NCBI GenBank assembly: GCA_030710605.1
Contig: CP092863.1
Span: forward strand, 143,188,623 to 143,252,622
DNA: 64,000 bases
Direction: 5' to 3'
DNA from: Cordylochernes scorpioides
Lineage: Eukaryota; Arthropoda; Arachnida; Pseudoscorpiones; Chernetidae
Below the pieces are notes generated by a model that saw only the letters and a program-made list of their open reading frames with translations, made no database searches and had not been told where the DNA came from. Every line of letters starts with the position of its first letter. Within the stretch, counting starts at the first letter, position 1. Position numbers and translations under genes: made by a program. Of this stretch, positions 1-64,000 are shown in pieces.

Positions 1-439
1 ACAGTCTGTATGTGCACCACGCTAGATGAATTACATATTTATTATGGCTCAATTGATTATACTAACAGTGTTGCTGGATCTTTATATTTACACAGATTAT
101 ACTATATACAACATATATATGTTGAAAACCAAGCAATCCACTTTAAATGTAGTACGCTTTTTTTTTTTTTTTTGATTGAATGTTTATTACAATTTTCAAT
201 ATTCCGATGAAGGAGTTCGCCTATCTTCATCGGGGGAATTCATACCTTGTAAACATCCACGTGAAGTGGCAAGTGTTTGTATAAGACAGATTGGTGTGAA
301 CAAATTTATTATTATATATTTTAAATATATTTCTATTGAAAGATTTGGCCACACCAACCAGCCTTATACAAACCCTCGCAACTCGTGCATCACGTGGTTA
401 ATTTCTTTTCAAAGTTTGAATTCAAAGACTTCGCCGATA
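1..439. repeat. Left part of duplication copy A, non-coding
   Basis: This stretch matches 21977-22397 in copy B almost base for base; the match starts near base 13, close to the window edge, so the true left border is unknown. In copy B the same DNA gives an open frame of 148 codons (21966-22412). In copy A that frame is broken by a longer T run near 160-174. I recognise no domain in it and treat it as non-coding. Confidence 0.7.
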
Positions 440-2345
440 TGTTTTCTTCTCTAACTTCAAGCAAACGTTCCTCCTCCTCATCCTTAACCATCCGTCCCCT
501 GCTCATCCTCAAACATCCGTCCCCCTGCTCATCCTCAACCATCCGTCCCCCTGCTCATCCTGATGCATCCGTCCCCCTCCTCATCCTCAACCATCCGTCC
601 CCTACTAATCCTCATGGATCCGTCCCTCTCACCATCCTCAACCATCCGTCCCTCTCACCATCATCAACGATCCGTTCCTTCTCACCATCTTCAACCATCC
701 GTCCCTCTCACCATCCTCAACCATCCGTCCCTCTCACCATCCTGCAGCATCCGTTCCTCTCCTCATCCTCAAACCTCCGTTCCTCTTCATCCTCAAACCT
801 CCGTTCCTCTCCTCATCCTCAAACCTCCGTTCCTCCTCCTCCTCTAGAATCCGTCCTTCTTACCATCTTCAACCATCCGTCCTCTCCTCAACATCCTCAA
901 TAATCCATCCTCTCCTCAACATCCCAAACATCCGTCCTCTCCTCACCATCTTCAACCATCCGTCCTCTCCTAAACATCCTCAAACATCCGTCCTCTTCTC
1001 AACATATTCAACCATCCGTCCCCCTGCTCATCCTCAAAAATCCGTCCTCTCCTCATCTTCAACCATCCGTCCTCTCCTCATCCTCAAATATCCGTCCTCT
1101 CCTCATCCTCAAGCATCCGTCCCTCTCCTTATCCAAGCATCTGTGTTCCTCCTCAATCTCCATAATTCTGTCCTCCTCAATTTCAGTCAACCGCCCTCCT
1201 TCCGAAAATACGCTTCTCATCTTCCTCCGTATTCAGAAATCCGTTACCTCTCCAATTTCAACCATCAGTCCCTCTCACAAACCTCAACTCATCTGTTCCT
1301 CTCCCAAACTTCACTCATCCGTTCTCCTTACCATCCTCAAGCATCCACCCCCCTCCTCTTCCTCAAGCATAAATCCTCCTCCCCCTTCTCATCCTCAAGC
1401 ATCCGTCCCCCTCCTCATCTTCAAACATCCATCCCCCTCCTCATCCTCAAGCATCCGTCCCCCTCCTCTTCCTCAAGCATCGATACCCCTCCCCCTACTC
1501 ATCCTCAAGCATCCGTCCCCCTCCTCATCCTCAAGCATCCGTCTCTTTCCTCATCCTCAAGCATCCGTCCCTCTGCTCATCCTCAAGCATCCGTCCCCCT
1601 CTCTTCCTCAAGCATCCGTCCCACTCCTCATCCTCAAATATCCGTCCCACTACTCATCCTCAAATATCCGTCCCCCTCCTCATCCTCAAGCATCCGTCCC
1701 TCTGCTCATCGTCAAGCATCCGTCCCCCTCCTCATCCTCAAGCATCCGTCCCCCTCCTCATCCTCAAGCATCCGCCCCCCTCCTCATCCTCAAACATCCG
1801 TCCCTCTGCTCATCCTCAAGCATCCGTCCCTCTGCTCATCCTCAAGAATCCTCCCCCCTCCTCTTCCTCAAGCATCCGTCCCTCTGCTCATCCTCAAGCA
1901 TCCGTCCCCCTCCTCATCCTCAAGCATCCGTCCCCTTCCTCATCTTCAAGCATCCGTCCCCCTCCTCATCCTCAAGCATCCGTCCCCCTCCTCATCCTCA
2001 AGCATCCGTCCCTCTCCTCATCCTCAACCATCCAACCTCCTGCCCAACCTCATCTATCCGTCCTCTTTTCTAATCTCAACCATCCGTCTCCTCCCCAAGT
2101 TTGGCGAGGAGGACGGGTGGTTGAGGTTGGAATGGAGGACGGATGCTTGAGGATGAGGAGGGGGATGGATGCTTGAGGATGAGGAGAGGGACGGATGCTT
2201 GAGTATGAGGAGGGGGACGGATGCTTGAGGATGAGGAGGGGGACGGATGCTTGAGGATGAGCAGAGGGACGGATGCTTGAGGATGAGGAGGGGGATAGGT
2301 GGTTGAGGTTGGGGAAGGGAAGGATGGATTAAGTTGGGGAGAGGA
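440..2345. repeat. 26-bp minisatellite with an internal inversion (copy A)
   Basis: A pyrimidine-rich tandem array with a unit of about 26 bp, built around CATCCGTCC and TCATCCTCAAG. From 440 to about 2095 the C-rich strand is the plus strand. From about 2105 to 2345 the same unit is on the opposite strand, so the array can fold back on itself. A few degenerate plus units follow to 2410. Open frames of up to 335 codons here are by-products of a repeat without stop codons. Copy B (22398-24300) has the same layout but about two fewer units near the inversion point. Confidence 0.9.
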
Positions 2346-2410
2346 TCGAATGTTGAAGTCAACCATCCGTCATCACCCTAACCTCAACCATCCGTCTCAT
2401 CTCCCCAACC

Positions 2411-3129
2411 TCAACCATGATGAATAAGATAAATTAATAAATGATTCTAAATCCTATGAACAAGTGAAATTATTATAAACCCTAAGATTATAATAAGAGT
2501 AATCATCGTGATTGGTCATACACGTGTAGATGCATCTCTCTTGATTGTGTACTGTAATTTGCTGATGGCTTGTGCCATCTTTCGGCATAAATATCAACTT
2601 ATACTAAATATATAATTTATAAACTAAATATATAATTAATTGCTTATTTTATAGATGCACTATATAATTTATAGTTATATTTTCAGGATAATTTTTTCTT
2701 TCAATTTATCAAACTGTTCAAAGTACAATTCAACCTTTGCACTATTATTTCATAAAGACATTTCAATTCATATATTTAATCTATGTAATGGGTTTTTATT
2801 CATATGAACAACTTCTTCTTGCAGTTTTACAATAATATCTAATTAAAAAAATTAAATTTGAAGTCCTGAGATATCATTCAACCAGCATGTATCATCCACC
2901 AAGCATGTAATTTTCAAAATTTTGTTTTCAAACAGAAATAATGTAATATATTTTTTTGTCTCAATATATAATAATTATTTAAAATATGTATATAATAATA
3001 TATATATATGAATAGTATTTATTATTAAGTTGTTAACGTGATAATCCTGTTGAAGGACTGACAAATCCGAAAGTTTTAAAATAAAAAGTTGCATAAGAAA
3101 CTCAACCATTGAAGCTTCATTTATTTTAT
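2411..3129. other. AT-rich DNA of copy A, no gene
   Basis: AT-rich DNA shared with copy B at 24310-25450. At about 2555-2605 it contains a fragment of palindrome family FB1 (GCTGATGGCTTG..GCCATC), which recurs near 45.1, 50.2 and 56.8 kb. Nothing else is recognisable. Confidence 0.6.
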
Positions 3130-3142
3130 AATAATATCTAAT
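3130..3142. other. Left target-site duplication of the Penelope insertion
   Basis: AATAATATCTAAT stands here and again at 14581-14593, directly outside the Penelope complex. The empty allele-like site in copy B (about 25455-25468) has a single copy with one base changed. A 13-bp duplication fits GIY-YIG Penelope integration. Confidence 0.85.
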
Positions 3143-3660
3143 TTCTGAACGGTAAAATCTTCCCAATTACATGCTTGGTAAGGACAAAAATTCAGGAGAT
3201 GAGTTTCTTTCAACACTTTATTAGAACATCAAGCTTTCGGGCACAGCGTGGCCCTTCTACAGGATCAAAGGTATAAGAAAAATGATACACTATATACACG
3301 AAGAATAAATCAGCATATGTATTATTAGAATTAGTTGTAAAATTTTTAAAATAATCGGTAATACTTAGGATTTTTGTTTGAAAAGAATATCGAGACATAA
3401 GCAAATTAATAAAATTTGTTAAGAAGAATAATATACGAATATTACAAGGTATTAAGATAAAAGCGCAACAAGACTAAAAGGACGTTCCCACGGTTCGACG
3501 TAAACTGAGATAAAACCATGAGTATTTATAAGGCAAAACAGTCCAAAAGGACACTAAAATAAATGAACAAAACAGGGAATTCATGGGGTACATCGATGGC
3601 TATTTATGTAATAAGCTTATATACGGCTCAGGTACATCAATATGTCTGTTTATACTATTA
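3143..3660 (-). mobile_element. 3' end of PLE1, split off by the Helitron
   Basis: Reverse complement of the PLE2 region about 14083-14580. It holds the last codons of the PLE1 endonuclease ORF (near 3610-3660), the 3' untranslated part and the hammerhead-like segment (about 3228-3264 on the minus strand). It abuts the Helitron terminus at 3661 without target duplication. Confidence 0.85.
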
Positions 3661-4108
3661 CTAGTAGAAAAGCCCGTCCAAGGACGGGATCGGCTAGAGC
3701 AGGTGGATTGAGAGGTTTGAATCGGTTCAAGTTCGACTTTTCCTTTGAAACAGCATTTATGAAAATTTTTCTGTATGTCGTTTGTTCCAATTCGAAATAC
3801 TTTGCTCTACATTTTGTGCAAACTTGATCAAGTTGGCCACAAAGGTGCATGGGAATTTGATCTTCTTCGAAACATGTCCCTGTTGGCAAAGGTAGATTAT
3901 CTCCCTGTCGAATTATTTGCATCCTCAGCCTACTGTTTTCCCTTTGAAGGGCTCTTTGATTTTCGCTCATATTCATTCGGTATTGCCATTGTTGTTCATT
4001 ATGCCGTTCTCTTACGGCTGAATTTAAACGTCTTTGTCGCTGCTGTTCAATACGACGTTGCTTTGCTTCGATGGCCTCAACAATAGAAAGGGCTCTTTTA
4101 GGAGGCAT
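3650..4108 (-). pseudogene. Truncated Helitron N-terminal zinc-finger protein ORF
   Basis: A 152-codon frame starting at ATG 4108. The N-terminal third is rich in Q, R, E and N (MPPKRALSIVEAIEAKQRR..), probably helical. Around residues 85-105 a CxxC (CTKC) followed by a conserved E resembles the zinc-binding segment that precedes the Rep domain of animal Helitron proteins; the usual downstream CC pair and the Rep and helicase domains are missing. After a short proline-containing stretch the frame runs into the Helitron 3' hairpin and stops 11 bases outside the element, in PLE1. It is a deletion remnant of an autonomous Helitron gene and is unlikely to work alone. The family assignment is from motif memory and is moderately certain. 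Confidence 0.6.
3661..3692 (-). other. Helitron 3' terminus: hairpin plus CTAG
   Basis: On the minus strand a 7-bp perfect stem with TT loop (about 3676-3691) is followed by CTTTTCTACTAG and then host T. This is the termination signal of rolling-circle Helitrons. Confidence 0.88.
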
Positions 4109-4213
4109 TGTTTATAAAAATAAAATAATCAAGCTAAATTAAAAAATAAAATTATTCAAAAAATATTATTCCTCAAATATTCACCGAATAAATATCCGAC
4201 GCACGTCACACGC

Positions 4214-4270
4214 CACGTCACACAGAATGGACCAATCCTATTCGGCTTCAACGAACAGACGCTTTATTAT
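4214..4270. repeat. 57-bp direct repeat flanking the array (inner copy)
   Basis: Identical to 10586-10642, the subterminal 5' part of the Helitron. The two copies bracket the 22-bp array, so the array was gained by an event that duplicated the 5' end of the element. Between here and the ORF start (4109-4213) there is only AT-rich leader DNA. Confidence 0.9.
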
Positions 4271-7200
4271 CCCGTGCTTAGTCCCATCTCATCACGTAGT
4301 CAGTCCCATTTCATCCCGTGCTCAGTCCCATCTCATCCCGTGGTCAGTCCCATCTCATCCCGTGGTCAGTCCCATCTCATCCCGTGGTCAGTCCCATCTC
4401 ATCCCTTGCTCAGTCCCATCTCATCCCGTGGTCAGTCCCATCTCATCCCGTGCTCAGTCCCATCTCATCCCGCTGTCAGTCCCATCTCACCCGTGCTCAG
4501 TCCCATCTCATCCCGTGGTCAGTCTCATCTCATCCCGTGTTCAGTCCCATCTCATCGCGTGATCATTCCCATCTCATCCCGTGATCATTCCCATCTCATC
4601 CCGTGCTCAGTCCCATCTCATCCCGTGGTCAGTTTCATCTCATCCCGTGCTCAGTCCCATCTCATCCCGTGGTCAGTTTCATCTCATCCCGTGGTCAGTT
4701 TCATCTCACCCCGCTGTCAGTCCCATCTCATCCCGTGCTCAGTCCCATCTCATCCCGTGTTCAGTCCCATCTCATCCCGTGATCATTCCCATCTCATCCC
4801 GTGATCATTCCCATCTCATCCCGTGCTCAGTCCCATCTCATCCCGTGATCATTCCCATCTCATCTCGTGCTCAGTGCCATCTCATCCCGTGGTCAGTTTC
4901 ATCTCATCCCGTGCTCAGTCCCATTTCATCCCGTGGTCAGTTTCATCTCATCCCGTGGTCAGTTTCATCTCATCCCGTGGTCAGTCCCATCTCATCCCTT
5001 GCTCAGTCCCATCTCATCCCGTGCTCAGTCCCATCTCATCCCGTGCTCAATCCCATCTCATCCCGCTGTCAGTCCCATCTCATCCCGTGCTCAGTCCCAT
5101 CTCATCCCGTGCTCAGTCCCATCTCATCCCGTGTTCAGTCCCATCTCATCCCGTGATCATTCCCATCTCATCCCGTGCTCAGTCCCATCTCATCCCGTGC
5201 TCAGTCCCATCTCAACCCGTGGTCAGTCCCATCTCATACCGTGGTCAGTACCATCTCATCCCGTGGTCAGTCCCATCTCATCCCGTGGTCAGTCCCATCC
5301 CATCCCGTGCTCAGCCCCATCTCATCCCGTGCTCAGTCCCATCTCATCCCGCTGTCAGTCCCATCTCATCCCGTGCTCAGTCCCATCTCATCCCTTGCTC
5401 AGTCCCATCTCATCCCGTGCTCAGTCCCATCTCATCCCGCTGTCAGTCCCATCTCATCCCGTGCTCAGTCCCATCTCATCCCGTGCTCAGTCCCATCTCA
5501 TCCCGTGTTCAGTCACATCTCATCCCGTGTTCAGTCCCATCTCATCCCGTGATCATTCCCATCTCATCCCGTGCTCAGTCCCATCTCATCCCGTGCTCAG
5601 TCCCATCTCAACCCGTGGTCAGTCCCATCTCATACCGTGGTCAGTACCATCTCATCCCGTGGTCAGTCCCATCTCATCCCGTGGTCAGTCCCATCCCATC
5701 CCGTGCTCAGCCCCATCTCATCCCGTGCTCAGTCCCATCTCATCCCGCTGTCAGTCCCATCTCATCCCGTGCTCAGTCCCATCTCATCCCTTGCTCAGTC
5801 CCATCTCATCCCGTGCTCAGTCCCATCTCATCCCGCTGTCAGTCCCATCTCATCCCGTGCTCAGTCCCATCTCATCCCGTGCTCAGTCCCATCTCATCCC
5901 GTGTTCAGTCACATCTCATCCCGTGATCATTCCCATCTCATCCCGTGATCATTTCCATCTCATCCCGTGCTCAGTCCCATCTCATCCCGTGCTCAGTCCC
6001 ATTTCATCCCGTGCTCAGTCCCATCTCAACCCGTGGTCAGTCCCATCTCATCCCGTGGTCAGTACCATCTCATCCCGTGGTCAGTCCCATCTCATCCCGT
6101 GCTCAGTCCCATCCCATCCCGTGCTCAGCCCCATCTCATCCCGTGCTCAGTCCCATCTCATCCCGCTGTCAGTCCCATCTCATCCCGTGCTCAGTCCCAT
6201 CTCATCCCTTGCTCAGTCCCATCTCATCCCGTGCTCAGTCCCATCTCATCCCGTGGTCAGTCCCATCTCATCCCGTGTTCAGTCCCATCTCATCCCGTGA
6301 TCATTCCCATCTCATCCCGTGATCATTCCCATCTCATCCCGTGCTCAGTCCCATCTCATCTCGTGGTCAGTTTCATCTCATCTCGTGGTCAGTTTCATCT
6401 CATCCCGTGCTCAGTCCCATCTCATCCCGTGGTCAGTTTCATCTCATCCCGTGCTCAGCCCCATCTCATCCCGTGCTCAGTCCCATCTCATCCCGCTGTC
6501 AGTCCCATCTCATCCCGTGCTCAGTCCCATCTCATCCCTTGCTCAGTCCCATCTCATCCCGTGGTCAGTCCCATCTCATCCCGCTGTCAGTCCCATCTCA
6601 TCCCGTGCTCAGTCCCATCTCATCCCGTGCTCAGTCCCATCTCATCCCGTGTTCAGTCCCGTCTCATCCCGTGTTCAGTCCCATCTCATCCCGTGATCAT
6701 TCCCATCTCATCCCGTGATCATTCCCATCTCATTCCGTACTCAGTCCCATCTCATCCCGTGCTCAGTCCCATCCCATCCCGTGCTCAGTCCCATCTCATC
6801 CCGTGGTCAGTCCCATCTCATTCCGCTGTCAGTCCCATCTCATCCCGTGCTCAGTCACATCTCATCCCGTGCTCAGTCACATCTCATCCCGTGTTCAGTC
6901 CCATCTCATCCCGTGATCATTCCCATCTCATCCCGTTTTCATTCCCATCTCATCCCGTGCTCAGTCCCATCTCATCCCGTGCTTAGTCCCATCTCATCCC
7001 GTGCTCAGTCCCATCTCATCCCGTGCTCAGTCCCATCTCATCCCGTGATCATTCCCATCTCATCCCGTGATCATTCCCATCTCATCCCGTGCTCAGTCCC
7101 ATCTCATCCCGTGCTCAGTCCCATCTCATCCCGTGCTCAGTCCAATTCAACCCGTGGTCAGTCCCATCTCATCCCGTGCTCAGTCCCATCCCATCCCGTG

Positions 7201-10200
7201 CTCAGCCCCATCTCATCCCGTGCTCAGTCCCATCTCATCCCGCTGTCAGTCCCATCTCATCCCGTGCTCAGTCCCATCTCATCCCTTGCTCAGTCCCATC
7301 TCATCCCGTGGTCAGTCCCATCTCATCCCGCTGTCAGTCCCATCTTATCCCGTGCTCAGTCTCATCTCATCCCGTGCTCAGTCCCATCTCATCCCGTGTT
7401 CAGTCCCATCTCATCCCGTGATCATTCCTATCTCATCCCGTGATCATTCCCATCTCATCCCGTGTCAGTCCCATCTCATCCCGTGGTCAGTTTCATCTCA
7501 TCCCGTGCTCATTCCCATCTCATCCCGTGGTCAGTTTCATCTCATCCCGTGCTCAGTCCCATCTCATCCCGTGCTCAGTCCCATCCAATCCCGTTCTCAG
7601 TCCCATCTCATCCCGTGCTCAGTCCCATCTCATCCCGTGGTCAGTCCCATCTCATCCCGCTGTCAGTCCCATCTCATCCCGTGCTCAGTCCCATCTCATC
7701 CCGTGCTCAGTCCCATCTCATCCCGTGTTCAGTCCCATCTCATCCCGTGATCATTCCCATCTCATCCCGTGATCATTCCCATCTCATCCCGTGCTCAGTC
7801 CCATCTCATCCCGTGCTCAGTCCCATCTCATCCCGTGCTCAGTCCCATCTCATCCCGTGTTCAGTCCCATCTCATCCCGTGATCATTCCCATCTCATCTC
7901 GTGATCATTCCCATCTCATCCCGTGCTCAGTCCCATCTCATCCCGTGCTCAGTCCCATCTCATCCCGTGATCATTCCCATCTCATCCCGTGATCATTCCC
8001 ATCTCATCCCGTGCTCAGTGCCATCTCATCCCGTGCTTAGTCCCATCTCATCCCGTGCTCAGTCCCATTTCATCCCGTGCTCAGTCCCATCTCATCCCGT
8101 GATCATTCCCATCTCATCCCGTGATCATTCCCATCTCATCCCGTGCTCAGTCCCATCTCATCCCGTGCTCAGTCCCATCTCATCCCGTGCTCAGTCCCAT
8201 CTCAACCCGTGGTTAGTCCCATCTCATCCCGTGCTCAGTCCCATCCCATCCCGTGCTCAGCCCCATCTCATCCCGTGCTCTGTCCCATCTCATCCCGTGC
8301 TCAGTCCCATCTCATCCCTTGCTCAGTCCCATCTCATCCCGTGGTCAGTCCCATCTCATCCCGCTGTCAGTCCCATCTTATCCCGTGCTCAGTCTCATCT
8401 CATCCCGTGCTCAGTCCCATCTCATCCCGTGTTCAGTCCCATCTCATCCCGTGATCATTCCTATCTCATCCCGTGATCATTCCCATCTCATCCCGTGCTC
8501 AGTCCCATCTCATCCCGTGGTCAGTTTCATCTCATCCCGTGCTCATTCCCATCTCATCCCGTGGTCAGTTTCATCTCATCCCGTGCTCAGTCCCATCTCA
8601 TCCCGTGCTCAGTCCCATCTCATCCCGTTCTCAGTCCCATCTCATCCCGTGCTCAGTCCCATCTCATCCCGTGGTCAGTCCCATCTCATCCCGCTGTCAG
8701 TCCCATCTCATCCCGTGCTCAGTCCCATCTCATCCCGTGCTCAGTCCCATCCCATCCCGTGCTCAGCCCCATCTCATCCCGTGCTCAGTCCCATCTCATC
8801 CCGCTGTCAGTCCCATCTCATCCCGTGCTCAGTCCCATCTCATCCCTTGCTCAGTCCCATCTCATCCCGTGGTCAGTCCCATCTCATCCCGCTGTCAGTC
8901 CCATCTTATCCCGTGCTCAGTCTCATCTCATCCCGTGCTCAGTCCCATCTCATCCCGTGTTCAGTCCCATCTCATCCCGTGATCATTCCTATCTCATCCC
9001 GTGATCATTCCCATCTCATCCCGTGCTCAGTCCCATCTCATCCCGTGGTCAGTTTCATCTCATCCCGTGCTCATTCCCATCTCATCCCGTGGTCAGTTTC
9101 ATCTCATCCCGTGCTCAGTCCCATCTCATCCCGTGCTCAGTCCCATCCCATCCCGTTCTCAGTCCCATCTCATCCCGTGCTCAGTCCCATCTCATCCTGT
9201 GGTCAGTCCCATCTCATCCCGCTGTCAGTCCCATCTCATCCCGTGCTCAGTCCCATCTCATCCCGTGCTCAGTCCCATCTCATCCCGTGTTCAGTTCCAT
9301 CTCATCCCGTGCTCAGTCCCATCTCATCCCGTGTTCAGTCCCATCTCATCCCGTGATCATTCCCATCTCATCCCGTGATCATTCCCATCTCATCCCGTGC
9401 TCAGTCCCATCTCATCCCGTGCTCAGTCCCATCTCATCCCGTGCTCAGTCCCATCTCATCCCGTGTTCAGTCCCATCTCATCCCGTGATCATTCCCATCT
9501 CATCTCGTGATCATTCCCATCTCATCCCGTGCTCAGTCCCATCTCATCCCGTGCTCAGTCCCATCTCATCCCGTGATCATTCCCATCTCATCCCGTGATC
9601 ATTCCCATCTCATCCCGTGCTCAGTGCCATCTCATCCCGTGCTTAGTCCCATCTCATCCCGTGCTCAGTCCCATCTCATCCCGTGCTCAGTCCCATCTCA
9701 TCCCGTGATCATTCCCATCTCATCCCGTGATCATTCCCATCTCATCCCGTGCTCAGTCCCATCTCATCCCGTGCTCAGTCCCATCTCATCCCGTGCTCAG
9801 TCCCATCTCAACCCGTGGTCAGTCCCATCTCATCCCGTGCTCAGTCCCATCCCATCCCGTGCTCAGCCCCATCTCATCATGTGCTCAGTCCCATCTCATC
9901 CCGTGCTCAGTCCCATCTCATCCCTTGCTCAGTCCCATCTCATCCCGTGGTCAGTCCCATCTCATCCCGCTGTCAGTCCCATCTTATCCCGTGCTCAGTC
10001 TCATCTCATCCCGTGCTCAGTCCCATCTCATCCCGTGTTCAGTCCCATCTCATCCCGTGATCATTCCTATCTCATCCCGTGATCATTCCCATCTCATCCC
10101 GTGCTCAGTCCCATCTCATCCCGTGCTCAGTTTCATCTCATCCCGTGCTCATTCCCATCTCATCCCGTGGTCAGTTTCATCTCATCCCGTGCTCAGTCCC

Positions 10201-10537
10201 ATCTCATCCCGTGCTCAGTCCCATCTCATCCCGTTCTCAGTCCCATCTCATCCCGTGCTCAGTCCCATCTCATCCCGTGGTCAGTCCCATCTCATCCCGC
10301 TGTCAGTCCCATCTCATCCCGTGCTCAGTCCCATCTCATCCCGTGCTCAGTCCCATCTCATCCCGTGTTCAGTCCCATCTCATCCCGTGATCATTCCCAT
10401 CTCATCTCGTGATCATTCCCATCTCATCCCGTGCTCAGTCCCATCTCATCCCGTGCTCAGTCCCATCTCATCCCGTGCTCGGTCCCATCTCAACCCGTGC
10501 TCAGTCCCATCTCATCCCGTGGTCAGTACCATCTCAG
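4271..10537. repeat. 22-bp tandem array, about 285 units
   Basis: Units of the form TCAGTCCCATCTCATCCCGTGC. The core CCCATCTCATCCCGTG is nearly invariant. The end of the unit varies among a few types: GTGC/TCAG, GTGG/TCAG, GTGT/TCAG, GCTG/TCAG, TTGC/TCAG and GTGA/TCAT. Blocks of units recur as higher-order repeats: 5175-5552 is repeated at 5571-5948, a shift of 396 bp or 18 units, and longer blocks near 8.3-9.0 kb recur near 8.8-9.6 and 9.7-10.4 kb. Since 22 is not a multiple of 3 and the unit has no stop, all plus frames stay open for up to 477 codons; these ORFs are artefacts. Confidence 0.95.
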
Positions 10538-10585
10538 CCGGCCACGTCACTTAAGTGGGGGGCGGCCAAGCCAATCAGGTTTGAA

Positions 10586-10642
10586 CACGTCACACAGAAT
10601 GGACCAATCCTATTCGGCTTCAACGAACAGACGCTTTATTAT
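10586..10642. repeat. 57-bp direct repeat flanking the array (outer copy)
   Basis: Same sequence as 4214-4270, lying six bases inside the Helitron 5' TC end. Between it and the array (10538-10585) is a GC-rich 48-bp segment found only once. Confidence 0.9.
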
Positions 10643-12009
10643 ATGTGATATCTCAGAGATAGCAAGGCCTCGACAACCAATCTTTTGTGTTTATGTGGTA
10701 TGTTAGAATAATGTGATCTTGGATCAGTTGTGTTGAAACTATGTCCTGTCTGTGATATGTGCTGGACAATAAGTGATTTCGGATCGTTATGTCTGATGTT
10801 TCTGTCGTGTTCCTGTATTCTGTCTTTAATGTAACGGCCAGTTTCACCTACATAAACACTGTCGCAATCGTTGCATTTTATGGAATAAACAGCATTGTTT
10901 CTTTGAAGAGTGTTCCGAGGTGTGTTGTCTTTGGTAATAGGGTTCCTTAAGATAGTGCCTATACTAGGGGTGTTGGAAAAGTAGGTGCGGATGCCGAAGT
11001 TCTTTAGTTCTCTAGCTATTTTTATGCTTTGCAAGGAATACGGTATTGTGCAGATGGATTTATAGTTGTCATATATCTTGGTGCGGGATGGGTTATGGAA
11101 ATGCCTTAAAATAAAGTTTTTAGGATAACCAGAGGACATTAAATTTGAAATTATGTTATTTGTTTCCTTTTGCTTTGACTCCTCAGTGTTACAGTGGGTA
11201 TATATTCTCTTGGACAAGGTTCTTACCGTATTGATTTTATGGCTTAATGGGCAGAAAGATGAGAAGTTTATATACATTGGGTGAAAGGTGGGTTTATAAT
11301 AGACTTCAGTATTATATCTATTGCGTGTTTTTGTTATGCGTATGTCCAAAAATGCCAAAGAGTCACATGTTTCAGTATCGGAAGTAAAGTCTATGTCTTG
11401 ATAGAAATTATTCAATGTGTTGAGTATATCATTAAAGGCGTTAATTTTGATTATAGCAAAGACGTCATCTATGTATCTAGACCAGATTAAAATGTCGTCT
11501 GGGAAGATATTAACTATACGTTTATCTATCTTGCGCATCACTATTTCTGAAAGGGGAGAGGATAATGGGCTACCCATAGGGGTGCCTTTGGTCTGTTTGA
11601 AGTAAGCTTGGTTGAATTTGAAAATACTATGGCAAAGACTGATTTTGATAAGTGCAATGAGTTTGGAAATGGTGTCTGTGGGGCAACCTTGTTCGATTAG
11701 AAATTCTGTGGTGCAATCTAGAATAAGCTGGTGGGGGAGACTGGGATATAAATTAACAACATCGAATGAGACCATGATGGTGCCAGGTGTAACTGTTGTT
11801 TGTTGTAACTTACCTATGAAGACAGGAATGGAGGAAATGGTCGTCGGGGAGTCACTATCTCTGAGCATCGGGGCCAGTATTTTGGCTAGATAAGTTGCTA
11901 ACGGAGCTGCAGGGGAGAGGTGGTACGCGATGATGGGTCTTAGTGGGATACCTTCTTTGTGTAATTTAGGTAGACCGTAAATATAAGCTTTTGACATTAT
12001 ATTGGACAA
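10639..12009 (-). pseudogene. PLE1 reverse transcriptase / GIY-YIG endonuclease, C-terminus cut by Helitron
   Basis: 456-codon frame covering the RT (palm motif YIDDVF about residue 180, KGTPMGSPLSS about 145) and most of a C-terminal GIY-YIG nuclease (VYSI..VYVGETGR..R..EH, about residues 375-410). The last codons (HI, stop) come from the inserted Helitron; the true final 19 or so residues lie on the other side at about 3610-3660. The N-terminal region seen in PLE2 is absent because PLE1 is 5'-truncated near 12017. The product would reverse-transcribe nicked-target-primed RNA in the nucleus. RT and nuclease motifs look intact, but the copy is dead as an element. Confidence 0.88.
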
Positions 12010-12731
12010 AATATTTTAAGCTACTACGAGCCCGCACTAAAGGTTGCTATTCACACATCCGTATCCTCACAAAATCAGTTAAAGGCCTCCTATTTCACCT
12101 GTCCATGCGTTTAACAGTTCAAGACATGGCTGATTTTCTTAGAAAAATCACAGAAAACATCAAAAAGCAAGATATTACCATTACAGCTAGACATAATAAG
12201 AAACTAACACATTGGTCCAGAAAATATAACTTCAAACTCGCGCCGAACAATGCCCTACAAACAATAGTGAATCTCTCTAGTTTCCAGCCTACTACAGAGC
12301 ATATAAACATATTATCTAAAGGACTTAAATATAGACCTCAAGCTAGAGCTGATGCCATAACAATCATAGCAGGGGTTGAATCTTCCATTTTCCGCTTAAA
12401 TCATCAAGAGAAGTTTAAAATCAGACAGCACACCGCAACAGTCCTTAGCGACCACAACCAAACCCAACATACCTACCAAATCAACAAAAATGTATTGCGC
12501 TCACTAACAACGAACAAAGATATAACCATCACTAGATCCGATAAAGGTTCACTTACAGTCATCATGAACACATCCGAATACATTTCCAAGATGGACACAA
12601 TACTTGTTGACCCGCACACGTTTACCCCATATCCATAGATGATCAGAATACCGCAACCTCTTCTTTTAAAAAAGAAATCAACAATCTGCTGAGGAAAAAA
12701 AATCATTAGTTCCGAAGAATGCAAATATTTT
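11991..12731 (+). pseudogene. PLE2 N-terminal region, frame broken
   Basis: A frame from about 12018 to a TAG at 12636-12638 encodes the region that precedes the RT in PLEs: an LSKGLK motif followed about 100 residues later by a DKGSLTVIM..YISKM block that matches the N-terminal part of Penelope polyproteins. The stop and a second one (TGA 12690-12692) are in the same frame as the RT ORF downstream. Translation of the intervening 50 bases in the next frame looks like PLE linker, so one small indel near 12630 and a compensating one near 12700 in the A run are the likely breaks. The first few codons before 12018 belong to inverted PLE1. Confidence 0.75.
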
Positions 12732-14153
12732 TTGTCCAATATAATGTCAAAAGCTTATATTTACGGTCTACCTAAATTACACAAAGAAGGTATCCCACTA
12801 AGACCCATCATCGCGTACCACCTCTCCCCTGCAGCTCCGTTAGCAACTTATCTAGCCAAAATACTGGCCCCGATGCTCAGAGATAGTGACTCCCCGACGA
12901 CCATTTCCTCCATTCCTGTCTTCATAGGTAAGTTACAACAAACAACAGTTACACCTGGCACCATCATGGTCTCATTCGATGTTGTTAATTTATATCCCAG
13001 TCTCCCCCACCAGCTTATTCTAGATTGCACCACAGAATTTCTAATCGAACAAGGTTGCCCCACAGACACCATTTCCAAACTCATTGCACTTATCAAAATC
13101 AGTCTTTGCCATAGTATTTTCAAATTCAACCAAGCTTACTTCAAACAGACCAAAGGCACCCCTATGGGTAGCCCATTATCCTCTCCCCTTTCAGAAATAG
13201 TGATGCGCAAGATAGATAAACGTATAGTTAATATCTTCCCAGACGACATTTTAATCTGGTCTAGATACATAGATGACGTCTTTGCTATAATCAAAATTAA
13301 CGCCTTTAATGATATACTCAACACATTGAATAATTTATATCAAGACATAGACTTTACTTCCGAGACTGAAACATGTGACTCTTTGGCATTTTTGGACATA
13401 CGCATAACAAAAACACGCAATAGATATAATACTGAAGTCTATTATAAACCCACCTTTCACCCAATGTATATAAACTTCTCATCTTTCTGCCCATTAAGCC
13501 ATAAAATCAATACGGTAAGAACCTTGTCCAAGAGAATATATACCCACTGTAACACTGAGGAGTCAAAGCAAAAGGAAACAAATAACATAATTTCAAATTT
13601 AATGTCCTCTGGTTATCCTAAAAACCTTATTTTAAGGCATTTCCATAACCCATCCCGCACCAAGATATATGACAATTATAAATCCATCTGCACAATACCG
13701 TATTCCTTGCAAAGCATAAAAATAGCTAGAGAACTAAAGAACTTCGGCATCCGCACCTACTTTTCCAACACCCCTAGTATAGGCACTATCTTAAGGAACC
13801 CTATTACTAAAGACAACACACCTCGGAACACTCTTCAAAGAAACAATGCTGTTTATTCCATAAAATGCAACGATTGCGACAGTGTTTATGTAGGTGAAAC
13901 TGGCCGTTACATTAAAGACAGAATACAGGAACACGACAGAAACATCAGACATAACGATCCGAAATCACTTATTGTCCAGCACATATCACAGACAGGACAT
14001 AGTTTCAACACAACTGATCCAAGATCACATTATTCTAACATACCACATAAACACAAAAGATTGGTTGTCGAGGCCTTGCTATCTCTGAGATATAATAGTA
14101 TAAACAGACATATTGATGTACCTGAGCCGTATATAAGCTTATTACATAAATAG
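12732..14153 (+). CDS. PLE2 reverse transcriptase / GIY-YIG endonuclease
   Basis: 473 codons. The ATG at 12732 is simply the first one after the upstream breaks; the native protein was longer. Domains: thumb-finger segment with YGLPKLHKEG (residues 9-18), RT palm with SFDVVNLYPSLP (about 83-94), KGTPMGSPLSS (about 145-155) and catalytic YIDDVF (about 180-185); then a linker and a GIY-YIG domain with VYSIKCNDCDSVYVGETGR (about 377-395), R and EH downstream and a conserved H region. PLE enzymes cut the target with the GIY-YIG domain and prime reverse transcription there. It differs from PLE1 by a handful of residues. The catalytic motifs are intact, the N-terminal module is broken. Confidence 0.9.
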   Translation: MSNIMSKAYIYGLPKLHKEGIPLRPIIAYHLSPAAPLATYLAKILAPMLRDSDSPTTISSIPVFIGKLQQTTVTPGTIMVSFDVVNLYPSLPHQLILDCTTEFLIEQGCPTDTISKLIALIKISLCHSIFKFNQAYFKQTKGTPMGSPLSSPLSEIVMRKIDKRIVNIFPDDILIWSRYIDDVFAIIKINAFNDILNTLNNLYQDIDFTSETETCDSLAFLDIRITKTRNRYNTEVYYKPTFHPMYINFSSFCPLSHKINTVRTLSKRIYTHCNTEESKQKETNNIISNLMSSGYPKNLILRHFHNPSRTKIYDNYKSICTIPYSLQSIKIARELKNFGIRTYFSNTPSIGTILRNPITKDNTPRNTLQRNNAVYSIKCNDCDSVYVGETGRYIKDRIQEHDRNIRHNDPKSLIVQHISQTGHSFNTTDPRSHYSNIPHKHKRLVVEALLSLRYNSINRHIDVPEPYISLLHK

Positions 14154-14580
14154 CCATCGATGTACCCCATGAATTCCCTGTTTTGTCCATTTATTTTAGT
14201 GTCCTTTTGGAGTGTTTTGCCTTATAAATACTCATGGTTTTATCTCAGTTTACGTCGAACCGTGGGAACGTCCTTTTAGTCTTGTTGCGCTTTTATCTTA
14301 ATACCTTGTAATATTCGTATATTATTCTTCTTAACAAATTTTATTAATTTGCTTATGTCTCGATATTCTTTTTAAACAAAAATCCTAAGTATTACCGATT
14401 ATTTTAAAAATTTTACAACTAATTCTAATAATACATATGCTGATTTATTCTTCGTGTATATAGTGTATCATTTTTCTTATACATTTGATCCTGTAGAAGG
14501 GCCACGCTGTGCCCGAAAGCTTGATGTCCTAATAAAGTGTTGAAAGAAACTCATCTCCTGAATTTTTGTCCTTACCAAGC
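14154..14580 (+). mobile_element. PLE2 3' region with hammerhead-like motif
   Basis: Non-coding 3' part, mirrored at 3143-3600. At 14491-14531 is CTGTAGAAGGGC..GCCCGAAAGC, a 4-bp stem between a CUGANGA-like and a GAAA box, followed by GTC and AATAAAG. This is the layout of the hammerhead motif known from PLE terminal repeats, but the first box reads CUGUAGA rather than CUGANGA and helix III is not closed, so I call it a relic. The right end lacks about 36 bp that the left end keeps. Confidence 0.65.
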
Positions 14581-14593
14581 AATAATATCTAAT

Positions 14594-15540
14594 GTTTAAC
14601 AATCTACTTTAAAGGTTATTCTGAAGAAGAACCTATGAAACAAAATACGATAATATACTACTATCATCTTGAAATCCAATCAACCCTATTTTTCACAATT
14701 TTAAAATAAAATGGTAAAAAACAATTAAAATAGTCAAAAGACACATTTACATATTTAGTAATTTAGATTATTTATGAGATTCCATAGATTCATTGTCTAG
14801 GAATAAATAAGAAAAAAGATTTTTCTATTATTTACAACTAGCCAATATACTGTTAATTTTAAAGCGTTGCTGAGAAACCCCAATTACAGGCGTTACATTG
14901 ACATCGGGCGTGAGGGTTTGACCCAATTATCATAACAATACCAAATATTTGACAGACGTCCTTGCTAACTTAATTTTCATTATAATCTAATTCTCGCTTC
15001 GCGATGGAATTAATTCACAATTTAATATGAACCAGCTAATATTGTCCATTTGAAATGGGTTGACAGTTAGAATTTGTGTCTAGATATTGAAAGCCCTACC
15101 TTTATAGAATAATTTAATACATCTACGCTCTCCATCACAAATAAAATGGGTTAAAACCAGAGAATAACTTAGTCAAACTAACTTATTTAAGCGTATACAG
15201 TTCCATCCAAATTTTATAGTCACTCAATTTATCACATCACAAGGCCAGAAATACTTACATTAAAGAGGTCTATCAGGAACACCAAATTGTTCCTGCGGAG
15301 AAACTGAACAAACTTCACCTTATCTATGACATTCCGAACTTTACAGAAGTGAGACATTGATTGTTCTCTGATCTTAACGATTTATCTTTTTTACATCAGC
15401 CACTTTGTCTATATACATTTTATGAACTCTGTCGATTAATACATGTAAATTTGTAAATATTTAATTCTAAGTTGTTTTTTGTTTGTTTCCTCTGTAATAG
15501 ACGCAAATATTTCAATATCACGCCTGGTTGATTAATAAAT
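14594..15540. other. Copy A after the PLE: AT-rich DNA and LINE tail
   Basis: Continues copy A and matches 25468-26545 of copy B. Most is AT-rich without features. The last 300 bases hold a decayed LINE 3' end (described separately). Confidence 0.7.
15235..15455 (+). pseudogene. LINE ORF2 C-terminal remnant (copy A)
   Basis: Broken frames encode a C-terminal zinc-knuckle-like segment: NCSCGETEQT in one frame and HLIYD..PNFTEVRH in another. The pattern CxCG..E..H....CP.F...R is the usual C-terminus of Jockey/R1/I-type LINE proteins. In this copy the second cysteine is changed and a stop replaces the R codon after RH. A better copy is at 26226-26453. Confidence 0.6.
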
Positions 15541-15703
15541 TGTTGTGTATGTAAATTGGTAAACATGTATTTTGCATGTTTTTTATTATTAATATGTAAA
15601 TACATATTTGTATATATACGACATTAACGGTGCAATAAAACAGAAATTGACCAATAGATCTCGGCTGTGTGTGTTGTGACAAACACCAGGAGGAGATACA
15701 TCA
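15541..15703 (+). repeat. 5' LTR, 163 bp
   Basis: Begins TGTTGTG and ends ACATCA, with AATAAAA near its middle as polyadenylation signal. It lacks a 6-bp piece present in the 3' LTR. Confidence 0.92.
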
Positions 15704-15793
15704 ACTGGCGACGAGGACCTGTGGGAACAAGATCAATTGCATTTTCGCAAGAAAGGGAAGCCTGATATCTAAAGTTAACTAGAAGCCAACAGT

Positions 15794-16617
15794 ATGTCTG
15801 GTGGTTCAATGATTGTACCGTTCGGTTTCTTCAGACCAGTGGAATAATCCTTTGATATTTTCGTTCAAAGATTTGAAGCTGCCTTTGTGACGAATGGGCT
15901 GGAGGAGGGAAAAAGAATACCCATCTTTGTTTCTCTGCTGGATTCGGAAATGTTGAAACTGGGCAATGATTTGTTCCTCCCGAGTACAATGAGAGAACAG
16001 CCTTATGAACTGTTAGTACAAAGAATAAAGCTACATCTAGCTCCAAGAAAGAAGGTGATTCCTCAACGATGCAGGTTCTTAAAAGATTTCAACTAGAAAA
16101 TGAATCCGTTTCAGAATACCTGCGTGAGCTCAGGCATTTGGCTATGGATTGCACTTTTGGTGAAATGTTGGAGGTCATGTTACGAGACCGTTTTGTAGCT
16201 GGTATAAAGTCGGAAAGCCTTCAGAAGAAATTGTTGCAGGAGGATGACGATGTCACCTTGGACAGGGTATTTTCTATAGCAGTCTCGTTTGAGCTGGCTG
16301 AACAAAATGCTAAGGAGCTGCAGGATGGACTAGTGGCTAAGATGGATATTGTTCCAGGAGGAGATGGAAAGAAGGAAGCTCGGAGGGGATGGCAGCATGG
16401 GCCCGGTATGCAAAGAAGGGAGACAAATTGTTTCCGATGCGGCGAAAAAAACTCTCACCTTGCACCTGCATGCCCACATAAAACAAAATACTGTTATAAA
16501 TGCAAAAAATTGGACATTCGAGCAGGGTGTGCAAAACGGGTAAATCATTGCCAGACTGCAGATATGTGCAGGACGAATTTATTTATTCGGTACAAGGTGA
16601 TACTGATGCAAAAATAA
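15794..16617 (+). pseudogene. gag: Gypsy gag, three frames
   Basis: Starts at ATG 15794. A TAA at 15845-15847 interrupts it after 17 codons. The capsid-like region continues in the same frame to about 16075, then passes to the next frame near an AAAA run (about 16075-16090), giving a segment with the SVSEYLRELRHLA motif typical of gypsy capsids. A first zinc knuckle CFRCGEKNSHLAPAC lies at about 16430-16475. The second knuckle begins CYKCKK (16491-16508) and is completed only in the pol frame. Confidence 0.85.
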
Positions 16618-19600
16618 ATCTACATGTTGACGAGTATCAGTTGTGTTTTGTGGTGGACACGGGAAGTCCCGTCACACTGATACCGAAAACAATTTATGAA
16701 AAATACTGGAAGGATAACAAATTATCTCCATCTCAATTAAGGTTGAAATCCTTTTGCGGAAAACCTATAAAAATTATTGGTGAGAGAAGAGTTTTTGTAA
16801 GGGAAGCAAATCAAGATTTGCGGTTGATAGTTGTGGATGAAGATATTTCGGTGGTTTTGTTGGGACGAGAATGGCTAAAATGTTTAAATCTTGATTATTC
16901 TAGGTTATTGAACATTAGGCAAGTAAGCGAGTCCGATATCAAAGTTATTATAAATAAGTATGCTGGGTTATTCAGCAAAGAATTGGGTTTCTTAAAAAAC
17001 GTCCATATTGATTTTTATTTTTTAAAAAATACGACTCCTGTATTTTGTAAGGCGAGAAGTTTGCCTTTTACTTTGAAGAAAAATATAGAAACTGAAATCG
17101 ATGGTATGGTTAACGAGGGAATTTTACAACCTATTGAGTATGCTAACTGGGCCGCACCTATAGTACCAGTACTGAAGAAAGATGGAAGCCTTAGAATTTG
17201 CGGCGATTTCAGATGCACCGCAAATAAGGCCATAGAATTGGATAAGTACCCGCTGCCATCAATAGACGAAATATTTTCAAAATTGTCTGGAAATACAGTG
17301 TTTTCGTCATTGGACTTATCCAGAGCTTATTTGCAGGTCAGGTTATCTGAAGAGGCCAAAAGAGTGGTGAACATTAATACTACGAAGGGGTTATTTGCCT
17401 TTAAAAGGCTACCCTATGGAGTAGCTGTAGCACCAAATAAGTTCCAAAGAGAAATGGACAATCTATTTGCAGATATGTCGGAAGTGGCTTGCTACATCGA
17501 TGACATCCTGGTAGCCGGAAAGGATCACAGGGATCACGAACAAAAGCTGGAATTGGTCTTTAAAAGGCTACAAGAAAAATGTTTAAGATTAAACAAGGAT
17601 AAATGCAAATTCGCAGTAAATGCTGTTGAATATTTAGGTTTTAAAATAGATAAAAAAGGACTGCATCCCATAAGTAGTAAAATAGAAGCGGTGGTAGAGG
17701 CGCCTGAACCTACAAACGTTTCTCAATTGAGATCTTTTATAGGTCTCCTTATGTATTACTCTAGGTTTATAAGAAATATTGCAGATATTTTAGCGCCCTT
17801 CTAACACCTCTTAAAAAAGAATTCCAAATTGAACTGGACTAGCGAACACCGTAAATTATTTGCAAAATGCAAAGCATTGCTAACTAACGAGTTGGTGCTG
17901 GCACATTATGATGCAACTAGGGAACTAGTCCTTGCATGTGACGCCTCTAGCTATGGTTTAGGAGTGGTTCTGAGTCACAGGAACGATAGAAAGGAAGAAA
18001 CTCCTATAGCCTTTGCTTCAAGAACGCTAACTGAAGCGGAAAGGCGGTATTCGCAATTAGAAAAAGAAGCCTTAAGCATCATTTTTGGTTGTGAGAAATT
18101 CCGACAATATCTATTGGGACGTGAATTTGTGTTGATCACAGACAACCGACCTTTAATGCACATTCTTTCACCCCAGAAACCGATACCCATATGTGCTGCA
18201 TCAAGAATTAAGAGGTGGTCTTCAAAATTATCTGCATTTAAATACACTGTGGAGTTTCGAAAAACTAATGATAATGGCAATGCAGACGCGTTATCACGTT
18301 TATCTTTAGTCTCAAAGACCACGGAATCTTTGGATGAGGATCAGGTGCTTCTCCTTCGGAAAATGAGTGAGGTCCCCTTCTCATTCCAGGATGTGGCAGT
18401 TGAGACACGCCGGGATAAATTACTATCAATTGTGTTGAGAAATGTTAGGGAAAATAATTGGCCAATTCCAAAGGTATCCTAGGAAAATCCACTTTATTCC
18501 TATTATAGGATAAAAGACGAATTAAGTTGTGAGTTTGGGTGTCTCCAATGGTGTGAAAGAGTGGTAATTCGCCAGAAATTTAGATCCTTAATTTTGAACG
18601 ATTTACATGAGATGCACCTAGGGATGGTGAAAATGAAAATGATTGCTAGACGGTATTTTTGGTGGCCAGGCATAGATAAGAACATTGAAGAGTTGGCTAG
18701 AGATTGTAGAATATGCCAAGAGTCTGCAAGTATGCCGCCGTCTACCATTTCAGAGTGGACTTGGCCTGAGAAGCCGTGGCACCGTCTACACTTAGATCTA
18801 GCAGGTCCCTTTATGGGACGAATGTTTATGGTCCTTGTAGACGCGTACACCAAATGGCTGGAGATTGTCATCATAAAGGACATTACGAGCAGGACTATCA
18901 TAGGACATCTTAGGGAGATCTTTGCCAGATTTGGATTACCTGAACTTTTGGTAACCGATAATGGCAGACAATTTGTCTCAAGTGAATTTGAGGAATTTAC
19001 AACAATAAATGGTATAAGACACACAAAAACGAGTCCGTACAATCCCAGCACTAATGGCTTAGCTGAACGATATGTACGTGAATTTAAAAACTCTTTACGA
19101 AAGAACCAAGTAAAGGACGGTATAGAAATCAATCTACAGCGATTTTTATTCACCCATAGAGCTTTTCCTCAAACGGTATTAAAGGAGTCTCCCGCGGAAC
19201 CTTTAATGAAAAGAAGTCTAAGATCAAGATTTTCAAATTTGATTCCGAAAATGGCGAAGGTAGGAGAGGTGTACCATGATGCCATGAGGAAGCAAGAGCA
19301 TTTTGCGGTCGGCTCTGATGTGAATTTCCGGAGTTTTGCTAACAGACCAAAATGGAAAAGGGGCAGGATCATGGAACTACTAAGCAGACGACATTACCTT
19401 ATAGAAGACGAAGGCCGTTATGTGAAAAGACACATAAATCAACTAAGGCCAGTTATCAAGAAAGAAGTTCCTGAAGTGAGAGATTTGGTATTGCCGGGTA
19501 CATCAAGAGATTTTATACTGCCTGGCACTTCTCGAGATCACCCTGGGCTTGGCGGACAGGAGAAGACAATGGAAGAAGCCCCGGAGGTGGACGAAGAAAT

Positions 19601-19739
19601 TAAAGGAGCGGAGTCTTCAGCACAAGAGGACACTCCAGAACCAGAACCGGGCCCTGCTGCTGCGGCTGTCCCTGTCCCTGTGCGCAGTCCAAGACCGCAG
19701 CGATCCAGAAGACCGCCAGACCGACTGCACTACTATTAA
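16500..19739 (+). pseudogene. pol: Gypsy pol: protease, RT, RNase H, integrase, with two stops
   Basis: One frame throughout. Protease DTGS about 16654-16665; RT with YIDDILV at 17493-17513 and LPYGVAVAPNKFQ before it; RNase H with ACDASSYGLG and TDNRPL (about 17935-18155); integrase with an H-H-C-C zinc finger (about 18610-18720) and D, D, E residues in LDLAGPF, VTDNGRQF and NGLAERY; a basic tail ending in LHYY. No chromodomain. Nonsense codons stand at 17802-17804, between RT and RNase H, and 18480-18482, before integrase; reading resumes in the same frame after both, so each is a point change. Clade within Ty3/Gypsy not decided. Confidence 0.92.
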
Positions 19740-19750
19740 GAGGGGAGATG

Positions 19751-19919
19751 TGTTGTGTATGTAAATTGGTAAACATCTATATGTATTTTGCATGTTTTTT
19801 ATTATTAATATGTAAATACATATTTGTATATATACGACATTAACGGTGCAATAAAACATAAATTGACCAATAGATCTCGGCTGTGTGTGTTGTGACAAAC
19901 ACCAGGAGGAGACACATCA
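19751..19919 (+). repeat. 3' LTR, 169 bp
   Basis: Matches the 5' LTR apart from a 6-bp insertion (CTATAT-like) and two substitutions. Followed directly by TSD TAAAT. Confidence 0.92.
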
Positions 19920-19924
19920 TAAAT

Positions 19925-20865
19925 TAATTAAAATGAACTTATTCCGGTGTGATTTGAATGATAAATATATAACCTCATAACGCCTAGAGAATATTTAAAT
20001 GTATATTAGTTTCATTTTGTTTCATTGGATTGATATAACAACCTGTATATACATGCCAAGTTTCATGATATTTCATTATTTCCTTTTTTTCCGTATGTAT
20101 TACTTTCTATTTCAACTAGTGTATATATATGTTATATTAAAATATTATTTTATTTTAAAAAAATATATTTCATAGATTCAAATACTCTGCTAAATCGACC
20201 GCCAGAGGTCACGCTTCCCCTATATAAAACCGATTGTTGTTGTTTCCCGATGGCCGGCTCATATCTTTTGTACATTATGTAAATAAGTTTATTTGTTTGT
20301 TCTTACGCCTTAAGCCAGGCAGTACTTTTATCAAATTATGTTTTTATATATTCCATAAGCGCAATTAAATCTATTTTTGATCTTTACTATTTTATTATAC
20401 TTTCAAGATTTTAACCACGCCTGCATTAACATAGCATAATCCTCAAGATAACCAGAACCAAGCCGAAAATATTTTTATTTATATATAATATATAATCTAA
20501 AAATCAAATATTTAATATTAAAAAACATGTATTCTATTTTCATCATTGACTATTATTTTATTTTTGACCATAGCTTTAGAACATAACACTTTGAAAATTG
20601 TTGTAAATATGTATAGTTGACCTACCTAATTTTTTAAATTCACTAATATAGGATTCATTTTATAAATTTTATATAACTGTGAAAAATAATTTTATGTATA
20701 ATTTACTTCAAGTAATTCAAAATAAAAATTACTTGATGGGTAAATAATTATCTGTCCTATTTTCACGACAGAACCTTCAATTCTCTCTTTTTCAACAACA
20801 AAACAAAATATTCATAACATATATATGTTTTCTACTGAGATTATAAACAAAAAAAACATTCTTTT
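19925..20865. repeat. Interspersed repeat R1 (copy A)
   Basis: About 900 bp matching 26560-27475. Parts recur at 43495-43865 plus 47468-47790 and at about 59100-59490, so it is a repeat family in its own right. It holds a GC-richer block with CGCTTCCCCTATATAAAAC (about 20210-20230), TATA-box-like, followed by GATGGCCGGCTC. This could be a promoter or LTR, but no ends were found. Confidence 0.65.
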
Positions 20866-21150
20866 TTTCTTTACAATCTTCATCTCTATATTTGCTTTCT
20901 TCTTTAAAACACTTTTATATTCTTCTTCTTTATATTTTTATATTTATATTCTATAGAATCTTTATCTACATTCTTCTTTTTTCTATAATATTTATCTATA
21001 TTCTTATTTTTTTTACTCATTTTTAAATTAAAAATAATATATTTCTTAAAATATACATCAACTTACATGATTTACATATATAAATTTTTCTTTCTTTCTT
21101 ACTTTCGAACGTTATTTATTTAAAAAGAGCTTCTTCTTATTATTTTTTTT
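20866..21150. other. Pyrimidine-rich, AT-rich DNA, no gene
   Basis: Runs of CTTCTTCTTTATATT and similar; low complexity. The match to copy B ends at the left border. Confidence 0.6.
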
Positions 21151-21770
21151 TTAAATCGAAAAATGAACCTTTAAACATGTATTAATTCGAATATAAATGA
21201 ATTATTTGAAATGTATATCCATTAGAATATAAATGAACTTTTTGAAATGTATATCAAATCGAATATAAATTAACTTCTTCAATGTATCAATTCGAATATA
21301 TAAATTAACTTTTTGAAATGTATATCAATTCGATTTTAAATTAACCTTTTGAAATGTATTAAGTCGAATATAAATAAACTTCTTGAATGTATCAATTCGA
21401 ATATAAATTAATTTTTTGAATGTATCAATTCGAATATATAAATTAACTTTTTGAAAAATGTATCAATTCGAATATTAATTAACATTTTGAATGTATCAAT
21501 TCGAATATATAAATTAACTTCTTGAATGTATCAATTCGAATATATAAATTAACTTCTTGAATGTATATTAATTCGAATATAAATTATCTTTTTGAAATAT
21601 ATCAATTCGAATGTAAATTAACTTTTAGAAATATATCATTTCGAATATTAATTGACCTTTTTGAAATATATCACTTTGAATATAAATGAAATTTTTGAAA
21701 TATATCAATTCGAATATAAATTAACTTTTTGAAATTTAGCAATTAAAATATAAATTATCACTAAATTCAC
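21151..21770. repeat. AT-rich minisatellite, unit about 30-35 bp
   Basis: Roughly 18 degenerate units of the type ATGTATCAATTCGAATATA followed by AATTAACTTTTTGA. The TTCGAA core is the most constant part. It lies in the spacer between the two duplication copies. Confidence 0.85.
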
Positions 21771-22397
21771 TTTTTCCAATATAATTTATATATATCTAGT
21801 TTTCTCTAAATTACGAACGTTAGGCTTAATATTTTCAGAATTTTAATGATCTTTCCGTATCCCGGCGCTGCCACCATGTTATATATATTATAATGTTTCT
21901 ATTTAACCTTTAGCCTTATTTAAACATATATTTATAATATAGTTTCAGTCTATATATATATAGCCATGCAATACAGCACCAGGCTAGATGAATTACATAT
22001 TTATTATGGCTCAATTGATTATACTAACAGTGTTGCTGGATCTTTATATTTACACAGATTATACTATATACAACATATATATGTTGAAAACCAAGCAATC
22101 CACTTTGAATGTAGTACGCCTTTTTTTTTTGGATTGAATGTTTATTACAATTTTCCATATTCCGATGAAGGAGTTCGCCTATCTTCATCGGGGGAATTCA
22201 TACCTTGTAAACATCCACGTGAAGTGGCGAGTGTTTGTATAAGACAGATTGGTGTGAACAAATTTATTATTATATATTTTAAATATATTTCTATTGAAAG
22301 GTTTGGCCACACCAACCAGCCTTATACAAACCCTCGCAACTCGTGCATCACGTGGTTAATTTCTTTTCAAAGTTTGAATTCAAAGACTTCGCCGATA

Positions 22398-24310
22398 TGT
22401 TTTCTTCTCTAACTTCAAGCAAACGTTCCTCCTCCTCATCCTTAACCATCCGTCCCCTGCTCATCCTCAAACATCCGTCCCCCTGCTCATCCTCAACCAT
22501 CCGTCCCCCTGCTCATCCTGATGCATCCGTCCCCCTCCTCATCCTCAACCATCCGTCCCCTACTCATCCTCATGGATCCGTCCCTCTCACCATCCTCAAC
22601 CATCCGTCCCTCTCACCATCATCAACCATCCGTTCCTTCTCACCATCTTCAACCATCCGTCCCTCTCACCATCCTCAACCATCCGTCCCTCTCACCATCC
22701 TGCAGCATCCGTTCCTCTCCTCATCCTCAAACCTCCGTTCCTCCTCATCCTCAAACCTCCGTTCCTCTCCTCATCCTCAAACCTCCGTTCCTCCTCCTCC
22801 TCTAGAATCCGTCCTTCTTACCATCTTCAACCGTCCGTCCTCTCCTCAACATCCTCAATAATCCATCCTCTCCTCAACATCCCAAACATCCGTCCTCTCC
22901 TCACCATCTTCAACCATCCGTCCTCTCCTAAACATCCTCAAACATCCGTCCTCTTCTCAACATATTCAACCATCCGTCCCCCTGCTCATCCTCAAAAATC
23001 CGTCCTCTCCTCATCTTCAACCATCCGTCCTCTCCTCATCCTCAAATATCCGTCCTCTCCTCATCATCAAGCATCCGTCCCTCTCCTTATCCAAGCATCT
23101 GTGTTCCTCCTCAATCTCCATAATTCTGTCCTCCTCAATTTCAGTCAACCGCCCTCCTTCCGAAAATACGCTTCTCATCTTCCTCCGTATTCAGAAATCC
23201 GTTACCTCTCCAATTTCAACCATCAGTCCCTCTCACAAACCTCAACTCATCCGTTCCTCTCCCAAACTTCACTCATCCGTTCTCCATACCATCCTCAAGC
23301 ATCCACCCCCCTCCTCTTCCTCAAGCATAAATCCTCCTCCCCCTTCTCATCCTCAAGCATCCGTCTTCCTCCTCATCTTCAAACATCCATCCCCCTCCTC
23401 ATCCTCAAGCATCCGTCCCCCTCCTCTTCCTCAAGCATCGATACCCCTCCCCCTACTCATCCTCAAGCATCCGTCCCCCTCCTCATCCTCAAGCATCCGT
23501 CTCTTTCCTCATCCTCAAGCATCCGTCCCTCTGCTCATCCTCAAGCATCCGTCCCCCTCTCTTCCTCAAGCATCCGTCCCACTCCTCATCCTCAAATATC
23601 CGTCCCACTACTCATCCTCAAATATCCGTCCCCCTCCTCATCCTCAAGCATCCGTCCCTCTGCTCATCGTCAAGCATCCGTCCCCCTCCTCATCCTCAAG
23701 CATCCGTCCCCCTCCTCATCCTCAAGCATCCGCCCCCCTCCTCATCCTCAAACATCCGTCCCTCTGCTCATCCTCAAGCATCCGTCCCTCTGCTCATCCT
23801 CAAGAATCCTTCCCCCTCCTCTTCCTCAAGCATCCGTCCCTCTGCTCATCCTCAAGCATCCGTCCCCCTCCTCATCCTCAAGCATCCGTCCCCCTCCTCA
23901 TACTCAAGCATCCGTCCCTCTCCTCATCCTCAACCATCCAACCTCCTGCCCAACCTCATCTATCCGTCCTCTTTTCTAATCTCAACCATCCGTCTCCTCC
24001 CCAAGTTTGGCGAGGAGGACGGGTGGTTGAGGTTGGAATGGAGGACGGATGCTTGAGGATGAGGAGGGGGATGGATGCTTGAGGATGAGGAGAGGTACGG
24101 ATGCTTGAGTATGAGGAGGGGGACGGATGCTTGAGGATGAGGAGGGGGACGGATGCTTGAGGATGAGCAGAGGGACGGATGCTTGAGGATGAGGAGGGGG
24201 ATAGGTGGTTGAGGTTGGGGAAGGGAAGGATGGATTAAGTTGGGGAGAGGATCGAATGTTGAAGTCAACCATCCGTCATCTCCCTAACCTCAACCATCCG
24301 TCATCTCCCC
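22398..24310. repeat. 26-bp minisatellite with inversion (copy B)
   Basis: Same organisation as 440-2410: C-rich strand plus to about 23995, then inverted units to about 24255. It is shorter than copy A by about two units near 23890-23930. Long open frames are repeat artefacts. Confidence 0.9.
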
Positions 24311-24852
24311 AACCTCAACCATGATGAATATGATAAATTAATAAATGATTCAAAATACTACGAACAAGTGAAATTATTATAAACCCTAAGATTATAATAA
24401 AAGTAATCATCGTGATTGGTCATACACGTGTAGATGCATCTCTCTTGATTGTGTACTGTAATTTGCTGATGGCTTGTGCCATCTTTCGGCATAAATATCA
24501 ACTTATACTAAATATATAATTTATAAACTAAATATATAATTAATTGTTTATTTTATAGATGCACTATATAATTTATAGTTATATTTTCAAGATATATTTT
24601 TCTTTCAATTTATCAAACTGTTCAAAGTACAATTCAACCTTTGCACTATTATTTCATAAAGACATTTCAATTCATATATTTAATCTATGTAATGCGTTTT
24701 TATTCATATGAACAACATCCTCTTGCAGTTTTACAATAATATCTAATTAAAAAAATTAAATTTGAAGTCCTGAGATATCATTCAACCAGCATGTATCATC
24801 CACCAAGCATGTAATTTTCAAAATTTTGTTTTCAAACAGAAATAATGTAATA

Positions 24853-25269
24853 TATACATTACGAGCGTCATTCCTCATCTCCTAATCTCCTAATCAACTC
24901 TGTCACCGTTTGCTTTTTTTTTGGAATGGCGCCCTCCTATTGGTTGGCTACGGTCACGCCACCTTTGACCCCCCCCCCCCCCCATCATGCCTCCTCCACT
25001 CGCCATTTAACTATTGTGTTGGAGCGGGTCGCTCCCTAAATAAATGCATATATTAGATAATAACCAAATGGAATCCTCTCTTTCTTTTTCCTAGTAAGAA
25101 CCACGCCTACGGAAGCCAACAGTACATAGACAGATAAAGCACAAAGGCTATAGTTATTAACTAACATATGCAATTAATTAAGGCGCCAATTTATAATTGT
25201 AACAAATAGTATTTGAATCAAAACACTCAATCGGGTAAAACACGGGCGTTGCCCGGGTCATTCGGCTAG
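24853..25269 (+). mobile_element. Helitron-like element Hel-2 (in copy B only)
   Basis: Ends with the perfect hairpin CGGGC-GTT-GCCCG, then GGTCATTCGG and CTAG followed by T, a Helitron-type 3' terminus. Shares its last 90 bp and its 5' segment (GTCACCGTTTGCTTTT) with elements at 37611-38024 and 57529-57836. The 5' end is near 24862, where the sister copies have TCAG(A/C)GTCAT. The middle is private: a GC-rich block with a 15-C run and TATTGGTTGGCT. A short TGTAATAT appears on both sides, so the exact left border is unsure. Confidence 0.65.
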
Positions 25270-26225
25270 TGTAATATTTTTTTCTCTCAATATATAATAA
25301 GTATTTAAAATATGTACGTAATAATATATATATATAAACAGTATTTATTATTAAGTTGTTAACGTGATAATCCTGTTGAAGGACTGACAAATCCGAAAGT
25401 TTTAAAATAAAAAGTTGCATAAGAAACTTAACCTTTGAAGCTTCATTTATTTTATAATATTATCTAATGTTTAACAATCTACTTTAAAAGTTATTCTGAA
25501 GAAATAATAGTTGAAATCCAATCAACCCTATTTTACACAATTTTAAAATAAAATGGTAAAAAACAATTAAAATAGTCAAAAGACACATTTACATATTTAG
25601 TAATTTAGATTATTTATGAGATTCCATAGATTCATTGTCTAGGAATAAATAAGAAAAAATATTTTTCTATTATTTACTACAAGCCAATATACTGTTAATT
25701 TTAAAGCATTGCTGAGAAAACCCAATTACAGGCGTTACATTGACATCGGGCGTGAGGGTTTGACCCAATTATCATAACAATACCAAATATTTGACAGACG
25801 TCCATGCTAACTTAATTTTCATTATAATCCAATTCTCGCTTCGCGATGGAATTAATTCACAATTTAATATGAACCAGCTAATATTGTCCATTTGAAATGG
25901 GTTGACAGTTAGAATTTGTGTCTAGATATTGAAAGCCCTTCTTTTATAGAATAATTTAATACATCTACGCTTTCTATCACAAGTAAAATGTGTTAAAACC
26001 AGAGAATAACTTAGTCAAACTAACTTATTCAAGTGTATACAGTTCCATCCAAATTTTATAGTCACTCAATTTGTCACATCACACGGCCAGAAATACTTAC
26101 ATAAAATAAGTATATCAGAAACACTAAATTGTTCCTGCGGAGAAACTGAACAAACTCAAATTAACTTAGTCAAACTAACTTATTTAAGCGTATACAGTTC
26201 CTTCTAAATTTTATCGTCACTAAAT

Positions 26226-26453
26226 TTGTCACATCACACGGCCAGAAATACTTACATAAAAGAGGTCTATCAGAAACACCAAATTGTTCCTGCGGAGAAA
26301 CTGAACAAACTTCACCTTATCTATGACTGTCCGAACTTTACAGAAGTGAGACATCGATTGTTCCCTCATCTAAATGATTTAACTCTCTTACATCAGCCAC
26401 TTTGTCTATATACATTTTATGAACTCTGTCGAATAATACATGTAAATTTGTAA
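26226..26453 (+). pseudogene. LINE ORF2 C-terminal fragment (copy B)
   Basis: 75-codon frame whose central part HLIYDCPNFTEVRHRLFPHL fits the C-terminal H....C zinc-binding block of Jockey/R1/I-like LINE proteins; the CSCG half lies in a neighbouring frame just upstream, so a frameshift separates them. The stop at 26451 is followed by a short 3' tail to about 26545 ending in AATAAATAAATTAAAAT. Upstream, 26010-26155 and 26160-26310 are tandem duplicates of the same 130-bp piece. Confidence 0.6.
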
Positions 26454-26559
26454 ATATTTAATTCTAAGTTCTAATTTGTTAGTTGTTTTGTTTGATTCCA
26501 CTGTAATAGACGCAAATATTTCAATATCGCTACTGATTGATTAATAAATAAATTAAAAT

Positions 26560-27475
26560 AAACTTATTTCGGTTTGAAATAAATAATAAATATATAAACT
26601 TATAACGCCTAGAGAATATATAAATGTATATTAGTTTCATTTTGTTTCATTGGATTGATATAACAACCTGTATATACATATCAAGTTTCATGATATTTCA
26701 TTATTTCCTTTTTTTCCATATGTATTACTTTCTATTTCAACTAGTGTATATATATATGTTATATTAAAATATTATTTTATTCAAAATTATATTTCATAGT
26801 TTCAAATACTTTGTTAAATCGACCGCCAGAGGTCACGCTTCCCCTATATAAAACCGATTGTTGTTGTTTCCCGATGGCCGGCTCAAACCATTTGTACATT
26901 ATGTAAATAAGTTTTTATTTTTGTTCTTACGCCTTAAGCCAGGCAGTACTTTTTTCAAATTATGTTTTTATATATTCCATAAGCTCAATTAAAGCAATTA
27001 CTGATCAAAACTATTTATGTTATTATACTTTCACAAGATTTTAACCACGACATAGCATAATCCTCAAGATAACCAAAATCAAACCGAAAATCCTTTTATT
27101 TATATAATATATATTATAATCTAAAATTCAAATAATCATTAAAAACACATGTAGTTTATTTTCATCATTGACTATTATTTTATTTTTGACCATAGATTTA
27201 GAAAATACCACTTTGAATATTGTTGTAAATATGTATAGTTAACCTACCTAATTTTTAATTCATGAATATAGAATTCATTTCATAAATTCAATATTACTGT
27301 AAAAAATATTTAATATATAATTTGCTTCAAGTAATTGAAAATAAAACCTACTTGATGGGTGAATAATTATCCTTCCTATTTTCACCACTGCACCTTCAAT
27401 TCTCTCTCCTTTTCAGCAACAAAACAAAATATTTATAATATATATATGTTTTATATTGATATTATAAACAAAAAT
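26560..27475. repeat. Interspersed repeat R1 (copy B)
   Basis: Matches 19925-20865 with a few percent divergence, including the CTATATAAAAC block near 26850. The similarity to copy A ends near 27475. Confidence 0.65.
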
Positions 27476-27756
27476 ACATTGCTTTAATGCATTGATATAT
27501 GTAAATGTGTATTTCAACATGCAAATATATATTAATACATTATATCGTCATCTGTTATAATAAATTTAACTATTTTGGACGTGTATGATTCTTTTAAAAC
27601 AAAAAAATATTTCAACTACTCTTACGGCAATGATTCTTAAAAACACTTTCTGGAGAATTAGCAACCCACTGAAGACGTTGAGAACTATTTCAGAAAAGAA
27701 ATATATATCAATAGAACTCTATAATTTCTACAGATCAATTGTAAATAGATTCATAT
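27476..27756. other. AT-rich DNA with an FB-alpha fragment
   Basis: Contains GTCATCTGTTATAATAAA and CGTGTATGATTCTTTTAAAA, which are the outer arm of palindrome family FB-alpha. The 62-codon frame near 27585 is not recognisable. It ends with ATAT (27753-27756), the TSD of the next element. Confidence 0.5.
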
Positions 27757-28134
27757 TGTTACATCAATTTTAATACGTCTTACATTTATTCAAAATATTA
27801 TATGATATTCAATATTTATTTAAAACAGAATAATTAGATTATCATCATTCCTTTTTATAGTTACATTCCTTTTATAATATTTATTGTACATATATCTTGA
27901 TTGGTTATTGGAGCGAGAGAGGACCTAGACCAAGACTGCGGATCACGACCTACGAGGAAGACCACGAATAAATAAACACAATAACGTTGGAAGGTAATTT
28001 ATTTTTATTTACTTTTATTTATTTACTTTTATTTATTTGCTTTGAATATGAAAACCCGCTCGGGAAACGTGTATAACACCAAGAAGGAAGAAACCAAGGT
28101 CGACGACCCCGCAAAGCTGCAACTTGGTGTAAAA
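27757..28134 (+). mobile_element. Solo LTR, 378 bp
   Basis: Starts TGTTACATC and ends near GGTGTAAAA, flanked by ATAT (27753-27756, 28135-28138). An inverted copy of exactly the same length lies at 63031-63408, there ending GGTGCAACA and also flanked by ATAT. It contains AATAAATAAACACAATAACG, a possible polyadenylation region. No internal coding part, so an LTR left by recombination is the best reading. Confidence 0.65.
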
Positions 28135-28159
28135 ATATACAAAAGATGTAGGGAAGAAG

Positions 28160-28590
28160 GTTTTAGAACAGATGTGTAAATAAATCCCTTTTCAAACAAG
28201 GGCTCACGTGAACATGGGGAAAGGAAGGAAATATTACTGTATTATTTTGTTGTTGTATGGCGAATCCATACAGGGCAATGGGCCCTAATAAAAGCCTTTT
28301 AACACAAAGCAATAACGCGCCATCTATACAAACAAAATAAAAGGATTTAAAAGCGCGAATGTTTCTTTTATACATAAAGCGAACTTCTACTGTCCTTACT
28401 GCGATGAAAAAATATATTGGAAGTGCCTGGCTCATCAGTGGTGAACTCTCACATTAGTTTTATCATTGCGGTTAGAGAAGTAGAAAATTGTTATATTTTA
28501 TAAATACACTACACGCTACAATATATATATTTTTTTACCAGTATACAGAAGTTTAATAGTTTGGTATTAAAAAATAAACGTCGGTAAACA
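28160..28590. repeat. FB-alpha palindrome fragment and unassigned DNA
   Basis: 28280-28445 holds an FB-alpha arm: AATGTTTCTTTTATACATA, CTTCTACTGTCCTTACTGCG and GGCTCATCAGTGGTGAA. This family recurs about a dozen times in the window. The remaining sequence is AT-rich. Confidence 0.6.
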
Positions 28591-29100
28591 AGTAGGTAAC
28601 ACCCTCGATTCCCGACAGCCATGAACCGGGATAAAATCCCACGTTAATATTTTGTTTAATATGTGAATAACCTTCATATATTATTCATTGTTGTCTTCTT
28701 TCTTATCTCCACTCAATCATATAAGGATATCAAGTTGTGACCCTTGATGGTGTCTGTTTGACAACCATCATGACTGGGTGAAGTAGAATGCGTCTGCCTT
28801 TGTCATTAAGACTGGGAGCACTACTCAGTGGCAGGCAGACTTAGCTCAAAAAGAAATGGCCGCCTCTGACATGAGGAACAGACACCATGTGCAGCCGCTC
28901 CTAACATGGAGTACAAACGCTGCTCATCTTGTACCCCTGGAGCCCTTACAGGGTACTATCAGCCGGGCCAGCTGAGCCCAGGTTTTTTATTGAGCTTGTT
29001 ACTGCTCCCCTCCTCCTTTTTCATCCGGGCTTGGGACCGGCAAACCTTTTGCTCTTGTTGAGCGGTACCTAATAAAGTGTTTTTGTAACTTGGAACTTTT
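28591..29100 (+). repeat. GC-rich retrotransposon 3' end (probable LINE 3' UTR)
   Basis: An island of higher GC with CCGGGCTTGGGACCGGC and a terminal GCGGTACCTAATAAAGTG, a polyadenylation signal followed by T/A-rich DNA. Broken coding potential only. It looks like the 3' untranslated end of a non-LTR element; family from memory only and not certain. Confidence 0.45.
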
Positions 29101-29299
29101 GTATTAAAATATAGTCAATGGGAGAAAACCAAATATTAATATTTTACAAATTTCTCTATTTAATAGTATTTAAATCACGACACCATTATTGTAATAGTAT
29201 AATTTTATTATATATCACCAAAATAATAAATACTTTGGAATAAATTAACCATATATAATAGAATTATTTGGTAATATTTATTATAAAAATGGCTTATCT
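29101..29299. other. AT-rich DNA, nothing recognised
   Basis: No repeat family or frame recognised. Confidence 0.5.
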
Positions 29300-29870
29300 G
29301 GTAATTCACACACACTCTCGCCTGAACACAAGATTATTCTCGCTAAGTTTCTCAACATAATCATCGAGCATGCTGTAGACATGGATTCCATAACTCGCAA
29401 GTCTGAACTCAAGACAGCTTGTAGCTCCTGATAGGATCGGTGAAGGCCTCGTCTGGTTTTTTCTCTACTATTTGAACTCTGCAAATTCTCTCTTGACCAT
29501 TGACTAGATGTTAATAAACCATTTTTAATTGTCAATTGTCAAAGATTCGCATGTGGTGCGCGAGCCGCAGTTTACCGATTCCTAGTATAGACCATCCTTC
29601 CACCGACCCCCTATCTTAGGGAGAGTTTCCTCGCGGATACCTTACCTAAACACAAGATTATTCTTGTCAAGTTCATCAACACAGTCATCGCTGGGGACAC
29701 GGATTCCATAACTCGCAAGTCTGAACTCAAGACGATTCTAAGCTCCTGATAGGATCCAGATGTACCTTCGGAGAATGCCTCGTCTGGTTTTTTCTCTACT
29801 ATTTAAACTCTCTCTTTGACTGTTGACAAGATGTCAATAAACCATTTTTAATTGTCGAATTATCGCACAT
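29300..29870 (+). pseudogene. Two retrocopy tails sharing a protein C-terminus
   Basis: At about 29318-29430 and 29645-29750 the plus strand encodes related C-terminal peptides: a LSPEHKIILAKF-like start, about 40 residues, then SS and a TGA stop. Each is followed by a similar 3' UTR with CCTCGTCTGGTTTTTTCTC and AATAAACCATTTTTAATTG. A third, more diverged copy is at about 46035-46160. Shared stop, 3' UTR and AATAAA suggest 5'-truncated copies of one mRNA or of a retroelement ORF. I do not recognise the protein. Between them (29587-29610) is a scrap of SINE head. Confidence 0.45.
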
Positions 29871-29924
29871 GTTTCGTATAAAACAAAAATAAACAAAATA
29901 TATTTAATATATAAATACATAGTA

Positions 29925-30125
29925 TGATGCACTAGCGCGCCATCTGTTATCAAAAAGCAAAACTATTTTAAAGGCGTAAGATTCATTTTGATATTAAACA
30001 ATTTCTACTGAGTCAGGTCCTCCTATTAATTTTTCCATTGCAGTAAGGGCAGTAGAAATTGTTTAATATCAAAAAGAATCTTACGCCTTTAAAATAGTTT
30101 TGCATTTTAAATACATAATATAAAT
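29925..30125. repeat. FB-alpha palindrome
   Basis: Near-perfect inverted repeat: arm TTTAAAGGCGTAAGATTC.. (about 29968-30005) and its complement at about 30070-30110, with AATTTTTCCATTGCAGTAAG in the centre. Outer left arm has GCGCGCCATCTGTTATCAAA. Confidence 0.7.
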
Positions 30126-30390
30126 GTAAAAAATACATTTAATCTATAAATATAATAATTGATATATTTTCAAGTAGAAAATTAAGATAGACAAACTTCA
30201 GAAATGACACGGCAATTTATTTAAGATAAGCACAATATAAAATATTGGTAAAATACAAGAGAAAAGCTATGATAAAAGTTTACGTAGAGTGTTAAAATAT
30301 ATAAGCATCGATAAATAATAATCTATATACATAAAATATAATTTGTTTTGAAAATAGAGCAATCCATATTTAATTCAATAAATAATAAAA
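30126..30390. other. AT-rich DNA, nothing recognised
   Basis: Low-complexity AT-rich sequence; no frame or repeat family recognised. Confidence 0.5.
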
Positions 30391-30700
30391 AAGGCATATA
30401 TTGGATATATTAAAAGATTTATTCTGACAACATTTCGGCTGGCTAAACGCCAACCTTTATCAAGGCATTGCATTTTTGTATACACAAACTCATTACTATG
30501 ATATAAAATGAAAAGATTTAATAGCACAAATGTTTCTTTTATACATAATACAAACTTCTACTGTCCTTACTGCGATGAAAAATATATTACTATGAGGGGC
30601 TCTGAGTTTGTGTATACAAAAGTGTAATGCCTCGATAAAGGTTGGCATTCAGCCAGCCGAAATATTGGCAAAATAAATCTTTTATTACATATATATATAT
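30391..30700. repeat. FB2 palindrome with hammerhead-like arms and nested FB-alpha
   Basis: Arms at 30391-30490 and about 30598-30690 begin and end with AAAAAGGCATATATTGG-type sequence. Each arm contains CTTGATAAAGGTTGGCGTTT, a stem (GTTGGC/GCCAGC) and CGAAATGTTGTC (minus strand 30466-30428; plus strand 30629-30670): the layout of a hammerhead with two core changes. A piece of FB-alpha (about 30505-30597) is inserted in the loop. Other FB2 copies: 39690, 45540, 46490, 51097 and 57865. Confidence 0.7.
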
Positions 30701-30759
30701 ATATGAAAAAACAATAGAAAAAAAAATAAAAGATAAGTGGGTCAGGTGTTGATATTAAA

Positions 30760-30975
30760 AATAAAGAAGGCATCTCCTGACCACGAGCACATGTGCTTTT
30801 TAGATGGCAGAACGCCATCTAGTGGATCAAAAATAAACTAAACGTTTATTTAGCTTGCTCCGTGATATTTGGCCAACCCAATTTCTTGATAAAATTTGCT
30901 CCACTAGATGGCGCTCTGCCATCTAAAAAGCAGATGTGCTCGTGGTCAGGAGATGCCTTCTTTACTTTTAATATA
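30760..30975. repeat. FB4 palindrome
   Basis: Arms AAAGAAGGCATCTCCTGACC..GCCATCTAGTGG (30765-30825) and the complement (30900-30965) enclose about 75 bp. Related single arms lie at 43905-44010 and 62955-63005. Confidence 0.75.
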
Positions 30976-31974
30976 TATATATAAATCCAATATATACCTT
31001 TTTATTATCTAATAAAATATAATAAATAATTTGGTACAAATATTGAAGAAATACCAATCTCATTCTCTTTTTCACCAACAAATTAACAGTTTCTCTATCA
31101 TTATATCAGATGACCAATAAAAAAGGTGTGTATTATAGAGAAGTGAGAATATAAAAAAGAGATTTAATTAAAAGAAGATAAAAAAAAGCCACTCACAGAG
31201 AGAGATAGGTTTTAAGAGAGGCGTCTGAGATAAGCTCCAATTATAGAAGAGATGAGCTCTGGTAACCAACAGGAATAAGCCTTTTAAGACAAGTTTTTTG
31301 GTAGGTAGGTAAAGATAAGGTTTTTTTTACCTTGAGCTTCTGGCTTTGGTGAGTTCGCCTTTCCTCATAAAATGATCGCAAAACTTCTTAGAATTCCGTC
31401 AAATATAACTTTTTGGTTGACTGAAATCATTCTGTGAACTCTTTTTCACACTAACGTATTTTTAGAGCAATCTACTTCAAAATATTTTTATTGATATGTT
31501 ATTTACATTTATAAATTTGTTTAGATTATATTAACGTATAAAAAATAAAAGATAATTTTTTTTATTTGATATATCGGATTCGATATCCCATCTTGGGATA
31601 CTTGCGTCTAAAAATTTTAGCAACTTAATTTAATAAACAAGACTAAAAAACAAAATTAGAACTGAGAGGTTGGTTTTCGCAAATAGAAAAGAAATTCTAA
31701 AATGAATCTACAAAAATTATTGAATTTTACATAGGTGTCTTTGTTATATACAAATTTGCACATTTCTTCGATGGGATAAAAATGATTATTTCTCTAGCTG
31801 TGAAAGATTGGACATTCTATCAATAAATGTATTGAGTTTTGGTTTTCTTTTCCACAGAGAAAATCATATGTATTGTGGTAACAGAATTGAATGATATATA
31901 TAATATAACATATGGAAGAAAATAATATGAATTATTGTATAAATATCTATATAATATATTATTAATATATAAAC
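30976..31974. other. AT-rich DNA, nothing recognised
   Basis: No coding frame, RNA gene or known repeat. Around 31130-31250 the plus strand is purine-rich (AGAAGATAAAAAAAAGCC, AGAGAGAGATAGG). Confidence 0.5.
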
Positions 31975-31982
31975 ATATATGC

Positions 31983-32038
<56 letters not shown>
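31975..32038. repeat. (AT)n microsatellite
   Basis: About 50 bases of uninterrupted AT directly before the hammerhead palindrome. Similar AT tracts border several other palindromes here (30690, 32821, 43880, 55790). Confidence 0.9.
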
Positions 32039-32042
<4 letters not shown>

Positions 32043-32168
32043 AGACAAGGGTCGCCTCTCCCGTCAAAATAGACGTCCAAAACAGACGCCATCCATTGAC
32101 CGTCGCCGCAACTAGCGGCCTCGGGTCGGTGACAAAGCCACAACACCAGCTTTGGCAAACTGAAAAGC

Positions 32169-32223
32169 GTCCACCTGGAGACCATGGTTTCGGGCTGATG
32201 GCCCTCGTCAGTCCAGGGCGGAC
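32169..32223 (-). ncRNA. Type I hammerhead ribozyme, intact, mirror copy
   Basis: Exact reverse complement of the ribozyme at 32602-32656, in the left arm. Same core, helices and cleavage triplet. Confidence 0.9.
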
Positions 32224-32601
32224 TTTATTCCATGAGATCCACACGGGATCTAATGGAATCTTGACAATCTGCCAAAGAGGTGTTTTGCTGGCAAAGTGGC
32301 TGGGCCATATCTATGGCCAAAATATAGATGGAAATTTTGCCGGGAGGAAAATGATCTAAAGAGACAAGGGTTGCCTCTCCCGTCAAAATAGACGTCCAAA
32401 ACAGACGCCATCCATGGCGTCTGTTTTGGACGTCTATTTTGACGGGAGAGGCGACCCTTGTCTCTTTAGATCATTTTCCTCCCGGCAAAATTTCCATCTA
32501 TATTTTGGCCATAGATATGGCCCAGCCACTTTGCCAGCAAAACACCTCTTTGGCAGATTGTCAAGATTCCATTAGATCCCGTGTGGATCTCATGGAATAA
32601 A

Positions 32602-32656
32602 GTCCGCCCTGGACTGACGAGGGCCATCAGCCCGAAACCATGGTCTCCAGGTGGAC
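32602..32656 (+). ncRNA. Type I hammerhead ribozyme, intact
   Basis: Core CUGACGA at 32614-32620 and GAAA at 32634-32637, cleavage triplet GUC at 32643-32645. Helix I: 32602-32613 with 32646-32656, 11 pairs and one bulged C (32608 or neighbour). Helix II: GGGC/GCCC closing a CAUCA loop (32621-32633). Helix III: ACC/GGU with a 2-base loop (32637-32644). Every core position is canonical. Predicted cleavage between 32645 and 32646. The very short helix III is typical of PLE and retrozyme hammerheads and may favour dimer-assisted cleavage. Confidence 0.9.
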
Positions 32657-32786
32657 GCTTTTCAGTTTGCCAAAGCTGGTGTTGTGGCTTTGTCACCGAC
32701 CCGAGGCCGCTAGTTGCGGCGACGGTCAATGGATGGCGTCTGTTTTGGACGTCTATTTTGACGGGAGAGGCGACCCTTGTCTCTTT

Positions 32787-32935
32787 AGATCATTTTCCTC
32801 CCGGCAAAATTTCCATCTATATATATATATATATTATAGATGATGTTTTGTTTTGACGTTAATTTTAAGGGGAGAGGTGACCTTTGCTTTTCTAGATCAA
32901 TTTCCTCTCGGTAAAATTTCTATCTATATAAATAT
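32787..32935 (+). repeat. Monomer remnants next to the palindrome
   Basis: 32787-32824 completes the direct repeat. After a short AT run, 32838-32928 is a diverged copy of the same segment (GGGGAGAGGTGACC, TTTCCTCTCGGTAAAATT). Confidence 0.7.
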
Positions 32936-33934
32936 ATTTTCTACAGTTGGACATTTCTTATGGATTGCTCTATTTTCAAAATAATATATAGAAATAACAA
33001 TAAAATTTATATTATAAATTTTATCAAATACACAATTGAATTACTTCAAATATATATAAAAGTAAATAAAATACATACTACTTAAATAATATATTGAAAT
33101 ATTGTAACTTAAATTGAATAATTATATTGTATGTGAATCTTTTTAACAATAATATATTTTCCCTAATTATTTATTCATTCATATATTTTATATTAATTAT
33201 AATAATCATTATAAATATAAAAATTCTATGCAAATGTTATATTATTCATCATATAATTAAATTATAAATATAGAAAAAGCTTTCATGTATAATATATAAT
33301 AGTAATATGAAAACAATATGGCAAATGACATGTACTACAATTGGTTAATTTCAAAAAGAAAAAAAAACTTTTCCAAATATGTGATTATTTAGTTAAAATA
33401 AATTGAATTTAAACCTTTAAATTTTGTCATGCTAATAAAATTATCTTCTATTAAATTAGCCAGTTTTTATATCCATTTTAAAATACATTTTAATAATTAA
33501 TTCATAAACCTTTTATAAAATTTTAATGATCATTTGTTAAATAATTGTTTATTTCTATATATTTATAAATTTTAATAGATTAGAAACTTTAATAATTCTA
33601 TTTAAAAGTATTTTATTCGATTTTTTTTAAATCTCAATTCTATTAGAAATGTATTTGTGTTCCTTTTTTTGTATGATTTACAAGCATTTTATTTCACGCA
33701 CTTTTTTGTTGAGTGTATTTTTACAGAATGTATACGAGTATAGAAGAATATATTTTTTTCAAATATTTAACAGGCTATGTATGTAATGGAATTTCGTGTC
33801 ATATAAGTTATATAACTTATTGTAATTATCATTATTATATCTATGATAAGGATTTTCGCGTGTCATATGTGCAACCATTCAAAAATAATTCTGTCTTTAT
33901 ATATCAACTCATGGAAAAAACTTAAGGAAGTTGT
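32936..33934. other. AT-rich DNA, nothing recognised
   Basis: Very AT-rich. A 70-codon frame at 33713-33925 is rich in Y and I and looks random. 33905-33935 resembles the end of the Tc1-like MITE (CTCATGGAAAAAACTTAAGG). Confidence 0.5.
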
Positions 33935-33935
33935 A

Positions 33936-34260
33936 CCTTTTAGAACGACATTTTAAAATTATCCCGAATGTGTTTCTTTTGAACGAAAAATAGAAATTTA
34001 TTTTTTAAGGAGAAATAACGATTATTTCTAACCTTAGGGATGAAGTATGAAAGGATGAATTGTGAAGAGAATAATGATAACTTCCCATCCCTAGACACTT
34101 TATTTTTCCGTTTATCATTACTCTTTACAATACATCCTTTCATACTTAATCCCTAAGGATAGAAATAATTGTTATTTCTCCCCTTAAAATAAATTACAAT
34201 TTTTCGTTTAAAAGAAACACATGCGGGATAATTTTCGAATTGTCGTTCTACAAAATAGTT
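33936..34260. repeat. FB6 palindrome
   Basis: Arms of about 120 bp (33940-34060 and 34128-34252), moderately diverged, with TTTAAAATTATCCCG and AGAAATAACGATTATTTC. Found once in the window. Confidence 0.7.
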
Positions 34261-34641
34261 TATATTTTTGATAACAGATGGCGCGCGCTAATTCATTATA
34301 CTAAGTTGAAATAAGAAGTTGTGTTCTCTCAAAATAATCTGAAATATCTATAGTTTTCATTAAAGAATATTCTCTTAAGTTTCTCGTTGCCTCAAAATCC
34401 TTAATTAAATATGTTATCCAAGAGTTAGCGTGTGCCATTGATAAGCTCCATGTTCCCCTAACCAAACTTAATTATCAGCCTTATTATTTCTTAATTATCC
34501 GAAACCATAACCACTAATGACTTGGTGTAATTAATTATCTTTTGTTCTGCCCGGTGAAGTGGAACGGAACACCCTTGTCTTTTCCATTCGCGCTGTGAAT
34601 ATCAGAATCTCCAAACTTCTGTCCTTGTACACATATAACTA
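34261..34641. other. Unassigned DNA
   Basis: Begins with GATAACAGATGGCGCGCGC, an FB-alpha outer end. The rest (for example GCCCGGTGAAGTGGAACGG) has moderate GC but no recognised family or long frame. Confidence 0.45.
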
Positions 34642-35280
34642 CACTCATGGACAAAACAGAAGGAAATTTTACCTTTCAGCATGTATATCGGGATTCAGAC
34701 AATAACTCTGAAATATATTACAGTGACCTTTATTGAAGACACACGAGATGACCAAGTGTGAACAAAACTTAAGGAAGTTGTACCTTTTACCATGTATATC
34801 AGGATTCAGACAATAACTCTGAAAGATATTACAGTGACCTTTATTGAAGACACACGAGATAACCAAGTGTGAACAAAACTTAAGGAAGTTGTACCTTTTA
34901 CCATGTATATCGGAATTCAGACAATAACTCTGAAAGATATTACAGTGACCTTTATTGAAGACCCACAAGATAACCAAGTGTGAACAAAACATAAGGAAGT
35001 TTTACCTTTTATATCAGGATTCAGATAATAACTCTGAAATATATTACCGTGACCTTTATTGGAGACACACAAGATAACCAAGTGTGAACAAAGCTTAAGG
35101 AAGTTTTACCTTTTAGCATATATATCAGGATTCAGATAATAACTCTGAAATATATTACAGTGACCTTTATTGAAGACATACAAGAAAAAGTGTTAACAAA
35201 ATTACTTCTTTCTTCTTAAAAAAAAAACAGACGAATGGCGACATCAAAGACTTTTCTTTTCCTCAAGCTTTGTTCATGAG
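34642..35280. repeat. Tc1-like MITE expanded into a 111-bp tandem array
   Basis: Starts TACACTCATGGACAAAAC and ends with TTTGTTCATGAGTGTA, inverted ends flanked by TA as in Tc1/mariner MITEs. Between them about five head-to-tail units of 111 bp run ACTTAAGGAAGTTTTACC..CCTTTATTGAAGACACAC..CCAAGTGTGAACAA. As 111 is 37 codons, the minus frame stays open; not a gene. Confidence 0.75.
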
Positions 35281-35439
35281 TGTATTTATCATTACCTATG
35301 TTAGCTATATGGAGGCTCGAGTGAGATATCAATATTGAATTATATAAGTTTTATAAATATTCCAAAATTCAAGTCAGATATAACAAGGTGACATTTTTTT
35401 CTCGATATAGTTCTGGCGTCAAAATTTGATGTACTACTT

Positions 35440-35835
35440 ATATACACTCATGGACAAAACTTAAGGAAGTTGTATCTTTCAGCATGTATATCGGGATTGA
35501 GACAATAACTCTGAAAGATATTACAGTGACCTTTATTGAAGACTCACGAGATGACCAAACGTGAACAAAATTGTCTCTGTCTCCTTAATTTTGAAAATAT
35601 GACAACCAGCAACATGTTGCACACTCATGGACAAAATTCATGGAAGTGGAAATCTTTGTTATCACCGGTCGTCTTTTTATTTTGAAGGAGAAAGATGCAA
35701 TTTTGTTCACACTTGGTTATCTCATGTGTCTTCAATAAAGGTCAATGTAATATCTTTCAGAGATATTGTCTGAATCCCGAAATATACATGATGAAAGTTA
35801 AAACTTCCTTAAGTTTTGTCCATGAGTGTACATTG
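35440..35835. repeat. Tc1-like MITE, inverted pair
   Basis: A unit in plus orientation (35444-35600) is followed by one in minus (about 35625-35830) ending CTTAAGTTTTGTCCATGAGTG. 35281-35439 is AT-rich and includes TATCAATATTGAATTATA, which recurs inverted near 44.45-44.53 kb. Confidence 0.7.
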
Positions 35836-35959
35836 CACGTGGCGTTAGGGGGTTATGGGATAAAATCATTATTTAGAACATAGAATTATAGTTGATATAA
35901 TATTTCAAGAATATTAATATAGTAAATTATCACATAAATATTTAATCAAACATATATTT

Positions 35960-36115
35960 CATTCAAATTATAAAACTATTTTTTTTATAGGCGTAATATT
36001 CTTTTTAAAATAAAACAATTTCTACTGTCCTTACTGCGATGGAAAAATTAAAGGGAGGGTCGTAATAAAAGGTAAATTTGATAACAGATGGCGCTCTAGT
36101 ACATCATATATTTCA
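35960..36115. repeat. FB-alpha fragment
   Basis: AATTTCTACTGTCCTTACTG, ATGGAAAAATTAA and then GATAACAGATGGCGCTC: two outer arms with the centre lost. Confidence 0.65.
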
Positions 36116-36312
36116 TTCGTTAACCTTTGGATTTAATGGAATCAAAGCCCGCCCTGAACTAACAAGGGCCATTAGCACGAAACCATGGTCTCTAGGTGGA
36201 CGCTTCTCAGTTTACCAAAGCTGGTTTTGTGGCTTTGTCACCGACCTGAGGCCGTTAGTTTGCGAAGACAGTCAATTGATGGCTTCTACAAGCTTTGATG
36301 TCTATATTTAGA
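36116..36312 (+). repeat. Retrozyme-like monomer fragment with dead hammerhead
   Basis: Matches 32590-32770 of the intact palindrome. The core boxes read CUAACAA and helix II GGGC/GCAC (36157-36180), with GAAA and GGUC kept, so G5 and G8 are lost. Helix I strands are also altered. Confidence 0.75.
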
Positions 36313-36355
36313 TGAAACTACCTTTATTTATATATAATGATTATATCTTTTTACA

Positions 36356-36910
36356 AGGTGGTCAGTAGAAGGCTGGTTAAACCGTTTGGTTTTCGACCAC
36401 TACGACCCGGGTTCGATTCCCGCATTGAACACTTTTTTTCTAATTAAAAAATAATTGCTCTAATGGCACCCGATTCTGGTAAAAGTCCAAACCCCACCAG
36501 CGAGTGCAAGTAATCAAACGGGGCTCTGGCACATTTGTAAGTTTCTTGAAAACCATTTCTGAGATTCCATACTTCAGTGCTGTATATATAATCAGAATCG
36601 TTCAATACAGTATTAGAGCTCTGAGAAGCAGTCTGGTGGATTAAATTGGCGAAACCGCTGGGAGGGTTCTCCACTGATGAGCCAAGCCCTCCCATTATAT
36701 TTTTCCATTGCAGTAAGGGTAGTAGAAGTTTGTATTATGTATAAAAGAAACATTCGTGCTTTTAAATCTTTTCATTTTATACATTTGTAAGTGCAAGGTC
36801 GAACTGCTTTTCACATGTGTAGACATGTGGTGCGCTTACAGTAAAAATCAGTCGCTAACTACCCACTATGATTATCATGGCCTCTATCACGTGTACTAGG
36901 GATAATTAAA
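36356..36910 (+). mobile_element. tRNA-derived SINE, split by an FB-alpha element
   Basis: Head 36356-36428 is tRNA-like with a B box GGTTCGATTCC and a D-arm-like GGCTGGTTAAACCG. Body: CCCCACCAGCGAGTGCAAGT, GGGCTCTGGCACATTTGTAA and the palindromic end CCACTATGATTATCATGG. It is interrupted at 36533-36544 by an FB-alpha element ending near 36780, with ACATTTGTAAGT repeated on both sides. The same SINE family occurs at 39003, 49203, 49496, 58706, 63605 and 63795. Confidence 0.8.
36545..36780 (-). mobile_element. FB-alpha element with an 11-12 bp TSD
   Basis: About 236 bp inserted in the SINE and flanked by ACATTTGTAAG. Read on the minus strand: AAATGAAAAGATTTAAAAGC, CTTCTACTACCCTTACTGC, a GGGAGGG stem, CGGTTTCGCC, and GATTATATATACAGCACTGA. 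The long variable TSD fits target-primed insertion better than cut-and-paste. Confidence 0.65.
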
Positions 36911-37610
36911 AAAAAACAAGCTTTTTACCCTTCCCAAAAAAACTTCTTAAAACCCTATTTAAACTTGAATTACTGAGTACATTTTACATTACTATATAAT
37001 ACATAACATCCTTTACAATACTAACCAATAGAGACGTAGATATATATTAATAGTATTATTTAAAGTAGAAAATCCTTTTTTAAGAAAAAGGTAAAAAAAA
37101 ATCCCATTTGAAATAGAGAGGCAAGCGTTCAATTGGAAAAGGGCTGATGGTTGAAATACCAATTTTACATTTTAAATTGTATTATGGTTCAGGTAGAGAA
37201 TTACACGAAGCTTCCTCTCTCTTTGATCGGGACATATGGAAATTGGCTTGGTTTGAAACGTGAATTTTAACTCAATCTAATTTTGGAGAGAATTCCTTTA
37301 AGACCAATTCTCTTCAGCCGTGCTCTACTGAATGTCAAATTCTTTACTTATTTACATATGTAATGATTGGTTCTCTCTCATTTATGATTCTATTTACATA
37401 GTATTATATGTTTCAGGTATCACTGTGGATGAATCTTTATATCATTCATATTGTCACGTAGGAAATTAGGAAAGACAAACTTCAAGATGACGCTGCAATT
37501 TATTCAAGGCACAAACTAAAATTTATAAAATATAAGGTTGTATCAAAACTTTGTTTTTTTCTTAAAACGTTTTTTTTTTTTATTCTTAATACTTGGCGAA
37601 TATATAATAA
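36911..37610. other. AT-rich DNA, nothing recognised
   Basis: Includes GGAAATTAGGAAAGACAAAC (about 37460), also seen near 30180, probably part of another interspersed repeat. No genes. Confidence 0.5.
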
Positions 37611-38024
37611 CTAGCCGAATGGCCCGGGCAACGCCCGGGTTTTACCCGATTAAATGCTTTTATTCAAATACTATTTGTTACAAATATAAAGATAAGTGCC
37701 AGGAGAAAATGTTTTTTATTTATTAGAATAAGAAACATTTTCTCCTGGCACTTATCTTTATATTTTTAATATTCCAAGGAGAAAGTTTCTACGATTAAAT
37801 AAACTATTTGTTACAATTATAAATTGGCGCCGTGGATGTCATTCTTGTGTAATATATAAATGAGTTTTTAAAAATTGTAAAAAAAAAAAAAATGCACCGC
37901 GTGGCAGGCGAGCATTCTACCACTGAACTACCGATGCTTATAAGAAATGGCCATATTTGGGTTTTCATTCCATTCACAAAAGCAAAAAACGGTGACAGAA
38001 TTAAGAATTGATTGATGACTCTGA
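37611..38024 (-). mobile_element. Helitron-like element Hel-2 with partial tRNA-Gly
   Basis: On the minus strand starts TCAGAGTCATC after A (38025) and ends hairpin-CTAG before T. It carries a tRNA-Gly(GCC)-like piece without T arm (37893-37938) and a later insertion, a 78-bp mini-palindrome (about 37688-37765, AAGATAAGTGCCAGGAGAAA). Confidence 0.72.
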
Positions 38025-38073
38025 TACTTGTATATTTTAATACATAATATAATTCTAATATATATCAATTATC

Positions 38074-38440
38074 AAAATTCGAAACTATTAAAGACGCGTA
38101 TGATTCTTTTTAAAATAAATATATATTTATAATTATATGTAATTATGCTGTCCTCAAACCTTATGTCCATAGTTTATCTAAAATACCCATTCCAAGAGTC
38201 TAGCAACAGTATCACTATAAAAGGAAGATCCAAAAATGCAATATAACAGCGGTATGGTAGATTAAACTGGCGAAACCTCTGGGAGGGTTCACCATTGATG
38301 AGCCAGGCCCTCCCATTAATTTTTCCATTACAGTAAGGGCAGTAGAAATTGTTTAATTTTTAAAATAATCATACGTGTCTATAATAGTTTCGAATTTTCA
38401 TAACAGATGACGCGTTAATGTATCATAAAACTAAGTATAC
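38074..38440. repeat. FB-alpha palindrome
   Basis: Left arm 38074-38130 (AAAATTCGAAACTATTA..GTATGATTCTTTTTAAAAT) and right arm about 38330-38420 (complement). The centre has ACTGGCGAAACC and ATTGATGAGCCAG, see findings. 38130-38240 is unrelated AT-rich DNA inside the loop. Confidence 0.65.
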
Positions 38441-39002
38441 CTAAATTCTAAATACCTTTTATATATTCATATGAAAAAAAATATTTTTTAAAATATTAAT
38501 CCTTAAGAATAATTTTCTAAAATAGAATAAAATTGTGAACAATTTGAGATTGTCCAATAACAAAGGAAAACAATCCTATTTCAATCATTATTCAATATTT
38601 TATAAATATTACCTTACCATTAAATTAAATGAATATGGAATTTTATTTTTATGCACAATAATGTATAAATAAATACAATTTAAATATATTTAAATATTGT
38701 TTATTATTTTGCTTTATTTTTCAGCCTTTGAACAGCGTTGCTAAGCTTTTAATGGCTTTTCTTTCGTCTATGAATATATCAAAAAATATTTATTTAATAT
38801 TATCATTTATAAAAAAAAGGGGAATCTTTTATATGTTAAGTAAATATAAAACTTTACAATTTTTTATTAAATAATTTATTAATATTCATATTAAATAAAT
38901 ATATTAAATGCATTTTATATTTTTCTTTTGGTTTTTGAAAAAAAAAATTGAACTAATAGTTTTTCAAACTTGAAAACAGAATCGATTTTTTATTATCATT
39001 AT
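38441..39002. other. AT-rich DNA, nothing recognised
   Basis: No frame or repeat family recognised. Confidence 0.5.
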
Positions 39003-39700
39003 CTCTAGTACATATGGTACAGGGCCATGATAATCATGGTGGGTAGAAGTTGGCGACTGCTTTTACTATAAGTGCACCACATGTCTACACATAAGCCCTT
39101 TTCAAATGAGCTGAAAAAATATATATCAATACAAAATTTAGATTTTATCTTTCTCAAACTAATCCAACTTTCAAAAAGGGATGTACCAAGCTTCATCACT
39201 CCTGATAAATACACTACTTTGTTCTTTACAGGCAAAGGGCCCTTTTTAAGTTTTCCCTTTGACTTGAGAGTTATAAATGATCCATGTGAATGCTGTCTAG
39301 ATGTTGAAACACCATCTTTTGTTGGCTTGCCCTCTGACTAACCAAATTGTACTTGCTTACTTTGACATAATGCCATCTTTCTGTATATACTCAATCTTAT
39401 GAACACTTTGGCAAGTTTAGAGCTATTTATACACAGATTTATAAATCACTACTAATTCATCGTGTAAATAATTATATATATATGTAAATAATTCTAATAT
39501 AGACAATAGTCTGATAGACTTCGTGCTTCTGTAATAATAAAATATAATATAAAATGTCTACACATGTGAAAGGCAGATCGACTTTTACACTTACAAATGT
39601 GCCAGAACCCCGTTTAGTTTTACTTGCACTTGCAGGTGGGGTTGGACTTTTGCAAGAATCGGGGGCCATTAGAGCATTTTTTATAACGCCAACTTTTATC
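39003..39700 (-). mobile_element. SINE, split by a retrocopy
   Basis: SINE end at 39003-39092 (CCATGATAATCATGG, GTGCACCACATGTCTACACA) resumes at 39554 and continues through TTGGACTTTTGCAAGAATCG to about 39690. The tRNA head is missing. Confidence 0.78.
39093..39553 (+). pseudogene. 5'-truncated retrocopy of an unknown mRNA
   Basis: 461 bp inserted in the SINE with a 12-bp TSD (ATGTCTACACAT, 39081-39092 and 39554-39565). An uninterrupted frame from 39093 encodes 82 residues of a protein C-terminus (..KRDVPSFITPDKYTTLFF..SFPFDLRVINDPCECCLDV..SD) and stops at 39339-39341. About 210 bp of 3' UTR follow, ending AATAATAAAATATAATATAAA-like with AATAAA at 39536. This is what LINE machinery makes from a cellular or transposon mRNA. 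I do not recognise the protein. The frame has no lesion, so the copy is young or the source close. Confidence 0.7.
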
Positions 39701-39905
39701 AAGGTGTTATAACATTTTAAAGTGTGTCAACAACAAACTCAGTGTTATAATTGGCTGAATGTCAGCCTTTATCAAGGCGTTATAACACTGAGTTTGTTGT
39801 TGACACACTTCAAAATGTTATAACACCTTGATAAAGGTTGGCGTTCAGCGAACTGAAATATTGGTAAAAATAAACGATTTTTGATCCAATATATGTCTTT
39901 TCAAT
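39690..39905. repeat. FB2 palindrome
   Basis: Several inverted pieces of CACCTTGATAAAGGTTGGCG and AACACTGAGTTTGTTGTTGA; the outer right arm ends TTTTTGATCCAATATATG. Hammerhead-like stem GTTGGC/GCGAAC with GAAATATTGG. Confidence 0.7.
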
Positions 39906-40287
39906 TGAAGATATATATATTAACAAGTACATTGTATAGGTATATATATGTTATGAATATTATAAAGAAAAAGTACTGTTCACAAACCCGCACACTCAGT
40001 ATGGCCAGATCTTTATTCAATTAATCACAGAATAAAGGGTAGTTGTTATCGGAGAAATTTCCAGAATAAATAATCAGGGTTGCCAAGTTTAATCAGGCAG
40101 ATAATTACCTCATTAATTAGAACATATCGTGTGGGATTTTCTATTGGGATCAACAATTGGAATTTGTAGAGAAGTCCTTCCTTACTGGCGTGCTGCACTA
40201 ACTACACACATGGCCTTAACTAATCTTTAATTAACTAGCATTATTCATACACCCCGTGCATGACCTAACTATTAGTAATAGTTTACT
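39906..40287. other. Unassigned DNA
   Basis: Moderate-complexity sequence with AATAAAGGG (about 40032) and AGTCCTTCCTTACTGGCG. It might be an LTR or LINE piece, but I found no ends or second copy. Confidence 0.4.
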
Positions 40288-40455
40288 AGCCCTCACTATT
40301 CATATCTGTCGATTTCGGACAGTCACGGGATCGAATCCCGCATTGGGGCAACCTTTTTCAAAAAGAAAATATAACTTCAATATCACATCTCGATTCTTGT
40401 AAACGTTCAACATCAGTAAGTGCAAATAATCAAACAGAGCTCTCTGTTACTGTTA
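40288..40455 (+). mobile_element. Second tRNA-derived SINE type (SINE2)
   Basis: Head ..CTCACTATTCATATCTGTCG..CACGGGATCGAATCCCG is tRNA-like, with an anticodon-arm-like inverted repeat (CTGTCGATTTCGGACAG) and B box GGATCGAATCC. The body shares AGTGCAAATAATCAAACAG with the other SINE. Inverted copy at 41740-41871. Confidence 0.7.
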
Positions 40456-40890
40456 CACTTATACACTTATGGACAAAACTTAAGGAAGTTGTACCTTTTA
40501 ACATGTATATCGGAATTCAGACAAAAACTCTGAAATATATTACAGTGACCTTTATTGAAGACACACGAGATAACCAAGTGTGTTTACACTCATAGACAAA
40601 CCTTAAGGAAGTTGTACCATTTAACATGTATATCAGGATTCAGACAATATCTCTGAAAGATATTACAGTGACCTTTATTGAAGAAATACGAGATAACCAA
40701 TATACACTCAAGGACAAAACTAAAGGAAGTTGTACTTTTAAGCATGTATATCGGGATTGAGATAATAACACTGAAAGATATTACAGTGACCTTTATTGAA
40801 GACATACGAGATAACCAATATACACTCATAGACAAAACTTAAGGAAGTTGTACATTTCAGCATGTATATCGGGATTCAGACAATGAAGAT
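40456..40890 (+). repeat. Tc1-like MITE tandem units
   Basis: Four head-to-tail units beginning ACTTATGG or ACTCATAGACAAAAC and containing CAGTGACCTTTATTGAAGA. Confidence 0.75.
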
Positions 40891-41290
40891 AAAAATCAAA
40901 AGCTAATTAGAAATAATATTGAGATAAAGAAATTTATACATTGTAATTAAGACAATTAAGCTCATAAACAGATATGAAAGGGTAAATATTTCTCTGGATT
41001 TCGGGGCAACCTGCCCTTCTAACTGAGAACCAGAAATATGACTTCCACTTAACTTTACACCTCTTATTTCATGAGTGTATTATTAACTGGAAGTCATACA
41101 TCTAGTTCACCTGTTGAAGGATATGCTGACCTGAAATCTATTGAAATAAAAATAGTTATAGAAACCTGTATTTCTTGTTGCTTTTATTAAATGATAGATT
41201 AAATAGGCAAAACAGAGGGTTAACTACTAATGACCCATGTTTTCCTATTATTAAAAAGAAAAATAAATTTAAGAAACATACGTTTTTTAA
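40891..41290. other. Unassigned DNA
   Basis: No frame or known repeat; moderate AT content. Confidence 0.45.
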
Positions 41291-41730
41291 TGTTTTATAC
41301 GCTTACTTTCATAAATTATAATTTGATTTATTCATTGCTCTCAATTGAAAACTATAACCAAAAATAATTTTTGAAATGAAAAACGTTAATTAAAAAAAAT
41401 ATTTCAAATACACAAATATAATTTATACACATTGTGGTGTTCTATTTAAAAGAACGAGTTCCGCAGAACATGAGAAGCTCCAAAGCAAAAGAAACTCTAA
41501 CTTTATTACTTTTCCTACCTATATATATACATCGCGCTTCTCGCGGACATGCAAATCTATCATCCTTTCAAAAGAAACAAAATGTAAAAATATACAAAAC
41601 AAAACAATACTATGCAAATATCTCGCGGTATGCGACACACATACTCCCATCAATGTTTTCAATTATATTTATAAACATTTACCAGAGACATTTCTTTCAC
41701 ATTAATTATAATGAAGTGACCTAATTGCGT
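41291..41730 (+). repeat. Interspersed repeat R2, interrupted by a solo LTR
   Basis: 41300-41432 and 41638-41725 together are the reverse complement of about 46920-47150 (TTAGGTCACTTCGTTATAAT and CATTGCTCTCAATTG-type landmarks). The second copy lacks the insert. Confidence 0.75.
41433..41637. mobile_element. Solo LTR, 205 bp
   Basis: Starts TGTGG, ends CGACA, and is flanked by the 5-bp TSD CACAT (41428-41432, 41638-41642). The empty site is seen in the inverted R2 copy near 47015-47025. The 96-codon frame starting inside is not a gene. Strand not determined. Confidence 0.72.
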
Positions 41731-41739
41731 ACTTACTGA

Positions 41740-41875
41740 TGATGTTGAACGTTTACAAGAATCGAGGTGTGATATTTAAGTTATATTTTCTTTAGAAAAA
41801 AGTTTGCCCAAATGCGGGATTCGATCCCGTGACTGTCAGAATTCGACAGATACGAATAGTGAGGGGGCTAGTAAA
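41740..41875 (-). mobile_element. SINE2, minus strand
   Basis: GCGGGATTCGATCCCGTGAC is the B-box region of the tRNA-like head; body GTTGAACGTTTACAAGAATC upstream. Confidence 0.7.
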
Positions 41876-42430
41876 AACGCATTAAATAGTTTCAATTTCG
41901 AATAATAGATGGCGCTCTTATACACCAGTTTATATATCAAAATATTATCTATTTTAGTATATACAAATATTTCGAGCACATAGCAATAAAAATAATAACG
42001 ATATGTGAAAATACCGAAAATATTTTCCCATTTATGGTAACGGGAAATATTTTCCAATTTAGTTAAGTCTATTGAAGAAAATTGTGTACAATAGTTGAAA
42101 AATTAATATTTTATCACGCGTCTATTTTTCGGCTGAGTTTTCAATGTTGCCTAGGGCCGTTTTGGCTGGAAATTGTCAATTTTCTTAAACACCGCTCACG
42201 AATAATTTAGAGCAGAAGACCTGTCGCCTTAGGCCTAACACCGTCCAATTAGGCCTAAGAGACAGAATAAGATTTTAAAATTTAAGAGCTTTTTCCAAAA
42301 CAATGGAGTTTGTAAAACTTAAAAGTTTCAGGAATTGTTACGATGCGGAAAATATTTTTGTTTAGATATAATATGTAATGTGTAAGTAATTGCAGGTATA
42401 ACAATTCGGAAATAATATTTTCACAATTTA
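41876..42430. other. AT-rich DNA with a GATGGCGCTC scrap
   Basis: AATAGATGGCGCTCTTATAC (about 41905) is an FB-type outer end. The rest, including GTGTTAGGCCTAAGGCGACA read on the minus strand, is unassigned. Confidence 0.45.
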
Positions 42431-42900
42431 TTATACACTCATGGAGACAAAACTTAAGGAAGTTGTACCTTTTAGCATGTATATCGGAATTTAGACAATA
42501 ACTCTGAAACATATTACAGTGACCTTTATTGAAGACATACGAGATAACCAAGTGTGTATACACTCATGGACAAAACTTAAGGAAGTTGTATCTTTTAGCA
42601 TGTATATCGGGATTCAGACTATAACTCTGAAAGATATTACAGTGACCTTTATTGAAGACATACGAGATAACCAAGTGTGTATACACTCATGGACAAAACT
42701 GAAGGAAGTTGTACCTTTTAGCATGTATATTGGAATTTATACAATAACTCTGAAATATATTACAGTGACCTTTATTGAAGACACACGAGATAACCAAGTG
42801 TAAACAGAATTGCCTCTGTCTTCTAAAAAAAAATAGACGACTGACGATATCAAAGACTTTCCACTACGTAAGTTTTTATCGATGAGTGAATATGTGATCT
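42431..42900. repeat. Tc1-like MITE tandem units
   Basis: Three units separated by TATACACTCATGGACAAAAC. The far end is TAAGTTTTTATCGATGAGTG, the inverted terminus. Confidence 0.78.
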
Positions 42901-43494
42901 CTAGCTTTAACAATGATTCACGCTCCAAAAAATTAGCAATGTACTCTGGTGATGGAAGGAAAATGACAATTTCAAATGTTAAAAGATTAAAATTATGTAT
43001 ATAATTGTAAAATATAGAATAAACAGAAATCTATTTTTAGTCAGTCGATGCTATTTCGAACGAAAGCCTGCCAATATGCAAAAAAGTAAATCATCGTTTT
43101 AAAAATATCTTTTGATTTATATTTATTGTAATCATTTTTTATTACTATATCATTTACTATTAATAATCATATAAATAGTTAATAATAAATATATTAGAGT
43201 AATAAATATTAATATTTCAACATAATAGAGCATATATATAATGAAATAATTTATCACAGAACAATACTTAATTGTAAAACAATATTCTATTGTGGCAGGT
43301 TAGAGCAATGAATAAACCATGGAGAAAACATTGTAAGAATCACACAAAAGTTTCCATCAAACTGCCACCACACAATATATTCCCCTAGAATGAAGAAATA
43401 ACTATATATATAGATAAAGTTATTTCCAATTTATATGGAATTCTTATATACATATTTCTATATGATCACCTTCATTCGAATTTCATTGTATCTC
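42901..43494. other. AT-rich DNA, nothing recognised
   Basis: No frame or repeat recognised. Confidence 0.5.
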
Positions 43495-43865
43495 CAACAG
43501 AATTACAATTCTATAGCGTATTTATATATATTATATTAAAAAATTATTTTATTTAAATTTATATTTCATAGATCCAAATACTCTGTTAAATCGACCGCCA
43601 GAGGTCACGCTTCCCCATAAAAACTCATTGTTGTAGTTTCCCGATGGCCGGCTCAAACCTTTTGTACATTATGTAAATAAGTTTTGCATTTTTTTATTCT
43701 TACGCCTTAAGCCAGGCAGTACCTTTATCAAATTATGTTTTTATATATCCCATGAGCTCAATTAAAGCTATCTTTGATCTTTACTATTTTTATTATACTT
43801 TCAAGATTTTAACCACGACTGCATTACCATAGCATAATCCTCAATAAATCACGCAGAAAATCTCA
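43495..43865. repeat. R1 copy C, first half
   Basis: Matches about 20130-20455, including GACCGCCAGAGGTCACGC. The TATA-like run is deleted here. The second half is at 47468-47790, so 3.6 kb of later insertions lie between. Confidence 0.75.
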
Positions 43866-44320
43866 TCTTTTTTTATATAACATATATATATATATATGAA
43901 AAAACAATAGAAAAAAAAATAAAAAGGGTCAAGTATCGATATTAAAAATAATGAAAGCATATCCTGAAACAGGAACCCATGTGCTTTTTAGATGACAGAG
44001 CGCCATCTAGTGTAACAGAAATCAATTAAACATTGATTCAACCTATATTCTGATATTTGGCTAATCCAATTTCTTCATAAATAAAAAAAAAGAAAGAAAA
44101 TCAAGAAAAATAAATATAAATATAATCTTTAGGTAATAAAAAGGCATATATTGGATTGAATAAAAGATTTATTTGCAAATAAATATTTTATTCAATCCAA
44201 TATATACCTTTTTATTACCTAAAGATTATATTTATGGATTGCTCTATATTCAGAAAAAATATATATACATCTGTTCTAAAATTGGCCCCTCATTCTTTAA
44301 AAATACATTGTGTATACAAT
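43866..44320. repeat. AT tract, FB4 arm and a small palindrome
   Basis: FB4-like arm at 43905-44010 (GTGCTTTTTAGATGACAGAG) and a palindrome at 44137-44226 with arms AAAAAGGCATATATTGGAT. Confidence 0.6.
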
Positions 44321-44905
44321 AATGGTCACTGTGTTATATTTCAGAGTTATTGTCTGAATCCAGATATACATGCTAAAAGGTACAACGTCCTTAAATTCTG
44401 TCCATGAGTGTATATTATCGAATTTTGACACCAGAACTATTTCTCTAAATTCTGTATCCTTTCTATATCTGGCTAGAATTTTGGAATACTTATAAAACTT
44501 TTATAATTTAATATTTATATCTCACTCGCGAAAATCCATATAGATAACAGAGCTATTGTTAAAATACACTCATGGAGAAAAACTAAAGGATGTGGAAAGT
44601 GTTTAATGTCGCCGCTCATCTTTTTTTATTTTTAAGGAGACAGAGGCTGTTCACACTTGGTTATCTCGTATGTCTTCAATAAAGGTCACTGTAATATCTT
44701 TCAGAGTTATTGTCTGAATAATAATATACATGCTAAAATGTACAACTTCCTTAAGGTTTGTCCATGAGTGTATACACACTTGGTTATCTCGTGTGTCTTC
44801 AATAAAGGTCACTGTAATATATTTCAGAGTTATTGTCTCAATCCCGATATACATACTAAAAGGTACAACTTCCTTAAGTTTTGTCCATGAGTGTATAAGC
44901 AGAAT
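44321..44905 (-). repeat. Tc1-like MITE units, minus orientation
   Basis: GGTCACTGT..TTGTCTGAATCC..GTCCATGAGTGTA near 44322-44412, then a plus start at 44568 and two minus units to 44897. All are decayed. Confidence 0.7.
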
Positions 44906-45200
44906 CATCCAATACAGTATTAGAGATCTAAAATTCGGTATGGTAAACTGCGAACCCGCTGGGAGGATTTACCATTGATGAACTATGCCCTCCCTATTAT
45001 TTTTCATCGCAGAAAGAACAGTCGAAGTTTGTTTTATTTTTAAACGAAATAAAAATCTGTACATAATATCATTTATTTAAAAAAATGGGTATTTGGCCAA
45101 TTCTGGAATAATTAAAGATCAACGAGAATAGTTTATATTTATTCCGATAGATGGCGCAAGCCATCAGCAACCTTTAGTTGCACGATAAGGAGATGCCTTT
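44906..45200. repeat. FB-alpha and FB1 pieces
   Basis: FB-alpha remains at 44900-45060 (GGATTTACCATTGATGAAC, CAGAAAGAACAGTCGAAGTT), then an FB1 arm at about 45080-45195 (GATAGATGGCGCAAGCCATC, GTTGCACGATAAGGAGATGCC). Confidence 0.65.
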
Positions 45201-45334
45201 TTTTTATGAACCTTATCCCAGTACAATATCACATTTGTACTATTTTTTCACAATATCATTTATATATATAATTGCCATTTATCGATAAAATATGTAACAA
45301 TAAATATTTAGGAAATGTATCTATTTTCATATAT

Positions 45335-45495
45335 ATCATCAAATAATATCTATACAGACCTTACTGCAATGATAAAAGTGGTTGAATGAGAGGGCTTGGT
45401 TCAACACTGATGAGCCAAGCCCTCTCGTTCAACAACTTTTATCATTGCAGTAAGGTCTTTAGAGATAATATTTGATTCTATATGTGTGAGAATAG
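45335..45495. repeat. Small palindrome of the FB-alpha superfamily
   Basis: Arms AGACCTTACTGCAATGATAA..GAGAGGGCTTGG and complement, loop around GTTCAACACTGATGAG. A larger relative is at 53431-53715. Confidence 0.75.
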
Positions 45496-45534
45496 ATACA
45501 TTACCAAAATATTTATTGTTACAAACATAATAAC

Positions 45535-45770
45535 ATCTTTAATTAAAAAGACATATATTGGATCAAAAAAGCATTTATTTTACCAATATTTCAGTTGGCT
45601 GAACGCCAACCTTTATTAAGGTGTTATAACATTTTAAAGTGTGTCAACAACATGTTATAACACCTTGATAAAGGTTGGCGTTCAGCCAACTGAAATATTG
45701 GTAAAATAAATGATATTTTGATCCAATATATGTCTTTTTAATTAAAGATTCATTTATGGATTGCTCTATT
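45535..45770. repeat. FB2 palindrome
   Basis: Arms of about 100 bp, nearly identical: AAAAAGACATATATTGGATC.. to TTTTACCAATATTTCAGTTG, and CAACCTTTATTAAGGTG. The arms carry the hammerhead-like CTTGATAAAGGTTGGC..GCCAACTGAAATATTGG (plus, about 45665-45705). Confidence 0.8.
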
Positions 45771-45849
45771 TTCAAAAAATTAACATCTTTCAGCAAACTG
45801 GTATTATATATAAATGTATATTAATTATAATTCGATAACGTGTCATCTA

Positions 45850-46430
45850 TATATAAAAATTGAAGTATTGAAACACGAATGTTCTTTTATAGATAAAACA
45901 AACTTCTACTGTCCTTACTGCGATGAAAAAAATATTGGGAGGGCTTGGCTCATCAGTTGTGCTCCGTTTACGGGGTAAATTTCAACAGAAATTGTCTCAT
46001 AAACGCAATCCTTTACAAATATTGAAGGTGTTTTCACCTCAGCTACCTCTCTCCTGAACAAAAGATCATTCTTCATGGGTTCCTCAACACTGCCATCGGA
46101 CATGTTGAGGACGCGAGGTCACTGGTTAGCAAGTGCATGTCCGAGATCTGTGCGGATCTTATTTCCTGATCGGACCCAGACGTCCCTCCGGCTAGGGCCC
46201 CGTCTCGTATAAATATTTTTCTTTTTTCAACTTTTTCACCTCTTGTTTTAACATTTCCTTGCTTTTTAACTAGAAGTCAATGAACTTCTTTTGATTTTTA
46301 CTCCAGAAGTGTGGTATATTAAACTAGCAAAAGTGGAATAACCACTGATGAGCCAAGCCCTCCCAATATTTTTTCATCGGAGGAAAGACAGTAGATGTTT
46401 GTATTATATTTAAAAAGAGAGAAATATTCG
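45850..46430. repeat. FB-alpha element split by a retrocopy tail
   Basis: FB-alpha arms at 45855-45955 and about 46330-46425 enclose a third copy of the retrocopy tail seen at 29.3 and 29.65 kb: coding-like LSPEQKIILHGFLNTAI at about 46045-46095, stop near 46167, then CCCCGTCTCG and an A/T-rich 3' region. Confidence 0.55.
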
Positions 46431-46479
46431 TGTTAATGCTTCAATTTCTTTTACATATATATGTGTTTTTTTAATTAAA

Positions 46480-46705
46480 AAGGCATTTATTGGTTCAAAA
46501 TAACAAAATATTTTTAAAACATAATTCTGTTAACGTTATGTGGCGCTGAGTTTGTTGTTGACACACATTAAATATGTTATAATACCTTGATAAAGGTTGG
46601 CGTTCAGCCAACTGAAATATTGGTAAAATAAATGATTTTTTGATCCAATATATGCCTTTTTAATTAAAAGATTTATTTATGGATTGCTCTATTTTCAAAA
46701 TATAT
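46480..46705. repeat. FB2 fragment
   Basis: TTAAAAAGGCATTTATTGG on the left; right arm ACCTTGATAAAGGTTGGCG..GCCAACTGAAATATTGG and CCAATATATGCC. The left arm is mostly deleted. Confidence 0.65.
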
Positions 46706-47170
46706 ATATGTAGTATATTTACAAATTAGGAAATAGTTGACTACACACCATACACATATTTAATATAAATGATCTTATAATAATTAGTTGGAAATTTATT
46801 TACGTGGATGGAATTGTGTACAAAAATATTGATCTTTTTTTTTCCCGCCAAAATATTAATAACCAAAAGATTTTTAATTAAGATAAAAAATATTCATTTA
46901 GAAACGGTTAATTAAAAGCATTTTAATTAGGTCACTTCGTTATAATTAATGTGAAAGATTTTTCTCTAGTAAATGTTTATAAATATATTTGAAAACGTTG
47001 ATGAGAGTATGTGTGTATAAATTATATTTGTGTATTTGGAATTTTTTTCTAATTTACGTTCTTTATTTCAAATATTATTTATGGTTAAAGTTTTCAATTG
47101 AAAGCAATGAATAAATCAAATTATAATTTATGAAAGGAAATAAACCATTAAAAATATATTGTAATTATAT
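46706..47170 (-). repeat. R2 repeat, uninterrupted copy
   Basis: 46915-47160 is the inverted, LTR-free partner of 41291-41730 and provides the empty site for the solo LTR. 46706-46914 is AT-rich DNA without features. Confidence 0.7.
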
Positions 47171-47199
47171 TTTTGGAAGAAAGCTTCATAAAGGCTTCA

Positions 47200-47455
47200 T
47201 ATATACACTCATGGACAAAACTTAAGGAAGTTGTACCTTTTACCATGTATATCGGGATTCAGACAATAACTCTGAAATATATTACAGTGACCTTTATTGT
47301 AGACACACGAGATAACCAAGTGTGTATACACTCATGGACAAACCTTAAGGAAGTTGTACCTTTTACCATGTATATCGGGATTCAGACAATAACTCTGAAA
47401 GATATTACAGTGATCTTTATTGAAGACATACGAGATAACCAATATCCACTCATAT
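47200..47455 (+). repeat. Tc1-like MITE, two tandem units
   Basis: Both units start ACACTCATGGACAAA and run to GAGATAACCAA; the outer inverted end is missing. Confidence 0.75.
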
Positions 47456-47778
47456 TATATAACCTAAAATGAAATATTTCATTTTTAAAAACATGTATTT
47501 TATTTTCATCATTGACTAATATATATTTTTTTACCATAGATTTAGAATACTTTGAATATTTGTTGTAATATGTATAGTTGACCTACCTATAATTTTTTAA
47601 TTCACAAATATAGGATTCATTTTATAAATTCTATATTACTGTGAAAAATAATTTTATGTGTAATTTATTTCAAGTAATTCAAAATAAAAATTACTTGATG
47701 GGTAAATAATTATCTTTTCTATTTTTCACGACTGAACCTTCAATTCTCTATCTTTTTCAACAACAAAACAAAATAATC

Positions 47779-47818
<40 letters not shown>

Positions 47819-48480
47819 GATATAGGTATAGAGGAATATTTCTTGAATAACAAAAAAAAAATCTAACTTTTTGAACTATATGAAACCAAAAGAGATTGAA
47901 GTTTGGGAAAATTCCAATCTGAGAACTTCTGGAAGAATTTAGTTGAGACTTTGGCAGCTAAAAGCAGAAGAAAGTTTCACAAATCGTTTGACAAAATATT
48001 CTATTTCAGAAACTAGAAATATAAACGCCTAAGAAATGTTTGAAATTTAGTAAAATATTGTAGAAAATATTTTCTTTACTATAGGTATATTGGATAATTT
48101 TGTAAATATTTTATTCTATATATATTTCTGATTAATTTTATATTCAATATATTTTGTAATTTTTCAAATAAGATTTAAATTCATTTATATATATATAGTC
48201 AAGTAAATATTCAAATAGTAATCTAAACAATCAAATATATTTTATCAAGAAAAAATATTCGGAAATATTATTTTTTTGACAGGTTTACGAATAAATATTT
48301 TTGAGAAAATAAAAAAAAAACATTTGTATATATTTTGAAATAAAATATTTCTATTAATAATTTTATTTAAAATTTATATTATATATATGAAATTTGAAGT
48401 AGCTCAATTAAACTAAATATTTTTAAAATATTTCATGATAGTTTTTTTATTTTTTTATGTAGATTTGATATCTAGTTTAA
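47456..48480. repeat. R1 copy C second half, then AT-rich DNA
   Basis: 47468-47790 continues R1 (CATCATTGACTA, AATTACTTGATGGGTAAATA). A TA microsatellite follows (47781-47812), then AT-rich DNA with nothing recognised. Confidence 0.65.
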
Positions 48481-48870
48481 TCACACAAACACAAACCTTT
48501 ATTAGGGATAACAGGAGCTCCATCTATAATTCCTTCCTGTGGTGAATCTGTATAAGACCGGTGGTCTTAATAAAGCTGTATATATGTGTATTCTGTTATA
48601 ACGTCGGACCTGGAGGCTGTTGTAGGGTTCTGTGCTGACTGGAGTATAGGAGCTCTATCTATGCTTCCTTCCTGTGGTGAATCTGTATAAGACCGGTGGT
48701 CTTAATAAGCTGTATGTGTGTGTATTCTGTTATAACGTCGGACCTGGAGGCTGTTGTTGGGTTCTGCGCTGCCTGGAGTATAGGAGCTCTATCTATGTTT
48801 CCTTCCTGTGGTGAATCTGTATAAGACCGCTGGTCTTAATAAAGATGTATGTGTGTGTATTAGGGATCAA
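48481..48870 (+). repeat. 135-bp tandem repeat with AATAAAG in each unit
   Basis: Starts at 48513, 48648 and 48782; about 2.6 units. Each has CTTCCTGTGGTGAATCTG, GACCGGTGGTCTTAATAAAG, a TGTGTGTATT run and CGTCGGACCTGGAGGCTG. The GACCGGTGGTC hairpin just before AATAAAG suggests an LTR R region or 3' end in tandem. No flanking coding sequence. Confidence 0.75.
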
Positions 48871-49202
48871 GCCCCATACAGGATTCTCCCAGTATAACAA
48901 TGGTTTTAATTGAACATAAATTAAGTACTATATACAATTCTGTATTAACAGGAACCCAAAAAAAGGAAAACTATTTACACATATTTCACATCCTTCTCGC
49001 CTTATATCCAGTTTAATCAAAGCACTATAAATGACTATTTTTGAAGATTTCTTAAATTTTAATCACTTTTTATAAGTCATTTATTATTTCCTTTTTATAA
49101 TACCGCTACAATTTGCTTTCCAACTAAAAGGTTAAGAGCCTTTAAAATAAATTTCTTGAATATCTTTGAATATTTAGCACAAATTAACATTCTCTTTTTT
49201 TA
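48871..49202. other. Unassigned DNA
   Basis: Begins GGGATCAAGCCCCATACAGG, then AT-rich. Nothing recognised. Confidence 0.45.
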
Positions 49203-49672
49203 CTTATCCCTAGTACACGTGGTACAGGCCATGATAATCATAGTAGGTAGAAATAGGTGACTGTTTTTACTGTAAATGCACCATATGTCTACACATGTAG
49301 AAAGAGGTTCGACTTTGCACTTACAAATGTTCCAGAGCCCCGTTTGGTTACTTGCACTCGCTGGTGGGGTTGGATTTTTGATAGAATCAGAGGCCATTGG
49401 GGCATTTTTTTTTAATCAGAAAAAAAGTGCCCAATGCAGGAATCCAGGGTCGTAGCGATCGAAAACCAACGGTTTAGACCATCCTTCCACCGACCAAATG
49501 TACCAAAGCCCCATTTTGGTTACTTGCACTCGCTGTTGGGGTTGGAGTTTTGCAAGAATCGGGGGGCATTGGAGCATTTTTTTATCAGAAAAAAAGTGTC
49601 CAATGCGGGAATCGAACCATAATCGTAGCAGTCGATAACCAACGGTTTAGACCATCCTTCCACCGACCCCAT
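49203..49672 (-). mobile_element. Two SINEs in tandem
   Basis: A full copy (49203-49493) with tRNA-like head at 49427-49493 and 3' end CCATGATAATCATAG. Its head abuts, at AAATGT, the middle of a second copy (49494-49672) whose head is at 49598-49670 with B box GGTTCGATTCCCGC on the minus strand. Confidence 0.8.
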
Positions 49673-49784
49673 AGTCACCATTCTGGTTTAGGCATCCTTA
49701 AATATTTCTGTTGATTTCTCGACGAAATCTGTTTCTTGTTCTTCACTATATATTCAGGATGCTGAACAAGTATATATATTAAAA

Positions 49785-50065
49785 TTACAAATATTTTCTC
49801 ACAATGGGTATATTTTTTATTTAAAAAACGCTAGCTTTCAAGTGTTAATCGCTCTTCAACGGGCTTACTATAATATCGACTTTATCCCACCAGAAATATT
49901 TACAAAAACAAACGCGCGCAGCGTATTTTGTAAATATTTCTGGTAGGATAAATTCGATATTATAGTAAGCCCGTTGAAGAACGATTAATGCTTGAAAGCT
50001 AGCGTTTTTTAAATGAAAAAGATACTTATTGTGAGAAAATATTTGTAATTTTAATACTTTTTTTT
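49785..50065. repeat. FB5 palindrome with hammerhead-like arms
   Basis: Arms of about 125 bp around 49915: AAAAAACGCTAGCTTTCAAG..GGGCTTACTATAATATCG. The right arm, plus strand, has CGTTGAAGAACG..CTTGAAAGCTAGCG (49972-50003), the same GAAAGC context as the PLE 3' motif; the stem is weak. Confidence 0.72.
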
Positions 50066-50104
50066 TCACAAATTTATCATGAATTGAGAAGTATATATAT
50101 GTAT

Positions 50105-50430
50105 ATGAAAAAATAGTACAAATGTGACATTGTACTGGGATAAGGTGCATAAATTATTAAAAAGACATCTCTTTATCGTGCAACTGAAAGTTGCTGATGG
50201 CTTGAGCCATCTATCGGAATAAATATAAACTATTCTCGTTGATTTTTAATTATTCCAGAATTGGCCAAATACGTCCGTGTTTAGCTTTTCTTGATTAATC
50301 AAGAATGGGTATTTGGCCAATTCTGGAATAATTAAAAATCAACGAGAATAGTTGATATTTATTCCGATAGATGGCGCAAGCCATCAGCAACTTTCAGTTG
50401 CACGATAAGGAGATGCCTTTTTCATAATAT
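50105..50430. repeat. FB1 palindrome, complete
   Basis: Arms 50161-50275 and 50303-50420, above 95% alike: GTGCAACTGAAAGTTGCTG..GGCCAAATAC. Contains GATAGATGGCGCAAGCCATC. A short loop surrounds GATTAATCAAG. Confidence 0.85.
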
Positions 50431-50945
50431 ATGTATATATATCTGTTAAGAGAATAACAATTTAAGAAAAGTTCTATGAAGTATTGTATAATCTGATTTT
50501 TTAAGTGAGAAATATATTTTTTCATTTATTTTGTATAAAGATCATCTTGATATTGTACAAAGAAATATTTGTCCATTGAAGTGTAGAAAATTTGCTCGAA
50601 ATCTTGCAAAAAAAAAAAAAGAAATTAAAAGAAACATTTTACCTGAATTTTATATTTTTCAAATAATCTATAGGCCACTATTGCTCATTTAAATAAATCA
50701 TTAATTTAAAAAGGCATATATTGTTGCATCATGATTAATGCGCGTATTTTTAAAATTATTTATAATATTATTTTTAATTTATTTAAAATTTAAATTATAT
50801 ATTTATTTATTTTTATAAAACAGATTATTACTATAAAATATTATGTACTATAAAACATTTGCATTTTGTTACACTAAATACCCCATCTGCTTTAAACTTT
50901 GATGTGATAAATAAAGAGATATTCTAGGTGCTACTTAAATATATA
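50431..50945. other. AT-rich DNA, nothing recognised
   Basis: No frame or family recognised. Confidence 0.5.
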
Positions 50946-51190
50946 GTTGTCTTATTATTGACTGGTTTAACCTTGTAAGATGGTTGAGACACGTTCTGGA
51001 AAGATGCAAGACATGTCTGAGGAGAGAATCAAGACTGAAGAATCTGTCAAACCGCAGCCTGGTACAACAATATATTGACATTAGAAATAATGTATTTACC
51101 AGTATTACAGTTGGCTGAACGCCAACCTTTTTCAAGGTATAACAATTATGTAAACAACATACTCAACCCCACGTAAAGTCAATAGAAAAT
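50946..51190 (+). pseudogene. Coding-like scrap and FB2 piece
   Basis: 50980-51100 on plus reads as a basic, leucine-rich peptide (RWLRHVLERCKTCLRR..) without stops; it may be an old transposon or gene fragment. FB2 sequence (GGCTGAACGCCAACCTTT) starts at about 51110. Confidence 0.3.
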
Positions 51191-52065
51191 AGTTTTAAAA
51201 TAAAATTATATTTTTATTGACTTTATGTTGCGATAAAACGATAGAAAAGTTACAATTAATATTTCAGAAGATATAGAATTTAAAGATTTGATTTTAAAAT
51301 TATTATATTGAATATATTAAAATATTAAAATAGAAAAAGAATAAAAAGATTATTTATATATATATTTCTCTTTTTCATATCCCAATACCTTCAATTATTT
51401 TTTTCCCCCTATGTTCTGCTACTATGACGCGTAACTGTCGATTCTACAGCGTGAATTTGTTATAACCCTATGTTGTTACATAAAATACAAAACCTTTTTG
51501 AAAACCTTAAAGTAATATTTTCCTAATTTGATTTCAATTATCATTACTCATTCTCTAATACCAATTATCATTCATATATATTTTTCATATAATTCTATAT
51601 ATATATATATTTAAGATTGAGCGCAATACATAATTAAAATTATATTACTATATATTATAATTAAATAAAATACTTATAAATCTAATATATGCATCTTTTT
51701 TTTTTACTATATATTTATTACATTTCTTTATTCCCTCGCAAATTTATATCAATTTATTCATATATTTATCATTATATAATCTTATTTATTTATATTTATT
51801 TTTATTCTGTATTTAATGTAATTTAATATATCTTATATGGACTCTGAAATAAATCAGTTTCAATCTCAATCTCCCTCGCAATAAAATATATATCCATCTA
51901 TAAAAGTAAATAATATTATATATATATTTATTTATTTGGCATATATATTTATTCCATTTTTATTTATTTTATTTATTATAGTTTGATCTATAAATTTAAT
52001 TGATAAATTATCTTATAATATATATAATAAATTATTAATATATAAGATAATTTATCAATTAAATT
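51191..52065. other. AT-rich DNA, nothing recognised
   Basis: Very AT-rich; the inverted pair GATAATTTATCAATTAAATT near 51995-52070 is a simple palindrome. Confidence 0.5.
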
Positions 52066-52341
52066 TACACACACCCATTCCTCGCTTTGCGTTGGGGTTA
52101 CGTTCCAAAAAAAAAACACGACGCAAATTGAAACGACGCAAAGTGAAAATATGTGAAGGCGCAATCAAAAAAAAAAAGGTGTTGCCATATTTTAGGAAAA
52201 GAAAATTAAAGACTCGAATCCAAAACAAGGCAACTTAAAAATCTAACGACGCACAGTGAAAATCAGTAAAAATTAAGCAGCGACGCAACATCGAAAAAAA
52301 CGCAAAACGAAACGACGCAAAGCGAGGTATTGGTGTATAAA
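52066..52341. repeat. pogo-like TIR MITE
   Basis: Inverted ends CACCCATTCCTCGCTTTGCG and CGCAAAGCGAGGTATTGGTG next to TA. Internally rich in GACGCAAAGTGAAAA repeats. No coding capacity. Confidence 0.7.
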
Positions 52342-52950
52342 AATATGAAAACATAGTACAATTGTGATATTGTACTGGGATATGGTGCATAAAAATGAAA
52401 GGTATATAAAAAATAGAATAATTTCAATAAAGGTTTTACCATTAACATTTAAAAGGCATGTATATATTCTCTATGTATCAATCAATAGGAAAACAATTTA
52501 AAATAAATATATAATAGTTTCACAATTTAAAATGGAAATATTATTAAACTGTATATAATTATCTCAAATGTATAATACCTATGGATAAATTAGTTTAATT
52601 AAAGGCTATAATAATATATTTATTATTAATTAAGCACTTTAATATCAACAAAATCTAAAAAAAGAACAGACAAAATAGATACATTTATTGTTTCAAAATT
52701 TTAAAAGTCGCCAAATAATTAAAATAATTAATTCAAATTTAATAAAATCAAAACATTTCTGTTAAATATATAAAATAATCTTAGAATGTAATTAATTAAT
52801 TAACAAAATATATATAACATTATATAATACATTATACATTTATATAAAACAACAGGAGTGTTATAAATTAATGTATAAAATACCATAGTTAGGCCTACTA
52901 AGAACAACAACAATAAAAAATTGAATAGCATCCAATTAAAATTGTTTTCA
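52342..52950. other. AT-rich DNA, nothing recognised
   Basis: 52350-52400 has an FB1-like flank (GATATTGTACTGGGATATGG). Confidence 0.5.
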
Positions 52951-52956
52951 CATTCT

Positions 52957-53091
52957 TTAAATTCCATCCATACGACCATTTGGTGCTTCTTCGACCGTCA
53001 AAAACTTAGTGAAAAACTCAGAAACATTTTTATTGATTTCCATGGCCTTTTCACAGAGTGGGATAAGCGGTTTTCGAATTTCACTCGACAT
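52957..53091 (-). pseudogene. 44-codon coding-like frame of unknown origin
   Basis: From ATG (53091) to TAA: MSSEIRKPLIPLCEKAMEIN, then an acidic/aromatic stretch with FFTKFLTVEE. Its composition is far less AT-driven than neighbouring frames. Upstream, about 53170-53100, another frame reads VWHERNKPINVE after an internal stop, so this may be the 3' end of a gene fragment with a frameshift. Family not recognised. The overlapping 85-codon plus frame is probably its shadow. Confidence 0.3.
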
Positions 53092-53179
53092 TTATGGGTT
53101 TATTTCTTTCATGCCAGACTTTTTGGATTTATTTACGAACTTCTTCCAACTCCATTAATTTTTAGGGTCAAATTCTAAG

Positions 53180-53430
53180 AAATAACTCGAAGACTAATAT
53201 CTAAGAAAAAAAAAGGCTAGCAACACTGTAATTGTATTCTTTCTGTGATAAATGAAATTTCAATTTTATTTCTGCTTTATAGAATTTATCATTTTCTCAA
53301 CAAAATAAATTAGAATAATAAAAAGCTTTTATATTAAATTAATTAAATATATATATTAAATCATTTCTAATTATGTATATTTTGCATTACAATTATTTTT
53401 TAAACATAATAAATATATATATATATATTT
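53180..53430. other. AT-rich DNA, nothing recognised
   Basis: No features recognised. Confidence 0.5.
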
Positions 53431-53715
53431 TTACACAAATAAATTTACTGGCAATGCGCTTCTTTTAAATATCATCAAATATTATCTCTACAGACCTTAC
53501 TGCAATGATATGAGTTATTGAATGAGAGGGCTTGGCTCATCAGTAGTGAACCCTCTCAGCGGTTTCGCCAAATTAATCTCTATAATAGAGCGGGTTCACT
53601 ACTGATGAGCCAATCCCTCTCATTCAATAACTTATATCAATACAGTAAGGTCTGTAGAGATAATATTTGATGATATTTAAAAGAAGCGCATTGCCAGTAA
53701 ATTTATTTGTGTAAT
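53431..53715. repeat. 285-bp palindrome of the FB-alpha superfamily
   Basis: Outer arms ACAAATAAATTTACTGGCAA and complement; inner arms GAATGAGAGGGCTTGGCTC. The centre has CAGCGGTTTCGCCAAATTAA and a TCTCTATAATAGAG hairpin. Confidence 0.82.
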
Positions 53716-53763
53716 ATTTTAACGATAGATGGCATTTAAATTTAATTTAATAATAAATATATA

Positions 53764-54043
53764 TACACCTATCCCCCGATTTACACGGTAGATACGTTCC
53801 TGATAAAAACGTATAAATCGGGGGATAGGTGTACACAGAAATAAAAATAAAATGCATTGAAAGGTTAAAATATGTAGTCAGCACATAAGCTCGGGATTTC
53901 TCGTGAGATGTGTACACAGCGCATGTGTTCAATCACAGTAGCATTTAGTGTAGTGCGATAAAACAAAAAAAAACTTATTTGGAAAACCGTGTAAAAGCGA
54001 AAACGTGTAAAAAATGTACCGTGTAAATCGGGGGATAGATGTA
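53764..54043 (+). repeat. TIR MITE with CCCCCGATTTACACGG ends
   Basis: TA-flanked ends CACCTATCCCCCGATTTACA and GTAAATCGGGGGATAGATG. The left end itself forms a hairpin (53764-53833). An inverted copy is at 60856-61132. A frame shared by both copies (MNTCAVYTSHE..) starts inside and reads through the terminal repeat, so it is not evidence of a gene. Confidence 0.75.
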
Positions 54044-54207
54044 ATTTATATAAATATTAAATTTTCGCATATATTTCCTAATTATATATATATTATATTG
54101 TAGAAAAGTATTTATTATATTTTATTTACATATTATTAATGTTTATATTTATATTGTTTATATTTTGCTCTGGATACTTCCCTCAATGCTTAACTTGTAT
54201 CTTATAA
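54044..54207. other. AT-rich DNA
   Basis: Nothing recognised. Confidence 0.5.
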
Positions 54208-54575
54208 ATGTGGATTTGTGTTCTTGCCTTAAATAAATTGCTGTGTCATCCTGATGTTTGTCTTACTGGAGCTGCAGGCGTATCAGGCCCCTCATCATCG
54301 AAGCTTTCAGTGTCCTTGGGCGACCCCCCTGACTTGCGGGCCTGGATTTTCGGGTCTGGCCTCGAAGATGACGACTTAGCCATCCTAGCGTCTGTCAAAT
54401 CCATCATCTACCGGTACTTCATACAGGTTGGGCTGACCGGAGGAGCAGAGGACCCGCTCATCGCCGGGAAAGAAGGCTCACTCGCCGGGGCACATCCCCC
54501 GCATGATCATCTATATTTTAGTTTTATTTCCATTTTTTATGTAAATTAGTGACAAGATTTCAATAAAATTTGTTT
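54208..54575 (+). pseudogene. GC-rich coding-like fragment with polyadenylation signal
   Basis: 113-codon frame. Its middle (about residues 35-85: GDPPDLRAWIFGSG, EDDDLAILASVKSIIYRYF) looks like a real folded protein segment and is much richer in GC than its flanks. The stop at 54547 is followed by CAATAAAATTTG (54562). A 5'-truncated retrocopy of a gene or a retroelement ORF end fits. Family not recognised. Confidence 0.45.
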
Positions 54576-55080
54576 CAATTGACATTATCTGAAGTTTGTT
54601 TTTGATAATTTTCTGCGTAACAATATATATAATTCCATTTTTGTTGAATTTTATCCTTCAATATACCTTTTACTAGATTGCCCTGTTTTTCAATACTATA
54701 GAATCGACATTAATGGTAAAAAAAAAAAAAACAGATCCAAGTATTTTTATTTCCAATAAAGATTTGTATATTAAATTCAATACCTTTTTTAGATATATTT
54801 CAAATTATATAGCAACAAATATCTTTTAAGAAACTGATAATGTATATTATGTTGATTGTATATATTGCCAGATACTTCTTTCTTTGGTACACAGTTCTTT
54901 TTTCTCGTTTTTTCTCCTCTCTTTTTCATTGTTAACATCATATGACTATTCTATTCACGGCCTAAAATTATTATAAATATGTATAGACAAATGTAAAGGC
55001 ATTAATGTATGACAGCGCAAGTGTCCATAGGGGGACATAGCGCTTTAAATTGAGATAGAATTTCTATAACATTAATACGC
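54576..55080. other. AT-rich DNA, nothing recognised
   Basis: GACAGCGCAAGTGTCCATAG (about 55010) also appears, diverged, near 57420. Confidence 0.5.
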
Positions 55081-55425
55081 GAATGTTTCTTTCCACAAAT
55101 AAATCACATTGTTTGCGGAAGAGCATTGCTCGAAATATTTCTATGTAATTCTACTGTCCTAAAAGCTTATGTCCATAGTTTACTTAAATACCATTTATAA
55201 TATTCCACCCTTCAGTGTAACATATATAAGCAGAATCATCCAATACAGTATTAGAGCTCTAAAGAAGCGGTCTGGTGGATTAAATTGGCGAAACCACTGA
55301 GAGGGTTCACCACTGATGAGCCAAGCCCTCCCAATATTTTTCATCGCAGTAAGGACAGTAGAAGTTTGAATTATTTTTGAAAAGAAAAATTCACGTCTTA
55401 ATGTTTTCATTTGTTATATATAGAC
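55081..55425. repeat. FB-alpha element
   Basis: AATCATCCAATACAGTATTA, TGGCGAAACCACTGAGAGGG, CACTGATGAGCCAAGCCC and CAGTAAGGACAGTAGAAGTT in that order on plus. Confidence 0.7.
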
Positions 55426-55464
55426 AGTATAGATTTTAGTAAAGATTATATATATGATAATATA

Positions 55465-55742
55465 TAAAAGCAAAGGTCGCCTCTCCCGTCAAAATAGATG
55501 TCAAAACTAGACGCCATTTATTGACAGTCTCCACAAACTAGCGGACTCGGGTCGGTAACAAAGCCACAACACCAACTTTTAAAAACTGAGAAAGTCCACC
55601 TAGAGACCATCGTTTCGGGCTAATGGCCCTTGTCAATAGATGAATTTCTAGCCTAGTTTTAAAGTTTAATTTGACGGGAGAAGCTTCCTATGCTTTTATA
55701 TATCACTTTCTTCCCGGAAATATTTGCATATATAACAATATA
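55465..55742 (-). repeat. Retrozyme-like monomer, single, dead hammerhead
   Basis: Minus-strand relative of 32414-32786 (CAAAGGTCGCCTCTCCCGTC). Core reads UUGACAA..GAAAC..GGUC, so C3 and G8 are changed; helix II GGGC/GCCC is kept. The other arm is reduced to about 55650-55740. Confidence 0.75.
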
Positions 55743-55786
55743 TATATAAGGTAATTATGAATATCTATTTTTTATAAATGAGGGAA

Positions 55787-55841
<55 letters not shown>

Positions 55842-56784
55842 TTATTTATTTAATAACCCACAGTTAATTACAGTATAGGGGCAAAAAGTAGAATTCTTAA
55901 TGATAGTCATTTACAAAAATGTTGTTTAGTGATAAAGGCGATAACCATTTTATTTCAAAACAAAATTTGAACAATTTGTGATGATTTTTATTTTGAGCAG
56001 ACGATTATTATTTTAGGCAGACGATATAAAAAATAAAATCAAACGATGCAAAAAATTAAATGAGAAATTTAATGATTTATATATTAAAATACTTTCTAAT
56101 TTCACAATATATTAGTTTAATCATTATACCATATACACATAAAAACATATTCTACCATATTTATTTAAAGAAAAAAAGAAGAAAAACATAAAAACCTAGA
56201 GAACCAACTATATTAAAATTACATTAAATTATTCAATTTTTTTAATACTTTTCTTTAATTGTTTTGTCCATAATTACTTTAGTGAATTTTAGAAAGATTT
56301 TTTTTCCTGTTAAAAAAATAATAATAAATTTAGTCAATATGAATATAAAATGTAGGTCACGTAAATTTGAAATTAAAATTTTACTTTTTTTAAAAATTAT
56401 GTGGAGATGTAATTTTGAAATTTTTTCTTTTTTTTATAAAAAAAAAAGAAAATAAATTATACAAACACTTTTTTCTTACATAAATACATTTAATTATTAA
56501 TGTAGACATGTACCTTTTACATTAAAAAACTTCTGAAATATCAATATTTGTTAGAGAAAAGTCAACTAATATTTACATTAAATAAAAAACATATTTCTCT
56601 CCCAGTAATTAAACTATTTCTAAAATCAATGGTAAAAATTCTGTGAAATAAATTAATGGATTTTTCCATTAGTGCCACAATTTAAATTTAAAAATTTGTT
56701 TTTTATTACAAATAAGATGATCTTATTTTAGGAAAATAAAAAAAGAGTCAGAAATATAATAACTTTTTTACATATATATATTTA
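55743..56784. other. TA microsatellite and AT-rich DNA
   Basis: (AT)n at 55788-55838, then AT-rich DNA without recognisable features. Confidence 0.55.
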
Positions 56785-56912
56785 AGAAAAAGGCATCTCC
56801 TTATCGTGCAACTGAAAGTTGCTGATGGCTTGCGCCATCTATCGGAATAAATATCAACTATTCTTGTTGATTTTTAATTATTCCAGAATTGACCAAATAC
56901 CCAATCTTGATT
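56785..56912 (-). repeat. FB1 single arm
   Basis: AAAAAGGCATCTCCTTATCG to CCAGAATTGACCAAATACCC; one arm only. Confidence 0.75.
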
Positions 56913-56929
56913 AATATATTTATTTATTT

Positions 56930-57178
56930 GAAAATGAAACAATATTCAAATGCGAAATTATTATAGACGTGTATGTGATTCTCTTATAAAAATAAAACAA
57001 TTTCTAATGTTCTTACTGCGATGGAAAAATTAATGGGAGGGCCTGGCTCATCAGTGGTGAACCCTCCCAGCGCAGTAAGGGTAGTAGATAATGTTTAATT
57101 TTTAAAAGAATCATACGCGTCTATAATAGTTTCGAATTATGATAACAGATGCGCGCTATGTATCATAATATTCAAAAA
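56930..57178. repeat. FB-alpha palindrome
   Basis: Arms ATTATAGACGTGTATGTGAT.. and ..ATACGCGTCTATAATAGTTT around the GGGAGGGCCTGG core. Confidence 0.75.
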
Positions 57179-57528
57179 TTTATATCAAAGTTTTTAAATA
57201 ATCTCAAGTGTTAGGTATAATTGTAACTTATGTGTGCTGTATATATGGGTTTTTTTTCCTTTTTTTTCTTTATTTTGAGGTGTGTTTAAATTAAATTACC
57301 TATGTATATAGTATGCTTGTTTGAAATCAATTTCAAGAATATGGTAAATGCCTTGAGCATTTGTTTTGGATATATAAATAGATTCTCCCTCTCTCTCTCT
57401 CTTGTATTGCTTTCCTTTGGGCGCCAGTGTCCTTGGCGGGACATCGCGCTTTGTATTTATAGTTGAATAAAGTTGAATATTTATCATAATATTCAAATTA
57501 TAAAACAATTTATCATGAATATAACATA
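57179..57528. other. AT-rich DNA with a CT tract
   Basis: CTCCCTCTCTCTCTCTC at about 57382; GGGCGCCAGTGTCCTTGGCG follows. No gene recognised. Confidence 0.5.
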
Positions 57529-57836
57529 CTAGCCGAATGACCCGGGCAACACCCGGGTTTTACCCGATTAAATGATTTTATTCAAATACTATTCGTTACA
57601 ATTATAAATTGGCGCCGTGGATGTCATTCTTGTATAATATATAAATGAGTTTTAAAAATTGTAAAAAAAAAAAATGTAACGCCTGGGAATCGAACTCGGG
57701 CAACCCGCGTGGCAGGCGAGCATTCTACCACTGAACCACCGATGGTCATGAGAAATGGCCATATTTGGGTATTTATTCCATTCACAAAAGCAAACGGTGA
57801 CAGAATTGATTAAGAAAGAATTGATTATGACGCTGA
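57529..57836 (-). mobile_element. Helitron-like element Hel-2, 308 bp
   Basis: On minus: A | TCAGCGTCAT ... CCCGGGTGTTGCCCGGGTC-ATTCGG-CTAG | T. It carries a nearly complete tRNA-Gly-like sequence in its middle. The clearest of the three copies. Confidence 0.78.
57675..57745 (-). tRNA. tRNA-Gly(GCC)-like sequence inside Hel-2, probable pseudogene
   Basis: Minus strand has the D arm (GGTTCAGTGGTAGAATGC), anticodon arm with GCC (TCGCCTGCCACGCGGG region) and T arm (GAGTTCGATTCCCAGG) of animal tRNA-Gly-GCC, with usable A and B boxes. The acceptor stem no longer pairs: 5' side ATCGG, 3' side GGCGTTACA. It is therefore a pseudo-tRNA or SINE-like promoter carried by the Helitron. Confidence 0.65.
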
Positions 57837-57859
57837 TAACTGTATATATTAATATATAA

Positions 57860-58000
57860 CACTTTAATTAAAAAGGCATATATTGGATCAAAATATCATT
57901 TATTTTACCGATATTTCAGTTGGCTGAACGCCAACCTTTATCACAAGGTATTATAACATATTTAATGTATGTCAACAACAATCTCAGCGCCACATAAGGT
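57860..58000. repeat. FB2 fragment
   Basis: AAAAAGGCATATATTGGATC, then TTTCAGTTGGCTGAACGCCA and ACCTTTATC; only one arm. Confidence 0.7.
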
Positions 58001-58009
58001 CAATATATA

Positions 58010-58352
58010 TAATCTACAGTCATAGACAAAACTTGAGGAAGTTGTACCTTTTATCATGTATCTTGTATATTAGGATTCAGATAAAAACACTGAAGGATAT
58101 TACAGTGACCTTTATTGAAGACACACGAGATAACCAAGTGTGTATACACTCATAGACAAAACTTAAGGAAGTTGTACCTTTTAGCATGTATATCGGGATT
58201 CAGACAATAACTCTGAAAGATATTACAGTGTCCTTTATTGAAGACACACGAGGTAACCTAGTGTGAACAGCCTCTGTCTCCTTAAAAAAAAACGACAGGC
58301 GACGACATCAGAGACTTTCCAGTTTCTTAGGTTTTGTCAATGAGTGTATAGA
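58010..58352. repeat. Tc1-like MITE, two units with both ends
   Basis: Starts CAGTCATAGACAAAACTTGA and ends TTTGTCAATGAGTGTATA. Confidence 0.72.
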
Positions 58353-58705
58353 AAGGAATAATTCTCTAACAAATTTTTTAAATCTTAAAAACAGGTAACA
58401 ATTCAAATTCATTTTCTGACAAAGACTCTACACACTTGATAAAAAGGAACTCTTTCAGAAAATAAAAATAAAAATAAAAAACCTCTAATTATATAAAATG
58501 TAAAACTACTCTAAAACTTGATTTTAATTATTTCTCAAGTATTCATTGTTATGTAAGTTTTTAATTATTTCTATATTTCTCTTTTATATAATAGAGAGTT
58601 ATTTCAATTATATCTTTTAATTATTTCATTTCAAGAGAGTCATAATACATTTACACCAATTTACAAGTCTTCCCTTTAAAGAAAAAAAAAGTAATTATTA
58701 TTTAA
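58353..58705. other. AT-rich DNA, nothing recognised
   Basis: No features recognised. Confidence 0.5.
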
Positions 58706-59008
58706 CTATATTTAGTACAAGTGGTACAGGCCATGATAATCATGGTGGGTAGAATTTGGCGACTGGTTTTACTGTAAGTGCACCACATTGTCTACACATG
58801 TGAAAAGCAGTTCAATTTTTCTACTTACAAATGTGCCATAACCCCGATTAATTATTTACACTCGATGGTAGGGTTTGACTTTTGCAAGAATCGAGAGCTA
58901 TTGGTTAATTTTTTTTATATATATAAAAAAGTGCCCAATGCGGGATTCGATCCCGGGTCGTAGCGATCGAAAACCAACGGTTTAGAACAACCTTCCACCG
59001 CGACCCTC
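58706..59008 (-). mobile_element. tRNA-derived SINE, full length
   Basis: Head at 58934-59008 with minus-strand B box GGGATCGAATCCCGC and GTCTAAACCGTTGG-like D arm; body and CCATGATAATCATGG end at 58730. The best full-length copy. Confidence 0.82.
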
Positions 59009-59490
59009 TATTATTATTTTAAATGCATAAAGTGATATTTTTACATATTTACCAAAATAAAATCGTATATTAAAGACAAGTTATATATATATATATATAT
59101 ATTATATAATCTAAAAATATTATATAATCTAAAACCTCAAAAATTTCTATATTTTAAAAAATATATATTTTATTTTATTCATTGATAATTTTTATTTTTG
59201 TTATCATCGTTTTTAGAAAGACTTTCAGTTTTAGTTGTATAATTTTGTTGTAAATATGCGTAGTTAACCAATCAATCCTTTTAAATCACTAATATAGGAT
59301 TAAATTATAAATTCTATATAATGTGAAACTAACAAATGTGTAATCTTTCCTCAAGTAATTGAAAATAAAAGCTACTTGACGGTAAATAATTATCTTTTTT
59401 TTATCACGACTGCACCTCAACCCTTTATCTTATCGATCCTTTGTCTTATCAAGCCTAATCTAACAACAACACAAAATATTCATAACATAT
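59009..59490. repeat. AT tract and diverged R1 fragment
   Basis: 59100-59490 matches the last third of R1 (TAATATAGGATT, GCTACTTGACGGTAAATAAT, CACGACTGCACCT). Confidence 0.6.
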
Positions 59491-59945
59491 ATACAGGTAA
59501 ACCTGTCTATAGCGCCCCCTCTAAATAGCGCCTTCCTCTCTATAGCGCCCGATTTTTGTTGGGAAAAATTATAGATTCGTAGAGGAAGAGAAATAACCTT
59601 TATTACCAAAAGATATAAAACTATAAAAGAAGGACAAATTATATTTACATCAGCAGCTGGCCTGCCCTATTCAAATAACCGCTAGCCTACTAACAATCCA
59701 ACAAAGCTGTGATACATATATATGCAGAGATGTCAATTTGCATAGACAATACTGAAATACTATGTAAATATCTGCATATCAAATATTGTAGAAATATCTG
59801 CAATTGCCAATTTCAACAATTTTAAATACGTAGTACGATGAGATATTTACATTAAAATTGACCTGTCTATAGCACCCCCTCTCTATAGCACCCTATTTTG
59901 GTGAGTCCCAAGAGGGGGGCGCTATAGACAGGTTTAACTGTATAT
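59491..59945. repeat. Tigger/pogo-like TIR MITE
   Basis: Ends CAGGTAAACCTGTCTATAGC and GCTATAGACAGGTTTAACTG flanked by TA. The subterminal GCGCCCCCTC block is repeated in the interior on both strands. No transposase. Confidence 0.72.
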
Positions 59946-59969
59946 ATAAATAATTGTTGTGTTAAAAAT

Positions 59970-60415
59970 TATTCATCAATTTCACCGATAGATGGCACTA
60001 AATTGATTATGCAAATATGTAAACTAAAAGTTATGTAACGATAGAAGTTTGTTCTCCACATAGCGCGGCTATATAATAATTCATCAATTTCGCCGATAGA
60101 TGGCGCTGAATTGATGATACACAAAATTATCAACTAAAAGTTATGTAACGCTAGAAGTTTGTTCTCCACATAGCGCGGCTATATAATAATTCATCAATTT
60201 CGCCGATAGATGGCGCTGAATTGATGATACACAAAATTATCAACTAAAAGTTATGTAACGCTAGAATTTTGTTCTCCACATATAGCGGCTATACAATAAT
60301 TCATCAATTTCGCCGATAGATGGCGCTAAATTGACGATACAAAAAATTATCAACTAAAAGTTATGTAACGATAGAAGTTTGTTCTCCACACATAGAGAGC
60401 GGCTATACAATAAAC
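59970..60415 (+). repeat. 110-bp tandem repeat, about four units
   Basis: Units start at GATAGATGGC 59987, 60094, 60205 and 60315. Each has CAACTAAAAGTTATGTAACG and TTTGTTCTCCACATAGCGCG. Confidence 0.88.
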
Positions 60416-60855
60416 TACAAAAAGGTAGTAATCCCATAGAGATTTATTAAGGGATTACTACGTTGGTAGAATACAATTATGGGGTATTATTAAGTACTAT
60501 GTGATGGAAACATAGGATTAAGGTTTAGTGAGTGAACCCTAGATTTACTCCCATAGGAAGGGCAGACTTCCATGGGGAGTAGAAATACGTGATGGGCCTT
60601 AGTAATTCACATTAACTGATTCTTATTTATAGGAAGCTCGTTGATCACATATTATTTACTATGTGAATTAATCTACAGACCACTTATTGTATTGAATACA
60701 TCGAAGCTTTCGTTATATATATCTTTTTCAGTTGTTTGAATAACGAGATTAAACAAAGGAGGAAAATTAAATATAATTCAGTGATGAAAATTCGAAACTA
60801 TTATAGACATGTATGATTTTTTTTTTTAATTCACGTTTTCCCTATTTTTTCCATA
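60416..60855. other. Unassigned DNA
   Basis: Moderate GC (GGAAGGGCAGACTTCCATGG); contains a short GGGATTACTAC inverted repeat. Ends with an FB-alpha scrap (AAAATTCGAAACTATTATAG). Confidence 0.45.
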
Positions 60856-61132
60856 TACATCTATCCCCCGATTTACACGATACTTGTTTTACACGTTTTC
60901 GCTTTTACACGGTTTTCCAAATATTTTTTTGTTTTTATCGCACTATACTAAATGCTACTGTGATTGAACACATGCGCTGTGTACACATCTCACGAGGAAT
61001 CCCGAGCTTATGTGCTGACTACATATTTTAACCTGTCAATGCATTTTATTTTTATTTCTGTGTACACCTATCCCCCGATTTACACGTTTTTCTCAGGAAC
61101 GTATCTACCGTGTAAATCGGGGGATAGGTGTA
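60856..61132 (-). repeat. TIR MITE, inverted copy of 53764-54043
   Basis: Hairpin end at the right (about 61063-61132), simple end at the left. Confidence 0.75.
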
Positions 61133-61970
61133 TTGATATATACTCTATAAATACACATTTATTCTTCATTTACATTAATATCTTTAACACAAAAAAAAAC
61201 TTATATTTTACTTCACTATAATCAACTCTAACAATCATCTAAAAAGTTCCATAGAAAAAGAAATCACTTTAAAAACCCCATCTACACAGAGAGAGAAATC
61301 GAACACAATATACTTAAAACTATCTACTTTAGAAAAAAAAAAGAATAATTTTAAAATTACTCACACGAATTCGGTTTAAAAAAAAAGAGAAAACGCTTTA
61401 AAGAAAAAAGTCATGATCACCATCATAAGAGAGTTGAGGAGAGAGATTTAAAAAAGGGTTGCTAGATTGAATTGAAAATACGAATGACAAAATGGCAATG
61501 GGACCAAACAAAAGTGCCAATTTCTCCGTTTAAAAAAAATTTTTTTTTTTTTTCTTCGAAAAAAAAAAGGTTTTTCTTTCCAAATGAATCAATATAAACT
61601 ATCCAATCTTAAGTTATAATCTCAGGGGAAATATGTTGAAACGTTCGTTTAAAAGTTATTTTTTTACCCCCAAATTTGTTATAAATTATTTAGGTTTGGA
61701 ATTATTTATACCTGCCCTTTACTTTTCCAATTTGGTCTTTTTCCTCTCAGAAAGTATTTCATTAATCTAATTCCATTTCTTCTGAAAGCTTTTATTTCTA
61801 TTCCGTAAAAAGTAAAGACTTTATTTATTTATTTTTATTGTGTATTTCTCTTTTTTTAATTTATTGTGAAATATATTGATGGTTTTCTTTTTTTATTTGT
61901 GGTTTGATATATGTATATAAAGATAAGTCAATATTCACCTTCTATTTATATTTTTGTCATATATATATAT
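61133..61970. other. AT-rich DNA, nothing recognised
   Basis: Homopolymer-rich; no features recognised. Confidence 0.5.
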
Positions 61971-61972
61971 TT

Positions 61973-62312
61973 AAAGAGACAAGGGTCGCCTCTCCCGTCA
62001 AAATAGACGTCTAAAACCAGACGTCATCTATTGACTGTCGACTCAATTAGCGGCCTCAGGTCGGGGACAAAGCCACAATACCAACTTTGGCAAACTGAAA
62101 AGCGTCCACCTAGAGACCATGGTTTCGGGCTAATGGCCCTCGTCGTTTTTCAGTTTGCCAAAGCTGGTGTTGTGGCTTTGTCACCGACCCTAAGGCCGCT
62201 AGTTGCGGCGACGGTCAATAGATGGCGTCTGGTTTTAGACGTCTATTTTGACGGGAGAGGCGACCCTTGTCTCTTTAGATCAATTTCCTCCCGGCAAATT
62301 TCCATCTATAAA
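61973..62312. mobile_element. Retrozyme-like inverted pair, hammerhead half deleted
   Basis: Left arm (61973-62146) and right arm (62147-62276) mirror each other from the outer CTCTTTAGAT ends to the TTTCAGTTTGCC segment. The left arm (minus) keeps helix II, GAAAC, GGUC and the 3' helix I strand (62110-62146), but the sequence stops inside the CUGANGA box (CGACGA remains). The right arm has no ribozyme. Confidence 0.78.
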
Positions 62313-62954
62313 AATATTATATATATATGTGTAGTATATTTTAAACTGTATAATAATGACACTTTTAGTATATGTCACATATCTTCCAATTAGTTAGAGC
62401 CGATACTTTATAAAATCATACCCTTCTATTAAAATGTACACTGCTCCTATTTGCTACCACCCCATATTTTGTAAATATGCTATATCTTTATTAATATAAC
62501 CTGTACACCCTTATTTGTACTTAAACTTAAAATTGTGACGTCAACATAAAAAGCCAAAGAGTGGTCAGCTGCGGGCAGAGTGGAGGAAATAGCCGACGCT
62601 CAGATGGAGCCCCCTCCAGGGCTTTTCATAGACGACCCCTGTCAACAGGACAGTTTTTGCAGAGGGTCAGCGGCAGTATGTTCTACAGGGTGTCCATCGG
62701 CAGACCGCTTCTGTATCTCTCGGTCTCTCTCTCTCTCCATGTCTCGGTGATAAGCATCCAAGTTTGTGTCATGGCCTCTACCTCTGTCCCGTGGACTGTC
62801 CCCGACCACTCTCGGTGCTAACATCTAGCCCTGCCTCTGCTTCTTGTTGTCCTCGTGTGGGAAGAACATCAACACTCGCCTCACGTACACGACTGCCAGT
62901 TTATCCATACGTCGACAGAATCACATTTGCAACAATATTACACACATATAAATA
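62313..62954. other. Unassigned, includes a GC-rich island (62540-62930)
   Basis: The island has several 70-93 codon frames on both strands, none convincing; a TCTCGGTCTCTCTCTCTC tract lies at about 62715. It may be part of a retroelement UTR. Confidence 0.4.
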
Positions 62955-63030
62955 TATTAAAAATAAAGAAGGCATCTCCTGACCACGAGAACATGTGCTT
63001 TTTTTCTATTGTCTTATCATATATATATAT
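62955..63030. repeat. FB4 fragment
   Basis: AAAAATAAAGAAGGCATCTC..ATGTGCTTTTT, one arm, then an AT tract ending in TSD ATAT. Confidence 0.65.
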
Positions 63031-63408
63031 TGTTGCACCAAGTTGCAGCTTTGCAGAGTCGTCGACCTTGGTTTCTTCCTTCTTGGTGTTATACACGTTT
63101 CCCGAGCGGGTTTCCATATTCAGAGCAAATAAATAAAAGTAATTAAATAAAAGTAAATAAAAATAAATTACCTTTCAACGTTATTGTGTTTATTTATTTG
63201 TGGTCTTCCTCGTAGGTCGTGATCCGCAGTCTTCCTCTCCGTCCTCTCTCGCTCCAATAACCAATCAAGTAATATGTACAATAAATATTACAAAAGGAAT
63301 GAAACTATAAAAAGGAATGATGATAATCTAAATATTCTGTTTTAAATAAATATTATATATCGTAGAATATTTTGAATAAATGTAAGGCGCATTAAAATTG
63401 ATGTAACA
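63031..63408 (-). mobile_element. Solo LTR, 378 bp, minus strand
   Basis: Inverted partner of 27757-28134, same length. On minus starts TGTTACATC and ends GGTGCAACA; flanked by ATAT on both sides. This copy keeps the canonical TG..CA ends. Confidence 0.68.
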
Positions 63409-63600
63409 ATATATATATTTTTTATTTATCAAACAAAACACACGTATATCCTATGCGGATATGTACGTGTAAATTTCCGAATAATTTTATGTACATAATT
63501 TCAAAATATATATATACAAAAATTATTTTTTTGGTTTAGAGAGAGAGAGTGAAAAATTATTTAAATTTATAATATATTTTTTTCTAATGAAAAAAAAAAA
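63409..63600. other. AT-rich DNA, nothing recognised
   Basis: No features recognised. Confidence 0.5.
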
Positions 63601-63604
63601 ATTC

Positions 63605-63775
63605 AAAGGCCCCTGATTATTACAAAAGTCCAACGCAACCAATGAGTGCAAGTAACCAAACAGGGCTCTGGCACACTTGTAAGTGCAAAGGTCAAACTAC
63701 GCGCTTTACACATGTGTAGACATGTGGTGTACCTACAGTTAAAGTAGTCGCCAACTACTACCCACTAAATGTTTG
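63605..63775 (+). mobile_element. SINE body, head missing
   Basis: AATGAGTGCAAGTAACCAAA, AGGGCTCTGGCACACTTGTA, CATGTGTAGACATGTGG. Ends at CTACTACCCAC. Confidence 0.7.
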
Positions 63776-63789
63776 TATAATAGTGGTTG

Positions 63790-63885
63790 TACGTATTCCA
63801 AGTACAGGCCATGATAATCATGGTAGGTAGTAAGTGACCACTTTTACTGTAAGTGCACCACATGTCTACATATGTAGGGAGACAC
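63790..63885 (-). mobile_element. SINE 3' end
   Basis: AGTACAGGCCATGATAATCA..CACATGTCTACATATG, opposite to the previous copy. Confidence 0.7.
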
Positions 63886-64000
63886 CTGGATTTTAATAAT
63901 ATTAATTTCTGAAAGTTCTATTTAAAGATATACTTAGGTTAATTCATTTTTTGATGTTTATAATGTATATATATTCACCAAAAAGGCACCTCTCCCTTCA
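63886..64000. other. AT-rich DNA at the window end
   Basis: Ends in AAAAAGGCACCTCTCCC, the start of another palindrome-family arm cut by the window. Confidence 0.45.

Follow-up and report, generated by a model that had tools for sequence, protein, structure and literature searches.

A palindromic hammerhead locus in the pseudoscorpion Cordylochernes scorpioides points to a retrozyme-like element with Penelope-type ends

Here we describe a near-perfect palindrome with a hammerhead motif in each arm, located at 32 kb of a 64-kb window (the whole 64,000-nt stretch of contig CP092863.1 of Cordylochernes scorpioides that was analysed). The palindrome is likely the insertion of a small, non-coding, retrozyme-like hammerhead retroelement that was moved in trans by the machinery of Penelope-like elements (PLEs). 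The evidence for this mechanism comes from five loci in the one window. Which enzyme moves animal hammerhead retrozymes is an open question. PLEs have been put forward as a strong helper candidate because of shared type I hammerheads, tandem copies and co-occurrence (PMC7229834), and the available text of PMC7761336 describes metazoan retrozyme repeats as having no conserved motif that reveals the helper. The unit reported here makes the PLE hypothesis directly testable; if it is true, the 3' ends and the head-to-head form of the unit would name the retrozyme helper. Among openly licensed papers we found none joining the hammerhead ribozyme and a pseudoscorpion, which does not by itself show absence from print.

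The palindrome spans 32035-32790 and consists of two 377-nt arms (32035-32411 and 32414-32790), which are 99% complementary and separated by a 2-nt spacer, with one type I hammerhead motif in each arm (Table 1). The near-perfect palindrome of the original prediction was borne out: within 32039-32786 the only mispairs are C/C at the centre (32412/32413) and T/G (32372/32453). We set q1 of the 319-nt unit at 32414, which puts the hammerhead at q189-q243 and the predicted cut after q232. Each arm comprises a full unit and the beginning of a second one, approximately 55 bases of it on the left and 90 on the right, corresponding to about 1.2-1.3 units per arm. A direct repeat of about 319 bp had also been noted; its period is indeed 319, but it covers just 90 nt (32414-32503 equals 32733-32822, 100% identical) and contains no second ribozyme. 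The unit has a GC content of 51.4% and a circular minimum free energy (MFE) of -124.8 compared with -92.6 for shuffles, none of 100 shuffles being as low.

Table 1. Positions of the features in the window (q, unit coordinates).
Feature	Position	Strand	Remarks
Left arm	32035-32411	-	Head-to-head against right arm; ends at about q55-q58, without tail
Right arm	32414-32822	+	Full 319-nt unit (q1-q319) plus q1-q90 of next unit
Type I hammerhead motif	32602-32656	+	Core and three helices; predicted cut 32645/32646; without Rfam match
Mirror hammerhead motif	32169-32223	-	Exact mirror of the plus-strand motif
Helix I partners G32611-C32648	32611-32648	+	Differ together in other copies
Conserved stem-loop	32755-32810	+	q23-q78, terminal copy; adjoins both 3' end positions
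Tail	32788-32819	+	32 nt, q56-q87; confined to one arm at each inverted locus
TA run, left insertion flank	31984-32036
TA run, right insertion flank	32820-32836
Older 3' part copy	32840-32930	+	About q316 to q90, 78% identical, tail present
Decayed single-arm copy	36128-36276	+	Starts at q153-q171 by alignment; hammerhead core broken
Second head-to-head locus	55456-55734		Minus arm q202 to q55-q61; plus arm about q312 to q89
Third head-to-head locus	61969-62310		Minus arm q203 to q55-q58; plus arm q243 to q89
PLE (RVT_1, GIY-YIG)	10639-14153		Head-to-head inverted pair, unequal arms
MITE-like palindromic repeats	29952-30108, 30752-30974, 33938-34254, 37678-37769, 39685-39845, 44116-44235, 45293-45523, 49777-50056, 50148-50433, 53431-53714

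The 32-kb motif possesses the type I core (CUGANGA...GAAA...UH) and three helices with an open helix I. On the plus strand, the core is composed of CUGACGA (32614-32620), GAAA (32634-32637) and C17 at 32645. Helix II is GGGC/GCCC with the loop CAUCA, the very short helix III is ACCAUGGU (32637-32644), and helix I is CCUGGA/UCCAGG, followed beyond an internal loop by the outer GUCC/GGAC. A type I motif with a complete core and a very short helix III is supported, as is the originally proposed kinship with Penelope and animal retrozymes. When both strands of the window were scanned with a descriptor of the core and three helices, composed once the motif was already known, exactly two sites were found, and these are the two mirrored motifs that had been predicted. 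In 200 dinucleotide shuffles the same descriptor gave four loose matches, none of them with at least six pairs in helix I and at least four in helix II, and the core boxes alone occurred at chance level (10 matches versus 11.7 expected). The covariance search suggested by the original prediction did not back it, as Rfam 15 reported a hammerhead neither at gathering score nor at E <= 10, in a search run without a positive control for such a short helix III. Sub-threshold Rfam matches to mir-4477, TwoAYGGAY and MIR319 lie on the centre of the palindrome hairpin and were taken as chance.

Structure prediction for the isolated motif, in a model without tertiary contacts, favoured an inactive fold at -25.9 over the hammerhead at -18.6 kcal/mol. 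For two strands, the MFE shape is a double hammerhead (-59.0 kcal/mol) held by the self-complementary ACCAUGGU. The shape fits, but the energy gain is ordinary (reached by 208 of 300 shuffles), and the dimer energy was discarded as evidence for a double hammerhead. We infer that the 32-kb hammerhead would cut, probably best as a dimer via its self-complementary helix III. A transcript through the whole palindrome is predicted to fold back on itself as a single long hairpin (MFE -800 kcal/mol). There, all ten sampled hammerhead positions pair with the mirror arm, and both hammerheads would thus be hidden. The self-cleavage once expected of RNA from either strand is therefore not predicted for a through-transcript, whereas transcripts initiating within one arm could still self-cleave. 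The hairpin transcript would presumably feed small-RNA pathways. The 319-nt monomer circle that had been envisaged also falls away at this locus, because two cuts 319 nt apart are required and each arm has a single hammerhead. The 32-kb locus hence shows why a head-to-head hammerhead locus alone cannot give unit circles.

A BLAST search of the window with the unit revealed four loci beyond the palindrome, at about 32.84-32.93, 36.1-36.3, 55.5-55.7 and 62.0-62.3 kb. Inverted pairs account for three of the five loci, and each of the three is head-to-head with the 3' ends outward. The 32-kb locus alone holds an intact hammerhead within the window; substitutions have disrupted the core of the 36-kb and 55-kb copies, and that of the 62-kb copy is cut short. 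DNA relatives of the unit were found neither among phage and plasmid records nor among viral contigs or prokaryote genomes, as expected for an animal element.

Further copies are represented by proteins. All six proteins matching the unit at E <= 0.001 (P0121-P0126) belong to C. scorpioides and are translated pieces of the unit, spread over five other contigs; they serve as proxies for genomic copies known here as protein only. In all four sense-frame fragments, the codon at 32611-32613 (Gly here) is Arg and the codon at 32647-32649 (Pro here) is Leu. Since every Leu codon has a middle T, position 32648 is T in these fragments, and Arg demands a change at 32611, with A or C as the one-step options. 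In P0125, an antisense fragment, position 32611 must be A given its Leu, and its Arg gives T or G at 32648 by one step; P0126 reaches only 32648 and has Arg there too. These two codons are the sole residue differences of P0121 over 53 codons. Position 32648 is also T in the 36-kb, 55-kb and 62-kb copies; the 36-kb copy keeps G at 32611 (a G-U pair), with the adjoining pair broken. The helix I pair 32611/32648 is one compensatory event, G-C here and A-U elsewhere, not many. Against the structure stand a helix III change in P0122 (codon 32638), the loss of one outer pair each in P0123 and P0124 (codons 32602 and 32605), and changes at codon 32607-32609 in P0125 that break one inner pair; a helix II change in P0123 is still pairable as U-G. 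The original prediction had named helices that do not covary in other copies as evidence against a ribozyme, and the outcome is divided, with one covarying helix I pair and other pairs broken in some fragments. The readable core positions (A6, C7, A13 and A14, and for TCN codons U16.1 and C17) agree in all four sense-frame fragments. As a separate observation, P0121 and P0122 share exactly q153-q311; the DNA has AG and GT at the borders of this piece, suggesting exons predicted within the element.

The ends of the copies fall into two classes. At each of the three inverted loci, one arm stops at q55-q61 and the other at q88-q90, a difference of about 32 nt. Seven 3' ends were placeable (including that of the 32.84-32.93 kb copy; the 36-kb end was not), three of them short and four long. 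They lie within two 7-nt windows, which was matched by one of 50,000 random sets of seven, given ends placed by hand at the starts of TA runs with a TA blur of about 3 nt (the short ends are at q58-q61 by BLAST). All three pairs combine a short end with a long one, a 1 in 8 chance if ends were drawn evenly. With the ends set at TA-run starts, the flanks contain 12.6 of 19 TA/AT steps versus 4.6 at random places, and none of 20,000 draws was as high. TA runs are present on both sides, and no target-site duplication is readable in the TA repeats. At the centres, the 5' starts are unequal (q316/q1 at 32 kb, q203/q243 at 62 kb and q202/q312 at 55 kb), and the joints share about 2, 1 and 4 bases, respectively, as read by eye.

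Next to both end positions is the conserved stem-loop. In an alignment of six rows, five of them distinct, from four loci, 94.4% of its cells are paired and three pairs are changed on both sides; its covariation score was reached by 8 of 500 shuffles, and the RNAalifold covariation term is small (-0.14). One class of ends lies 4 nt beyond the inner helix and the other 10 nt beyond the outer helix. Relative to the hammerhead, the two 3' ends fall 142 and 175 nt after the cut. None of the eight placed 5' ends is at the cut (q232/q233), and five of the eight arms run through the cut site; the templates of those five were therefore uncut or re-ligated. Hammerhead-cut RNA was rejected as the template on these two counts. 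The five whole arms are in line with the PLE of the anole, whose main substrate is described as uncut RNA (PMC11167929).

These features recall published PLE insertions. Penelope insertions with inverted pseudo-LTRs (pLTRs) are most often head-to-head and lie within simple sequence that is rich in AT; one of the two pLTRs may bear a 31-bp tail (PMC3846280). The anole PLE protein cuts both strands of AT-rich DNA, and both are extended; reverse transcription starts at two adjacent internal RNA sites, the tail being the stretch between them, and the hammerhead is at the frame start, with the start sites 111-118 nt into the frame (PMC11167929). Given that the unit shows the marks of such insertions, a PLE protein acting in trans is the simplest account. 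The head-to-head arrangement, called unusual in the original prediction, is so for published retrozymes, but it is the commonest one for Penelope inverted repeats (PMC3846280).

We thus propose a putative model for the insertion of the unit. Initially, a Penelope-type reverse transcriptase (RT) with a GIY-YIG endonuclease, supplied in trans, would cleave a TA-rich site on both strands. Reverse transcription would then initiate on either side of the break, inside the element RNA at q55 or q88, about 32 nt apart and beside the stem-loop. The two cDNAs would halt at different 5' points and finally be end-joined at the centre, yielding a head-to-head pair with the 3' ends outward. Both the enzyme and the order of events in this model are what we infer for the unit. 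With somewhat less confidence than for this model, we lean towards reading the family as evidence from a genome for the mobilisation of hammerhead retrozymes in trans by Penelope machinery. The unit would carry a compact Penelope recognition module, namely a hammerhead and, 142-175 nt on, a stem-loop whose two RT start sites are separated by about 32 nt, and a single event would prime one cDNA per side of the cut, followed by head-to-head joining.

The main alternative, which we regard as unlikely, shares this insertion mechanism and differs in the nature of the unit. The unit would be a solo pLTR, perhaps with the frame start, of an autonomous Penelope family elsewhere in the genome, that is, a PLE fragment and not an independent retrozyme. 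Penelope commonly occurs as solo and inverted pLTRs (PMC3846280), and the order of a hammerhead (with an ATG in helix III) and then two 3' ends resembles the anole PLE (PMC11167929). However, the unit matches none of the 120 PLE-related proteins listed (best E 0.05), among which no helper was identified either, and it recurs after 319 nt without an intervening RT frame. A coding signal is absent as well, as substitutions are even across the codon positions (17/14/19) and indels disturb the frame in three of the four copies compared. The reading of the unit as the start of a PLE frame is disfavoured on these grounds and was retained as a rival.

Snap-back self-priming, as proposed for Penelope (PMC3846280), may instead have produced the inverted pairs. 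It fits the 32-kb centre and perhaps that at 62 kb, but it demands that the first cDNA be copied back just short of the tail every time. Mobilisation of the retrozyme by another RT, with the inverted pairs formed later or by twin priming, appears improbable to us. LINEs have been named beside PLEs as possible helpers (PMC7229834), yet the product of twin priming has an inverted 5' part and a single 3' end, whereas all three inverted loci have two outer 3' ends and show two fixed end points. A fold-back DNA transposon or MITE, or an assembly artefact of palindromic reads, would suit the near-perfect 32-kb arms and the company of other palindromic repeats of 92-317 bp, but is scarcely credible, given that the two ends are offset by about 32 nt at each inverted locus, that the arms are unequal in length and 5' start, that single-arm copies exist, and that one artefact cannot explain three loci of different age and centre plus fragments on five other contigs.

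The window also contains a PLE of its own, which shares the head-to-head form of the unit's inverted loci, with arms at 10648-12017 and 12724-14093 (99% identity, 1370-1381 nt, 706 nt between). Its frame has matches among C. scorpioides proteins, such as one of 93% across 98% of the query and one of 99% across 43%. BLAST within the window found the unit sequence absent from this PLE, which makes the two separate elements, and an RT and GIY-YIG frame is absent from and beside the unit in the window. This PLE itself is at most a possible helper of the unit. Downstream of the PLE frame, at 14490-14535, is a stretch judged by eye to resemble a degenerate hammerhead (CTGTAGA, GGGC/GCCC and GAAAG). 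Elsewhere in the window, ten other palindromic repeats (92-317 bp, MITE-like) are without similarity to the hammerhead unit. A 22-bp minisatellite of about 285 copies, open in several frames, occupies 4269-10536; two similar 26-bp minisatellite blocks, with an inverted part in each, are found at 457-2326 and 22415-24232; and a repeat of about 110-123 bp forms dispersed short arrays (34651-35201, 40460-40884, 42432-42801, 44652-44897, 47202-47442 and 58015-58265). The retrotransposon at 16009-19739 has RVT_1, zinc-binding and integrase core domains, with a 58% match of the integrase part to a K02A2.6-like protein of C. scorpioides, and the minus strand of 57683-57738 gives a partial tRNA-like match barely above gathering score.

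In comparison with known systems, the unit combines features of two families. Like the animal non-LTR retrozymes described in PMC7229834, it has a type I hammerhead, is non-coding and dispersed, coexists with PLEs and shows strong predicted self-pairing, and its 319 nt lie inside their range of 170-400 nt. It departs from them in forming head-to-head pairs with one hammerhead per arm, in this window only, instead of head-to-tail tandems with at least two hammerheads, and in a GC content above their value of below 45-50% (PMC7229834). It further departs from them in its Penelope-type two-site 3' ends, which we did not find described in the available text of that paper. Its hammerhead is similar to those of newt and axolotl (PMC7229834), whose helix III has one or two pairs and ends in a palindromic tetraloop, as the predicted two-strand MFE shape is a double hammerhead; unlike them, the 32-kb locus is without a tandem dimer. 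Helix III of the unit is longer than in minimal PLE hammerheads (PMC7761336), and the unit differs from PLEs in lacking the RT/GIY-YIG frame. In common with PLEs and their pLTRs (PMC11167929, PMC3846280), it displays head-to-head arms, a tail of 30-40 nt on one arm, an AT-rich target, and a hammerhead that precedes two RT start sites lying next to a stem-loop. Because two retrozyme features and the defining PLE frame are missing in the window, we claim membership of neither family, and propose the unit as a retrozyme-like non-autonomous element with Penelope-type ends, which works like a PLE-mobilised element.
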